A DNA stretch of 64,000 nucleotides from NCBI GenBank assembly GCA_033065855.1, contig JAVXUO010002717.1:186001-250000 (forward strand), written 5' to 3'. Below the pieces are notes generated by a model. That model did not search any database and was not told the DNA's origin. It saw nothing but the letters and a program-made list of their open reading frames with translations. The DNA is from Escallonia rubra. Its lineage: Eukaryota > Streptophyta > Magnoliopsida > Escalloniales > Escalloniaceae. A program made the position numbers and the translations under genes. Below are positions 1 through 64,000 of the stretch, in pieces (positions within the stretch are counted from its first letter, which is position 1; the number at the start of each line of letters is the position of its first letter).

Positions 1-1525
1 CAAGAATTGTATGAACCACGTCATAGAAGCTAGACCACTCATCCTTCCTCTTCCCCTCCTCTCTATATATTTCACCTTTCACCTTTTATCATACTATCCC
101 ACAAATCATTAACCAAGTGAAGACAAGGCGTATCCGTATCACATTGTCGAAGCATGTCATAGATAGGAAAGGTAAAAGCAATTATGTAGTTGATCTTATC
201 CCACCAAACCTTGTCAAGAACCATATCCCTCACATATCTTGCCCTTCCAACATCATCCTCCTGATACGACGACCAATCCTCTCTAATCACCATGGTTTGG
301 AGACTTTGCTTCAAGAGCTTGAATCTCCTAAGCATCACAATAACACTAGCAAACCTTGTATCGGCCACCGAAAGCAATTTCATAGTAGAATACTTGTTAA
401 AGATGGCTAAACTCATGGAATGGTTCATGATGAAATTCTTGATTTGCATTACATCGCCATAAACTTCCGTGATCCAATAACATTCATCATTAGTTATTTG
501 ATTGTTATCCGCATTCTTTGCCTCACAAATGTTCTTCAAGACAAGATTTAATGTGTGCACCACACAAGGAGTCCAAAATATAGTAGGGAATAGTGCTTCT
601 ATCAATTGCCCGGCCGCCTTGCAATTGGGAGCATTGTCTGTAATTACTTGGACAACATTTCACAGCCCATGTCACTAATCACCTCCTTGAACAAAGCGGC
701 AATGAAAAATTTGTCCTTAACTTCCCCCGAACAATCCATCGCCTTAAGAAACATAGGCCCACCTTCCGTTACCTCCATGCAATTAATTATCGGCCTCCTT
801 TGCTGGTCACTCTATCCATCACTCACAAAACTCACGGCATTTTCCTTCCATGTGGCTCGAATAGGTTACAACAAATTTTGGATATTTGCCTTCTCCTTTT
901 GTAAAAGAGTTGTCTTCAACAAGTTGTAACCCGGAGGCAAATAACCCACAAGAGAGTTAGAGGCGGCAAATGCATATGAACTCACATAGTATGGATTCCG
1001 AGCTAGGTGAAATGGCAAACCCCCGGAATAGTACATCCTAGCAATCTCGGAGTGCAAGCGATCTCTTTTTGCAATATTAAAGCAATCCATGATTGGATTG
1101 CTTCCTTCTTGACTTCCACTAGCACTTCCACTTGTATCACCCTTTCGCTTCTTATGGGGAATATTGCTTTGAAAAAATTTGCTTGTTCCACCCAAAGAGC
1201 TACTTGGTGGAAAAGTCTTGGAGCACTTTGGTTTGCTTTCTCAAGCACATTATCCTCTAATTTTGCATTTGGTTGAGCTCACTAGGTGTCACTTTTTTAC
1301 ATGGTTCAATTCCCATTCCCTTAATCTTCAACAAATGAGCCCTAACCCGAGTGTACGAGCTATTAGAAGCCTTGCCACAAAGATTGCACTGCCATCTCAC
1401 ATTTCCACCCCCTTTACCATCCTTTTCAAGCCCACTCACATACTTCCACAATGGTTTTGTCTCATCATCACCCCAAGACCAGAACTAGGAGTAGCAATAC
1501 TATCTGAAGTTGACATATTTGACAT
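1..1525 (-). pseudogene. hAT-superfamily transposase (BED finger, DUF659), broken and cut by window edge
   Basis: Read on the minus strand, this starts near 1525 or 1516 (MSTSDS), gives a BED-type zinc finger (WQCNLCGK, then RVRAHLLKIKG) at 1257-1451, a spacer, and a DUF659-type region with NVVQVITDNAPNCKAAGQ and FWTPCVVHTLNL near 500-655, and runs off the window start. This order is typical of plant hAT transposases. The frame is broken repeatedly: one-base shifts near 1475, 1256 and 655, another near 75-80, and in-frame stops at 866-868 and 812-814. At 812 the expected Trp of SDGWSD has become TAG. It cannot make an intact transposase as read. It lies upstream of the first visible IPUT1-like exon, in an upstream intron or 5' flank. 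Family assignment is confident; element boundaries are not visible. Confidence 0.85.
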
Positions 1526-2230
1526 TAAAAATTAACAATGCCTGAAAGTGAAAAAGATGAAACAAAATTTTAGACATGCTTTAATTTAAGCCTTTAACAC
1601 CAAAAAAAAAAAAAAATAGTCACAAAAAAAAAATAAAAAAATAGTCACATTTCAGTTTTACCATGATGTGAGAATTGAGACTAGAAATCCAACACCTTAC
1701 AATCCACATTCTCCAAGTCATAGCAGAAAAAAAAAAAAAATTGAAAACAAAGGAAGACAGAGCTATAGCTATACCTTCGAAGAAATGCTGCCGGAGGTGA
1801 GTAGGTGGTCGCCGTTGGTAGTTGGTGGTCGCGGGTGTTCGCTGGTGTCGTGGGTGGTCGCGGCTGTTCGCTGGGTGTTGTGGGAGGTCACCGGTGTCGG
1901 GGAGGTCACCGATGTCGCGGCTGCTGCTATCTTTCTTTCTCTCTATCAGATCAGACTCGTGTGCCCTAATTTGGTTAGTAACATATTTTTATTTTATGTT
2001 TTCACCCCCACAAAAAGTTAGGTTTTATGTTTCAACCCCCGAAATTTGACCCATAAGTGTCGGATCCGCACCCGAACCGTATCCCATCCGCACCCGAAAT
2101 TCAGTAAATAAAGAAAATAAAGAGAAAATAACGGGTGCGCACCAGACACGCACCCGAGGCGCACCCGTGTCTGACGCGCACCTGACCTCGATACTTCCCC
2201 CCTTTTGAAGCACCTGTGCTTCATAGATGA
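1526..2230. other. Non-coding flank of the hAT remnant: A-rich tracts and G-rich repeats
   Basis: Poly-A runs occupy about 1600-1640 and 1725-1745. From about 1786 to 1945 the plus strand is a degenerate GGTCGC/GGTGTC repeat, and 2055-2190 is rich in GCACCCG words with an exact short inverted repeat (GAAGCAC/GTGCTTC) near 2207-2222. These could be the 5' untranslated and subterminal parts of the adjacent hAT element. No gene is supported; the plus-strand ORF over the G-rich repeat is simple repetitive translation. Confidence 0.4.
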
Positions 2231-2399
2231 TATGTATCAAGCTCATCTATGTCCTTTCTCGTCTACTCAGCTGAACTAAACTAAGCCTTTTGTCTCGAAG
2301 TACTTAGTTTGGTCTACATGTTTCGTTTTTTTTCCGTTCTCCACCATCCGAACATGTTCTTTGATGTGTTTGGAGTGATGTAGTCCTCTCTTTTTTTTA

Positions 2400-2760
2400 T
2401 TTCTGTCCATGTTATTTTCGGTGTGCTCCTTCCTCTATTTCTCCCTTCAACTTGATTTGAGTCACTTTCCTAGCTGGTACATGTAAGGCATGCCTTGGAT
2501 ATGTCCAAACCATCTCAAGTGATACTTTAACATCTTCGCCGCAATTGGTTTTCTTATGTTTCCCGTCCGTACATGCCCCCCTCATCTGCCTAAGCATTTA
2601 CCTTTGGGTTACACTTTGTGCGTGTGGTGCTTCTTAAGAACCAAACCTCCAAACCATATGTCATAGCTGGCCTTACTGCCTTCCTATAATTATTTCTTCA
2701 ATAACTTGAAGCACTGCCTTCCTAGGAACTTATATCACCCGACACACTGGAACTTTTCCA
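2400..2760 (-). pseudogene. LINE ORF2 C-terminal remnant
   Basis: On the minus strand, frame-shifted reading gives YRKAVRPAMTYGLEVWFL, then MLRQMRGACTDGKHKKTN, then LRWFGHIQG and a basic tail. This is the succession seen at the end of plant non-LTR retrotransposon ORF2 proteins, after the reverse transcriptase (compare the RPAMLYG, MLRWMCG and RWFGHVQRRP signatures known for that family). The pieces fall in different frames, so it is a dead 5'-truncated fragment. The call rests on three consecutive short matches in the right order and spacing. Confidence 0.65.
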
Positions 2761-3149
2761 CTTTATGCAACCTTCTCTTTATCTCTAAGTAACACCTTCA
2801 TTAATTTCTTTCTCCCTCTGCGATAATGATCCAAGATGCCCATAAACATCTCTAATTGCGCTGCTTGCCCAGTCATTTATGCTTCCCTCAGCCCTCTTTG
2901 CAGTCTTCATTCTCCCTGTTTTGTCTGAGTGAAGCCCCTGGATTCCAAGGTTTATCTCTTTAAGTCCAACTTCACATTCACCCATATCACTATAGTACTG
3001 TCGTACATAAATGAAGCCATGTATTCTAGTTTATGCTCTCTACTCTCTCTCTCTACACACACGCACACACACATATACATCTATCTATCTATCTATTTAT
3101 CTCTCCCATCCCCCTTTTAATATATTCTTTCATCATTTTTGTGCAACAG
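2761..3149. other. Non-coding sequence with CT/CA/TATC microsatellite before an IPUT1-like exon
   Basis: No coding signal is seen. A compound microsatellite (CT, then ACAC, then TATC units) occupies roughly 3038-3106, followed by a pyrimidine-rich stretch ending in the acceptor TGCAACAG at 3149. It is read as the 3' end of an upstream intron. Confidence 0.5.
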
Positions 3150-6100
3150 GTGATCAGGGTTTTCTGAACTCTTATTACGTTGGGTTCGCTAGTGCACATG
3201 TTTTCAACCCGAACTTACCAGAGGATGAGTTAAACTCTAGACCAGTTCCTCAAATGGAGAGACTTTCTACTCTCTATAATGCAGATGTTGGTCTTTATAT
3301 GCTCGCTAACAAGGTACTGATTAAATGGACGGTGTCCTCTGAGTGAAGATATTGATATGTCAAATCCTGTTTGTGATGCCTTGTGCTCCTAATTTTTAGC
3401 ACCTCCTTTACATACCTTAGTGAAGTACCATTCTTAAAAAGGTTTTAATTGGTTTTTTATATATTCAACTTTGATTTTCACTTTTTTCCTCCCTTTTAAA
3501 GTGTGACTGCTTATCCTAGATTCCCTTTCAACTACATTTATTGTTGCTGTCCTGTTTTTGACGCAAGTCAGCTTGGCCCCATAAAGCCTTGCTGCTGCGT
3601 GAATCTTCTTTCATCATAGAACGTCCTTCAAGGTTTATCTTCTTACGCCATCTCTATACATGTTAATTTTTTTTTTACCTCCCCTTGGCACGACTGTAAA
3701 TTTCAATCATGCCACTCTTTCTTATTGGTGTAGTTGATGGTCTTTTTTGTTTGTGCCCAATACATCTAAGTATATTTCTTCCCTGTCAATCTGCTCTGCT
3801 GCTTCTTTTCTGTTGTGAAAAGGGTGAGAACCCTGAGGAGGCATTTTTTGAGTTTTTAGATAACTTAAAACTCTGTTATAATTAATGTTCTTGCAAAATT
3901 GAAGTTATTGGAAGTATAAATTAGTTAGATTAGTCATAAACTTTCATTTGTAGAATAAAATTGCTTTAAATTCTAGCTAGGGTTGAGCACCTTTAGGCTG
4001 GTTTCGATGTTGAATAGGAAACCAAACTGATCAATAACCATTTGGAAAAAGGGAGCAAGCCTTAGTTGAATGATCTGGTTCAGCGCTTGGACGAATGAGA
4101 GGGATCAGTTTAGATGGGCTGACCAGTTCGGGCTTGAAGTCATTTTTTTGGACTTGTTTGGGCCTATTCATTGACTATTGGGCCAGTAGAAGAATTATGA
4201 CCACAGGTTATTTGCAGCGTATATTTACAACATAGAACAAAAAGTGATAAGAGAAGAAAGATGATCAAAAAAAAAAAAAAAAAAAGAAAAAAAAAAGACA
4301 AAGGAGAAAAAGAAAAATTGTTTCTACAGAAAGCACCATGAACTCATAAATAATTATATTTCATAGATTCAAAAACTAAATTAGGTCTTTACATAGTTTT
4401 GAAGTCCTAATTTACTAGTTTCACTAACTGGATCACCAAAAGAACTACAGCATCTCTAAAGCCATTTCATTAAGTTTCTAAGAGAGCATAATCCAGGATC
4501 ATTACTTACTCATCTGGAAATTGACAACTGGCAAACAACAAACAAATAGCAAGAGAAAGAAAAGAAAGAAGCAATAAGCAAAAAAGCTAAATAGAAGTAA
4601 TTAAGTGAATGAATAATGAATGAAAGCTTTCCCTTATGGAAGGCAGTAATATGTTTCACCACAAGAAAAGAAAAATCATGAAAAGGAAAATTTACTTTCA
4701 ATCTAAGTGGAGCAATAGCAGAAAGAAAGTTCACCAATCTGTAAATATTCAATCAGAAAAAGGTTTAGAAGTAGGGAAAGCAAACGAAAGAGAAGGAAAT
4801 AACAATGAAACGAACCAGACATGCACTTAACTTACCTCAGTTGATACCAACAGATGCACAACTTGCACCTGAACTACTTATATTTGATCCCATAGGATTA
4901 TCAGAAGGGAAAGTAGTTACAGAAATTTGTAAATGCAGTTTCACGAATCATAGGGTCAGTTACCTGAAAAAATGTCTTCATACTTTTCAGCCTCGTCGAT
5001 AGCTTGTCGAAGATCAATTGGGGCTTGAGGATAACGATTCAGATGTGACTGTAGGAATTGGAAACACTAAAACGTGCCTGTTACATGAGAGAGAATAGGA
5101 TTCTTGGCGATATCAACTTCCAGCACACGAATATACCAAAGGGTTTTTAGGATCTTCACAGCTCTCTACCAAATATCTTTCCACCTCTGACTTGCTCTGT
5201 ACTATCTTCAGCCTCCAAAAGCTTCTGATATTGAGCGGCCAAAGATTCTTATCCCTATCCGCCATTTTCTTTAGACTCTTGACTTATTCCTGGTTTCCAA
5301 TAGGGTTAATGAGAAAACTGTTCTTTGAACCATACACGTCTTTGCACTTGAGTCCTTGTACTATCGAATTTGACTCACAAAGCCCTGTAGTTGTGTTTTT
5401 AGTTGCAAAGTGATCCAAGTATCAACTACCATTCAAAAAGCGCAGTTAAGTGGTCATGTGCAAAGCACATGCCGTTTCTATGACCAAAATTTAGGGTAAC
5501 TTTGTAAAGGAGGAAGAAAATTGGTTGAGACTTGCACATGCAAAGCATGTGATCATCTTCTTTACTGTTTTTCTTCTCACCATTACTCACCACCGAACAC
5601 ACGACCAACAATGTGCTCTCTCTCTCTCTCTCTCTCTCTCCCCCTCTCCCTTACCCTTGCCTTAATGGTACTCTCCTGTTTGTTTCTCTTTCGACCAAGA
5701 CCGTCTCCCTTGCCACCCAATGACCCTCACCCACCCATGTTTGCCACCCCATAACTGCACCTTCAAATCAATTCCCCCACCCCAACCACGAGCAACTCCC
5801 AAGTATATCCGAATTCATTAGTACAGTCTAATCGCAAGAAACTCCAGATTTTCTTCGGGATGCAAAAATGGTTAAGGGGGCACATGATAGATCGAAGGTT
5901 CAAGGTTTGAAGGAAGTAGAAACTAGAGACGCTGCAATCTTCAGCTGTAGAGGATTTTGTGGGATGCACCAAAACGAGGTTGTTTTCTTTTGCAACTTGA
6001 AACTTCCATCTTCCATAGTTCATTTTGACAGCAACATAAATCTAGTGGGGAGTAAACCCCCATTTTTTTCCAGGCCTAGTTTAAATTTGAATCTCACAAG

Positions 6101-9100
6101 CAAAACCTAGGGTTCAATTGCCATAGCTCTAAAGTTATCAATTCTCTGCTTTAATGCCTGATTGTTGGCGACAGTTGCAATGGTTTGGTGGGCTAGTGGT
6201 GATAACCATGGCCACTGTGCTTACTTTTAGAAGTTGGGTTGTGGTTTATTTGCGATGGTTTGGTGGTGGTGGTGGAGATTGGGTTGAATTGTGGGTAGGA
6301 ATGGACGGTGGTGAAGTAGTTTCTGAATGGTGGTAGTGTTTGGAGGTGGCGTGGCATAGGGTGATGCTCCTTGGTACGGCGGTGAAGAGGAAAAAAAAAG
6401 AAAGCTACAAGACATGAATCAAGAGAAATTTGGAGAGAAAATTACAAGTTGAAAAGGTTGATTCGTGCCCCCCGGAACCAGTGGCACGATGCGATGGGTT
6501 TCACGGCACGCAACCCCCAGGATTAGTCTATAGTATTATCCCTGTTTGCACGCACTTGCAACAGGGACTCTGGAACGATTTTCTTGACTTTCCTCTTCCA
6601 CAACTCACACAATATCAAAATATGTGTACTAAAATTATGAAAGGTGTATGAGAGAATTTTGGGGCAAGTGTACATGTGCTTTGGTTTTGTAAAGCAATTT
6701 TTTTGGTGTGTGTTTAAGTAATGGCCGAGTGGCCTTTTATAGAGGAAAGTGGAGATAAAATCTTGGAGGCTAAGTAAATCTCAAGAGATAAGGGAGATGA
6801 TAATTGTCAACAAAAGAAGCTGTCAGGAGATGAATTAGAAACAAGGAAATGTATCTCCATTTTTTCAACAAAAGAGTTAACAAGTGTGAGAGGGGGGCCA
6901 CTTGCATGTGCTTTGGAACACATATTCATTGAATACAACAATCCCCCACATGTATCAAAACACAGACTCAATAAAGGAAGAGGAAACGAACGATTATGCA
7001 TCGGAGAGTTATCACGTGGATTGAACCTTTCCTAGGATAAATGAGTAGGAACTCACTAAAATACAATGGTAGAGTGAGTACTCTTTTAACCAGATTGCAC
7101 GATGTGAATTACGCTTACTCACCGCCTATATAATATCTCTAGTCAGGGTTGTTCTCGCCGGTTGACGCTAAATGGCCATGCGTCGTGCCTGTATTTTCTT
7201 GTGTGCTCTAGCAACATAACCAAGTCCCATAGAGGCGGCTCAACCTCACACACATATAGGTGGTATCCATCAGTGAATATGCTGCAGCTGAACACCCCAT
7301 CTCAATAATTAGGGACTACGGACCCATTAAGAGCTATATGCTCATCCTCATACACTGCAGCGGTCACTGTCATTTATCCTAGGAAGGTTCAATCCACGTG
7401 ATATCTCGCCAATGCATAATCTTTCGTTTCCTCTTCCTTTATTGAGTTTGTGTTTTGAAACATGTGGGGGATTGCTGTATTCAATGAATATGTGTTCCAA
7501 AACACATGCAAGTGGGCCCCTCTCTCACACTTGTTGACTCTTTTGTTGAAAAAATGGAGATACATCTCTTTGTTTCTAATTCATCTCCTGACAGCTTCTT
7601 TTGTTGACAATTATCATCTCCCTTATCTCTTTAAATTTACTTAGCCTCCACGATTTTATCTCCACTTTCCTGTATAAAAGGCCACTCGGCCATTACTTAA
7701 ACACACACCAAAAAAATTGCTTTGCAAAACCAAAGCACATATACACTTGCCCCAAAATTCTCTCATACACCTTTCATAATTTAGTACACATATTTTGATA
7801 TTGTGTGAGTTGTGGAAGAGGAAAGTCAAGAGGGTCGTTCCAAAGTCCCTGTTGCAAGTGCGTGCAAACATGGATGTCATAGTCTTTTAAGTAATTAGGT
7901 ATGGATGGCTTGGCTCAATTAGAATTTGGAGTAGTTTCTTGCCTTATCAGCTGAAACAGAAGTTGTGCCCTTGATTTAAGGTCATATGCATTGCACATGA
8001 CTACTTATCAGGGCTTTTCGGATGCAAGTTACTTCACTTTGCAATTGAAAGTCTTATTACAGGGTTTATAGTCGAAGTGGAAATAATAAGTATTCGAGTG
8101 CATAAACTTGTATAAAGAAAGGAAATGTTTTTCCATTAACCCTTTCTAGTATTCCCCTGCTCAAGGTGCTCAAGCAAGTAAATCAAGTTATCCTTCACCT
8201 CAGCAATGATCTCTTTAACCACCCTACTTTCATTTCACTTGACGTAAGCTAAATTTAACATAATTAAATTTGTGACGAGGGTTTAAGACAACCACAATGT
8301 AAACCAACCAATTTAACTTGACTACATCTCAAACTTCTTCAGCATGTTGTGTGCCATGGATTACAAGATATGATCATCACTTTTGCACCATTGGACCAAA
8401 TTTAGTCCACGGTTGTAATTTCATCAAATTGGCACATGAACTAACATAAAGGACCAGGAACGTGCAAGGTCACGTCGTAGAAGATTTTCAGAAATTGAAC
8501 AAACGCCCTAGCATTTTTTATATCTTCCACCGGAGGAGGCCGCATAATGTGTTCTACCTCTCCCACCATATTCAGCATCCGCTTCACAACTCAAAGAGAC
8601 TGAAAAGTACTTAACCGAAGCCCGAGTCATTTTTCTATGGTCTTTCAAAAGCTTTTTTGAACTTTTGGGCAGCTTCCAACATCAAGTACGTTGACATCCA
8701 CCTAGTTCGTATATCTAGGGCCACGAGTCTTAGTTTTAATCTTCTCCTTATCGACACACTTCAAGAAACTTAAAAGCCTAGGAGGAGAACACCTCACATC
8801 CATTACTGCATTTGGAATCTTAACCTTATACAATTGGACTTATTTCATACCTTCACTAACAATATCGTGCATCTAAGCATCTTCCATGATAGTACTCTTC
8901 CAGCTACTATTTTTACTCTTTAGGTATGAAATACTACCATGATTAGAACTAGTATTATAGACCCTTACAGTTAGAATACCATCAATCTTCCAATTAAATG
9001 AGCGAGTCTCAATAACTTTTCCAATTGTTTTACCCTTCTGAATTTCGTTGTGAGAAAAGGTTCTGATCTTTTCTTTTGGCAAGTATCAGTCAGATTCTAA

Positions 9101-12100
9101 CCAATGCATCGTAAGGCACATATAGTTGAGGTTCTCTAGCGAAGTCCAAGTGTAACTACTGAGACAAGCACTTTAAGTTTTCAACAACTTCTTAAACATT
9201 TCTTGAAATTTTGGTTCCATGACTCTACAGAACTTCAAACCCCGTGTCTTCCACAAGATTAAAAGGTAACTCATCAGTAATTATCATCTCAGCAAGTGCT
9301 AGTCTACAATCCTCAAGACTGTAAGAAATAGCTTTTAGCTCACTCACATCACTCTTTTGCCTTTTTGGCTCAAACCTAATTTGCTACATACAATTACCAG
9401 ATGACTTTTAATGATATTTCTTGCACCTATACCTTATATGGCTGCACAAAGTACTAGTATCTGCACAAAGTACTAGTATCATGTCCCTTACTGTAGTTAT
9501 AGCTGTTACAACAACTACAAACCACTAGTTTTGGATCGTTAATTGGTTTAGGCCGTTTAGCCCTTTTACTTTCTCAAAGTGATCCCAAAGCTCAGATGAC
9601 TCTCTATTGTTTGTCTCTCTTTTGAGGCTTAGGAGGAAGTGACGAGGGATTAACGTTGGGATTGGTAGTAGCACTTCCGGCTGCACGAGAGGGTACTGAA
9701 TCATTAGCCATCCAACGCCAAGGAAGATTGATTTAAGGTAAAAACATATAAGACCAAACAATAAGATAAAACTTTGAAAATTACCAATTAAAGTGTTTTA
9801 CATGGATAAAAGATGTCAGAAGAAGAAGAGAGCAGATTAAAAAGCTTTTTAAAATACTCAAACACAAACTCCCCTGCTTCTGCTCTAAACCTCTGGTTTA
9901 CGTATCATAGGTCCTTGTGACATAGGAATCTTGCTATTCTTCTTGTGTGAAGTCATTAGCAAGACACATAAAATTTAGGACGCTCTTGCAGGCAAAATAA
10001 TATTGAAGGAGGAAAGTTCAGGTAATATAAGAGATAACAATTAAAAGAAGAAGAAAATAACAAAAAGATACGACATGAGAAAAAAGACTGTCACTGGACA
10101 ACGCTTTCTCCACATTATTTTTGTCCAATGTTTTAGATGAGTATGGTCAACACTCTGACCTAACTAAGAAGTAAACTTCTCTTTCTTTTGGGTGCTCCTT
10201 ACCACTCTTGCACTCCCATCTTATGCTGAAAAGTATGAAATGGCATTGTCTTCTTTGACTTCTTAGGAAGCGAGACCAAAATTCTCTCACTTATCTTGTA
10301 GTACAGAATTGCCTGGGCCTTAGTTTTGGAGATGGATGAACAGCACATGAAACTGAATGGTGATCTTCTGAGCTGTTGATGGACCGCTTCCACATCCATG
10401 GAAATTAGATACTCCACATCAGCAGCCAAAAAGCCTGTGAGAATGGTTTGACTTATGGTGGTGGATGTGGGCTGAATAGAACACAATATACTGGACCAAT
10501 CTGATTTTCTTTTGCGCCGCTTGCCTGTAAAATAAGAGATAATTGTAATTGATTTGGTGCTTTTACTGTGGGGCAGCTCATTGGGCTAGTAGCAAATAGG
10601 GGGCCTGCAACTTATGTTCAATCTACTCTATGCAATTATATAAAATTTTGGAATCCTACTTAATATTTCAAAATCGTTGAACATATGATGATGGGATGCT
10701 GCGTTAGTGATGTATCTTTTCTCTAGTTCAATACTTAGTTGCATGGAGCGGGAGTGGGAGCTTGGGCGGGGGCGGGGGAGGGGGAGCACGAGAAGAATCC
10801 AATTTGGAGCAGCTTTGTTAAATAAATATTATTTTATATGCTTCGATAATTTGTATTACGTAAATTCGTTATATGCATAGAATATTCATGCACAAATGCA
10901 CAACTTTCATTTATTCTATATTATAGTGCCCAGCTGCCTTTATGGTTTCATTCAGCAAAAAATCTAATATTATGCGTGAAGTAGTTGAGCAAGCTTTTTG
11001 ACTGATAGACCAATCATATAAGAACCTGACGTTGGCACCCCACTGTCATGTTAGCATTTGACAAAAGGACTACGAAAGACCCACTCCCACATGCTCTCTG
11101 CCTCCCAGTGATGTGACCAGCCCTAGTACATTCAAGAACTAAGAACAACATGAGTTTCTCTTAGCCCAACCCCCGGTCAACTTTTCTTCCTCTCTCTGAA
11201 CACCCTAAAACTTCATTAAAGATCACCCATAACAAATATTGTGCTAACTAGAGCGAAGAATCTGAGGCTACTAAATTTTGCAATCCCAATCCACCTGGAG
11301 TCGTGCTCCCAACAAGCTCCGAAGTTGGGAGTGCAAATTTGTGGATCACAGGGAGATTCGTGGCCTATCTACGAGAATCCTGCAAATATGGTTCAACATA
11401 ATACCCTTATTAAACCGCTATGAGTTTGCCTTTAAAATGAAAAGAGGTTTGGACTTTGAGTACATGTTCTGGTCCCATCTCACCTCTGGTCCTTGATGCA
11501 CTTTGTAGTTCTGCAATTTTGATGAGGGTGGATATGACATTTTTCATGCTAGCTGACACCCTTTGCTTCTGTTTATTAATATTATTGTTACATAATGTGA
11601 TTACTTATTCTACGTCCCTAATTAGAAAGGAGTCTTGCTGCTAATTGGATATCGTTTCAAATATATTCTGATTCTTTTCTTCCATCTACACGGTAACTGC
11701 TACTAGAAAAAGCATCAGCTTGAATGCTCATACTAACCACCTTATCTTTTCATGATTAATGTGGGTGGTAATATTTGATGCCAAGGAAAGTGGGTTCGTA
11801 CCTACGTGGAGGTGCCACAAAGGCTGCAGTCCGAGTTAGCTTCCAAGTATACAAAGTGAGAGACAGTGAGGGCGGAGTAAGGGCAGAGAACAAGGCTCCC
11901 CAGACAGGCCGCGAGGGCTGGCAGTGCTGCGCAGACAAGGCGGCGACGAATAGGACCGGCAGTCGACAATCCAAGCTAGGGTCCAAGTTAGGGGTGCAGC
12001 GTCAGGGGTCCGATGTCAGAAGTCCAAATGTGTCTCTCTAGAATTCCAGAGAGAATGAGTTTTTAGAGAGTAAAAATGTCAAATGAGAGAAGTCATTAAA

Positions 12101-15100
12101 TGAGTTCCAAAGTCCACTATTTATAGGCAAAAGCATGCCTGCGTCATCAGCTGACACGTGTCATCCCCTGGGAGTGACACATCACCAGGGGGGTCCGCAA
12201 ATACCGGTTCTCCGTCGAACTGTCGGTTCCCAAATTTGCACTGCCCTGCCCACACAACATCTCTCTACCTGTCTGAGAAGACTGAACACACCATGACAGC
12301 ATGATCAGAGTAAGCCCGTCGCCCCAGCCACTGGTCCAAGCCCTTACTGAATCCCACAAGGTGTATCAAGAGACGCGTAGAGAACCTGACAGTGGTGAGG
12401 GTTGCCCCTGTAGCCAACTGCCAGGCAGACTAGGCGCGATGCCCTCCAAAGACCTGCTCCCGTCCCGGAGTGACCCGGGGGTCATCGTCCTGGGGGCGCC
12501 GATGATCACCGGTAACGTGAGTGGACATGGTCACAGCTCAGTGCCTAGTGTCATGCAAGTCACCCCAGACGACGATAGCTTTGTGGTAACGAGCCTATCC
12601 CGCTGCGGAGGGTCCTCGTGCCGGAGCACTACGAGCGGAGCCCCCGAAATGAAGACGGCGATAGCTTTGTGGTAACGCGCCTATCCCGCTGCAGAGGGTC
12701 CTCGTGTCGGAGCACTACGAGCGGAGCCCCCCGGAAGGAAAACGGCGATAACTTTGTGGTAACAAGCCTTTCCCGCTGCGGAGGGTTCTCGTGCCGGAGC
12801 ACTGCGAGCGGAGCCCCCCAGAATGTGGCACACTCCGGAGAGTGGGTCGAAGCATGTTCCACTTCCATGGTGTGGGCACATGGTGTGGTGCCCGAAGGCA
12901 TGTAACGTGATTGTGGCGCGTGGGCGTGGTGCCTACAACACGAGATATGATTGTGGTGCATAGCCGCGGCGGCGATAACTGTCGCGGGACATGATTGTGG
13001 CGCATAGGTGCGACGACAGCCGTCGCGGGACAATACCTGGTGCCGGGGCACATGTCATGAAAGTGGCGCACGGGTGTGGCGGAGTGTGGGAGTGCGGTGC
13101 GCGGGCGCCGGCGACAGGGGTCGCAGAGACAGCGCTCGGGCGACGAAGGTCGCGGAGACGGCGCCCGGGCTCGGGCGACAGGAGTCGCGGAGCTGGCGCG
13201 CGGATGCGGGCGACGAATGTCGGGAGATGTCCGGGCGATGGGGGTTGCGGAGATGACGTCCGGACGATGGGCGACAGGGGTCGTGGAGTCGACGCGCGGG
13301 CGTCAGGGGACCTCGGGCGGCAAGCTCCGGGAAGTCGGCGAGCGACGGGCACCGTGAAGCCGGTGCGCGGGCGAAGGTGGACGTCACGGAGACGGCGCCC
13401 GGGCGACGGGAGTCGCGGAGCTGTCGCGCGGATGCGGGCGACGAAGGTCCCGAAGATGTCGTCCGGGCAATGGGGGTCGCGGAGATGACGTCGGGGCGAC
13501 GGGGGTCGTGGAGTCGACACGCGGGCGCCGGGCGGCGAGCTCCGGGAAGTCGACGCGCGACCACGGGTGACGGGTGCCGTGAAGCCGGCGCACGGGCGAC
13601 GGGAGCCGTGAAGCCAGCGCGCGGCCACGGACGACAGGCGCCGTGAAGGATGCATGGTCCCTAGAAGAGAAGTGAAGAAATGGGGTCAACACCTTGAAGG
13701 GGAAGGTGGCCGACCCACTTAAGATGGCCGACCCCCATAAGGTGGCCGACCCCCCCTAAGGTGGAAGGCACGCAAAAGTTGCTTCACAAAGGGAAAATGC
13801 ACGTGACACTATTATGTGTCGCTTTGACCAGCTTGTGAGCGTTGAAAAGTTGACCGTTGAATGTGCCGACGTGTCATGAGAATTGGGACCCCCAGTGGGC
13901 CTATAGGTGTAGCCAAGATAGGTTGGGAACAATATTAAATGTTCAAACATGAAGTTTTAGGTTTTGTTGAAAGGGCTCCAATCATTCTTTAATTTGTAGA
14001 AAGATTAATTTGACTGGGTGTTATGCTTTCGTTTCTCCCACAGTGATAGAATTAGGCCATAACCATCATGTTGCATTCTTCATTTTGTGCTTATTTGTGA
14101 ATTGAGTTTTTGAACATTTATTGTTTGTATTTGCAGTGGATGGTAGAAGAGAGAGAACTCCACGTTATTCACTATACACTTGGCCCCCTTAAGCCATGGG
14201 ATTGGTGGACATCTTGGCTTCTAAAACCTGTTGATGTCTGGCAGGTATTTGCTTTAAACTCTTTTGGAGTTTCTGTTGCTTGTTCGTCTCTGGAAATGGG
14301 AATTTATTAACAAACACAATGTCAATCGTATGATCTTTTATGCTTGCTGATGCTGCAGAATGTTAGGGAACAACTTGAGGAATCTCTTCCTGGAACAGGA
14401 GGGGGCAGAAATCCCAATGATGATCTTATTGTCAAATTTCTTTTCCTGCTTCCCCTTATCACTTTGCTTTTCATTTATTACCGTTATTTCCTTCAGGTTA
14501 GCCTTTTCAAGATATTTCGTTCTTTAAAAATGATCAAATCATTGTTGTTTGAATAGGAACTTATTTTTTATATTTAACAGACACGTTCATTATGCGATCA
14601 TGTCAGACACCTATACTACAAATTCAGATCCGGAGGTGCTCTTGCTTATTCTGCAGTTTCTTCATCCAACATTAATTCTAATCAGCAGGTTATTTTCCTC
14701 TGCTTCCTCAGTAAATTCGACGTGCATGTATACGAGATTTGATTTTTTCTTTTTTTGTATAGTATGTTAAGTTACTAGCTGCTCTAAAAGCTTATACCAA
14801 GACATGCTAATCTGCTCTGAAAGCTTAAGCTGTTGGACAGTGGTTCCAACAACGTGAAACATGGTCAACAGTTCCGTCCTGCATGTGACTTTTAATGCTT
14901 GTAGGTTTGCCCAGGAAGCTTATATGAATGGGTGGCCATCCTCATGCCTCATTCGTTGTAGGCCTTATTTTACATGTGTTTTATTTAAGTTCGTTGTTAT
15001 TGATATACAGTTCCCAAATGGTGCACATTCCAAGGTACCTGTTTTTGTGGGTGGGATATCTGTCTGTGTTTGTTTCATGGCTGCTCTGGTGTCTCTAGTG

Positions 15101-18100
15101 CTTGCTATTGCGATTGTCCCGCGACAAGTAACGCCGTGGACTGGTCTGCTACTGATGTACGAGTGGACATTTACAATTTTCTTCCTATTGTTTGGAGGTT
15201 ATCTGCATTTAATGTATCGATGGGGAAGGATGGTGTCAAGTCAGGCATCCTTATCCTCACGTGCTGGATCTTTAGATTATGATTCTGCAAAAGGTTAGTT
15301 GGTAAAGGAGAGTGCTAAATTAATTGTATGGTTTTTGATGGCAGCAAAATGTTTTAATATTTTTGTATTGGTGTTATAGGTCATCAGAAACACGTTTCCT
15401 GCGATGTTGCTACATTGTATTATGGGTCAGGGATGGCATTTCTGGCGGTTGCAACCCCTGCAATACCGTGTCTTTTTGGGATTACGGCTCTTTTCTTGAG
15501 GTATTTTACATGACAAATTGTAGTATGTCATCAGTCCTTTGCTTTTGTTGAATAACATGTTAGCGTTAAACTTATCCTGCATTGAGAAATTTGGTTTCTG
15601 TTTGTAGTCTCCTTCCTTTGTTTTTGATAGAAAAGGTTGTCTACTCGGTGTTCATGATCATCTTTTGAGAATTTGAGGGTGACAGTTCATGGATTCATTT
15701 TTACCTCATCAGCTTACTCCTTCAGCTTACCAGTTACTGAACTTAGTTCCAACTAGCTAGACAAACCTTAACCTCTAAGTTTATATATTTCAGGACTTAG
15801 CTTCTTTATCCGCACTTGTTTAATGTGGTTGTAGGAATCTTGCTCTCTTGTCATCGCGTTGGGGCATTGACATGATGCCTCTTGCCATCTTTGAAGTATG
15901 CGGAGGCTGGTGTGATTGCTTATGGGGAATGCTCTAGCATTTTTGCCTAATTTTTTGCAATGTGACTAAATTTACATTGTGTGTCAGCCTATTGGAATGC
16001 TCCTCCTTTGTCCAGGCCATAGTTATTAAATGCGCAGGCGCACCTAAGGCGCAAAGGGTCCCTATAGCCTAGGCGCAACACGCAGGGTCACGCCTTCTCG
16101 AAAGGAGTCTTAAAATAAAAATGAATAGATACTTGGTAGATATTTCATTCTTTTCCTTCTTTTTGGGCGTAAACTCAAAGATGGTCCATTTCATTGTGTG
16201 CGTGATTCTGTGTAAACTCACCAAACAAGGTCAATTTTATTGCTAAGGATGTAATCTCATCGATACAAACAAGCAACTAACAAGGTGTCATAAAACATCT
16301 TTACTATTTTGTACAAACAAAAATTGGAATTAAACTCCGCACACAGCAAACCATCATAAATACCACCAAGCAGTAATAAGTCTTCTTCTTTTTCCTTTTT
16401 TCCAATCTCCTTGGCAGAAATCCATCACAGATTTTTCTATGAGTTTTATGTGTGTGTGTGAGGGAGAGAGGGAGGGAGAGGGAGGGAGGGAGGGAGCATC
16501 AGCAGCAGTGACAGGGCAGTGAGATGGATCTGTGGTTTTAGGTTTAGAAAATGAATGAATGGAAGTTAACAAAGGAATTACAAATTCGACAGTCTAGGTG
16601 ACGCCACGACGGCATCAATCAACGGCTCTGAGCTTGCATTGGCGACTCCACCAAAGCCATGCGCCTTGCACCTGGGCCTCAAGGCGCGCGCCTCTTTGAA
16701 AGTGCTGCGCCTAGCCCTAGGCAAGACACACCACCTGCGCTAGGCTGTGCCTTGCGCCTAGGCGCGTCTTTTAGAACCCCAGTTTTGGCTTAGGACTGCG
16801 ACATATGAATTTAAGCACGACATACACGGAATTTCCCTTGATAACGAGCCTCTTTTGCTAAGCTCATCATTTCTCAAAACTTGAATAGGCTTAGTCTCGT
16901 CGATGCCATCAGGAGCCATGGATACTTTGAATGTCACAGTGATGGTGTTGGACATTTTCAGGAGGCCAACATGTCGACAATACTATCTCATAGTTTGTAT
17001 AGGTGAACATATATTGAATACATACCAGTTGGAGCACAAGGTCATACAGGTTGGGACAAGTACTGTCTTGTTTTTCATTACCTAAACGTAACCTTCAAGT
17101 CGAGATACATATCGCGTCTGAATCCTAATTTTAAGTATGATATCTCTTACCATGAATCGTGTAGAGAATGGAATATAAAAATGGGGATATGCAACTTATT
17201 GCCAGATGAATCTAATACAAACGAGTCGAGTACTATGTCTAACAGTCTAACTAAAATGTTTCCAATTGTACTAAGTATGGATGATACAATTTTTTAAAGA
17301 GAAAAGCCTTAATGTTATGAAGAATAGAAGAGCCCAGATTGTGAAGGTACTTAAGATACGCATCGTTTGGAACTTATTGTATCATATTGCATGCTGTAAT
17401 ATAAGTATCGTGACAAACCGTGTATTGTAAGATACATTTGTCAGATGTACGTAGGCGTTCTAGTTTGTATTGTTATATGTCGGTACTGTATCTTATCATG
17501 AGATACGTACCACGTATATTGAGATACTGACAACCATGCCTACATACATACATATACATAAATAAACATATATGTGTGTGTGTGTGTGTGGACATATGGA
17601 TATGATGCAGACAATCATGTCTTCTGTTTTCAAAGGAGAAAAATTTGGGCTTTGATGATGAGAATATTTAGGGGGCCTCCTGAATTTAGGAGGTGTTTGA
17701 ATTTGTTAAGTAGGACTTGCTGCAATCACGCTTTTGAGAAACTTTAAGTCAGAATATGGCCGAAGTGAGAAGCTAGCACTTCTTGAGCTTGGGGAATTTG
17801 GATGGAGAGTTCTTGAAGTTTAATCGTGTCTTCCGGAGAATTTTGCGAACTGCATTGGGTGGTCCCTAACATTGTGGAAATTCTTGAAATTAATTTGGAT
17901 GCTTGGCTTCTCCTTATTAACTTAGGTTGTGATTTGTTGAGTGTTTGATCTCTAATGTAGAAGCAATGATACTAACTTATCGTGCTAATAATGGAAATGT
18001 TGAATAAATGAGATATTGACATTCACTGATCTTATAAATTTTTTCTCTTGAGATCTGTTGTCTTTCTTAGATTCCTATTTTGATTAGACTAATGCTATTT

Positions 18101-21100
18101 TTTGTAAATTCGAGAAAAGAATGGCAAATTGTAGACATTGCTAGAGTATTGGGCTTATTAAAGCACGTTCTTACCTGTGTTGCCCATATGCACCAACTTT
18201 TTCATTTTTCTACAAAGTGAAACCAGCTTTTCTTGAATTTGGGATATGACACTTCATTCCATTTCTGGAAAAATATTGAAACAGAAAGCTGTTAGATAAT
18301 GTTTGGACAATTGGTGCTGAAAGTAGTTTTTGTGGGGAAAAGAGTTAGCAGTAAGTTTAAATGTCTTGAAAAAGAAGTTCTGAAAGTAATATATGTCTTT
18401 TGTTAGGAATAGGGCGGAGGTTGGTATTTTATTTGGTCAAACCTGGTTATGGAAAAGTGAGAAAGTCCAGAATCCACACTTCCAAGAATCTGGATTTTTT
18501 TTTTATCACTTTTTAGCTTGTGGAGGCTGGTTTTATCACTGTAGTTTTTTTCTCTGCCAAACACTTATTCTACCTGATTTAAACAAGATTTATCTAGCTT
18601 GACATCCCAAAATCAATAGTTGTTTCTAGGATTAGTATTGTGTCATGAACAGGCATCAGTTCAAACTGTGGCTTCTCTCTGTTCTGTTGGTATGGGTTTG
18701 TATTGGTTATTAGCAAGTGCCAAATCGCTTCCATGTGGTTGTAAGCTAAAGTGTCTTGAAAGTGGTGGAAGGAATAAGGATGTGGGCGAGTGTTGTTCAT
18801 TTTGCCGTAGACCTCAGAAATAGCTTTTTTTGAAAGAACTATAGGTTTCAGTGCTATTGAGTCTATATGGTGTGGGTGGGGTTAGAGAATAATGATGGGA
18901 TGAATGCATTATATCTTAGATATACCAGACCAGTGTTGGTTCATCTCACCATAATTTTAGCGTTTAAACATGTGAATATGTGAGCAGAGAACCTAGTAGG
19001 TAGGTAGTTTCCTTAGGAAGCTTTAGAAGAACTTTTATAAACCGATAATAACTCAAGCGCATTGATAAACTCTCTGATTTTCACTTTATATATGGTGTCA
19101 GGGCATTTGATCCTGCTTTGGTAGTTTTTACTTGCATCCGCCTTTCCAGCAGGCAGCTTTGCAGGCCGTCTGGCTCTGGCCAACCTTCCAAATGTTGATT
19201 TTCCCTGCATATATTCTCCTCAATAGATAAATTATAATAAAAAAAGAAACAGAAAGGAAACCTTTTCAACCATCACTTCATTGAAATGTCATTCCACTGA
19301 GGTCAATGGATACGAATCGTCTATCAGATATGCAAAACTAACATTTTAGCAAATAGTAGGCTGCACATTCTTAAAGTTTTAGTAAATAGTGGCTATACAT
19401 TCTTGTAGCATATGCATATACCTATGCATAGGATTCAGTCTTCTTCAACTTTTAGCAAATAGTAGCTACACATTCTTATAGCATGTACACATACCTAAGC
19501 ATAGGAAAAATCAGAACTCCTATGACTAAAGCAAAGTAACTATATGAGTCTTGGTTTGGTAGGTAAGTATTGCACTAACTTCAATCTGTAAGAGAAAGAA
19601 AACTTCAAGTACAAAATGCATCATTGAATAAGTCGAGTAATATTTGCATGAAGGTGCAATTTTTCTAGTGGTTAAATTTTGATCACCAATATCACCTAAC
19701 AAAAGAGCTTGAGAAGGTGAGGAAGAATGAGGTGATAGTTTAAAAAAGATTGTTTGGCTTGGAACTTCTTCCAAAATTGTATTGCCTATCGCTTGCGTAA
19801 GATAAAGAAAGGTGTACGGTGTCAGTTTAGCTGCACATACTAGTTCGTCTTATTTAATACCTGTATTGATCATAATATATCATAACATACTGACAACTAT
19901 GGGCTCAACTCGAAGAGGAAGGAGGCGAAGGACTGTTTTTTTTTTTGGTTTGTGGTGGGGGGGGGGGGGGGTGTTGGTTGGTGCAGTGGGATTAGTGTAG
20001 AATTATATCGATTGCTTGTTGCACCCAACCCCTTGTATGATTCTTTAGTACAAAGTAAAACAAAATGTTATTTGGTATTAGCCATTTCCAAGTTGTATTT
20101 GGAGGTTCATAGTGTTAATTGCTAAGAATTATTTATCCTGGCGAACGATTTATCATGTTTATTCAGGGGGTTTATTAGATTCCTTCACTATTGAACACAT
20201 AAAATAGATGAAAAGTGCTCAAAAAATTTAGAGCATCATAGCAGGTCCTCGGTATTATAGAATAGAACCATATAAAAGCATATTGGCTGTAGTATCAGCC
20301 CATGTGCCTATTAAATATCTTCTATTGTACATTTTAACGATGTGAACAATGGAATGTGACAGTTCCGTAAAGAATCATAGGTTACTGCATATAAACTTAA
20401 TTGTGTATAAGACACTGGTTTAGCGTCGGCATGAGGGGGGAGGTGTGCTCGGACAGTGTTACTGCAGAGTTAATTGAAAATGTTAAGATGCTAACCATTA
20501 CAAATTATGTCACGGGTTCCAGAGCAACACAATTTTCTATTTAAGGGCTATCTTTATGTATTTAAGAAAATTTAACCTTATTATTCCTTTTTGCTTTCTA
20601 GCTTTTGTTGTCATGGGATACATACGAATATAGGAAAGTATTTTGTGATATGAATGGTGAAGATCAAATGTGTTTAATGTTGTATTTGCTTATATAAGTA
20701 AGCTTGTCCGAAAAAAATGAACCAGGGTGGGGGTTGGGGGCTTGGTGGTGGCTCACTTGGTAAATATGCACGTATATGTTTTTCTGTGGAATAATAGGCA
20801 CATGGGGTGGGGGTGATTCACTTATGGTAAAGAGGAATATATGTTGGTACCTATTGTTGGTCACAAGCATTTGCTTTGGCTTTTTTGTTTTTCAAAATTG
20901 CCCAGAATACTAGAAGATTATTTCCCTCACGTGAATTTCCACACCATAATAGTCTTTTCCGATTCCACCTTGTCTCCTCAAGGTCTCCTCTGTCTGTGGC
21001 TTTTCAGATTATATTGCGCTTCCTATATGCTCTACCAATCTTGTAGCTCTATCTCCACTACTGCAACCTGAATAGTGAACAATTGATAATAAAGCATGAT

Positions 21101-23094
21101 ATAGTCGCTTGCTTGGAAGGCATGGCTGTAGGTTACTTCCTCCGCTTCTATTGCGTACTTGCTTTTGTCTCACCAGTCACCACAACTATGTACTGCCTTT
21201 ACCAACGGAATGTTTGATATAGTCCCGCAGTCAGAGCAAGACAAAACCTGATCATATATGTACAGGCTTCTGTTTGGTTACCATTTTCTTTGTTACTGTT
21301 TTCATGGTTTTTAAAACATGAAAAAGATTCTTTTTCAGACAACTGAAAAACATGTATTAACTTGTTTGGATATCATTTTCATAATTACAAAAATTATGAA
21401 ATCAAATTCAACATCACTTTTAAAAAAACTCCTGTGTTTGAATACCATTTTACATGCAAATATATGTCAAAATGAGTGGGGTGAATTCCAATAATATATT
21501 GTACAGTATTTGCAAAGAGTTGGTGTATAGTGTTGGAATTTGTTTTTCTTGCAAACAAAATTCAAATACGATAACCAATCAAGAAACTCAAAAGCGTGAA
21601 AACATAAAGCGAGGAAACAGTAATACAAACGGAGCATTATTGTCTAGGAATGGCAATGGGGCGGGTCGGATGCGGATCTTACTAGATCCGTACCCGCCCC
21701 GCTAGTGCAGATCCGTGACTCAGACCCGCCCCGCCATCGGGTCAGGGGATGGGACTACCATCCCCGATCCGACGGACAACAAAAAACCCCGACCCCGCCC
21801 CGAGCTCTACTCCCTGTAAAGTGTAAACCAATCTTTACTCTGTAAACCACCGTCAAGCACCGCCACAGCGCAACCATCCAGAAACCACACCTAGAAGCTC
21901 AAAAAAAAAAAAGAGAAAAAACCATTAAAAAAAAAAGCTCCATTTCCTCCCTTTTCTTTCCCAAAAACAGTATGATAATTAAAACCATCGATTTTGCATA
22001 TGCTGATATTCTGCATTATTAAAAGATAAGCAGGCGTCCTGATTCGAAAAATGTCTCTGATGCAGGAACAGAATCCACGATCTAAGCACAAATGTGCTGA
22101 AAATGTGGAACCATTCATCCCAACCAATAGGATCCCAACCAATAGAAGCCATTAACAACAGGGCAGGGGTGACGGTCAAATCGGAGTGAAGAAGTATAGA
22201 GACTCCACCAATGCTATTGAATGGAAACCTCTTCGTTTTGTTGGTCACTGTATCAGCCTTTAAGATGTCTTTTCCACCGCCTAAGGTCTCCAGCTTTTGC
22301 CCTTTACAAGGCCTTGTCACCGTTGATCGAATCAGCAAGACAAGCAACCCCCAACTACTCTACTCATCCCATCCATCTTCTTCACTCTCACGCACGGCGT
22401 ACATGCGTTGAGAGAAGAGAGAAGCAAGAAACGAGAAGCGAGAAGAGAGAGAAGATAGGGGGCGGCGGAAAAGAGGAGAGGCAGAAAAAGAGTATGCTGG
22501 TATTGGTAGGGTTTTTGTCCAATATTTATACTATGGAGATGGACGGCTAAGATTGCCTAGATCTATTATAAAACATATACAGGGTAGCGGGGCGGGGTGG
22601 TTAGGCTAAATACCAAATCCGACCCGCACCTGCTGCGGGTTTAAATTTTAAATACCATATCCGCCCCGTAACCTAATTGACGTAAAAAAAACCCCGCTCC
22701 TATAGGATCGTGCCGGGGCGGATATCCGCCGGTTGCGGATCAAATTGCCATCCCTATTATTGTTCATATGGTATGTGCTAGCCAGTACCGAACGGTATTT
22801 ATACAACTATATGATGATTTCTTTTTGTCCATCTTTTTATTTATTTATGATAGTTATACAATATTCAAAGTTCTGGTATACTAGTTAATTTTATAGCTCG
22901 ACCATTTAGTTCTTTGTTTATTCCTTATCGATTGCTCTGTTTCTTATATCAGGTTGGGTTTGATCGTTGCGGGAGGTCTAGTCTTGGCATCTTTCATGAC
23001 ATATGCCTCAGAGCACCTTGCTATTAGATCATTCATGCGAGGTCTTGAAGACCGTGATACACCAAGGACGAGAAGCATATGTTTCTTATGCTGA
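3150..23094 (+). CDS. IPUT1: Inositol phosphorylceramide glucuronosyltransferase-like (GT8, PGSIP6/IPUT1 type), 3' seven exons
   Basis: Exons are 3150-3313, 14137-14244, 14359-14496, 14581-14688, 15011-15293, 15380-15500 and 22953-23094, all with AG acceptors and GT donors and joining in frame. The first carries the end of the GT8 catalytic domain (GDQGFLNSYYVGFASAHVF), the second IHYTLGPLKPWDWW. The rest encodes several hydrophobic helices (KFLFLLPLITLLFIYY, VCVCFMAALVSLVLAIAIV, LLMYEWTFTIFFLLFG, GLIVAGGLVLASFM) and ends ASEHLAIRSF...RTRSICFLC then TGA. This matches the multi-spanning C-terminus of plant IPUT1/PGSIP6, a Golgi enzyme that transfers glucuronic acid to inositol phosphorylceramide, the first sugar step of GIPC sphingolipids. 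The N-terminal exons with the DxD sugar-nucleotide site are not in the window and should lie to the left. The introns of 10.8 and 7.5 kb are full of transposable elements. The visible exons have no frameshift or stop. Confidence 0.87.
5010..5410 (-). pseudogene. Ac-like hAT transposase C-terminal dimerisation-domain fragment
   Basis: Frame-hopping translation of the minus strand gives KSEVERYLVESCEDPKNPL, a WWK-like block (CWKLISPRILFSLM) and then VLVFPIPTVTSESL. This order resembles the hAT C-terminal dimerisation domain of RICESLEEPER/DAYSLEEPER proteins (known pattern: YL.E...D..FDIL.WWK.N...YP.LS..ARD.LA.P.STVASE). Several frame changes make it non-functional. It lies on the same strand as the hAT remnant at 8100-9711 and may be its displaced 3' end, separated by the foldback element and other sequence. 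Confidence 0.6.
6538..7875. mobile_element. Foldback element: two ~504-bp inverted arms around a 325-bp spacer
   Basis: The sequence 6541-7044 is the near-perfect reverse complement of 7370-7873, with a unique spacer at 7045-7369. Matching landmarks are the GCACGCACTTGCAACAGGGAC terminus, GGCCGAGTGGCC with TTTTATA, and CACGTGGAT near the inner ends. The outer ends read ATCC(C/A)TGTTTGCACGC. The flanking nonamers TATAGTATT (6529-6537) and CATAGTCTT (7878-7886) match at 7 of 9 positions, a weak target-duplication candidate that would fit a Mutator/foldback origin. There is no transposase ORF; ORFs in the arms are mirror images. Transcribed within the IPUT1-like intron, the arms would form a very long RNA hairpin. 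Confidence 0.8.
8100..9711 (-). pseudogene. Ac-like (RICESLEEPER-type) hAT transposase, heavily eroded
   Basis: Reading the minus strand from an ATG at 9711 (MANDSVPSRAAGS), three frames must be combined to give ESSELWDHFEKVKG and a BED finger (VVCSCCNSYNYSKGHDTST), then MCLTMHW, KGKTIGKVIETRSFNWKID, LTVRVYNTSSNHGSISYLK, an ARAFVQFLKIFYDVTL block, and VVVLNPRHKFNYVKFSLRQV near 8240-8310. This is the domain order of Ac-like plant hAT transposases. Many stops and frame changes show long decay. The C-terminal dimerisation domain is missing here, but a matching fragment sits at 5010-5410 on the same strand. The whole lies inside the 10.8-kb intron. Confidence 0.75.
12118..12125 (-). promoter_or_regulatory. 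TATA box of the solo LTR
   Basis: TATAAATA on the minus strand, within GCCTATAAATAGTGG. The same context (GCCTATAAATATTGG) is conserved in the related LTR fragment near 51875 on the plus strand. Transcription from it would run antisense to the IPUT1-like gene. Confidence 0.5.
12573..12830. repeat. Three tandem copies of an ~86-bp unit
   Basis: Copies begin at 12573, 12659 and 12746, each opening CGATARCTTTGTGGTAACR and containing CCGGAGCACTRCGAGCGGAG. They lie within the U3 part of the solo LTR. The ORFs over them are translations of the repeat, not genes. Confidence 0.8.
13085..13650. repeat. GC-rich two-level tandem repeat
   Basis: Short degenerate units of about 30-35 bp (GGGCGACGGGAGTCGCGGAG-like) are arranged in a higher-order unit of about 235 bp. 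The second copy starts near 13390 (GAGACGGCGCCCGGGC), repeating the block at about 13155. The GC content is far above the surrounding AT-rich intron and CpG is very dense. Long ORFs exist in nearly every frame only because the repeat lacks stop words. It is part of the solo LTR. Confidence 0.75.
16020..16785. mobile_element. MITE-like element with GCGCCTAGGCGC-rich ends
   Basis: The left end (AGTTATTAAATGCGCAGGCG) and the inverted right end (GGTTCTAAAAGACGCGCC) are similar, and both are followed by runs of GCGCCTAGGCGC and AAGGCGC words in opposite orientation. The interior has a (GGGA)n tract near 16463-16495 and no transposase. I could not find a convincing target duplication, so boundaries are approximate and the superfamily is undecided. 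Confidence 0.5.
21645..22756. mobile_element. Non-autonomous hAT element, 1,112 bp, with 8-bp target duplication
   Basis: The termini are TAGGAATGGCAAT (left) and, inverted, TAGGGATGGCAATTTGATCC (right). The flanking octamers are TTATTGTC (21637-21644) and TTATTGTT (22757-22764), identical at 7 of 8. Subterminal regions at both ends are rich in GGCGGGTCGGAT/ATCCGCCCCG words, as in plant hAT non-autonomous families. There is no transposase. The interior includes a 122-codon minus-strand ORF (21979-22347) whose origin I cannot name and which may be captured host sequence. Confidence 0.85.
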
Positions 23095-25000
23095 TTCAGG
23101 TTTATCACTCCGTTGTTGTAACCTATGAACAGAGACTAACCTCTGTTACTTGTAGTCTTGATAACAGATGGCACCCTATGTTTATTTGTCAAATTTTGCA
23201 GGGGATTTTTTCAATTTTAGATTCCAATAGTTAGGTTTGTCTGTATTTATCCTTGAGAACGAATGAGTCAATTAGTTTTATGTTTTTGTACACGTGGAAA
23301 GAGAAGAATGACGGAAAAAGGAAGAATGATAGAGTGTCAATTACTTTGGCCATATTAACTTTGGTTTGTTTCATAAGTTTGTTCAATAAAATTTGACTTT
23401 TTGGGCTCTTTGAAATGCTTCTTTATGTTGATTAGGATCCTAAATTTGTTTCAGGACCACCCTTGTTGCTATATTTTATTCCTCGGCTGTGCATGTTACT
23501 TCATCTTGATTCCCTTCAATCTTAAAGTTATGGTGTAAGCATTTAGTACTATTAGTTCCACGATTGGTGCAAAGGGCAAAAATTTGCCGGTTTCTAGCAT
23601 GATGAGATTGTCCGTTAGCCGTAGCCTATCACGTTTTGGTGACACTCCAAATTGATTTTGGATAAATGCTAAGAATGTTGTGCCCTCATGGAGAGAGCAT
23701 TGAACCAAACAACTGAATTTGAATAGCACAGACAAGTAGCTGTTATGCGCAATGGAGAAGGATGAGTTGAGTACCTACTCGTAATACCACTCCATCTCTG
23801 GTAGACGATGGCATCATGTGTTCCCTAGAGTTGTGTATATGGGTAAGTTCTTTTCTTCACTATATCATCTTCCCTTACTGACTCTTTTGTTAACTTTGCA
23901 CCTGATAATTTATTCTAGAATAGCAGCCAGTCGAAAGCGAGCGCAATATCTCTTATTGTTTCCAGTTGTAATATGCAATAATCACTAAATTGAGCTCTGA
24001 TATGCAGCTGGCTTGTGACCGAGCACCACATCAATTCCCTCATGGAAGATCCTGTACCAGTAGTGCAATTGATAGAAGGTGCCATGTTGACGTACAAGGA
24101 CAACAGCATGGAGACGAAACCGACCCGTACCTGAAGACGTCGTAAGGTGGAAACAGCTTGAAACTGGAAACAACTTGAAACTGCACGGTGGAAGTGACAA
24201 ATTACAAGGGCGGGAACGTTCATTAAATCTGGCATTGGTGAATCGGGCAGCTCTTCTCCAGTACCCTTCCCCTGTAATTTTCCTCAATACACTCTCGGAT
24301 GTGCCCTTTCATATCCACTCATATCTAGCGCTAAATAGTGCTTCCTTAGCTTTATCAAAGTCTACCGATACTAAAGGGATCGTAGCCTGGTGGTGGTTTT
24401 GCTGATTAAAGTTTGAAGGTTGGTACATCTCTCTCCCTCAAATTTCGCCGTGGGGACTAAAACTTACCGTGTTTTTCCCTCATGTTACTTAGAGGTGACT
24501 GTAAATTGTAGACTTTCACCCTCGGAAAAAAACAAGGGTTATTGCTGGTGCCGAATGTAGTACATCATTAGGTATCATAATTGTGCCGAATGTTGCGGTC
24601 GGCAGGATGTAGCCTCATCTTGTAAGTCCCTGTTGTACCAAAGGCATCTCGAAACAAGTACTCTTTAACCTGTGAAGAAGTTTAAATTCCAGAACAACCT
24701 CTGGTATTGCAACGATGAGCATAAACCTCTCATCTCGCGCACTGTTAGGCTGTGTTTGGCAAGCCGGACTCGTCATCAAGAAATATAGGCTCTTGGTGTT
24801 GTGTTTAGGGTTCCGGATCTCGGTGCTGAATGGGCTATACAAGAAGCGGGTGGCAGCTGCAGAGCATAGAACCAAAATCCGGACGTGTATCAGAAAGGGG
24901 TTCTGGACGTGGCCGGAGGTGGTGGTTTCTTGGCAACTTAGCAAAATTATGTTAAGCACTCTCTTAACTTTTCGCAGAATTTAGAGGATCTTAACATCCC
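23095..25000. other. 3' flank of the IPUT1-like gene, no further gene recognised
   Basis: The first few hundred bases after the stop should hold the 3' UTR. Short ORFs occur on both strands (for example 23915-24235 and 24615-24959, minus) but none has a recognisable domain or exon structure. Nothing else is supported. Confidence 0.5.
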
Positions 25001-25009
25001 TTGCAAAAC

Positions 25010-25174
25010 GGATCAAGATCTTCTGCTGTACAGCATTTAGCGACAAAAGATTGTCATTTAAAGTGTTTTGTCGCTGTTACTGAAATTTATAGTGACAATT
25101 TTTTGTCGCTAAAAAACATTTAGCGACATTTTGTGGGTACAGCTCTTCTGCTGTACAGCAGAGGATCTTGATTC
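25010..25174. mobile_element. Mutator-type MITE, 165 bp, exact 9-bp target duplication
   Basis: The terminal inverted repeats GGATCAAGATCTTCTGCTGT and GAATCAAGATCCTCTGCTGT (right end, inverted) are flanked on both sides by the exact nonamer TTGCAAAAC (25001-25009 and 25175-25183). Nine-base duplications are the Mutator-superfamily hallmark. The interior has inverted AGCGACAAAA / TTTTGTCGCT blocks, giving a second-level hairpin. Confidence 0.9.
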
Positions 25175-26049
25175 TTGCAAAACTAGCATCCTAGCATAAC
25201 CAAAAAAATAAAAAATAAAAATGTTTTTAATACTTCCCTTCCGTTACCGTGTTGCATGTTGAGCCTATCCCACCAAAGTTATAATCTTCAAACAAGTATT
25301 CATTTTTGAACATATTCTTACCCCTTAGATAGATAATTGTTCTTTACACGTGTTTTTACAAACTTATACATTTAGTCCATTCCGTTTGAGACTTGTTCAT
25401 ATTAATTTTCTTTTTCCAGAAAGTATGGTAATTGTTTTTTTAATTTTTGTGGTCAATTTTTATGTTTCAATAACTTACAATTATAACACCAATAGGGCGT
25501 AATTTCCATTTTAGGAGCACTTTATATCTTTTCGGTACGAATAAATAACTTAAAATTTTAAAGACACTCATCTTTATTTGTCAGTACAATAAATAGTGAT
25601 TGGTATTTGCCCACCATAAGATATAACGAGTTTATCTAACAATCGTTCCTTTTACCACCAAACAGTGCGAAGGTAAAATTGTAAACCCTTGAGCATAAAA
25701 TCAACAAAATCTATAAAAATATCCTTTTCTTCACCTTTTCTTACTGAAAGTGAATGAATTAAATTCAACTAACAATCATTCCTCAAGGTCACCTCATTCC
25801 TCGAATTCCTAGTTAAGTTTTTACAATATATTTTTTCTCCTCTTATCATCTTAGGAGAAAACTTTTTGTTTTTGTTTTTTTTTTCTTTCCCTTATCTTAG
25901 AGTCTAACTGTATACCCAAAAGTCGTACAACTGATGTTTCACGCTCTCGATCCCACCCCTTGAAGATTTACAGAAGTCCTCGAGGATGAAGAATTGCTAG
26001 GCATACTCGACAACCTCCTTTTGCTCTTATAATAAGGCCAACTACGATA

Positions 26050-26425
26050 AATAAGAATGCAATTATGGTATCTTTTGCGATGGCAATAAAATGTAGATTG
26101 CATGCTAATAAAGCTATTGCTAGGCCTATTATAACGATAAATGTGATCCAATGTTTATGGTGCAAAACTTTGGTTCAATACACAAGGCTGATTTTTTTTA
26201 TTTTATTTTTAAAACACATATTTTAGAGTTGTCCATCCCTTTTTAACCATCCGGCTATGAAAAATCAGAGCAACATTCTTATATCTTTCGCAATGGCAAT
26301 ACAATGTAGATTGCATGCTAGTAAGGCTGTTGGTAGGCCTCTAGAAAATTAAAGACAAATGAAATCAAATATATGCACAGTTAAAAACACTTGGATCAAT
26401 ACACAAAGTTGATTTATTCTTGTGC
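26050..26425. repeat. Two diverged direct copies of a ~150-bp segment
   Basis: The blocks at about 26050-26205 and 26272-26425 share CAATGGCAATA-AATGTAGATTGCATGCTA, CTATTGCTAGGCCT-like and CAATACACAA-GTTGATTT landmarks. The first overlaps a 65-codon minus-strand ORF (25968-26165) predicted to hold two hydrophobic segments (ITFIVIIGLAIALLACNL, IIAFLFIVVGLII). I do not recognise that protein; it may be an eroded gene fragment. Confidence 0.5.
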
Positions 26426-26440
26426 TTTTTTATGCGTACA

Positions 26441-26836
26441 TTAAAGAGGCGCGTTTTAAAGCTGTCCATCCATTTTTTTAACTTCCATTCACCAGCTTAG
26501 TTTAAAAAATATCTCCTTTTAGTACTGCAGTTTCAATGGTTTTAAGCAAAACTCTAATTATTATCTCACACTTTTATGGACAATTTATTGAAACACCTCC
26601 TCATGCATTTTCAGTTTTAACTCACTTCCTCAATCTATCAAACAACTTAAACATGGCCACAGCCGGGTATAGACAGTATACGTAAGGTTAGCTACAGCTA
26701 GGCTAATCGATTCTCCAATTGAAGCAGTACTTTTTGAATTAATATCTTCTGCTCTTACCATGAAATCTCTTATGCTACGACCTCTAGTCTATTCTCAAAT
26801 TTGAGTTTTTCCATTGGTGCTTAGTTTTATGGTATC
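26441..26836. other. Non-coding target region of the Tat element
   Basis: AT-rich sequence without ORF or repeat that I can identify, ending in the GTATC target duplication at 26832-26836. Confidence 0.5.
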
Positions 26837-27280
26837 TGATATAGCTAAAAATATTCCTCCAATCTACGGACGACACGTGGCGGTTATGACGCGTAACCCG
26901 TACGGACTCATTACTGATATGGCACTTACCATATCAATCATCGGGCAGTATCCTAAAAAGGCTCTGAGTCTATCAGCTCAGATTGACATAAGATCCTCTA
27001 AGATCTTAACTGGATTCTAATTAGAGTCGGTCAAAGCTCAGTCCTATTAGGACTCCTCCTTCTACCGCTATATAAAGGGGTCATGCCCCTCAGGTAAACC
27101 TAAGCTCACACATATACACATTGTGTCTTTACTGCTTCTTCAGAGTTCTACATCGTTAGCTATCTCTGACTTAAGCATCGGAGCGTTCCCCCGCCGGAAC
27201 CCCACCCGGCGGTCACTCCGTGTTCTCTTTTGCAGGCCTGATTTCTGGTGTGGTTCCCGATCCAGTTTTTAGCTGCAACA
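26837..27280 (+). repeat. 5' LTR of the Tat element (444 bp)
   Basis: TG...CA termini embedded in an imperfect terminal palindrome (TGATATAGCTAAAAA / TTTTTAGCTGCAACA). A TATA box lies at 27069-27075. It differs from the 3' LTR at four sites (T/C, C/G, C/T, C/A). Confidence 0.95.
27069..27075 (+). promoter_or_regulatory. TATA box of the 5' LTR
   Basis: TATATAA within CCGCTATATAAAGGGG. The same box is present in the 3' LTR near 37450. It should drive the genomic RNA from about 30 bases downstream. Confidence 0.7.
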
Positions 27281-27300
27281 GATTGGCGCCATCTGTGGGA
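27281..27300 (+). other. Primer-binding region of the Tat element
   Basis: Directly after the 5' LTR, GATTGGCGCCATCTGTGGGA resembles the TTGGCGCC-type primer sites of plant Tat/Athila-like elements. Which tRNA primes it I cannot decide without comparison. Confidence 0.6.
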
Positions 27301-27397
27301 CCACTACAGGGAACATGGCTAACCACTCTTCTTCCAATGACTCTTCACAGAATCATCATGCGCGAACTAGCGACTCTCATGATCAGCGCTCGACCCT

Positions 27398-30300
27398 TTG
27401 CGTCGTCGTCGCACCAGTTCTTCTGAAAATAATTACGTCAACGTAACATCTGCTACTCCCGAATCAGAAACTAGACCTCGGAGAAACAAATCTCCAACGT
27501 CTACTCTGAAAAACGGTGACCTTCGCCATTGCCTGAACCGTCAGCTATTCAAAACACCACATGATAACCTTACCAAGGAAATCCATGAACTGAAGGATGT
27601 TGTAAACACTCTTCAGCGAAAGCTTGACATGGCAGTGGCTCCACAGTCCACTCATCATTCTCATCTTGACCCCAGCGACCTTCGTCTTCGTCTTACCTCC
27701 AGATCAAGTTACGGCCACAAGTACAGATCAACGGCTGATCCAACTTATGATCCCAGAGAGAAAGGCGGAGAACACATAACCAGGAGTGGATCATGCTATC
27801 GACGAGATCCATCAATCGAAGGTAGTACCAACTCCTCTCCCAGGAACGTTGCAAAAGCTGCAACCCCTCGAAGATCCGTCCACAGAAAGAGGACGCCTGA
27901 GTCTCGTTCCCAAGAACGAGATTCCTGGAAGGTGGTACCAAGATATCGTTCCCCAGAACGATCTCTCCCAAGGGACGAATCTGGATATCCTTTATCCGAC
28001 GCGATTGAGAAAGCTAAGTTACCTCCAAACTTTCGAATGCCTCAGTGTGACCATTACGACGGGACTAGAGATCCAGGAGAACATGTGTATCAATTTGAAA
28101 CCAACATGCTACTCCTCCAAGTTTCAGATGCCGTCATGTGTAGAGCTTTTCCCACTACTCTCAGAAAAGCTGCGCACACATGGTTTAAGTCTCTTCAACC
28201 AAGATCCATCCACTCCTTCAGCCAATTATCGGATCTCTTCCAAAAACACTTTGTAAGTAGTCGCTCCCGAAGGAAGAATTCGGCGAGTTTACTAAACATT
28301 GTGCAAGAGAAAAATGAGTCTTTGGCAGGCTTTGTTGGACGGTTCAACGCAGCGACTCTCGAGATCGATAATCTAGACGAGTCTGTGAAATACACCGCCT
28401 TTCTCCGCGGTCTCCGTCCGACATCCAAGTTTGCCTTCTCCGTGAACAAAAGTCCTCCAGGCAATATGAGAGCCCTACTTGAGAAGGCAAACAAATATAT
28501 TCAAGCTGAAGAATACCTGGAAACTCACAGAGGGCGACATGGAGAAGAGAAGGAGGACAAGAAGAAAAGATCTCGAGAGATAACTCCTCAAGGGGGAAAA
28601 AGATCTAAGCGTGAAGAACGACGTCCGCGGAACCAGTTTGCTTCAGAAAACTGGACGCCCCTCAATTCCAAGCCATCACAGATCCTCCATGAGATCAAAG
28701 ACAACCAATCTCTCCAGTGGCCAGACAAGATGAGATCCCGACCGAATAAAAGAAACAAGGATTTATGGTGTCACTTCCACAAAGATCATGGCCACACAAC
28801 CGATAATTGCGGGACACTTAAAGCAGCAATTAAAGCTCTTATCAAGCGTGGCCAATTGAAAAAGTTCATAGCTCCAAGAGAAGGTCGACAGCAAACACCA
28901 CCGGTAGAAGAAAACAGAGCAGATCGAGAAGAGAATGCGGGTATAATCAACACTATATCTGGGGGTTTAGCCGCAGGAGGCTCATCGGGACAAGCTCGGA
29001 AAGCATACGCCAGAGAAGTGTGCATAACAAGTCACCCCCCAAATAAGAAACAGAAGTCAATACCCGCACCGGTGATAACCTTCTCCGATGAAGATTTAAA
29101 GGAGGTAAAAACCCCTCACGACGATCCGTTAGTCATCACGATAAAGGCAGAAAATTTCGATGTGAAACGTGTCTTGGTCGATAACGGAAGCTCCGCAGAA
29201 GTCTTGTTTTACGACGCGTTCAAGAAGATGAACATACCAACGGACCGTCTCCGAAAGATGGATACACCGTTGTATGGATTTTCCAATCATCCAGTTGCAG
29301 TCGAAGGTATTATTACACTCCCGGTTACACTCGGCACACCTTCGACACAAGCCAACTTCATGCTCGATTTTGTGGTGGTAAAGGTCCCCTCAGCATACAA
29401 CGCAATATTGGGACGACCAGCACTCAATCAGTTTCAAGCTGTAGTGTCAACTTATCACCTCAAAATGAAATTCCCCACGGAGCAAGGGATTGGAGAGGTC
29501 AAGGGCGACCAAACTACAGCTCGCCAGTGCTACGTGACTTCATGCCGATCAAAAAGCAAGGAATCACTCATTATAGAAGACCTTCGGGAAGATACAAAGA
29601 TGCAAAGGGGAGAACCTGTTGAAGACCTTATCAGCATCGAAGTATATCCCGGGGAAGAAAGCAAGACGGTTCGGATAGGTTCAAATCTTAAGGAAAACAC
29701 CAAACTCGAGTTGGTGAACCTGCTAAGAACCTATGTGGACATTTTTGCATGGACAGCTGCAGATATGCCCGGGATTGATCCTGAAGTCATTACCCATAGG
29801 CTGAATGTTGATCCATTCAAAAAGCCTGTCAAGCAGAAGAAGAGGACTTTTGCGCCAGAAAGACAGGTGAAAATTGAAGAAGAAGTAGATAAACTCCTAA
29901 CGGCTGAATTCATTGAAGAGGTCCACTACCCAGATTGGATTGCCAACGTAGTCATGGTTCCTAAATCAGGCGAGAGATGGCGAATATGTATCGATTACAC
30001 GGATCTTAACAAAGCGTGCCCAAAGGACAGCTACCCGTTCCCAAGAATAGACCTTCTTATCGACGCTACTTCGGGCCATGAACTGCTTAGCTTCATGGAT
30101 GCATATTCTGGTTACAACCAGATTATGATGCACACGGATGACGTATCCAAAACTTCATTCATCACAGAGAGAGGATTATACTGTTATAAAGTGATGCCTT
30201 TCGGACTCAAGAACGCCGGAGCAACATACCAGCGGCTGGTGAACATGATTTTTCGAGACTTGATCGGGACAAATATGGAAGTTTATGTTGACGACATGCT

Positions 30301-31522
30301 CGTCAAAAGCATAAAATCCGAATTCCATGTCAAGGACTTGAAAGAAACTTTTGACATCCTTCGAAAGTATAGAATGAAGTTGAATCCACTCAAGTGCGCT
30401 TTCGGGGTTTCATCAGGAAAGTTCTTGGGGTTTATAGTTTCTCAACGGGGAATCGAAGCAAACCCAGAGAAAATCAAGGCTATTCAGAGCATGGCGTCCC
30501 CAAAAACAATCAAACAAGTACAAGAGTTGACGGGAAGGGTCGCAGCTTTGGGAAGGTTCATGGCCCGATCAGCTGAACGGTGTTTGCCATTCTTCAAAGC
30601 CATCAGAAAGGCAAAAAGTTTCACTTGGACAGATGAGTGCCAGGAGTCATTCGAAGAACTAAAAACCTATTTAAGTTCTCCACCCCTACTTTCAAAACCA
30701 CTTCCAGGTGAAGATTTATTCTTATACCTCTCAGTCACTGACGTTGCAGTCAGTGCTGTTCTAATCAGAGAGGAAGATGGAGTTCAGAAACCCATCTACT
30801 ACATTAGCAAAGTGTTGCAAGATGTAGAAACCAGATACCCGAAGATCGACAAGATCGCATTGACACTTGTCATATCAGCCAGGCGTCTGCGACCATACTT
30901 CCAATCTCATACCATTATCGTACTAACGGACCAACCACTTAGAAAAGTTTTGCTGAGTCCGGAGGCCTCGGGAAGACTAGTCAATTGGTCCGTAGAATTG
31001 GGAGAATTCGATATCCAATACAAGCCTCGCACCGCAATCAAAGCTCAAGCCTTAGCGGACTTCATCGTAGAATGTACCGTACCTGAGGACCCGCCTCAAT
31101 TAGTAATTTCGGAAGTTCAAGATCCTTGGAATCTCTATGTAGATGGATCATCAGCCATTGGCGGCAGCGGAGCCGAGATTATTCTTATTAGTCCAGAAGG
31201 ATTTACTATCGAATACGCACTTCGCTTTGGATTTCAAGCCTCAAATAACGAAGCTGAATATGAGGCCCTTCTTGCGGGGATAAGGTTAGCACACGCCTTA
31301 AAGGTGGACTCCTTATCAGTTCACAGTGATTCCCAACTGGTGGTCAATCACGTCTTGGGAGATTATGAGGCCAGAGATGAAAGAATGGCTCAATATCTCG
31401 ACTTAGTTAAAACAACAGCGGTGAAGTTTCAAAACTTCACCATTCGCCAGATTCCAAGGGATCAGAATGCTCAGGCAGATGCATTATCAAGGCTCGCTTC
31501 CATTGAAGAAATTGATGTCTGA
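27398..31522 (+). CDS. Gag-protease-reverse transcriptase-dual RNase H polyprotein (Tat lineage)
   Basis: The open frame of 1,374 codons has, by residue: capsid-like gag about 208-350 (RMPQCDHYDGTRDPGEHVY), a variant zinc knuckle near 456 (CHFHKDHGHTTDNC), protease near 590 (VLVDNGSSAEV), reverse transcriptase about 830-1050 with RICIDYTDLNKACPKD and the catalytic YVDDM near 964, RNase H about 1107-1222, and an archaeal-type RNase H about 1246-1370 (LYVDGSSAIGGSG, NNEAEYEALLAGI, HSDSQLV). The annotated start codon is TTG. A likelier gag start is ATG at 27315 (MANHSSSNDS), but that frame must shift by one base near 27395 to join this one, so the N-terminus is probably damaged. The frame ends at a TGA (31520-31522) directly followed by in-frame integrase sequence. 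Confidence 0.93.
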   Translation: MRRRRTSSSENNYVNVTSATPESETRPRRNKSPTSTLKNGDLRHCLNRQLFKTPHDNLTKEIHELKDVVNTLQRKLDMAVAPQSTHHSHLDPSDLRLRLTSRSSYGHKYRSTADPTYDPREKGGEHITRSGSCYRRDPSIEGSTNSSPRNVAKAATPRRSVHRKRTPESRSQERDSWKVVPRYRSPERSLPRDESGYPLSDAIEKAKLPPNFRMPQCDHYDGTRDPGEHVYQFETNMLLLQVSDAVMCRAFPTTLRKAAHTWFKSLQPRSIHSFSQLSDLFQKHFVSSRSRRKNSASLLNIVQEKNESLAGFVGRFNAATLEIDNLDESVKYTAFLRGLRPTSKFAFSVNKSPPGNMRALLEKANKYIQAEEYLETHRGRHGEEKEDKKKRSREITPQGGKRSKREERRPRNQFASENWTPLNSKPSQILHEIKDNQSLQWPDKMRSRPNKRNKDLWCHFHKDHGHTTDNCGTLKAAIKALIKRGQLKKFIAPREGRQQTPPVEENRADREENAGIINTISGGLAAGGSSGQARKAYAREVCITSHPPNKKQKSIPAPVITFSDEDLKEVKTPHDDPLVITIKAENFDVKRVLVDNGSSAEVLFYDAFKKMNIPTDRLRKMDTPLYGFSNHPVAVEGIITLPVTLGTPSTQANFMLDFVVVKVPSAYNAILGRPALNQFQAVVSTYHLKMKFPTEQGIGEVKGDQTTARQCYVTSCRSKSKESLIIEDLREDTKMQRGEPVEDLISIEVYPGEESKTVRIGSNLKENTKLELVNLLRTYVDIFAWTAADMPGIDPEVITHRLNVDPFKKPVKQKKRTFAPERQVKIEEEVDKLLTAEFIEEVHYPDWIANVVMVPKSGERWRICIDYTDLNKACPKDSYPFPRIDLLIDATSGHELLSFMDAYSGYNQIMMHTDDVSKTSFITERGLYCYKVMPFGLKNAGATYQRLVNMIFRDLIGTNMEVYVDDMLVKSIKSEFHVKDLKETFDILRKYRMKLNPLKCAFGVSSGKFLGFIVSQRGIEANPEKIKAIQSMASPKTIKQVQELTGRVAALGRFMARSAERCLPFFKAIRKAKSFTWTDECQESFEELKTYLSSPPLLSKPLPGEDLFLYLSVTDVAVSAVLIREEDGVQKPIYYISKVLQDVETRYPKIDKIALTLVISARRLRPYFQSHTIIVLTDQPLRKVLLSPEASGRLVNWSVELGEFDIQYKPRTAIKAQALADFIVECTVPEDPPQLVISEVQDPWNLYVDGSSAIGGSGAEIILISPEGFTIEYALRFGFQASNNEAEYEALLAGIRLAHALKVDSLSVHSDSQLVVNHVLGDYEARDERMAQYLDLVKTTAVKFQNFTIRQIPRDQNAQADALSRLASIEEIDV

Positions 31523-32839
31523 CGACCGGTCTACCTTGAGTTCCTCAAAGACCGCAGTATCAGTTCTCAAGCTAACATTCAAGTAATAGATCAAGAACCT
31601 TGCTGGATGGACACAATCATGAAATACTTGTCCACAGGCGAATTACCAAGTACAAGACGCGAGGCCAGAAATCTTCGTATCAAAGCTGCGCGGTACGCCA
31701 TAGTGGAAGGTACTTTATACAAGAAATCGTTCAGCCTTCCATACCTCAGATGTCTGCGTCCATCAGAATCCCTCTACGCATTACAAGAAGTTCATGAAGG
31801 GATATGTGGCCAACATCTTGGAGGAAGAACATTAGCACAGAAAATCCTAAGACAAGGATATTACTGGCATACGATGCAGAAGGATGCGATCGACTTCACA
31901 CGAAGATGCGATAGATGTCAGAGGTTCGCACCGGTCTCTCACACACCGGTTGCTCCTTTAACTGCGATTGTTTCCCCCATCCCTTTTGCTATATGGGGAA
32001 TGGATCTCCTGGGACCTTTTCCCATGGCGTCCGGACAACGACGATTTGTGATTGTAGCGATAGACTACTTCACCAAGTGGACCGAAGCAGAATCTCTGGC
32101 TACCATTACTTCAACCAAATGTGAGGACTTCTTTTGGAAAAATGTTGTCTGCCGTTTTGGAGTGCCAAGAGCTTTGGTGGTTGATAACGGAAAACAGTTT
32201 GACAACAGCAATTTCTGAAGCTTTTATGCGAATCTTTCAATTGATTTGAGATTCACTTCTGTAGCTCATCCGCAATCCAATGGTCAAACTGAAAACATGA
32301 ATCGAAACATCTTGCAAGGGTTGAAGAAAAAGCTAGATGATGCTAAAGGAGCATGGGTAGACGAACTCCCCAAAGTGTTATGGGCTTATCGAACAACTCC
32401 ATACTCAGTCACCGGAGAAACACCTTTCTTACTCTGCTACGGAACGGAAGCAATGTTACCAGTCGAGATAGGAGTTCCAACAATACGGGCCTTACACTTC
32501 AACGAATTAAGTAACGAAGATGGACTCCGAGCAAATCTTGATTTGGTAGATGAAGCTCGAATTCAAGCCCATGCACGATCTGTCGTCATAAAACAACGAG
32601 TGGCACGATATTACAATCGGAGAGTCCGATCCAAACAGTTCAGCGACGGAGATTTGGTCCTTCGCAAACTAGAAGTTTCGGATCCAAAAGCAGCGACGGG
32701 AAAGTTATCTCCAAACTGGGAAGGACCCTACCGTGTTATAAAGGTGCTCAAACCGGGCGCCTATGCACTAGGGAAACTTTCTGGAGAACCCATCCCTCGT
32801 ACTTGGAATGCTGAGAACTTGTGCAGATATTACCAGTAG
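31523..32839 (+). pseudogene. Integrase part of the Tat polyprotein, separated by TGA stops
   Basis: This continues in the same frame as the upstream polyprotein. It has the zinc-binding HHCC region (EVHEGICGQHLGG then CDRCQRFA), the catalytic core (WGMDLLGPFP, IDYFTKWTEAE, ALVVDNGKQFD, SNGQTENMN) and a C-terminal SH3-like part (LSPNWEGPYRVIKVLKPGAY). One TGA at 31520-31522 cuts it from RNase H and another at 32216-32218 cuts the catalytic core between the second Asp and the Glu. Both stops would be CGA before a single C-to-T change. Without them, gag-pol would be one frame of about 1,814 codons. As written, no active integrase can be made. Confidence 0.9.
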
Positions 32840-33043
32840 TGTCTCGGCACGAGCTGAAACACTTCCTTTTTTGGGGGATAAGGGGCACAGACCTTATCAG
32901 AACTCCAACATCTTAAAAATAATCTTTAGCAGATTGTTTCGAATAAATGGGTTGTTAAGCAATCCAATGTAAACTTTATTTTCTACTCTATTAATAAAGT
33001 TATTCCTTCTCAGTATTGTTGTAATAGAAGCTTAGCCAAAACA

Positions 33044-33480
33044 TTCTGTCCGAACAGAGTGACTGCCGAACACTCTGCCCGAACAGAGTGACTGCCGAAC
33101 ACTCTGCCCGAACAGAGTGAAAAGCATAGCCGAAACATTCTGTCCGAACAGAGTGACTGCCGAACACTCTGCCCGAACAGAGTGACTGCCGATAACTCTG
33201 CCCGAACAGAGTGACAAGCATAGCCAAAACATTCTGTCCGAACAGAGTGACTGCCGAACACTCTGCCCGAACAGAGTGACAAGCATAGCCAAAACATTCT
33301 GTCCGAACAGAATGACGGCCGAACACTCTGCCCGAACAGAGTGACAAGCTTAGCCAAAACATTCTGACCGAACAGAATGACGGCCGAGTACTTTGCTCGA
33401 ACAGAGTGAGAGATTTAAACTAAAACATTCTGTTTAAAACAGAGTGATGGCCGAGCACTTTGCCCGAACAGAGTGTATAA
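33044..33480. repeat. Palindrome-cored tandem array A, downstream of pol
   Basis: Repeats of about 32-36 bp alternate between CCGAACAGAGTGACTGCCGA-type and AGCATAGCCAAAACATTCTG-type units. The recurrent core CACTCTGCCCGAACAGAGTG is a perfect 7-bp inverted repeat around CCCGAA. Units decay toward the right end. The same core builds array B at 36110-37095, on the other side of the antisense gene. ORFs over it on the minus strand are repeat translations. Confidence 0.9.
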
Positions 33481-33824
33481 CTCTTGAGTTCTGTAAAAAT
33501 ACAAGAGAAGGCCAAACGGATTAGCTACAGTTCTAAATCCGTGAAGAAACAAAAGTTAATGGGGGCATCGTCACTCCACTAAAGCTTTTGCTTCTTCGAA
33601 TTATAGGCCGAGCGAGGGTGCTCGACTTCTTTGCCAACTCTTTAAGTGACGAATAGAGAGTTAAGCCAAAGTAAAAATCAATTAATACTGTGTGAAAGGC
33701 AAAGATAAACCGCGAGAAACACATAGTAAAATTGAAACGTCGTGAAAGATAAAGAGTTTTACAATAAGCCCTTAATCGGGCATCAGAATTCTGTCTACAA
33801 AGAGCTAAAGGCCTAGATACAAAT

Positions 33825-35910
33825 CTAAGGCTCGGGGGCATCTCCAGAAGGGCCCTCCCCTGGAAGACGAGAAGCTGCAACATCTCCTGCCTCTGGAGGC
33901 ATAACAGTCTCCCCAGATGGTGACCCAACCGCAGGCAGAATAAAGTCACCCATGGGGATGTCAGGAAAGCGCTCGCCTATCATGTCCTTGGCCTTCGCGA
34001 AACCCAGCTCATAAATCTCAAGTCCATCGTCGGTCCGCTTCTTCAGCCACTCATCACCGGCGTTCCCATCCAGAAAGTCACGGATGCCTTGGTCACGAGC
34101 TTTGGCCACCTCTTCGGTTGCCTTCCTCTTTACCCGCTCCAGCCTCTTCTCCAGAGCCGCAATCTTCTCAAGGTGATCTGCCTCTTGCTTGCTCAGCTCT
34201 TCAACACGATGAGTAGCCTCTTGAGCTTCCTTAACAGCTTCCCTTGCCTGTTGACCCTCTGCTGCTGCAACCTCCCTCGCCATCTCAAAACGAGAAAACA
34301 TCTCAGACCCGCTGGCGTACATCTAGAATAAAGATCGAAAGCATCAGCCAAATGGAAATTGAAAGCACGTTAGAAACCAAGTTGGGAACAGAGATGTTAC
34401 CGTATACACGGCCTGGGCAAAGGAACGGGCAAAAGTCTCGTGAGTCTGAGTCTGGAAAACTTCCTTGTCTCGAGGAAGAATTCCATGACGAAGATGCTGC
34501 TCGGAGATCTGGCTATCTGGCATCCCAAGATCATCGCGCCTAAGTGTCCACATCGGCCGAAAGATGGGATCGTCTTCGATGGACACTTTATCAAGGATTC
34601 GTGGAGAGCGTTCTGCAGACGTAACTCTGGTCTTCTTAGGAGCAGGGGGCAGCTCCACACTTGGCTGCTTTTCCTTGCGCTTCCCCTTAGCTTTCTGAAG
34701 AACACCAAGAAACCCTGCCTGTGGTGACTTTCCACTCCCGCTTGCCATTTCTGTGACAAAGAAAGAAATCAATACGGTAATAAACATAGAAAACAAATGA
34801 AGATTAATGATTTCTATGAAGCACACCTAGCGGGACAGTCTCAGCGGATGACACGCTAGGAACAACGATAGGAGGAAGAGGATTAATCGGAAGACCAGCC
34901 GGAGTAGGCTTGGGAGGAATAATCTTCGCCCATTCCAATTGCTCCTCAGACAAAGGCTCATCTATACAAAGACCGCCTCGAAGCTTAATGTGGCTAAGTA
35001 TATGCTTGGTCTGAGTATTGGGAGTTGGCTTTTCGGGATTTTCGAAATCCTTGCAGAAAGGATTCCAGACTTTATCAAATGGGAGCTCTCCCTTATCCAG
35101 GCGCCCAACAAAGAAATATCTGGAATGCCAGCCCTTATTCGACTTCGGACCTCCCTTCAGAAGCCGTTGCCTGCTATGAATGTAATACCATCCTGGGCAG
35201 TTGGCAACTCCTTTGACGAAACAGATTTCGAAGAATACTCTCATAAAATCTGTTGCATATGGTTTGTAGCCTGAAGTTTGGACCAAGTATATAAGGCCAG
35301 CAAGCTTCCTCCAACCATTTGGAACAAGCTGCCCGGGAGCCATGCGATAATGCTCGAAGAAGCGAAGAGCAAACGGGTGAAGAGGAAGCCTATATCCAGA
35401 CTTCACCTGCTCTTCGTAGACACCCATTTCAAACTTTGTGCCATAGTTAGCTGGTTCTTGTAAACCAGGAAGACGTGCGTACCAGCCTTCAGGAAGTGGA
35501 TATTCCCGAATTAAGTCCTGCAAATCTTCGGCAGACATCTTGCTTGACTTCTCGTCAGCAGTGTACCAGGGTTTGGGATTAGCTTTATCGTCAGCTTGAT
35601 CTTTGACATCACCTAAGGCATTTTTTCTAGACAAAGACTGCGATGGTTGAGAAGTTGAAGGATGGAATGGTTGGGAAATTGAAAGTTGTGGTTGTTGTGG
35701 ATTTGAAGTTCCAACTTCACTTCCAGAAGTTGGAACTCGTTCCGAACTCGAAGACGAACTACTTATATCAAAATCCTCTTCGGGCGATGTAGCAGATGTT
35801 GAGGTTTCGGACATATTTGCTACCGAATCTAGGAAAACTTTCAAAAAACTAGAATGCTGAACTGAAAGAGGAAAAGGAGAAGACTTACTTGCAGAGTAGT
35901 GTGCTTCCAA
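33825..35910 (-). CDS. Antisense gene of the Tat element, three exons, plant-transposon domain and coiled coil
   Basis: The minus-strand exons are 35910-34827, 34750-34401 and 34322-33825, with introns of 76 and 78 bp bounded by GT...AG. They join in frame to about 643 residues; MSETSTSATS at about 35813 is an alternative start. The N-terminal third is Ser-rich. Then comes a region (EYPLPEGWYARLPG, YRLPLHPFALRFFEHYRMAPGQ, PNGWRKLAGLIYLV) like the putative plant transposon / gypsy-type transposase domain annotated in many plant genomes. The second exon is basic (KAKGKRKEKQ, PAPKKTR). The third is a probable coiled coil (EAVKEAQEATHRVEELSKQE onward) with an acidic tail ending GDAPEP. It runs opposite to gag-pol and lies between two related tandem arrays. 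Antisense ORFs in this position are known in Tat elements; their function is unclear. The frame is intact although pol is not. Confidence 0.82.
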
Positions 35911-36109
35911 AATTTTCGAGTGAAGAAAAATGAAGTGAAAGTCCTCATTTTATAGAGGAACCCCAAGTAACCGTTCCTGGGGAAGCGTAACGGTTCATTT
36001 ACCTCACACGTGTCACATGATGAAGAGGAGAGAAACTTGAAAATTTTCAATTCCCGCTCGAAAACATCCATGGAGCGGGAGACACGTGGAGGAACCCAAT
36101 GCAGTGGTC

Positions 36110-37095
36110 GAGCAAAATATTGCCCGAGCAGAATCGTGTCCGAACACTCTGCCAGAACAGAGTGAACGTGGCCGAACAGAATCCTGCCCGAGCAGAATCG
36201 AGTCCGAACACTCTGCCCGAACAGAGTGAACGTGGCCGAACAGAATCCTGCCCTAGCAAAATCGTGTCCGAACACTCTGCCCGAACAGAGTGAACGTGGC
36301 CGAACAGAAGTTTGTCCGAGCAGACTGCCCGAACAGAATGCTCGTTCGAACAGAAGTTTGTCCGAGCAGACTGCCCGAACAGAATCGTGTCCGAACACTC
36401 TGCCCGAACAGAGTGAACGTGTCCGAACAGAATATTGCCCGAGCAGAATCGTGTTCGAACACTCTGCCCGAACAGAGTGAACGTAGCCGAACAGAATCCT
36501 GCCCGAGCAGAATCGTGTCCGAACACTCTGCCCGAACAGAGTGAACGTGGCCGAGCAAAAAATTGCCCGAGTAGAATCGTGTCCGAACACTCTGCCCGAA
36601 CAGAGTGAACGTGGCCGAACAGAAGTTTGTCCGAGCAGAGTGCCCGAACAGAATGCTCGTCCGAACAGAATGCTCGTCAGAACAGATGCTCGTCCGAACA
36701 GAATGCTTCCCGAACAGAAGTTTGTCCGAGCAGACTGCCCGAACAGAATGCTCGTCCGAACAGAAGTTTGTCCGAGCAGACTGCCCGAACAGAATGCTCG
36801 TCCGAACAGATGCTCGTCCGAACAGAATGCTCGTCTGAACAGAAGTTAGTTCGAGCAGATTGCCCGAACAGAATGCTCGTCCGAACAGAAGTTTGTCCGA
36901 GCAGACTGCCCGAACAGAATGCTCGTCCGAACAGATGCTCGTCCGAACAGAATGCTGTCCGAACAGAATCGCATTCAAACAGAAGTTTGTCCGAGCAGGT
37001 TGCCCGAACAGAATGCTCGTCCGAACAGAATGCTGTCCGAACAGATGCTCGTCCGAACAGAATCGTGTCCGAGCAGAAACTCGTCCGAGCAGAAC
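36110..37095. repeat. Palindrome-cored tandem array B, upstream of the antisense gene
   Basis: The left half (about 36120-36640) has ~60-65-bp units combining CACTCTGCCCGAACAGAGTG, AACGTGGCCGAACAGAAT and CCTGCCCGAGCAGAATCGTG. The right half (about 36640-37095) is built from shorter TGCTCGTCCGAACAGA and AAGTTTGTCCGAGCAGACTG units. Nearly stop-free frames up to about 297 codons on both strands are produced by the repeat itself. The core is shared with array A. The array sits just 5' of the antisense gene, where its promoter is expected. Confidence 0.92.
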
Positions 37096-37201
37096 ACTTT
37101 GAAATTTTGAAATGTTGACCAACAAATTTAATTCTGTTTTTGGCATATTTCGCTATCATCAGTGGAAAAAGTGTGCTTCCACCCGCTTCATTAACGCTGG
37201 T

Positions 37202-37213
37202 AAAAGCAGGGGG
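37202..37213 (+). other. Polypurine tract of the Tat element
   Basis: AAAAGCAGGGGG, four bases before the 3' LTR, in the expected place for plus-strand priming. A similar purine tract (GGGGGATAAGGGG, about 32872-32885) follows the pol stop and could be an internal one. Confidence 0.6.
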
Positions 37214-37217
37214 CATA

Positions 37218-37661
37218 TGATATAGCTAAAAATATCCCTCCAATCTACGGACGACACGTGGCGGTTATGACGCGTAACCCGTACGGACTCATTACTGATA
37301 TGGCACTTACCATATCAATCATCGGGCAGTATCCTAAAAAGGCTCTGAGTCTATCAGCTCAGATTGACATAAGATCGTCTAAGATCTTAACTGGATTCTA
37401 ATTAGAGTTGGTCAAAGCTCAGTCCTATTAGGACTCCTCCTTCTACCGCTATATAAAGGGGTCATGCCCCTCAGGTAAACCTAAGCTCACACATATACAC
37501 ATTGTGTCTTTACTGCTTCTTCAGAGTTCTACATCGTTAGCTATCTCTGACTTAAGCATCGGAGCGTTCCCCCGCCGGAACCCCACCCGGCGGTCACTCC
37601 GTGTTCTCTTTTGCAGGCCTGATTTCTGGTGTGGTTCCCGATCCAGTTTTTAGCTGAAACA
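37218..37661 (+). repeat. 3' LTR of the Tat element (444 bp)
   Basis: Same length as the 5' LTR with four substitutions and no indels, followed by the GTATC target duplication at 37662-37666. Confidence 0.95.
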
Positions 37662-38339
37662 GTATCCGTTGTTCAATACAGAGAACCTTATTGACTTAAT
37701 TTTTAAGGTAAATTCTTTATACCCTTTAGTATGAGATTGCTAGCCAAGAGAAGAAGCAAATGCAATGGTTGCAGTTAGGTTTAATATCATTAGAGTAGTC
37801 TTTCTCTTGGTTCGCGATTTAAATTAGAGTTGCAAGTTATTGGATCTTGAGGTTAGCCGATTAATGTGATTGTGCAATTTTCTACATGGTTTTATTTTCT
37901 GAGTCTTGATTCCTTATGGATGAAACGAAGAATTGATGTGGAATCTTTGCTATGAGTGCCGCAAATCAACGACATGGAAGCAGTCTTTGGCGGGTAGTTG
38001 GCGTAGCCGGTGCCTGATGTCGAAGAGGAAGAGTTTTTTTAGGACAATTTTAGTATATCACAATAGATATTATGATGTCCTAACTTTTCTTGACGGTTCT
38101 TAACGAGAGGGGGCGTTTCTAAAATTACTACAAACTACAGGGTGCCGAATGTAACTTCAATAGATAAGTGGAAGCCTCAGGAATGTCGAGTGTAATTATT
38201 CATCCAAAATGGTATTTAGCTAAGCATCATTATATTCTTAATTTATGAAAATGCTAAACAAACATGTTGATACATGTTATCTCTTCTTATAAAATATGAA
38301 ATAAAAGTGAGTAGTGCGATCTGTTATCATGCTTGCACG

Positions 38340-38560
38340 TGGAGAGACAGACCAAGTCAGAAATAAATTGAGTGCAAACAGCACTATAATAAAGGGGAAC
38401 GAGATATGCAAGCGGGAATAATCGACCCAAGACCTTGCTAAACCCAAGACCTTGCTAAACCAGAGCTTTGATACTATGTTAAGTTACCATCTGCTCTAAA
38501 AGTTTAAGTTGTTATAGAATGATCTCAACAATGTTATCATACTTATCAAGTGCCGTAAGA
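38340..38560 (-). mobile_element. SINE-like (tRNA-derived) insert, copy 1
   Basis: On the minus strand, ATAGTATCAAAGCTCTGG (A-box-like) is followed by CTTGGGTCGATTATTCCCGC, a damaged B-box-like block, in the spacing seen in tRNA-derived plant SINEs. A short internal duplication (CCAAGACCTTGCTAAAC) is present. Ends are unclear; it could instead be a fragment near an LTR element primer site. Confidence 0.35.
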
Positions 38561-39409
38561 ACCTCCATAGTGTGAGCACCTTTATAGTGTCTATGTTGGT
38601 AGGTGGATGAGTGAAAACTGTACACGCATTTATATATTTTTTAAACTGTACATGCATTTATATTTCGGTAAAAATATAAATGTGCGTACAGTTTTCATGT
38701 ATTATAAACTCACTATATAAAAATAAAAATTTATTAAGAAGCATTATTTAACTATGGTATTTAGTCTCATTCAAGATTTTGTGTATCTTATCAACTCAAC
38801 AAAGTTTTAGTTGTGAATTTCGTTAAAAAAGTGTGAATAGTAATTATTAATCTATTGAATACTAATTATTACGGCGTCGACTCTACTCGAGCAAACGGGT
38901 GACACAGTACCCTTGCAAAGAATTAAATCGCGACAAAATTCAATATTTAGCAACAACGACATGGAAGCAATCTTTGATATGAGTGCCGCAAATCTTTGAA
39001 ATGAGTGCTGCAATTCAACGACATGGAAGCAGTCTTTGGCGGGTAGTTGGCGTAGCCGGTGCCTGATGTTGAAGAGGAAGAGGTTTTTAGGGCAATTTTA
39101 GTATACCACAATAGATATTATGATGTCCTAACTTTTCTTGACGGTTCCTAACGAGAGGGGGCGTTTCTAAAACTACTACAAACTATAGGGTGCCGAATGT
39201 AATTTCAAAACTTAAGTGTAGCCGTGTGTGATAAGTGGAAGCCTCAGGAATGTCGAGTGTAATTATTCATCCAAAATGGTATTTAGCTAAGCATCATTAT
39301 ATTCTTAATTATGAAAATGTTAAACAAACATGTTGATACATGTTATCTCTTCTTATAAAATATGAAATAAAAGTGAGTAGTACGATCACGAAACATATGC
39401 AGTGTTGTT

Positions 39410-39680
39410 AAGTTACCATCTGCTCTAAAAGTTTAAGTTGTTAGAGAATGGACCCAAGGGTCCAACAATGTTATCATGCTTGCACGTGGAGAGACAGATC
39501 AAGTCAGAAATAAACTGAGTACAAATAACACTATAATAAAGGGGAACGAGATATGCAAGCGGGAAGAATCGAACCCAAGACCTTGCTAAACCAGAGCTCT
39601 GATACCATATTAATTAAGTTACCATTGTTCTAAAAGTTTAAGTTGTTAGAGAATGAGTCTAACAATGTTATCATACTTAA
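39410..39680 (-). mobile_element. SINE-like (tRNA-derived) insert, copy 2
   Basis: On the minus strand, ATGGTATCAGAGCTCTGG is followed by TTGGGTTCGATTCTTCCCGC, resembling pol III A and B boxes (B consensus GGTTCGANNCC). The block is flanked by near-repeats of AAGTTACCAT...CTCTAAAAGTTTAAGTTG (about 39411-39446 and 39604-39645). It is better preserved than copy 1. It does not fold as a complete tRNA gene. Confidence 0.4.
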
Positions 39681-40320
39681 AAGTGCCGTAAGAACCTCCA
39701 TAGTGTGAGCACCTTTATAGTGTCTATGTTGGTAGGTGGATGCGTGAAAACTGTACACGCATTTATATTTCGGTAAAAATATAAATGTGTGTACAGTTTT
39801 CATGTATTATAAACTCACAATATATAAATAAAAATTTATTAAGAAGCATTATATAACTATGGTATTTAGTCTCATTCAAGATTTCGTGTATCTTATCAAC
39901 TCAACAAAGTTTTAGTTGTGAATTTCGTAAAAAAGGTGTGAATAGTAATTATTAATATGTTGAATACTAATTATTACGGTGTCCACTCTACTTGAGCTAA
40001 CGGGTGACACAGTACCCTTGCAAAGAATTAAATCGCGACAAAATTCTATATTTAGCAACAAATAATTTTTGAAATGGCTGGATTGGATAGTATAGGTAAG
40101 TAGGCGAATCTATGAGATCTATAACAAATGACAAGAGGAAGGATACAAGAAAGATAATCTAAGTACTTCCTGGTAAGTGACATCCCTTGAAATTGTGTCG
40201 ATTTAAATCCACTTTTATGTCCTTTTCTAGTCCATCAAATCCCTTTCATAGAAGTTATACCTTCTGTTGGCATACATGAAACTTAAACAATCACTCTATA
40301 AACAGTTGTATTAGGCTGAT

Positions 40321-40335
40321 ATCTATATATAGTTG
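40321..40335 (+). promoter_or_regulatory. Probable TATA box of the CYP87A-like gene
   Basis: ATCTATATATAGTTG, about 80 bases upstream of the ATG at 40410, a usual distance for a plant promoter with a short 5' leader. Confidence 0.55.
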
Positions 40336-40409
40336 AGTAGTCCTCCTGCCTCTTCAAGTCACAAGTTTCAGTCCTTTGCTTGTTCTCTCCTATTCATTTA
40401 ATTCGGACA

Positions 40410-42737
40410 ATGTCTTCAGCAATATTGTCTTCCTTTCAGGCGTATGCCCCAGGCAAGACAGACCTGCTATCTGTTGCATGGGGCTTGGTAGCACTGCTTA
40501 CAATCTACATTACTCATTGGCTTTATAGATGGAGAAATCCCAAAACCAAAGGGATCCTCCCTCCTGGTTCTATGGGCCTGCCTTTCATTGGGGAGACCAT
40601 TCAGTTGATCATGCCCAGTGCCTCTATAGACCTTCCCCCTTTCATCAAGAGCAGATTGAAGAGGTAACACAACACTGCTCAGTAGAGATGTTTCTAATAG
40701 CCTATGGATGGAACATAAGTTATGCTAACATGACTGTCATTTTTGTGTTTTCAGATATGGACCAATCTTTCGAACAAATGTGGCAGGCAGGCCTGTCATC
40801 ATATCAGCAGACCGCGAGTTTAACTATTACATCCTTCGGCAAGATGGAAGATTGGTTGACACCTGGTCACTCGATACATTCGCTGAAGTGTTCGACCAAA
40901 CAAGCCAGTCATCGCGGAAGTATACAAGGAACTTGACCTTAAATCACTTTGGTGTGGAAGCTCTCAAAGAGAGGTTGATTCCGAGGATGGAGGACACGAT
41001 TCGTAAAACTCTTGCTGCTTGGTCAAGTCATGAGTCTATGGAAGTCAAAAGCGCGGCTATCACAGTAAATATCAAGCTTCAAAATTGTATCATGAATCTA
41101 ATGGCATCTAGTTATTTCATATGCTGATGATAGTTACTGTGTTTGGTTATTGCAGCTGACGATTGACTTTGCTGCGAGGCAATTGTTTAGCGGCGATCTT
41201 GAAAAAGTGCCACTGAAGTTAAGTGACATGTTTAATGACCTTGTAGAAGGACTCATGTCATTTCCCTTGAACATCCCTGGAACTGCTCACCACAAATGCT
41301 TAAAGGTAACAAAGATAACTATCCAAAAGAATGTATCAAGTATTACTTCTGAAATCATCTACAACAAGAACTCGTGTTTGACTCTCAATGCATACATGTC
41401 CAGATTCACAAGGAGGTGCGACTAATGATGGGTGATGTGTTGAAGAAGAGAAGGATGTCACCACCATCCTCATCTCATGGCACGGATCGTCAGGAAGACT
41501 TGCTCGATCATCTTATCCAAGACATGAATAAAGAGTCATTCTTGAACGAGGATTTCGTTGTTCAGCTAATGTTTGGTCTTCTATTTGTCACATCGGATTC
41601 CATTTCAACAACACTTGCACTAGCTTTCAAGTTGCTCGCAGAACACCCATCCGTGTTGGAGGAACTAACTGTGAGTACTAGTCCCATCCTGTGACCCTTT
41701 TTCTCCCCTCTCCATAGCTACTTATGCATAGTCCTTTTTTTCCAGGCTGAGCACGAGGAAATCCTCAAAAACAGAGAGAATGCGGATTCCCCTTTGACAT
41801 GGAATGAATACAAGTCAATGACTTTTACACTTCAGGTCAGTTGTACACCCTAAATATTGTTGTCTGTATGTAGTTACAACTAACAACGTAGTCCTGATGC
41901 TTTACTGTAAATGTTTTATTTCAGGTTATAAATGAAGTTCTCAGGCTGGGAAACATTGCTCCTGGACTGTTTCGACGAGCATTACAGGATATCCCAGTCA
42001 ATGGTATACTTTTTGTCACATAGACAAATCCTTTTTGTTAGTTCATACATGAACTGATAACTAAGAAAATTAATAATTTGCAGGATATACAATCCCAAAA
42101 GGATGGGTCATAATGATTGCCACAGCTGCTCTTCACTTGAACTCTAACCAGTTCGATGATCCACTCGTGTTCAACCCAAGGCGTTGGAAGGTGGGAGGAC
42201 TGGAATTAGTTATTCTGTTTCTTTTTTTCTTTAGCAATTTTGCCTAAAGACAGGGTACTGATTATTCTTGAGATTCTGAAACTCAGGATATACAATCGAG
42301 CGTTGTATCCAAGAGTTTCATGCCATTCGGAGTGGGATTGAAGCAATGTGCTGGAGCAGAATATAGCAGGGTGTTCCTGGCCACCTTCTTGCATGTCTTG
42401 GTCACCAAATATAGGTAATATTCTTGCTTATAAATGCTTCACACGCTTCCACCGTGAAGAAAGGAAATGAGTATTTACAAACACCCAAAATTTTATAATA
42501 CCAATTGGACGGACAACCATATGTTGAATATTCAGAAAATGTCTGTATCGCATTACTTTTTATTATGCACAAAAACTTCATAAAAAATTGTAACATAATG
42601 GATCATGAACCAAACAATCTAAGGTCTCTCTTCCCTTTTGCAGGTGGGCAATAGTCAAGGGAGGGAAAATTGTCCGAGCTCCAATTATCAGGTTTCCAGA
42701 TGGGTTTCACTACAAGATATCAGAGAAGATAAATTGA
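40410..42737 (+). CDS. Cytochrome P450, CYP87A-like, nine exons, 492 aa
   Basis: Exons are 40410-40663, 40755-41064, 41156-41305, 41404-41670, 41746-41835, 41925-42003, 42084-42190, 42287-42414 and 42644-42737; all junctions are GT-AG and the sum is 1,479 bp, exactly in frame. The protein has an N-terminal membrane anchor (LLSVAWGLVALLTIYITHWL), a proline hinge (LPPGSMGLPFIGET), the I helix, the K-helix NEVLR, FNPRRW and the heme loop FGVGLKQCAGAEYSR with the Cys ligand. Order, exon pattern and phrases such as WNEYKSMTFTLQVINEVLRL fit the CYP87 family, microsomal monooxygenases related to brassinosteroid and triterpenoid P450s. The I-helix oxygen-binding segment reads VTSDSIST rather than AGxDTT, and the heme loop has Lys where Arg is usual. 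Length is normal and the gene appears intact. The substrate cannot be told. Confidence 0.92.
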
Positions 42738-43797
42738 ATTGTTTCAAGAAATCCGTCAGATAAAACCATTTCATGATAAATAATGTGGTCGGTTCATTAG
42801 TGAAGCTATATTTCAAGTCATATTCATCTTCTTATTTTTCATAGCAATACTGATGTCAACGTTTATAAGTTTCCAAAGGAGTGCACCTCCCTGTCCGCAT
42901 GTCAGGTTGATGCATTATCCTATTGTACCAGAGTACTCGCAAATCAAAGGAAGCTATAACTTTGCAGAATGCAACTTCAAGTTGTTCTTCCTCCTTCTAT
43001 TCTTGCCCTTTCTTTATTTACAATGGTAAATTTATAATGAAGCATGTAACAAGCAACAAGCCTACCTTTCCATATACATTGGTCACAAATTGGGATCTCC
43101 AAACTCACTCAAGAGCTTTTTACCCAATTTAGAAAAGTGAGAGCTATTACATGTTCCATCTTTTGCTGCAGAGCAAGATGAAAGAAGGGCAGCAGTTCAG
43201 AATCATAAACAAATCCCCTTTTGATGGCAACCACTAATTTTGACTTGTCAATTTTTATCAGTATCAGGATTGCCTTCTATAGGAACCATGGTCTCATGAG
43301 ATGCTTATCCCTGACTCCTAGTGGCCTAAACGCTATAATGCCAGGAAGCTAGCTGCCCATTCCATGTTTTCTCTAGACACCAAAAGAAATGTCATTTTTT
43401 TTTTGTTTCTAAGGACATGCAATTGCCAGATTGTAGATTTTACTGTACAAGAGCACAACCAGATTCAAAGTGAAGTCCTGGCTCAAAACTACTAAATTTG
43501 ACCTTCTACTTATTGAAATAGCAGTGACTACTCAAAGTAATAAAATATCAAAATGTTTGATTTTATGAGTTCAAACTTCAACGCATAGAAATTAAGGTGT
43601 AGCGCTAAGGTCAAAAGTTGTGTGTGTTAAATCTACTAATACACCAACGGTATATCAAAAGCAAGCTCATCACTGATACATACTTGTCTAACAACGCCAT
43701 CGATCTTCGCTAATAAAAAAAACCATTATTGTTGTCGAATTTGGACAAGATGTATATCTTCTTCCCTGTAGCGCTCCAAGCAAATATTACAGAGTTT
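42738..43797. other. Intergenic between convergent P450 and MYB genes
   Basis: This should hold the 3' UTRs of both genes. Apart from small ORFs without recognisable domains, nothing is seen. Confidence 0.5.
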
Positions 43798-44043
43798 TCA
43801 GAGAATTCTCTCATTGTTCTTTGACTCCCCTGCTTCAGTGAAGAGCTGATACCAAAATTCCATATCATGGTTTACGTTCGCATTGTTACCATGGTGGAGG
43901 GGTCCAATCACAGATTCTTTATAACATGAAAGATGATGTGTTGAATCCTTAACATTACCGGACTTGCTTGTCGTGGAAGAAGTAGTTCTCGGTTCACAAA
44001 TATTCTCAGGAACACTATTTGTTGCATAATCATTCATGCAGTC
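43798..44043 (-). pseudogene. C-terminal region of the MYB gene, beyond an in-frame stop
   Basis: In the same frame as the MYB exon 3, 82 codons follow the TAA at 44044-44046, starting DCMNDYATNSVPEN and ending HDMEFWYQLFTEAGESKNNE. A closing (E/D)MxFW...F..(A/S)G motif is usual at the C-terminus of MYB13/14/15-type factors, so this looks like the original end of the protein now cut off. It may be translated only if the stop is a sequencing error or is bypassed. Confidence 0.6.
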
Positions 44044-44910
44044 TTACTTAATTGGCCGATTTGCTCCCCGCTTGTTCTTTCCATGAGAGTCTTCCCTGGT
44101 GCCTTTATTGGCCAGAGTCTGTATGCTTCTCTTCTTCAAGTGCGTGTGCCAAAAATTCTTTATCTCGTTGTCTGTTCGTCCTGGCAATCTTGTTGCTATG
44201 GCAGACCATCTGCATAAAGAAGGAAGCACAAAAAGGTTAGGACTAAAGTCCTACTTTATCTTTGTAACGTACACGCTGGCAAAATTAACAGCTCGAATGG
44301 GCCTGCATGGTTCAGAATTTTCGCCACTCTTAGCAACAGACGACATGCTGCCAGTAGTTCAGGCAGCTACCTAAGCTAACAGTATTGTTTTTACCAGCAT
44401 CTGCTACCGAGAATGGTTGATGCTAGCAGCAAGTAAGCCGTTCGCTACTAAGAGTGACACATGCTTTAACAAATGCAATCTGAGAAAAAGTTTTCTTTGA
44501 CACGGATAAGCTGCCTTATACATTGATCAGTAGAATTCGTTTGGTCTCACCTGTTTCCAAGAATCTGATGCAAGTTGGAAATTATTTCTTCTTCTTCCGC
44601 GGTAAAGTTTCCTCGTTTAATATCAGGGCGCAAGTAGTTGGTCCATCGGAGTCTGCAACTCTTTCCACACCTCAACAAACCTAAGCAAAAGACAGCAAGT
44701 AAATAGGCACTGCCATCATATACCCGGGAAAGTAACAGATGCAAAGTCAAGTGCTAGTTGGGGTTTATTGAGATTACCAGCTTGCCTTGGTAGTGCCCGC
44801 CAGTTTTCGTGGCCAAAGCGCCGAATGTACGAATCCAGTATCTCATCCTCCTCAGGTGTCCATTGCCCCTTTTTGATTCCCATTTTCTCGCAACATGGAC
44901 TCCTCACCAT
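44044..44910 (-). CDS. R2R3-MYB transcription factor, MYB13/14/15-like, truncated after the DNA-binding domain
   Basis: The minus-strand exons are 44910-44778, 44680-44551 and 44209-44044; junctions are GT-AG and lie at the two classical R2R3-MYB positions (inside R2 and inside R3). The product is [20 protein letters not shown]..., with R2 Trps (W of [22 protein letters not shown]) and R3 ([40 protein letters not shown]) complete, 142 residues in all. It should bind MYB-core DNA in the nucleus. The bHLH-interaction signature is not evident. A TAA directly after the basic tail ([10 protein letters not shown]) removes the conserved-looking C-terminal region, so it either is a truncated, possibly competing factor or a recent pseudogene. 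The ATG at 44910 is preferred over an upstream in-frame GTG. Confidence 0.85.
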
Positions 44911-44953
44911 CCTTGACACTCCTCCTCTTTCCTGAAAGCCACCAGAGACTGCC

Positions 44954-44960
44954 TATATAA
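44954..44960 (-). promoter_or_regulatory. Probable TATA box of the MYB gene
   Basis: TTATATA on the minus strand, about 45 bases upstream of the ATG at 44910. The spacing implies a very short 5' leader. Confidence 0.4.
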
Positions 44961-45440
44961 CATGAAAAAGGCCCCCCAAAGTGAAACTTGCTACTGCAGA
45001 TGGTCCAAATGTTTCTATGGGTTTAAAACATTATATTTCCTTTGCGAAAAGCCAAGGAAAGAGCCATTGGAGACCTCTTCAACTATCACTTTTGAGAGAG
45101 ATTTCCTGGAAATAGAGATGTCACCTTTGTCCTACATGTACATTCCCATGCTTCCACTTATTATTTTCTTGGTTGCAAAGTCCAAATTGACACCTTTTTA
45201 ATGTTTTCTAGTCAAAATCGACGTGCACCATGACAAGATTACACTACCGCCTGTTTTGTGCCGACGCTATATGGGTTCTTGCTGTAAAAGTTTTATAGAA
45301 TCAAAATAGAGCGGAGGAGGAGACGTGTTTGCAGTACATGTAAATATGTAACAAAAGTAAGGCCCCGTTTGACACTATTTTTTTTTTCAATTTTGGAAAC
45401 TGGGAAAAAAATTTGGGTTTGGTAACCATTTTTCTTTTTT

Positions 45441-46724
45441 GGGCTAATTACACATATGTCCCTGAGGTTATGGGATAATTACAGTCAAGGACACAAAGTT
45501 TCAAAATGTAACATTCCGTGACCAAACACTTTAATTTTGTAACACTTGTGTCCATCCGTTAGGGTTTCGTCCAAAAAGTGTATTTTTTCAATGATGTCGT
45601 CGTTACGTATTTTCAAAATGACAATACTGCCCTTTGCAGCATATATTGAATAATTTTTAAATGTTCAAATTAGAATTAGGGTTTTTATAAGAACCCTAAT
45701 TTTCAAATTAGTTTTTCAGAACCCTAATTTGAAAATTAGGGTTTGAAATTTTGATCTGTTCAATGTCCGGCCGGCATCGCCTCCATTGCCGGCGACGTCG
45801 CCCTTCACCCTACATCTCCTCTCCCCCCCCCCCCACCTAGCTTGCCCCATGTAGCAGCCCATCCCTCGCCCTACTCCGGCAGCTCCATCGCCCCACGCCG
45901 CCGACAGCATACCTGTCAAGGGAAGTAGGACGCTAGCGAATTGAACGAGAGTCATTCCTTATTCGGGATCACGTCCATGCCTATGGCACTGACTGCTACT
46001 ACAGATGCCCCATTCTTAAAGCGACAAACCCAGTGGCACAATCAAAAGTGGAGGAGAGTCATTCCTTATTCGGGGATCACGTCCATGCCTATGGCACTGA
46101 CTGCTACTACAGATGCCCTATTCTTAAAGCGACAAACCCAGTGGCACAATAAAAAATGGAGGAGATAACGGGCCAAGGAAATTCACGAGATTTCGGTTGT
46201 CTTTCTTGTCATGCCTGGCCGGAGCCGGGATTCCTTCATCATTTCGAAGCATCGGTTCTGGCCATTCCACTTCCGTTTCTCCGTCAGATTGTGCTGCTCT
46301 CGTCTCCATTACGCCGGCGGCAGGCCGTACCCTCCCTTACCTCACCGGCAGTCCCCTTCTCCACCGGCAGTCCCCTTCTCTTCTCTGCCGAACAAAGCAA
46401 TTACACAATTTCACAGAGAATCTTGAGATTCACCTGCCAAGTTTGAGCTGATTTTTTGCCCCTTATGGGTAGATCTGGAATTGAATCAGAAATTACCTAA
46501 GTTTATGAAGAACAAAAAAAGAAAGGAAGAAAAAGAATGGGAAATGAAGTAATGGCATTTGAAAGAAATTAACCTTTTAATTCAAGGGCATTAAAGTCAT
46601 TTTCTTAAAACTGTTTGGGTTTTTAAGATTCCGTTTGGTCAACGGACATAAGTGTAATTTGTCCAAACTATTGTCCTTGCCTGTAATTACCCCAAAACTT
46701 TAGAGTAATAGGTGTAATTAGCCC
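45441..46724. mobile_element. Nested Mutator-like non-autonomous element, 1,284 bp
   Basis: The ends GGGCTAATTACACATATGTC and, inverted, GGGCTAATTACACCTATTAC are followed by further inverted similarity (ATGTCC, GGATAATTACAGTCAAGGAC). The flanking nonamers TTCTTTTTT and TTATTTTTT (45432-45440, 46725-46733) match at 8 of 9, as expected for Mutator, though both are low-complexity. The interior is GC-richer, contains C-runs at about 45825-45836 and a 108-bp tandem duplication, and has no transposase. It may carry captured gene sequence. Confidence 0.7.
45947..46162. repeat. 108-bp tandem duplication inside the nested element
   Basis: Two copies start GAGAGTCATTCCTTATTCGG at 45947 and 46054 and are nearly identical, differing by a G insertion and a few substitutions. 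Both translate in the plus strand to SMPMALTATTDA and LKRQTQWHN phrases. I do not recognise the source protein. Confidence 0.85.
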
Positions 46725-47008
46725 TTATTTTTTTCTTCTTCAGTTTAAAAAATCAGTTTTTAAAACTGAAGAAGAAAAACAAAAACTCCAAAAATGAGTT
46801 TCGGTTTTTTTTTTGAGACCACCACCACCCTCCCGCTGCAGGCGACTGCCAGCGGCCACCGCCAAACAAAAAAAAACTGGGTAATTAAACACTTGTTTTT
46901 GTAAATATTTTTTAACTGCTCTTTAATATTTTTTTTTTGGAAACTGAAAAAAAAAAGTTTTGTCAAACAGAGCCTAAAAGTCTCTGTCAAATTGGAGGCT
47001 ATCCAACA

Positions 47009-48629
47009 TGTTAATAAATTGGGTCAGTGGACCCATTATCCGCCCACTAACAGATAATGTATATTTGTTAGTCTGAATAATTACAGTTAATTAGAGAATA
47101 TTTATCTCCTAAGTGTTTGAGATAAGTACAATATTTATCTCTTAGGTGTTTGAGATAAATATATCTTTATCTCCTAAGTGTTTGAGGTAAAGTATGGCTC
47201 TAATACTATCTCTATATAAAGGCTAGAGATATCCCAAGAAATCAGAAGTTACAGCAATAAGTGTAGGGCTGTAAACGAACCGAGTTCGAGCCGAACATGG
47301 GTGTGTTCGAACTCGGTTCGTTTAAGTTTTAGCATGTTCGAGCTCGGCTCGTGTTCGTCAAGAGCCAAAATATTAACGTTTGAACTCGGCTCGTGTTCGT
47401 GACGGTGAGACTTGGGCTCGGCTCGCTTAAGTCGTTTAACAAAACAAGCCGAACTCGAGTTCAGAAGCTCCTCTCGCATTCATGTTCAAGTTCCAATCAA
47501 AGTTTTAAAATTACTCAAAATCCTCAAATCATTCACGCAATCAAGCTATAATTAATAAAAAAACTAGACATATAAGATACAAGGAGCGATGCAGACTCAA
47601 AAACACTGAAAAATAAATCTGATACATCATCGATGAAGACATAGACAATGACTTGATGCATTCGAGGTTGAGCCCTTGGCTTTGCAGGCGATAGATTTGC
47701 AGATCGGAAACTTGGCTTTGCGACTTTGCAGCTTTAAAGGTTAAATCCGGTGACAAAGGTTGATTCGGCGATTGGGAGATGATGGCGGCGTGATATCCAT
47801 GATGTCAGTTTGCGAAGACTGAAGAGGTGAGAGTGAGAGTGAGAGGGAGAGGGAGAGGGAGAGGGAGAGAGGGAGGGGTCTATGTGCGATATGTGTGTGT
47901 GTGTGTGTGTGTGACGAGGTAGAGGACGGAGAGTGCGGCTGTGTGAGTGCAGAGTGCAGTGCGGCTGAGTTGTAATGTTTAGGTTTAGGTTTTAGTTAGT
48001 TTTAGTTTATATAGTCGGGTTTTTGTTGGGCTCTTTATAGATTGGACTATCTAAGGGTTGGGCTTTATGTTAATAAGTGGGCTTGGGATTTTGGGTTGAC
48101 TTCAAGGCCTGGCCTTCAACTATAAAATTTAATTTTTGAACTTTTATGTAAATATTAATTATGTAATTATATTATAATTAATTTAATATTTAGACTAGCT
48201 GTTCGCGAACGTGTTTGTGTATATTTTAGTGTGTTCATGTTCGGCTCGTTTAATAAACGAGCCCTAAAAACTTGTTCATGTTCGGTTCGTATATTATACG
48301 AACGAACGCGAACGAGTTTTGTGGAGAACGAACCACGAGCCGTTCGCGAACGGCTCGGTTCATTTACAGCCCTAAATAAGTGACAGACAATAAGTCACAA
48401 GATAATTCCTCTCTCTGTTGCACTCTCTCTAGAGCATCACCGAGCTCTAAGATTTGGTTCGTGGACGAAGAACTCGACTCTAGTAGCCGTTTTCGTACCT
48501 GCGATAAAGACCAAGCGTGTTGGAGGCTCGTAACAACAAGGATCTTTCGTCGGAATTTTCGAAAACTTCGTAAGGTATGTTTCTGAACCCACTACGTATT
48601 ACGTGGTAGCGCATTTAATCATTTCAACA
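47009..48629 (+). mobile_element. Copia-type LTR split by a hAT insertion
   Basis: It starts TGTTAATAAATTGGG and ends TTTCAACA, followed by an initiator-Met-type primer site. A TATA box (CTATATAAAGG, about 47211-47221) is present. Without the inserted hAT element and its duplicated octamer the LTR is about 500 bp. The three AGTGTTTGAG-GATAA words near 47110-47190 form a degenerate internal repeat. No copia pol is seen downstream, so the element is a remnant. Confidence 0.65.
47264..48374. mobile_element. Non-autonomous hAT element, 1,111 bp, exact 8-bp target duplication
   Basis: The left end TAGGGCTGTAAACGAACCGA is matched by the inverted right end TAGGGCTGTAAATGAACCGA. The octamer AATAAGTG flanks it exactly (47256-47263 and 48375-48382). 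Subterminal GTTCGAGCTCGGCTCGTGTTCG-like words repeat in both orientations. A (GAGAGG)n tract lies near 47828-47875 and (TG)n near 47893-47912. No transposase. It sits just downstream of the LTR TATA box. Confidence 0.93.
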
Positions 48630-48630
48630 T

Positions 48631-48642
48631 TGGTATCAGAGC
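48631..48642 (+). other. Primer-binding site (initiator Met tRNA type)
   Basis: TGGTATCAGAGC, one base after the LTR end at 48629, is the standard plant primer site complementary to the initiator methionine tRNA 3' end. Confidence 0.8.
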
Positions 48643-49725
48643 ATGATTACTTGTTGATTCGCCTTTAACATGTTATAATAAATAGTGTGCATGTTGCGAT
48701 TTTTTTTTCCGAATACGATATATGAGACCCATTAAGAAAATTTCGAAATTTTGAGCATGTTATTCTGAAAAATAATTATATTTTTTTGTTCTCCTATGGT
48801 TGAGGATGAACTCCATAAAATTTCGTGATTTTTGGATGCATGATTTGTAAGAAATCACGATTTTATTTTTCAAGAAAACTGTGATTTTTTTGAGTTTTGG
48901 GGCTCAAATTCGGAGCATGATATCCAGTTTTTATGATGAGAGATTAGAACAAAGTTAATCTAGGGTGCATAAAATTTCCAACGATATATGACACGCATTA
49001 TTTGGCTTAAAAACGAGAGAGATATGGCATCTTGAAGTTGGCATCGCGACAAGGTGGTGGCTGGAAAAATTAGGGTTTTTTAAACGAAGAAGATGAACAG
49101 TATATCCACGGGCACCCACGCGCTCAAGCCGAGCCATCACGCGCCGGCTAAGCCACGGACGCCTGCCACGCGCCAAGCCAGCTGAGCACTCGCGCGAAGC
49201 CAAGCCACACGCGCGCTCACGTGCCAGCCAAAGCTATGGTCACGTGTGAGCCACGCACCAAGCGCAGGCTTATTCCACGTGTCCCCACGCGTGCTTGCCA
49301 CGGGCGCGCGTGCTTGCCACGCGCCTGCTGAAATATTCGAGCCCACCCCTTATTTTTTTGCTTTGTCCCTCACCACATATAGTAGACGTGATTAAAGGCC
49401 TGGCACGCTTGCACAATTAGAGTATTTAGTTTATTAGTGTAGTTGAACAAGTTATTTTATCTTTGAAAACTTCACCCGGATGTGGGTAATTTGATTGGAT
49501 TTAAACTTTGTAATTGGATTTAGCCGTGAGTTTATTATCTTGTTTTAGTTGGACTTTGAACATGATGGATTCTCTTTAAGTATTTACCTTATGGTGATAT
49601 TCTGGTAGCTAATGGGCTATATGCTCTGTTATATACTTTGGTGTAACTGAAAATACAGTGAAATATATTTTACCTGGGGACTTTGAATTTTAGTAACGGC
49701 TTCCGAAGTCGTGGGCATTATAGTT
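48643..49725. other. Retrotransposon leader and LTR-derived sequence, no ORF
   Basis: AT-rich leader-like sequence to about 49070, then a GC-rich block (49100-49325) dense in CACG words, including CACGTG at three places, then AT-rich sequence ending GTGGGCATTATAG before a second primer-site-like TTTGGTATCAG at 49726. The right part is probably the decayed LTR of the Gypsy element that follows; its left edge is not clear. Confidence 0.4.
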
Positions 49726-51849
49726 TGGTATCAGCGTCAGGTTTGAGATCCTGTAGACGCTTAGAAATTAGCTTAAGAAAGGAAAGTTTTATAGCTTCCA
49801 AGCTTGTTAGGACTATTCATGAATGGTTATTTTTATAAGCCCAAGACTTATATGTTTGTGTGATGTTGATCAAGATAAGTATCCGTAGCGGAATGCATTG
49901 TGGCAGAAGAGGCCGAGAAGAAAGAGCAAAAGGTCCAAAATCCAATGCTATTCAGGTTGCAGATAATACTGCAATCTTAAAGCAATTCACGAGTTTGCGG
50001 CCAAGTTAATTTGATAAAGCTACGGATCCTATGGTTGCAGAGACTTGGGTTAGTGAGTTGGATAAGATATTTAAGGTGATGGGGTGATCAGACAAACAGA
50101 AAGTGAAGTTACTAGTCTTTCAGTTGACTGGGCAGGCGGACCAACTGTTGAAGATGACGTCAAAGATGATAACAGCAGAAGAGAAAGCTAATCTCACATG
50201 TCAAGAATTTCCCGGCGCACGAACTTGAAGGAGGCTATGGAGAGCTATTTAATGAGGATCACACAGCATACAAATGAGACTATCACAGAGTATAAGGAGC
50301 AATTTGCGAAACTTTTAGGATTTGCCTTAACACCATGTATGGGGCAGACGTCATATTGTTCAAGACGAGAAACATCGTGCACCTAAGTTCCGGGATCGGC
50401 TGCGGTTTGAGATAAGGTGACATATGGCTATCTGGGATAACCTTACCTATGCATAGGTGGTTGATGGAGCGCATCATCTGGAGCGAATTCATGAAGAGCA
50501 GCTACACATCTAGCAGTACAAGAGAAAAAAGAGGGACCGTAATGAATTGAACTTTGGAAATCGAAGAAAGCCATCATCAGATGCCAAGAAAAGACCAATA
50601 GGTGGACCAGGGGAAAGGCAGTAGATTCAAAGCGCTATGAGAGAAATTGCGTCACTTATAGAAAATATCACGGGAACTAGCCCTGCTATAAGGACACGTG
50701 ATCATGTTATAATTATGGAGCAATGGGACACATGGCCAGGAACTGCACAAAGCCTCCACGTGATCCAAATTGGAATAAGAATGAAGCTGATAAGCAGAGA
50801 GCACCAGAAGGACATGCCAGCGTTTTTGCCATGACAACTCTTGAGGCTGGATCATCAAATGATGTGGTAATTGGTACTTTTAAAGTTTGTCAAAAAGACA
50901 TTTATGTTACTAGATCCTGGTGCCACACATTCATTTTTTTAGTAACTTTTTGTAAGAATTTGACAATTAGACCTAGAAACTTGGAACCATAACTTTATGT
51001 TGATACCCCTATTACAAACTCTGTAGTAGCCTCTAGAGTATATAATTATTGCCCCATTGGTATTGATGATAGAGAATTGACGGTGGACTTAGTTCTGCTA
51101 GATATGAAAGACTTCGATGTGATTTTGGGTATGGACAAGTTATCTTCCAATCATGCCAAGATAGATTATTTTAGCAAAGAGGTTTTATTTGTGATTCCGT
51201 ATCAGCCTAAATTTAAGATTTAGGGAGCCAGAGTCAATACTCTACCTTACTTGATTTCGTCTATGCGCCCCAATCGTCTTTTAAGGAAGGGTTGTAGTGG
51301 TTCTTTATCTCACATTCATGGCACTTGTCTAGCAGAGGTCAGACTAGAGGATATCCTTATTGTTTGTGATTTTTCGGACGTGTTTCCAGAAGACTTGCCT
51401 GGTGTTCTCCCTGGTAGGGAGATTGAGTTTATTGTTGACTTGATCCCTGGTGCAACACCTATTTCCAAAGCACCTTACAAAATGGCTCCTACAGAACTCA
51501 GGAAACTAAATGAGCAATTCCAAGAACTTCTAGACAAAGGTATGATTTGTCCTCGTGTGTCTCCATGGAATGAGCCAGTATTATTTGTTAAGAAAAAGGA
51601 TAGGAGCATGCGTTTATGCATTGACTATAGGAAGCTTAATCGCGCAACAGTCTCAAATAAATATCCCTTGCCTAGAATCGACGACTTGTTTGATCAACTT
51701 CAGGGCTCAAGGTGCTTCTTGAAAATAGACCTTCGTTCTGGGTACTGTTAACTTAAGGTTAAGAATGATGATGTACCAAAGACTGCTTTTAGGACACGAT
51801 ATGGCCATTACGAGTTTTTAGTTATGCCTTTTGGTTTATTGAATATGTC
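49726..51849 (+). pseudogene. Del/Tekay-like Ty3/Gypsy gag-pol, decayed and truncated in reverse transcriptase
   Basis: After the primer site come gag (DPMVAETWVSELDKIFKVMG, KEAMESYLMRITQHTNETI), a zinc knuckle (CYNYGAMGHMARNC), protease (LLDPGATHSFF), and reverse transcriptase at 51251-51849 ([36 protein letters not shown]). Stops and frameshifts occur throughout, for example TGA after KVMG, two stops after the protease DPGATHSFF, and TAA in SGYC*LKV. Reverse transcriptase stops abruptly after MPFGLLNM, before the YxDD motif, where unrelated LTR sequence begins at 51850. The family fits chromoviral Del/Tekay elements; no chromodomain is retained. Confidence 0.85.
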
Positions 51850-52231
51850 AACTGATGACATAGGCATACTTTTGCCTATAAATATTGGATCTTAGACTTC
51901 ATTTTAGACATAGAAATTCATTTGCTAGAAATCACTTTCTCACTCTTAAATTCCAGAGTTAGAGAATTCAAGAGAGAGAAACATACAGGACCCTGATGCT
52001 GGACCTTGACTCTAGGACCTCAGCTTGGACCGTTGACTGTCGGTCTTGTTTGCCTCAGCCCTAGCCCTTGTAGTACTGCCACTCCTCAGGCTCTGTTTGG
52101 AAGCCTTGCTCTCTGCCTTTACTCCACCCTCTATGTGTCCCGCTAATGAATATTTGGCAGCTGATTCAAACTATATCATTTGTTGCACCTCCACGTAATC
52201 TACGAATCCACTTCCTTGGTATCACACCTCA
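51850..52231 (+). mobile_element. LTR fragment (R-U5) related to the solo LTR at 11760-13931
   Basis: From TCAACTGATGACATAGGCAT through GCCTATAAATATTGG to CTTCCTTGGTATCACACCTCA, this follows the reverse complement of 12170-11760 step by step (shared TTGACTGTCGGTC, GCACCTCCACGTA and CCTTGGYATCA words). It lacks U3 and starts exactly at the break in the Gypsy reverse transcriptase, so it is a truncated copy at a rearrangement junction. Confidence 0.7.
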
Positions 52232-53973
52232 AGATGGAGGTAGTGGTAAATGTATGCCAAAGGATAATGGAGGATACACCCCCAAGGAGCAGGGAGGCAA
52301 GTGCACTAGAGAAGAAGGGGAAAAGTGCCTTTGGAATGATCCCGAAGAGATCCGACCCCTAAAGGGTGGCTACCCATTCGATGGGGGTATGCCCTTCATT
52401 TTCCGTTTATGTCTTAAATATGGATGGGGGCATGCCATTGGATTTCCTTTTATGTCTTATATATTTTTGGTGAATTTGTTGTGGCACGTGACACATAGTA
52501 CGCAATCTGATTTTTGATATTGACATATGACCATTGAATTTAGTGTCGTGTCGTAGAATGTGGTCACGAACACGATGGTTAACAAGTTTTTGATGATTAT
52601 GTGTGTGCGTGGGTGTATTCTTGTTCCTAACATTGTTCCGAAAGTATATCTGTTGAAATTGGATTTGAAGTTGGATAAGAGTTAAATGAGATATTCTTTG
52701 CGCTTGCCGGCAAACTCCAAATTTAATGTGAGTTCCTTTTTTGCCTCTTACCTGAGGAATTTCTTGAAAATAGAAACTTTGACGAAAATGAAAATTTAAA
52801 GTTAAGTGAAAGACCCAAAAATAAAGAAATCCTTTGTAATAATGAGCAAGTGTTGACACTAGGAATAGAGACCTCTATCAATAGAAGACAAAGTATCTAA
52901 AAAGGTTAAAGAAAAATGAAAAAAAGAAAGGATCAAGTCATTTTGTTGAATTGTGTGACTTGTCTTTCTGTTCTTTCTTTGACCTAATATTTACGCTACA
53001 GACTAGATTGTAGAAAGTAGCTACTACGTAAAGGACGAACTACTCTAGAAATAGTTACTACCAGTTAATAAATAACTATAAACTGTTGGAAAACATCACC
53101 TTCCTGAACCAGTCACTAATGAACAGTCAACTACACTTTATCCCTTATCAGTAGGAATACATTTTCAGAAGTTAGTTTCTTCTTATGAGTAAATAACTTC
53201 CTGATTTCAATGGTTCATTATCTGTTTTTCATAAATAGTAATAAGAAGCTAATACCATTTACTAGAATTTAATTAAAAACAAGTTATCAGTGAAAAAGTA
53301 TTTATTTGTGCAAGCAGATACATACCTTCAAGATTAGCTAAGAAAATAACAAATACTATGGTATGTTTTACTTGTACAAATCCAAACATAAATAGTCTTG
53401 AATTTGCTCACACACATTTCGGATTGATACCAAAGAATGACAATGACTCACAAGGATCAAATCTAGAGTGCAGTGCCCAAAACCTTCTAAACCATGGCAT
53501 AAATAAACCCACGGCTTGTCAAGAGTTGCTATCAATGTTGCAGCAGAAGCACTCTGGCCCTACCTGTTGCAACTATGTCTCCCTGTTCCTGTTGCCACTA
53601 TGTCTCCCTGTTCCTGTTGCCTGCTATCAGCGGAACTCAAAATTGTGTGTGTGTGTGTGTGTGTGACGGCTACCTGCTGTTGGTCGCAACCACAAGGCTG
53701 TTAGCTGCAACCGATATGAACCTTAGTGAAAGAAATATTCAAATTGCAAACACTTTCTTCACTCTGCCTCATTTCCTTTTACCTCTCCCTCATTCCCTTT
53801 TACCGTAAATGTTAGCTCTTGGCAATTATTTCTGGCAATTCGGACTCCTATTCTCGTCTTGTTAAGTTTGTTTCAAGCTTCGAGAACTCCTCATCTATAT
53901 TCTCTTCACAGACTCACATTTATTGAGAACGGTCCATTGACCCGTGTGAGGACATTCTTTCGTGGATTGTAAT
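52232..53973. other. Non-coding sequence, no gene recognised
   Basis: The first ~200 bp (GGAGGTAGTGG..., GGATACACCCCCAAGG...) may belong to the internal part of the LTR family to the left. The rest is AT-rich with a (TG)n tract at 53646-53663 and a 24-bp tandem repeat of CTATGTCTCCCTGTTCCTGTTGC near 53574-53620. ORFs here show no domain. Confidence 0.45.
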
Positions 53974-54202
53974 TAGGGGTGAGCATTTAAATCGTTGAAA
54001 CCGATCCAACCGTAAAAATCGAACCAACCAATCTGTTTATTTCCAAACTGGTCTAAAAATCAATCGGTTTGATTTTTTTTCCCAAATCGTACATTCGGTT
54101 CGGTTCAAATTTTTTTGAAATCGCGAAAACAAAACTGTTCAACCACGGTTCGGTTTGGTATTTAACCTCTAAAGCGAACCAACCAAACCGTGCTCACCTT
54201 TA
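53974..54202. mobile_element. hAT MITE, 229 bp
   Basis: The left end TAGGGGTGAGCATT and the inverted right end TAAAGGTGAGCACGG are flanked by ATTGTAAT (53966-53973) and GTTGTAAT (54203-54210), identical at 7 of 8. Interior GGTTCGGTTTGGT words occur in both orientations, typical of small plant hAT MITEs. Confidence 0.85.
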
Positions 54203-55510
54203 GTTGTAATTGGTACTTATGTATAGAGCGTTAAGCTGCAATGTACAGGGGGTAACACATGGGAGGTAGCGGCTATAAGGGGGTAACACATGGGAGGTAG
54301 CGGGTTATAACCTTCATTTAACGGCAAGTAATGGTTGTACAGTGACAAAAACTAAGTAAGGTAAAAACGTGATATCGCTAAATAAAAGAGGTGTTTTCTT
54401 TGCTACAATCAAGGTGTCGCCAAAAAATTACTATATCAATACTTAGGACCTATATGAGACCCATTTCCATTTTCAGTTATCATATTCATTCTCGAAAATT
54501 CAGGCTTTGTTATGTTTGGTACATGCTTTCTTTCGGAAACACCTAAATGCAAATGTTAACTCCCATGTATGAGCGCTTGTATATTGTTTGCCTTATCGAT
54601 AAGTTTCTCCATAAACAATGAAAATCATTTTATAAAACAATGAAAAACATTTAGTCACCGCCACAATTACTACCACCCTACTACACCACCACCAACGCCA
54701 CTTGCCGTCACCACCCACCCATAGCTACCTCGTTTCATTCAACCACCACTCATCCATCGCCGCCGCCGCCATCTTATCCCATCCTCGTCACCATGCACTG
54801 ATGTAGGGTTGGGGCACTACATATCTAAAGCCCCCAATGGGGCGGAACTATTGAATTGAATCACTCAATATTTTTTGCATCACCACTACTGTCACTTACC
54901 ACCGACTCATCCCAATTTTGCCACTGACATCGGCATCGCAGAAAATAGTTGCCAGACCCAAATTTAGATGAATCATGTTGCGAACACCTACCAAATGACA
55001 TTATCAACAAAGTATGCCATGTAAACACCTTTCGTTTACCACCAAGCGCGTAGGTCAGCATTATCAACAAAGTATGCCATGTAAACACCTTTCGTTTGAA
55101 ATACTTGCCAAAAATATAAACACTAGAATGAGTAACAGAGATCACATGAAATATAAACACTAGAATGAGTAACAGAGATCAAATCCCATACACGCCCCAA
55201 GTGTTAAAAAGTATTACCGGAGCAGGTACAAGAGATTCATCCTGGAATTACTTGGCATCTGTCCTAGTTTGAGTGCTGCACTGCGCATTCCACACAATGC
55301 AAGAGCCAAACGTTCTGTATTTTAATCAGACAAGAACAGGGAAACAGCAGACAGCTTGTCTTGGGAGATTTGCAAGTCTTTTGAAACTTAGCTGATGAAT
55401 ACAGCAGGGCGATGCCTGGCGTTTGTCTCTAAAAGGCGATTACTTTTCGGGGTTTGCAAGCACCTCAGAGAAGCAAGAGACACAAATGAGGTGCCTCGTC
55501 AAATGTTTCG
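54203..55510. other. 5' flank of the PPR gene with several short tandem duplications
   Basis: GGGGGTAACACATGGGAGGTAGCGG is duplicated at about 54248 and 54279. ATTATCAACAAAGTATGCCA... is duplicated 62 bp apart at about 54999 and 55061, and AATATAAACACTAGAATGAG... at about 55113 and 55151. A (CCGCCG/CCACCA)-rich patch lies near 54655-54770. No gene is seen. No clear TATA box is found for the PPR gene. Confidence 0.55.
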
Positions 55511-57460
55511 ATGATGCGAAAGATAAGCACCTTAAAGGCCGGTTTCTTCGTATTCAGAACAGCAGCTATATACCAGCTTCCAATTCCTTGCCGTTTTGCC
55601 TCCACAGTTAAACGCATTAACTCTCGGCCCCCAGACATCCAAACAGTCAACAAAAAAATCACCCATTTGATCCGAACATCTCGATTCCACGAAGCAAGGG
55701 CATTGTTCGACAGCCTAAAGCATAAGAACACAGTAACGTGGAACTCAATGTTAAGCGGGTACGTCAAACGCAGAGAGATGGCCAATGCACGCAACCTATT
55801 CGACGAAATTCCAAAGAGAGACGTCGTATCGTGGAATCTAATGATATTGGGATATATAACGTGTGGGGGTCGATATTTAGATGAGGGAAGGCTTTTGTTT
55901 GATCAAATGCCCGGGAGAGATTTGGTTTCTTGGAATACAATGATCAGTGGGTATGCGAGAAATGGATTGATGGATAAAGCTTTGAGCCTCTTTAGTAGGA
56001 TGGAAGAGAGAAATGTCGTTTCTTGGAACGCGATAATTAGTGGGTTTTTGCAGAATGGCGATGTGAAGAGTGCAATTGAGTTTTTTGATAAGATGCCCGA
56101 GCGGGACGCCGCTTCTTTTAGTGCAGTTGTGTCTGGTCTTATTGATAATGGGGAATCAGATGAGGCTTTGAGGCTTTTACACGAAGGTAGGCGAAAGTGT
56201 GGTGATAAGATAGATTTGGTTCATGCTTATAATACTCTGATTGCTGGGTATAGTAAGAGAGGAAGGGTTGATGATGCTCGACGCCTTTTTGATCAAATAA
56301 GAGGAGATGACTGGAGGTTCAAATGTAATGTGGTTTCGTGGAACACGATGATCATGTGCTATGTGAAGGCAGGAGATATTCTCTCGGCCAGGGAGCTATT
56401 TGACCAAATGATGGAGCGGGACATGTTTTCATGGAATACGTTAATAAGTGGATATATTAGCTCGTTAGATATGAAAGAAGCTTCGAAGTTGTTTCTCAGA
56501 ATTCCAAACCCTGATATAATGTCCTGGAATTTGATGATCTCGGGATTTGCCCAGATGGGTAACATGGAACTAGCTCAAACTTTTTTCGTAAGGATGCCCC
56601 AGAGAAACCAGGTGTCATGGAATTCCATTATAGCAGGGTATGAGGAAAATGCGGACTATGAAGGAGCAATCAAGCTTTTCATTCAGATGCAACGGGAAGG
56701 AGGGAAACCTGATCGACACACTTTCTCTTCACTTCTGAGCGTTTGTGCAGAGTTTGTGGCTCTCCATCTGGGTACGCAGATCCACCAACAGGTCACAAAG
56801 ATCGTGACCCCAGATGTACCACTAAATAACTCCCTCATTACTATGTATGCAAGATGCGGGGTAATTTTAGAAGCAAGGATTGTTTTTGATGAGATGAAAT
56901 TGAGGAAAGATGTGATCTCTTGGAATGCTGTAATTGGTGGCTACGCATCTCATGGATTTGCTGTAGAAGCTCTAGAACTGTTCAGATTAATGAAGCAGCA
57001 TAATGTGAGGCCAACTTATATCACATTTATTTCTGTTTTCAATGCGTGTGCTCATGCTGGCTTGGTGGAACTAGGCCAGATGCATTTCAAGTCCATGGTC
57101 AGTGAATTTGGTATTCAACCAGGGATAGAACACTTTGCTTCTCTTGTGGATATTCTAGGCCGGAATGGGCAAGCAGAGGAGGCAATGGATGTTATTAATC
57201 GTATGCCATTCGAGCCAGATAAGGCTGTGTGGGGTGCACTGTTAGGTGCTTGTAGGTTGCATAACAATGTAAAGTTGGCTCGGGTTGCCGCTGAAGCATT
57301 GATGAGGCTTGAACCAGAAAGTTCTGCCCCATATTTGTTGCTATATAACTTGTATGCTGACATTGGACTAAGGGACGAGGCAACAGAAATCAAGATGCTA
57401 ATGGAGAGGAATAATGTTGGAAAAGAACCAGGGTATAGCATGGTGGACACAAATTCATGA
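55511..57460 (+). CDS. MEF9: PLS-class E-type pentatricopeptide repeat protein, MEF9-like
   Basis: A single uninterrupted frame of 649 codons. The N-terminus (MMRKISTLKAGFFVFRTAAI, then CRFASTVKR) is Arg/Ser-rich and lacks acids, as for a mitochondrial presequence. PPR motifs run from about residue 45 to 560, with the repeating (V/T)(S/T)WN(T/S)MI(S/A)GY phrase at least ten times. The E region follows (MPFEPDKAVWGALLGACRLH, SSAPYLLLYNLYADIGLRDEA) and the protein ends PGYSMVDTNS without a DYW domain. Motif order and wording match Arabidopsis MEF9 (At1g62260), needed for C-to-U editing of mitochondrial nad7; E-type proteins recruit a DYW deaminase in trans. The gene is intronless, as is usual for PPR genes, and shows no damage. 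MEF9 orthology is inferred from memory of the family. Confidence 0.9.
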   Translation: MMRKISTLKAGFFVFRTAAIYQLPIPCRFASTVKRINSRPPDIQTVNKKITHLIRTSRFHEARALFDSLKHKNTVTWNSMLSGYVKRREMANARNLFDEIPKRDVVSWNLMILGYITCGGRYLDEGRLLFDQMPGRDLVSWNTMISGYARNGLMDKALSLFSRMEERNVVSWNAIISGFLQNGDVKSAIEFFDKMPERDAASFSAVVSGLIDNGESDEALRLLHEGRRKCGDKIDLVHAYNTLIAGYSKRGRVDDARRLFDQIRGDDWRFKCNVVSWNTMIMCYVKAGDILSARELFDQMMERDMFSWNTLISGYISSLDMKEASKLFLRIPNPDIMSWNLMISGFAQMGNMELAQTFFVRMPQRNQVSWNSIIAGYEENADYEGAIKLFIQMQREGGKPDRHTFSSLLSVCAEFVALHLGTQIHQQVTKIVTPDVPLNNSLITMYARCGVILEARIVFDEMKLRKDVISWNAVIGGYASHGFAVEALELFRLMKQHNVRPTYITFISVFNACAHAGLVELGQMHFKSMVSEFGIQPGIEHFASLVDILGRNGQAEEAMDVINRMPFEPDKAVWGALLGACRLHNNVKLARVAAEALMRLEPESSAPYLLLYNLYADIGLRDEATEIKMLMERNNVGKEPGYSMVDTNS

Positions 57461-60000
57461 ATGTGTTTTTGCTTTGATTGGAATCAAGTCCTTTAATATC
57501 TGGACTGGGGTGTTGCTGCTGCCTACAGCATTTCCAGTAATTGGTTGTTTGCACAATGTCTCTCGGAACATAGTTTTCAAGTGGGCAGATGGAGCAATCC
57601 TATTTCAGTGGTAGTAAGATGCTTTCAGAGCCTATGGGACGTTGAGATTGTGACAAACACATCAGGTTTACATGACTATGATAACAGGTAAGTAACTGAA
57701 CTATTCTTGGTAGCCTGTAAATTGGCACTTGATTGCTTCAAGATGATTGGTCATTCTTCTTTTCTCCTTTTCTTTTTACTTAAGATATATTTTTTCTTTT
57801 CGTGCAGGCATAGAAAAGGCTTAGTAAAGGTTGTGGCCTTCACTACTAGAGACCAGATTATCTTCCTTATATGTCTTGCCCCTCAATGATACTGTTTCCT
57901 GTTGATAGATTGGTTTTAAGTAGCTCTATTATCTGTGCTTGGTCCTCGTCTCATTATGAATTTTGAGAAAAAAAAGACATGTTTAGCAGGAAATCACATC
58001 AGAAGTTGTTCAAGTTATGGGTTCTACAACTTTTCAGGATATACCTAGCTTCATCAGAGCTCGTGGAGGAAAAAAGAATATGTTGAATACATGTGCACCT
58101 TGCACGTCGCTGTCTTTCATGATGCATTATCTCAAGATTGTCAAATAGATGCGTCGTATATTTCTAGAAATTGACTTTAATGCAGTTAACGTCTAACGGA
58201 CAACAACAGAAGGATTTTCATCCAGCTTTTGTTAGATCACTGTTAGTATCTGGAAGTCATCAGTCCTAGAAAAAAGTTTTTGACAACGGTTTGCTAAGAA
58301 CTTACTATTGGAGGACAACTTTGACTTCCTTTATCATGTTTCCTTCAACAGACTGATTGTCAAGCAATACATATGGAGTTATTGTCCCCCTTAGACTTTC
58401 TGTTAGTGAGTGTTTTGGCTTAATTTTTCTTGAGCTACAGCACTTCTGCTGTTCTACGTGACTCTTCATTTTGTTGACTATTAGTGTTCTAAACTGTTAG
58501 CAATTTCTTTTACAACTTGATGGTCTATCTTCAGCTTCAGTCTCTGCTTGTTAGCCAAGAAGTAGTTTCCTAGACAAAAACGTAGCTTTCGTAGATTTTG
58601 CAGACTACTTTTGTATTAACAGCTTCCTAACTATCTTCTCTGCTGTTCCTTGCTGATAATTGAAGGGCTGGGCTGTGGTGTGGTGTGTGTTAGCTTGTGA
58701 CATACTGGGAGTCTGGGAGTCCCTTCATCAACCTTCTTTACTAAAGAACTTGTAAACACCCCGCTCAAGCTGCCCTTTCCTAAACACTTGGTGAACATCT
58801 ACTAGTTAGTCGTTGTCTCGTCGACACCGTACTTTTTAGTTAATCAATGAGATTATCACAGAGGTTAGTAGTAGGAATTCGTCCAAACAACTTCATATGA
58901 TGTGATTGCAAGGTCCCAGAAATTAATACAATTTTTTGTGGTTTGTGAGAAAATTTATTTTGGTTACCCGGTTTGACAAGCATCATAGACATTATTTTTC
59001 AAATTTAATCTTCACCAATCCTCTTCTACGTCACAGTCAGAAGCTTCACTAGTAGCATAAGGATACTTAACAATTTGATTAAGCAAATCATTTAACAAGA
59101 TAAGTTAAACATTTTGTCTATGTATACTGCCAAGATAGTTTTGTTATTTTTATTTGGTTGGATCGTAGAACAAGATAGACTCGAATATTATTCTAAAACC
59201 TTTACCACTAAGTTGGCTAATGCTGAGCAAGTCACTTCATAACCTTCTACAAAAATTTCATTAATTGAATGTAGTTTCTTACCAACTTCACATTCCCATT
59301 CGATTTTCCGTGAGCTTTACAATGAAAGGTAACGTTTCCGTGAGCTTCTACAAAAAACTTTGTATTGCGATCATAACATTTCATCCATTTTTCTCGTGAT
59401 TTTTGGGCCAGTGTAGCTCCTCACAGTCTGATAGCCGATTAAAATTTGATTGCCGTATGACTCGGCCAGATTCAGTCATTTCTTTGCATAAGAGACTTAA
59501 GCTCCCTCCACACTTTTGTAAAGCTGAATATCTAAATAAAAGATTTGTATTCGCTCCTGCGAGGGGTTTCGGGTGTTGTCCCTGCACAACCCCTTATCCC
59601 TTAATGAGGCCATTGTGTTTGGGCTGAAACTGTCGAGGCTACTAGCAACCCCAAATTTCACGACTTTTTAGTCTTGCATTTGCCTTCAAATACTTTACTT
59701 GATCATGGTATGCAGGCTACCCAAGGTTTAAGAGAACAATGGACTAGATCTGGGGAAGATGTTTAAAGCATATTCTTGTACCTTCCAAGAAGACCCAGTA
59801 GATCACATGTGGAGATATAGTGACTTACACAGCTTGCCCAAATAATAATTCGCCATCGTAGATGGTTTAAACTGATCCACCAGCATAGTTCAAATGCCAA
59901 AAAAGTTAGGAAGACCAAAAATTTTCGAACAAGAAAACAAAAGCTTGAAAGAAATTTGCACTTTTGCTTTTAATGTTTCGATCAATGGAACTTGTTAGCC
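57461..60000. other. 3' flank of the PPR gene and gene-free sequence
   Basis: The 3' UTR should occupy the first few hundred bases. Beyond it I find only short ORFs without domains and no repeat with clear ends. Confidence 0.5.
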
Positions 60001-61117
60001 TTATGGTTGGATCATGTAAGCTTACAATTTATTTTGATGATAACAACACATTAATTGTATCCTAATGTGTGCCTTAAGTGGACTCTTAGCAGGTGTGTTA
60101 AGACTCACCTATGAATACACATTTAAGAAGGTGGATACGAGGATTAGAATCAAAGGATCTTAATGCTATGGTTGAGATGCTAAGAAAGCTTCATCGAGTC
60201 TAATGTCAACGAGTAACAAAGAATGCACAAGCTAAGTTACTTTCAATTGTGATTGATCTTTACTGCCATGTTACAAGTCTTGGTTTGATGCCTGAATTGG
60301 TGACTATGGTCTAAAATGATGTAGGACACCGTGCATTTCATGTCAGTTCATAACCATTAAAACAAATATGTTTCTTAAAAATGGGTGAACTTTGGAGCTA
60401 ACTTATATTTTCTCTAAAACATTTTTGGAGCTAATCTTTTCATGTTTTGATAAATCTTAAACAAAGCAGCGCCTCAATCCGATTTTTTTAAAGGGCGATA
60501 ATGCCCAAAACAAGAAAGTAGTTTTCGTAAGGAAGTGGACTAATGAAGTTGTCTAGTTTTGCTAAAAATCATGTCAAATCTTTCTATAAGGGCTAGATTT
60601 CGTATCCATCCCATGAAAATAATTTGGGGCTTCCTCATACACAATGGAAACCATATTCTAAGCCTTCATGCTCAGAGAAACATCAAGGGTCAATGGTTAA
60701 ACATTTCTCCTTCATCTTTATGATTTTTAATCATTAAGGAGCTTTATTTGATTAACAATGAGCATTCTTCATGTCATAAATTCTCTCTTCTTTCTGTTGT
60801 ACTAGAGTTTTATTTGTACTTATTTTCTTTCAAGAGGGTTTCTTTATACGTAGTTAATCTTTGTAAAAGGATTGTGATCCACGCATGTATTTGTCACATC
60901 ATGGGTGAGATTTGTGGATTCAAGGCTTGTGCTTGGTATAGAAATATCATCAAGTGTTTGTAAGGGCTTTGATATTGACCTGAAAGAAGATTGTTACTAG
61001 TGGATTCTAGTACACTTGCAAGGGACTTCCTTGAAGAGGTGAATGTAGGTTTAAGGTAGTTAAGTCGAACCATTTAAATCTCCTTACCATGTATCTCTAG
61101 CTAAATTCTTTAATAAT
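60001..61117. other. LTR-related sequence in inverted orientation to the LTR at 61118
   Basis: The segment about 60990-61090 (ACTAGTGGATTCTAGTACAC, AGGGACTTCCTTGAAG) is the reverse complement of 61345-61470 in the adjacent LTR (TTCAAGGAAGTCCCTTG, AGAATCCACTAGTA). The block from about 60005 (TTTTGATGATAACAACACAT) resembles sequence next to plant LTRs. It is probably a second, diverged copy of the same family facing the other way. Confidence 0.4.
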
Positions 61118-62453
61118 TGTTGAAACCAAAAAGATAACCCTAGAGGGGGTTGGGTGAATAAGGTTTTAAGACTTCTTTAAAAAATTAACAAGCAATTACT
61201 ACAAACTTAAAGAAATTATGAAGAATACTTAAATAGTTTCAAACAACAAACCTTAAACACAATATCATAAATAAGCAAACTAACCAATCTCAACACAAGA
61301 ATAAAACAATAATGTAAAGAGAGAAGGGTTTAGAAGATACTTGACGCTTGAGATTTAGATGGTTCGGCTCGAATTACCCTCAAGCCTACGTCCACCCCTT
61401 CAAGGAAGTCCCTTGAAAGGTCCTAGAATCCACTAGTATGATCTTTCTTACAGGTCAAGATCGAACCTCTTACAATTCCTTAATGCTATACCCACATCAA
61501 AAACAAGCTTTGACAATCCCAAAGCTCCAAAGCTTGACAACCTCAAGCTTTGATACAAGAAACTTTAGAAGAATTGTGTACAAAGATTCACTCTCAAGAA
61601 GTAGATGCGTACAAGTTTAAGCTTTAGAACAAGAGAGATGAGTGTATGATGACTTATGAAAGTGTATATCTCTCAAATGTAAGCTCACAATAAATGCTCT
61701 CTTGAATTGGATGAGAAAATAATGAAAACCAAGAGAGATTGAACAATTGCTTTGATCTTTGAGTATATGCAAGATAAAAGGGCTTTAAATGCAATTGGTG
61801 AATAAAAACTATGCCCAAAATGAGTTTATATAGTTGTGGAAATTCATATGACCGTTTGGAAGTAGGTAGAACATTTAATGCGCCAAACGGTAAACGCAGT
61901 CGACTGTATTGCACCATTGCAGTCGACTGTATTCCCAAATTAGCTGTTGGAAATTCAAAATTTCCAATTGCAGACGACTGTATTCCAATGCAGTCGACTG
62001 TAATAGGCTACTGGAAGTATTGCAGTCGACTGCATTCCAATGCAGTCGACTGTAACAACTCTCTGCCCAGCTTGCAGTCGACTGCATTCCAATGCAGTCC
62101 ACTGTATTCCAGAAAATACAGTTTTTCCTGTTTTGAAAGTATGAAAAAGTTTATGCATGCAAGGGAAACCTATGGGCAAATTCTAGGTCACAGTCATCGA
62201 TATGATCAACTCTCTATGCCTAGTTACAAAGAAAGGAATTAAAAGCGTTGTAAAAGTCAAACGAAGTATTCTATCTTTGATGCGTTCCGTTGAGTGTCTT
62301 TGATCGATTTGCTCGTCTAATTGTTCGTTTGTATGAGTATGAGGTTGTACCTATTGCTTCATTAACTCAATGCATGTTAGACAACATAATCATCAATGTT
62401 AGTTATCATCAAAATCAAATATAATCCTAGGTTAAATAACCATAGGGTTAACA
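61118..62453 (-). mobile_element. LTR of an LTR retrotransposon (1,336 bp)
   Basis: It starts TGTTGAAACCAAAAAGATAAC and ends AGGGTTAACA. The start is repeated at about 63893 (CTGAAACCAAAAAGATAACCC), where a second copy runs off the window, so the two are read as LTRs about 2.8 kb apart. The orientation is taken from the internal minus-strand ORF. No target duplication can be tested because the right end is missing. Confidence 0.6.
61897..62104. repeat. Cluster of CAGTCGACTG palindromes in the LTR
   Basis: The 10-bp perfect palindrome CAGTCGACTG occurs exactly at 61897, 61920, 61991, 62023, 62043 and 62075, with one-base variants at 61971 (CAGACGACTG) and 62095 (CAGTCCACTG). Spacing alternates around 20-30 and 50-70 bases and most copies are preceded by AATG or TTG. 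Confidence 0.9.
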
Positions 62454-63210
62454 ATCTCTCCCTTTTTTATGATGACAAACATTGATTCAAATAATATGAG
62501 ATATATAAGATAACATACGCAATGAAGCATGACAATCTCAATTTCAATCATTATAAACCATAAGGGGTCATAAGAAGAATCATGACGAAAAGCTGCTCCC
62601 CCTATCTTAAGTAATATAGGCTCCCTCTGTCTCAAGTAATATATGCTCATATCAAATCCAAATCCACACACGCAAATCCACACAAGTATGAATCAACAAT
62701 TTTTCTCCCCTTTTTGACATCATTAAAAAGATCAAGTGTGTGTGTGAAAGTGATCAACATATGTATCCATCCATGGATAATCAATATAGCCAACAAGGGC
62801 ATTCAAACAAGAAAGCGCAAGTACTTGAATAACCATCAAGAGGTGTACCAAGCACATGTAACAAAATAGCACATAAAAAAGAAGCGTAATAAGAATCAGA
62901 TGTGCAGTAAGACAAGCGTGAATCAAAGTGCTAATTGAAAATATCAACCCAAGTTCTAATGCAATGTTACGAGTATCATCCATGACAAGTTTTGGAATAC
63001 ATAAAATAGTTAAAAAGCCTATGCACAAAACACTAACTATGTCCTAACTCCTCAAAGACCTGACAGTGAAGGTGGTGGGTGAAATATGTCCTCCTCGGGA
63101 CACTGAATATCGCAATGATCCTCCATGTGAGAAAGGCGTCGACTGAGCTGACCATGAGCGAGATCCATCCGACTGAAACCGACATGTATCTGATGCTGCA
63201 TCATATCCAA
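62454..63210. other. Internal region of the LTR element, no ORF recognised
   Basis: It starts ATCTCTCCCTTTTTTATGATGAC after the LTR end, a phrase often seen beside plant LTRs of this kind. AT-rich with short ORFs only; no pol motif. Confidence 0.4.
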
Positions 63211-63394
63211 TCATCCAAGGATCGCCTCATATCCGGTAGCAGAGGAACTGGAAGAAGTGCCCCCCTCATGAGTACTCGGCATGACCAACAGAGGTGGATC
63301 ACGATCATTCCCGTCACCAGCATTTCCACGAGCATCAGCATCATCATCATCCTCATCCTCATCCTCATCCTCATCCTCATCCTCATCCTCATCC

Positions 63395-63428
<34 letters not shown>

Positions 63429-63891
63429 TTATGTCAGGCTCGGGCAGAAGTCGGCCACGTCGATCTAAAAGGCCCTTCCTTCGAAAGGTAGAAGAATCGA
63501 GAACCTGATGCCGATTCACCTCAATGTACTCGTCGTGAAGAGGTATATCAAGAGCAAGGAAAATGTGAGTGAGTAAGGGGCCATAGGGTATAGCTAGGGA
63601 TGGATATGATGTGCTCCTAATCATATTCAACATAATGAGACGAGGGAGGTTACCGGAATGAAAGAATGTCAAGAGCTGGACGTCGAGATAAAAAACTAGT
63701 GAAAAACTGTCGGCTCGAGGAATGACATTATGAGCTATGACATGATGAAATAGTCGAGAAATAAGAGGTAAGTCACGTAAGTTAGGCTTGCTTGCAGCCC
63801 TAATGTGACGTCGGTGGAGAGTGTGGTGAAGTTGCTCCTCGATAGAGAATGGTCGGTCAAACCAATGTGATTGATCGACTACGGGTATCAT
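63211..63891 (-). CDS. Retrotransposon ORF with plant-transposon domain and Asp/Glu run
   Basis: The minus-strand frame starts at ATG 63891 (MIPVVDQSHWFDRPFSIEEQ), only a few bases inside the right LTR edge. It reads through LPLISRLFHHVIAHNVIPRA and LPRLIMLNMIRSTSYPSLAI, then SLAIPYGPLLTHIFLALDIP, resembling the putative plant transposon protein domain found in gag-like ORFs of plant LTR elements. From about residue 152 a run of some 36 Asp and Glu residues is encoded by a CAT/CCT microsatellite, followed by a Ser-rich end. No pol is found in the 1.4-kb internal region, so the element is non-autonomous or deleted. The ORF could be one exon of a longer gene. Confidence 0.6.
63338..63430. repeat. 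(CAT)n/(CCTCAT)n microsatellite
   Basis: Compound trinucleotide/hexanucleotide repeat on the plus strand, CAT units at both ends and CCTCAT units in the middle. It is in frame with the overlapping minus-strand ORF and gives alternating Glu-Asp. Confidence 0.95.
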
Positions 63892-64000
63892 CTCTGAAAC
63901 CAAAAAGATAACCCTAAAGGGGGGGTGAATATGATTTTAAGACTACTTTAAAAATTAACAAACAACAAACCTCAATCTCAATAACTTAAATAAGCAAACA
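63892..64000 (-). mobile_element. Second LTR copy, truncated by the window end
   Basis: CTGAAACCAAAAAGATAACC then GGGTGAATATGATTTTAAGAC follow the start of the LTR at 61118 with a few differences and some short deletions. Only about 109 bases are visible. Confidence 0.6.

Follow-up and report, generated by a model that had tools for sequence, protein, structure and literature searches.

An antisense TRP28 gene and tandem arrays with a common half-site, candidate binding sites, in a Retand-type retrotransposon of Escallonia rubra

Retrotransposon structure

The window, i.e., the whole 64,000-nucleotide stretch of Escallonia rubra DNA analyzed here, carries an LTR retrotransposon at 26837-37661 (Table 1). 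Its target site duplication, GTATC, and its LTR pair, which differs at 4 of 444 sites, indicate one single insertion. As stated in a preliminary description of the locus, pol contains stops; its frames end in frame at 31522 and 32218. The integrase had a dN/dS of 0.153 among 12 pol-bearing copies (66 pairs).

Table 1. Features of the element and its antisense gene (positions in the window)
Feature	Position	Strand	Remarks
TSD GTATC, 5' copy	26832-26836	.	3' copy at 37662-37666
5' LTR	26837-27280	+	444 bp, TG..CA
gag-pol frame	27383-32839	+	gag, RT, RNase H, second RNase H-like domain, integrase
Array A	33040-33475	.	Tandem repeat; ~65-bp units, palindrome CACTCTG-CCCGAA-CAGAGTG, five exact copies
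Probable 3' UTR	33481-33824	.	Putative; spacer between array A and gene 3' end, conserved among copies
Antisense exon 3	33825-34322	-	Resembles a coiled coil by eye; no Pfam match above cut-off
Antisense intron 2	34323-34400	-	78 bp, GT..AG
Antisense exon 2	34401-34750	-	
Antisense intron 1	34751-34826	-	76 bp, GT..AG
Antisense exon 1	34827-35814	-	Transposase_28/TRP28 domain (PF04195, E 3.8e-10)
TATAAA	35949-35954	-	Of likely antisense promoter
G-box CACGTG	36007-36012	-	
Second G-box CACGTG	36083-36088	-	
Array B	36110-37094	.	Tandem repeat; palindrome units, then mostly direct CCGARCAGA half-site copies
Probable polypurine tract	37197-37217	+	Stretch ending in AAAAGCAGGGGGCATA, 5' of 3' LTR
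3' LTR	37218-37661	+	444 bp, 4 differences from 5' LTR

Its anatomy places the element among the Retand-type Ty3/gypsy retrotransposons (Tat clade). The Pfam domains follow the order gag, RVT_1, RT_RNaseH, RVT_3 (1254-1371), which we take to be the archaeal-type RNase H (aRH), and then integrase. This order agrees with that of Retand elements, in which a second (archaeal-type) RNase H sits between RH and integrase (PMC6317226, in part). Furthermore, a PF04195 open reading frame (ORF) lies in antisense between pol and the 3' LTR, and the sizes of the LTR (444 bp), the internal region (9937 bp), and the pol-3' LTR region (4378 bp) all fall inside the ranges in the accessible text of a Retand survey (315-1194, 7380-12869, and 2933-6566 bp, respectively; PMC11963269, Vicient 2025). 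The same text describes the long pol-3' LTR region with its antisense TRP28 (PF04195) ORF, found in 97% of recently active Retand clusters, and tandem arrays, often adjoining pol or the 3' LTR, as hallmarks of Retand. The anatomy of the element is therefore not new, and the antisense ORFs that the preliminary description mentioned for Tat elements are indeed published for the lineage.

Antisense gene and predicted promoter

The intact three-exon minus-strand gene claimed at the outset was confirmed: its exons join in frame into a stop-free reading frame of 611 amino acids, which does not remain open if unspliced. Exon 1 scored 40.3 bits against PF04195 (cut-off, 26.2), and scanning the three antisense ORFs against Pfam at E 0.001 found nothing beyond this family. 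Fold prediction for exon 1 from 16 aligned sequences reached a pLDDT of 37, too low for use; a PDB sequence search with the protein returned two meaningless matches (both E >0.6); and among viral contigs scanned for relatives, 84 stretches fit a pattern and none was confirmed.

For comparison among copies, we used the best 20 exon 1 matches after the window (L009-L028) of 40 scored and 405 candidates, a sample biased by this choice toward gene-bearing copies; L017, with an interrupted gene, was excluded from the gene alignment and the array A count. The splice sites were kept in most alignment rows (D1, 19/20; A1, 20/20; D2, 18/20; A2, 17/20). The median dN/dS was 0.197 (188 pairs), and the medians of exons 1 to 3 (0.227, 0.134, and 0.202) were each far below 1, whereas two shifted frames gave 1.25 and 1.15. 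The frame is thus maintained by selection, and a chance origin, the other option originally offered, is ruled out. The antisense gene is genuine and under purifying selection. A second intact gene, in copy L056, had a dN/dS of 0.10 relative to that of the window.

The upstream end previously placed near 35910 fits the position of the TATAAA motif. Counting both strands, 18/21 aligned family copies have this motif in the upstream stretch, and 20/21 have a CACGTG anywhere in it; in a diverged clade (see below), the corresponding counts were 14/21 and 15/21 loci. The gene likely has its own predicted TATA/G-box promoter, separate from the arrays and located between the gene and array B.

Arrays and their half-site

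Both arrays had been described as built on one palindrome. The exact 20-mer CACTCTGCCCGAACAGAGTG, a perfect 7-bp inverted repeat as claimed, with a 6-nt spacer, occurs five times in array A, six times in array B, and nowhere else on the plus strand of the window. The six cores of array B all fall in 36209-36607, and the rest of this array consists mostly of direct half-sites (CCGARCAGA), which corrects the description. In the 566-Mb genome, the palindrome with a GAA or GAG spacer has 2316 occurrences and the reversed control pattern 0, which is far above chance. The commonest palindrome of array B has a GAG spacer in 18/20 other fetched copies, the exceptions being L023 and L024 (the latter without array B). 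A GAA-spacer array B is not unique to the window, since L056 has one too.

The half-site CGARYAGA, which was defined only after inspection of two clades, has a density of 13.3/kb in array A and 32.5/kb in array B, versus 0.03/kb in the antisense gene. Its inverse is rare in the window's family (0.38/kb in A and 0.75/kb in B), so that this family has shorter palindromes than the inverted pairs present in the other clade; array B of the window has 48 plus-strand copies and no inverted one. The arrays differ among copies in copy number and unit length. None of the 24 family loci bearing exon 1 (the window, L009-L028, L053, L054, and L056) was entirely array-less; the gene was accompanied by an array in each locus examined. 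Covariation of the palindrome arms was weak in array A (471 complementary versus a shuffled maximum of 469) and stronger in array B (926 versus 781), where it rests on few unit classes; we dropped it as proof of selection on the palindrome. The idea that arms are more conserved than spacers was also ruled out, as the spacer is equally conserved.

Diverged TRP28 clade

We compared the window's family with 21 diverged TRP28 loci picked for their domain matches and the variety of their frames, without regard to arrays. Their proteins are 28-35% identical to those of the window's family and 63-98% identical among themselves, forming one clade, so the comparison covers only two deep lineages. An array with the same half-site lies upstream of the antisense gene in all 21 loci, mostly as inverted pairs, in contrast to the shorter palindromes and direct copies of the window's family. 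This array is the counterpart of array B (21/21), whereas array A had no counterpart in any of the 8 assessable loci. A self-contained module with two arrays, as envisaged in the preliminary description, is accordingly too strong a claim.

By BLASTN, the arrays of the window matched the diverged loci at one locus for B and none for A, and the DNA separating gene and array gave no match between clades. A cross-clade unit test was moderately positive: when 14 of the 135 family units were compared with one unit from each of the 21 loci, 20% of the 294 pairs scored above the shuffle 99th percentile.

Gene-less and RT-deleted copies

In three elements of the window's family (L050-L052), the antisense gene is absent and both arrays are kept; L055 was read in part. 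These loci (L050-L055) were chosen by hand among the first 100 core places, where clusters looked unpaired or too close, and the gene-less share is hence not a rate. BLASTN found nothing in L050-L052 that matches the sequence upstream of the antisense gene. Their gene-less middle had 156 first-look candidates, and the 40 scored matched at 91-100%. From 1785 LTR candidates, the best 38 other matches included 15 pairs, of which 14 delimited elements of 5.2-6.6 kb, seven of these elements enclosing the gene-less middle between window-like LTRs (95-98%); these seven are recognized by LTRs and middle, the arrays having been read through in L050-L052 only.

Other copies lack RT and keep gag-PR, with deletion edges at 29563/32513 in L010, L012, L022, and L026 and at 29553/32521 in L016. 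L050 and L055 have gag-PR plus the same integrase relic as these RT-deleted copies, and both sets match the nonautonomous gag-bearing LTR type (LTR and gag present, RT and most of integrase missing), gag in the second set having been seen in L050 and L055. Within the RT-deleted group, the antisense dN/dS had a median of 0.198 (21 pairs, 7 copies); we dropped this value as separate evidence, since the seven copies are spread over the antisense tree (6 changes versus a shuffled mean of 5.9). This scatter implies that element parts reassort. The 5' half, antisense gene, and LTRs are combined differently from copy to copy, which likewise speaks against a self-contained module. The gene-less elements could also have retained their arrays because nothing favored losing them.

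Possible role of the arrays

Among the roles initially suggested for the arrays, binding sites are best supported, by indirect evidence (the half-site is found in both clades and the arrays outlast the gene), while that of promoter falls more likely to the separate TATA/G-box stretch. The common half-site and the retention of arrays after gene loss point to the arrays as functional binding sites. As the most likely explanation, with a probability of about 0.4, we propose that they provide cis sites to which the TRP28 protein binds, perhaps for autoregulation or for anti-silencing similar to that by VANC. The spliced 611-residue protein would probably be made from the gene's own TATA/G-box promoter, and the arrays would serve as cis-acting binding arrays on the conserved half-site CCGARYAGA, for which the antisense protein itself is the most likely trans factor. 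Through them, it might act on its own promoter and the neighboring LTR, as well as on partner elements with arrays and without the gene. We infer both the binding of TRP28 to the arrays and its outcome, activation or anti-silencing, by which copies would stay transcribed. Gene-less elements with arrays fit a model of cis sites used by a factor acting in trans, and they offer a natural cis/trans experiment; the half-site gives the antisense gene a concrete candidate target. The half-site common to the two clades, the presence of an array in all 24 exon 1-bearing family loci, and the gene-less array-bearing elements are apparently new; the accessible text of PMC11963269 and a word search in it revealed no common half-site, no palindrome, no intron structure, and no elements with arrays in the absence of the gene.

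Rather unlikely, in our estimate, is a neutral origin, in which reverse transcription generated the arrays as by-products (through illegitimate recombination and strand transfer), a mechanism proposed for the hypervariable 3' regions of Tat elements. The arrays would then evolve neutrally next to a selected antisense gene, and the common motif would go back to an ancestral seed repeat. This reading would account for the variable copy number and unit length, for arms no more conserved than spacers, and for the weak arm covariation in array A, and it suits the treatment of such arrays as hypervariable, of unknown function, in the available parts of PMC11963269 and PMC7004042. Yet the half-site persists between clades about one-third identical in protein, where the stretch between gene and array is no longer matched by BLASTN, and every exon 1-bearing family locus examined has kept an array, as have the three fully read gene-less elements. 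The published arrays differ: those of the Retand survey are highly sequence variable, and the 3' subrepeats of Ogre/Tat elements, also tandem arrays downstream of pol, are treated as raw material for satellites in the accessible text (PMC7004042), whereas here one motif occurs in two deep clades together with an antisense gene.

Alternatively, the arrays could be enhancer-like sites for a host protein driving the antisense promoter (and the 3' LTR), with the antisense protein employed elsewhere, for example in nuclear import or accessory replication. We consider this unlikely. Array B does lie directly upstream of the TATA/G-box stretch, whose motifs recur in both clades, and gene23 of maize Grande, likewise an antisense accessory gene between pol and the 3' LTR, is reported to have its own promoter and a nuclear product; the consulted part of the review describing it (PMC7264820) makes no mention of palindromic arrays flanking it. 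However, L050-L052 keep arrays without a match to the antisense upstream stretch, and array A sits at the 3' end of the gene.

Very improbable is an action in RNA, in which tandem hairpins of genomic or antisense RNA would affect packaging, stability, or small RNAs. Of 11 array windows of 200 nt, 8 fold at least 3 SD better than shuffles on both strands, with greater stability on the minus (antisense) strand (11/11 by energy and 9/11 by z-score), and left-right G-T pairs, which would pair on the plus strand, exceed A-C pairs in diverged units (49 versus 4). However, inverted repeats yield hairpins automatically, the folding clue favors the minus strand and the G-T clue the plus strand, the G-T excess probably comes from homogenized units of related loci, much of array B in the window is direct half-sites rather than full palindromes, and an antisense transcript need not contain arrays that, by their coordinates, flank the gene on both outer sides.

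The binding of TRP28 to the arrays would have a parallel in the VANC proteins of Arabidopsis VANDAL elements, which encode a protein and carry, in their noncoding parts, tandem arrays of a short motif that evolve together (PMC5735166 and PMC10398659, in part). The arrays described here are likewise noncoding and dense in one short motif. Unlike VANDALs, which are DNA transposons, the host is an LTR retrotransposon whose antisense ORFs matched only PF04195 in the Pfam scan, which gave no sequence link to VANC, and binding and demethylation are demonstrated there, whereas here arrays and gene are known from sequence. A bolder version, which we regard as doubtful, is that of self-recognition, in which TRP28, perhaps as a coiled-coil dimer, binds CCGARYAGA and unsilences the element, to the benefit of short gene-less partners that retain arrays, gag, and matching LTRs. 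If true, VANC would have a counterpart among retrotransposons, in which autonomous and parasitic partners share a genome; large plant retrotransposon families would carry their own DNA-recognition system, and the persistence of tandem arrays in these 3' regions would be given a reason. In position and logic only, the arrangement also resembles the deltaretroviral antisense genes HBZ and APH-2, with their nuclear regulatory products (PMC11963269, accessible text).

Structure and constraint of the antisense gene

The three-exon gene on the minus strand, described in the preliminary description as intact, proved to be so: its exons, separated by two GT..AG introns (76 and 78 bp), join in frame and encode 611 aa. 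We searched a genome of 566 Mb (3222 contigs) and fetched 20 copies (L009 to L028), the top-ranking matches to exon 1, apart from the window itself, among 40 scored of 405 candidates. The gene alignment comprised 20 rows, i.e., the window and 19 of these copies, L017 being left out as interrupted. Splice sites were kept in 19 (first donor), 20 (first acceptor), 18 (second donor), and 17 (second acceptor) of the 20 rows. The distant copies (L013 to L028) were 69 to 84% identical to the window in introns and 80 to 88% in exons; in the four nearest copies (L009 to L012), introns were not clearly more diverged than exons. Within the fetched set, the window alone has a stop-free gene, the other copies carrying 1 to 43 in-frame stops as they stand. 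Besides, an intact gene of 616 aa with all four splice dinucleotides was present in L056, found at a locus whose gag is 99% identical to that of the window.

The median pairwise dN/dS was 0.197 (188 of 190 pairs, dS > 0.05), with exon medians of 0.227, 0.134, and 0.202 for exons 1, 2, and 3, all below 1, and the same columns read in shifted frames gave 1.25 and 1.15. Selection rather than chance, between which the preliminary description had left the choice, thus accounts for the intact frame. The window and L056 gave 0.10. Since comparable values were obtained for integrase (0.153; 12 pol-bearing copies, 66 pairs) and for gag-PR in RT-deleted copies (0.192; 19 pairs), the constraint on the antisense gene is, as judged by these ratios, about the same as that on gag and integrase.

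Element anatomy and mosaic history

The LTRs are 444 bp each, with 4 differences between them, and a purine-rich stretch lies directly 5' of the 3' LTR. A Pfam scan gave the order gag, RT, RNase H, second RNase H-like domain, and integrase, which is Retand-like according to the part of PMC6317226 that was available. The stops noted earlier in pol are in frame, at 31522 and 32218.

Features of the element and of two gene-less loci (window positions unless a locus is named)
Feature	Position	Strand	Remark
Element	26837-37661		TSD GTATC at both ends
Exon 1	35814-34827	minus	PF04195 Transposase_28, E 3.8e-10
Exon 2	34750-34401	minus	
Exon 3	34322-33825	minus	
TATAAA	35954-35949	minus	upstream of exon 1
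CACGTG (G-box)	36012-36007 and 36088-36083	minus	upstream of exon 1
Replacement sequence	L050 2071-3342; L052 1559-2888		longer palindrome, scattered half-sites

The window element looks like a mosaic: its gag matches 29 of the 39 other scored copies at 97 to 99%, no fetched copy exceeds 94% identity in the antisense gene, and its LTRs are closest to those of short elements. Furthermore, five of the 20 copies have one common deletion removing RT, RNase H, and most of integrase (edges 29563/32513 in L010, L012, L022, and L026; 29553/32521 in L016) and retain gag-PR and the arrays, and L013 and L014 share another, larger deletion. All seven RT-deleted copies retain the antisense gene and are dispersed in its tree, suggesting reassortment of 5' parts and the 3' module among copies.

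Arrays in the family of the window

All 20 assessable rows have half-sites (CGARYAGA) in array A, at the 3' end of the gene, and 20 of 21 have them in array B, upstream of the gene. The preliminary description had tied both arrays to the gene. At least one accompanies it in all 24 family loci examined that bear exon 1 (the window, L009 to L028, L053, L054, and L056), and the pair is not constant, B being lost in L024 and A absent from L054; the stretch read of L056 ends before the place of A. Half-site density was 13.3/kb in A and 32.5/kb in B, compared with gene and LTR values of 0.03 and 0.34/kb. Since the inverse half-site TCTRYTCG is rare (0.38/kb in A, 0.75/kb in B), the family palindrome reads as short-armed (TCTG..CAGA plus flanks) around a half-site nearly always in one orientation.

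The genome contains 2316 copies of the core with a GAA or GAG spacer (reversed control, 0), the spacer being mostly GAA in A and mostly GAG in B, with GAA in B of the window and L056. The palindrome arms were no more conserved than the spacer. When right arms were dealt anew among units, arm complementarity was 471 versus a shuffled maximum of 469 in array A, and 926 versus 781 in array B, where the excess is based on few unit classes.

Arrays in a diverged TRP28 clade

A genome search with PF04195 gave 941 first-look candidates, 150 of which were scored; 21 loci (L029 to L049) were fetched from these, picked so as to vary in the length of the frame and in domain indels and not by arrays. They form one clade, 63 to 98% identical among themselves and 28 to 35% identical to exon 1 of the window. 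Some of their frames are continuous up to 653 aa, exceeding that exon. A tandem array lies upstream of the antisense gene in all 21, and CGARYAGA, a motif defined after inspection of both clades, is enriched in every one (4 to 39 copies versus 0.05 to 0.5 expected). Of 281 inverse half-sites in this clade, 231 have a forward half-site exactly 6 or 7 bp further on. No counterpart of array A was found in the eight loci read through to pol (0 or 1 half-sites).

We compared 14 of 135 family units with one unit from each of the 21 loci (294 pairs). The local score had a median of 17 versus 13 in shuffles and a maximum of 32 versus 26, 20% of the pairs exceeded the 99th percentile of shuffles, and units of both clades have the stretch CTCTG(C)CCGAGCAGA in common. 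BLASTN against the diverged loci gave short LTR matches in 10 loci and an array B match in one, and no match for array A, the gene-array B stretch, or the pol-side spacer.

Gene-less elements with arrays

Six loci (L050 to L055) were picked from the core list for odd-looking clusters. Array A, spacer, array B, and LTR (91 to 97% identical to that of the window) are present in L050, L051, and L052, in which other sequence takes the place of the gene and no antisense exon was found except a 47-bp remnant in L051; the replacing part of L050 and L052 holds a longer palindrome, CCAACATTCTG-TCCGAG-CAGAATGTTGG. L055 has the same gene-less middle and stops short of array B; the arrangement is complete in L053 and reduced to exon 1 and B in L054. 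The gene-less middle gave 156 first-look candidates, 40 of which were scored (91 to 100%).

Among the 38 other LTRs nearest the 5' LTR of the window (95 to 98%; 1785 candidates), 30 form 15 pairs, 14 spanning 5.2 to 6.6 kb and one 11.1 kb. Seven of the 15 pairs enclose a scored gene-less middle, the arrays themselves having been read in L050 to L052. The LTR type of the window thus recurs in a short, apparently young family.

A putative antisense promoter and a proposed mechanism

Of 21 copies aligned over the stretch upstream of exon 1, 18 have TATAAA there (either strand) and 20 have CACGTG, and array B starts about 20 bp past the second G-box. Among the diverged loci, 14 of 21 have a TATA-like box within 450 bp of the frame and 15 a G-box-like site, the distance between the two being exactly 62 bp in nine and 44 to 45 bp in three (58 bp in the window). 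Based on these motifs, we infer that the stretch is the promoter of the antisense gene.

The sequence anatomy of the element is ordinary for its lineage. According to the accessible part of Vicient 2025 (PMC11963269), only two of 63 clusters lack antisense TRP28 ORFs, TRP28 is predicted to bind DNA, and 32 clusters have arrays, of highly variable sequence and most often adjoining pol or the 3' LTR; a review, in the portion available, includes an antisense ORF with its own promoter and nuclear product (PMC7264820). Neither a tie between arrays and the TRP28 protein nor a shared half-site was found in a literature search for which most subscription papers were out of reach. What lifts the case above ordinary anatomy, to a testable proposal, is the half-site common to both clades together with the elements that carry arrays and no gene.

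Because an array occurs at every exon 1 locus examined in the family and there are array-keeping elements without RT and gene, the gene, its linked arrays, and the gene-less elements together make up, at the sequence level, the pattern expected of a trans factor and its cis sites. The trans factor would be the antisense protein, which might act on the arrays in self-activation or in protection from silencing. Our working model is the VANC proteins of VANDAL transposons, which, in the available parts of two reports, recognize and bind short, tandemly arrayed motifs of the element that encodes them and cause loss of methylation (PMC5735166; PMC10398659). Binding and methylation loss are features of VANC; the Escallonia element is likened to that system as a model, and membership is not claimed. 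A sunflower study, as far as its text was available, treats VANC as a compelling example of systems pairing a motif with a protein and leaves open whether some extra ORFs of LTR elements act likewise (PMC12844716).

Other features of the window

About 280 bp past the 3' LTR starts a tandem duplication (37942-40047) of about 1.05 to 1.15 kb with stretches 88 to 100% identical. The G+C-rich stretch at 12567-13764 is a minisatellite region whose units measure 86 and 29 bp, and a fragment of another Ty3/gypsy polymerase frame was recognized by eye at 51224-51751. A 656-aa open frame at 55490-57460, with pentatricopeptide-like repeats (by eye), is probably a host gene.
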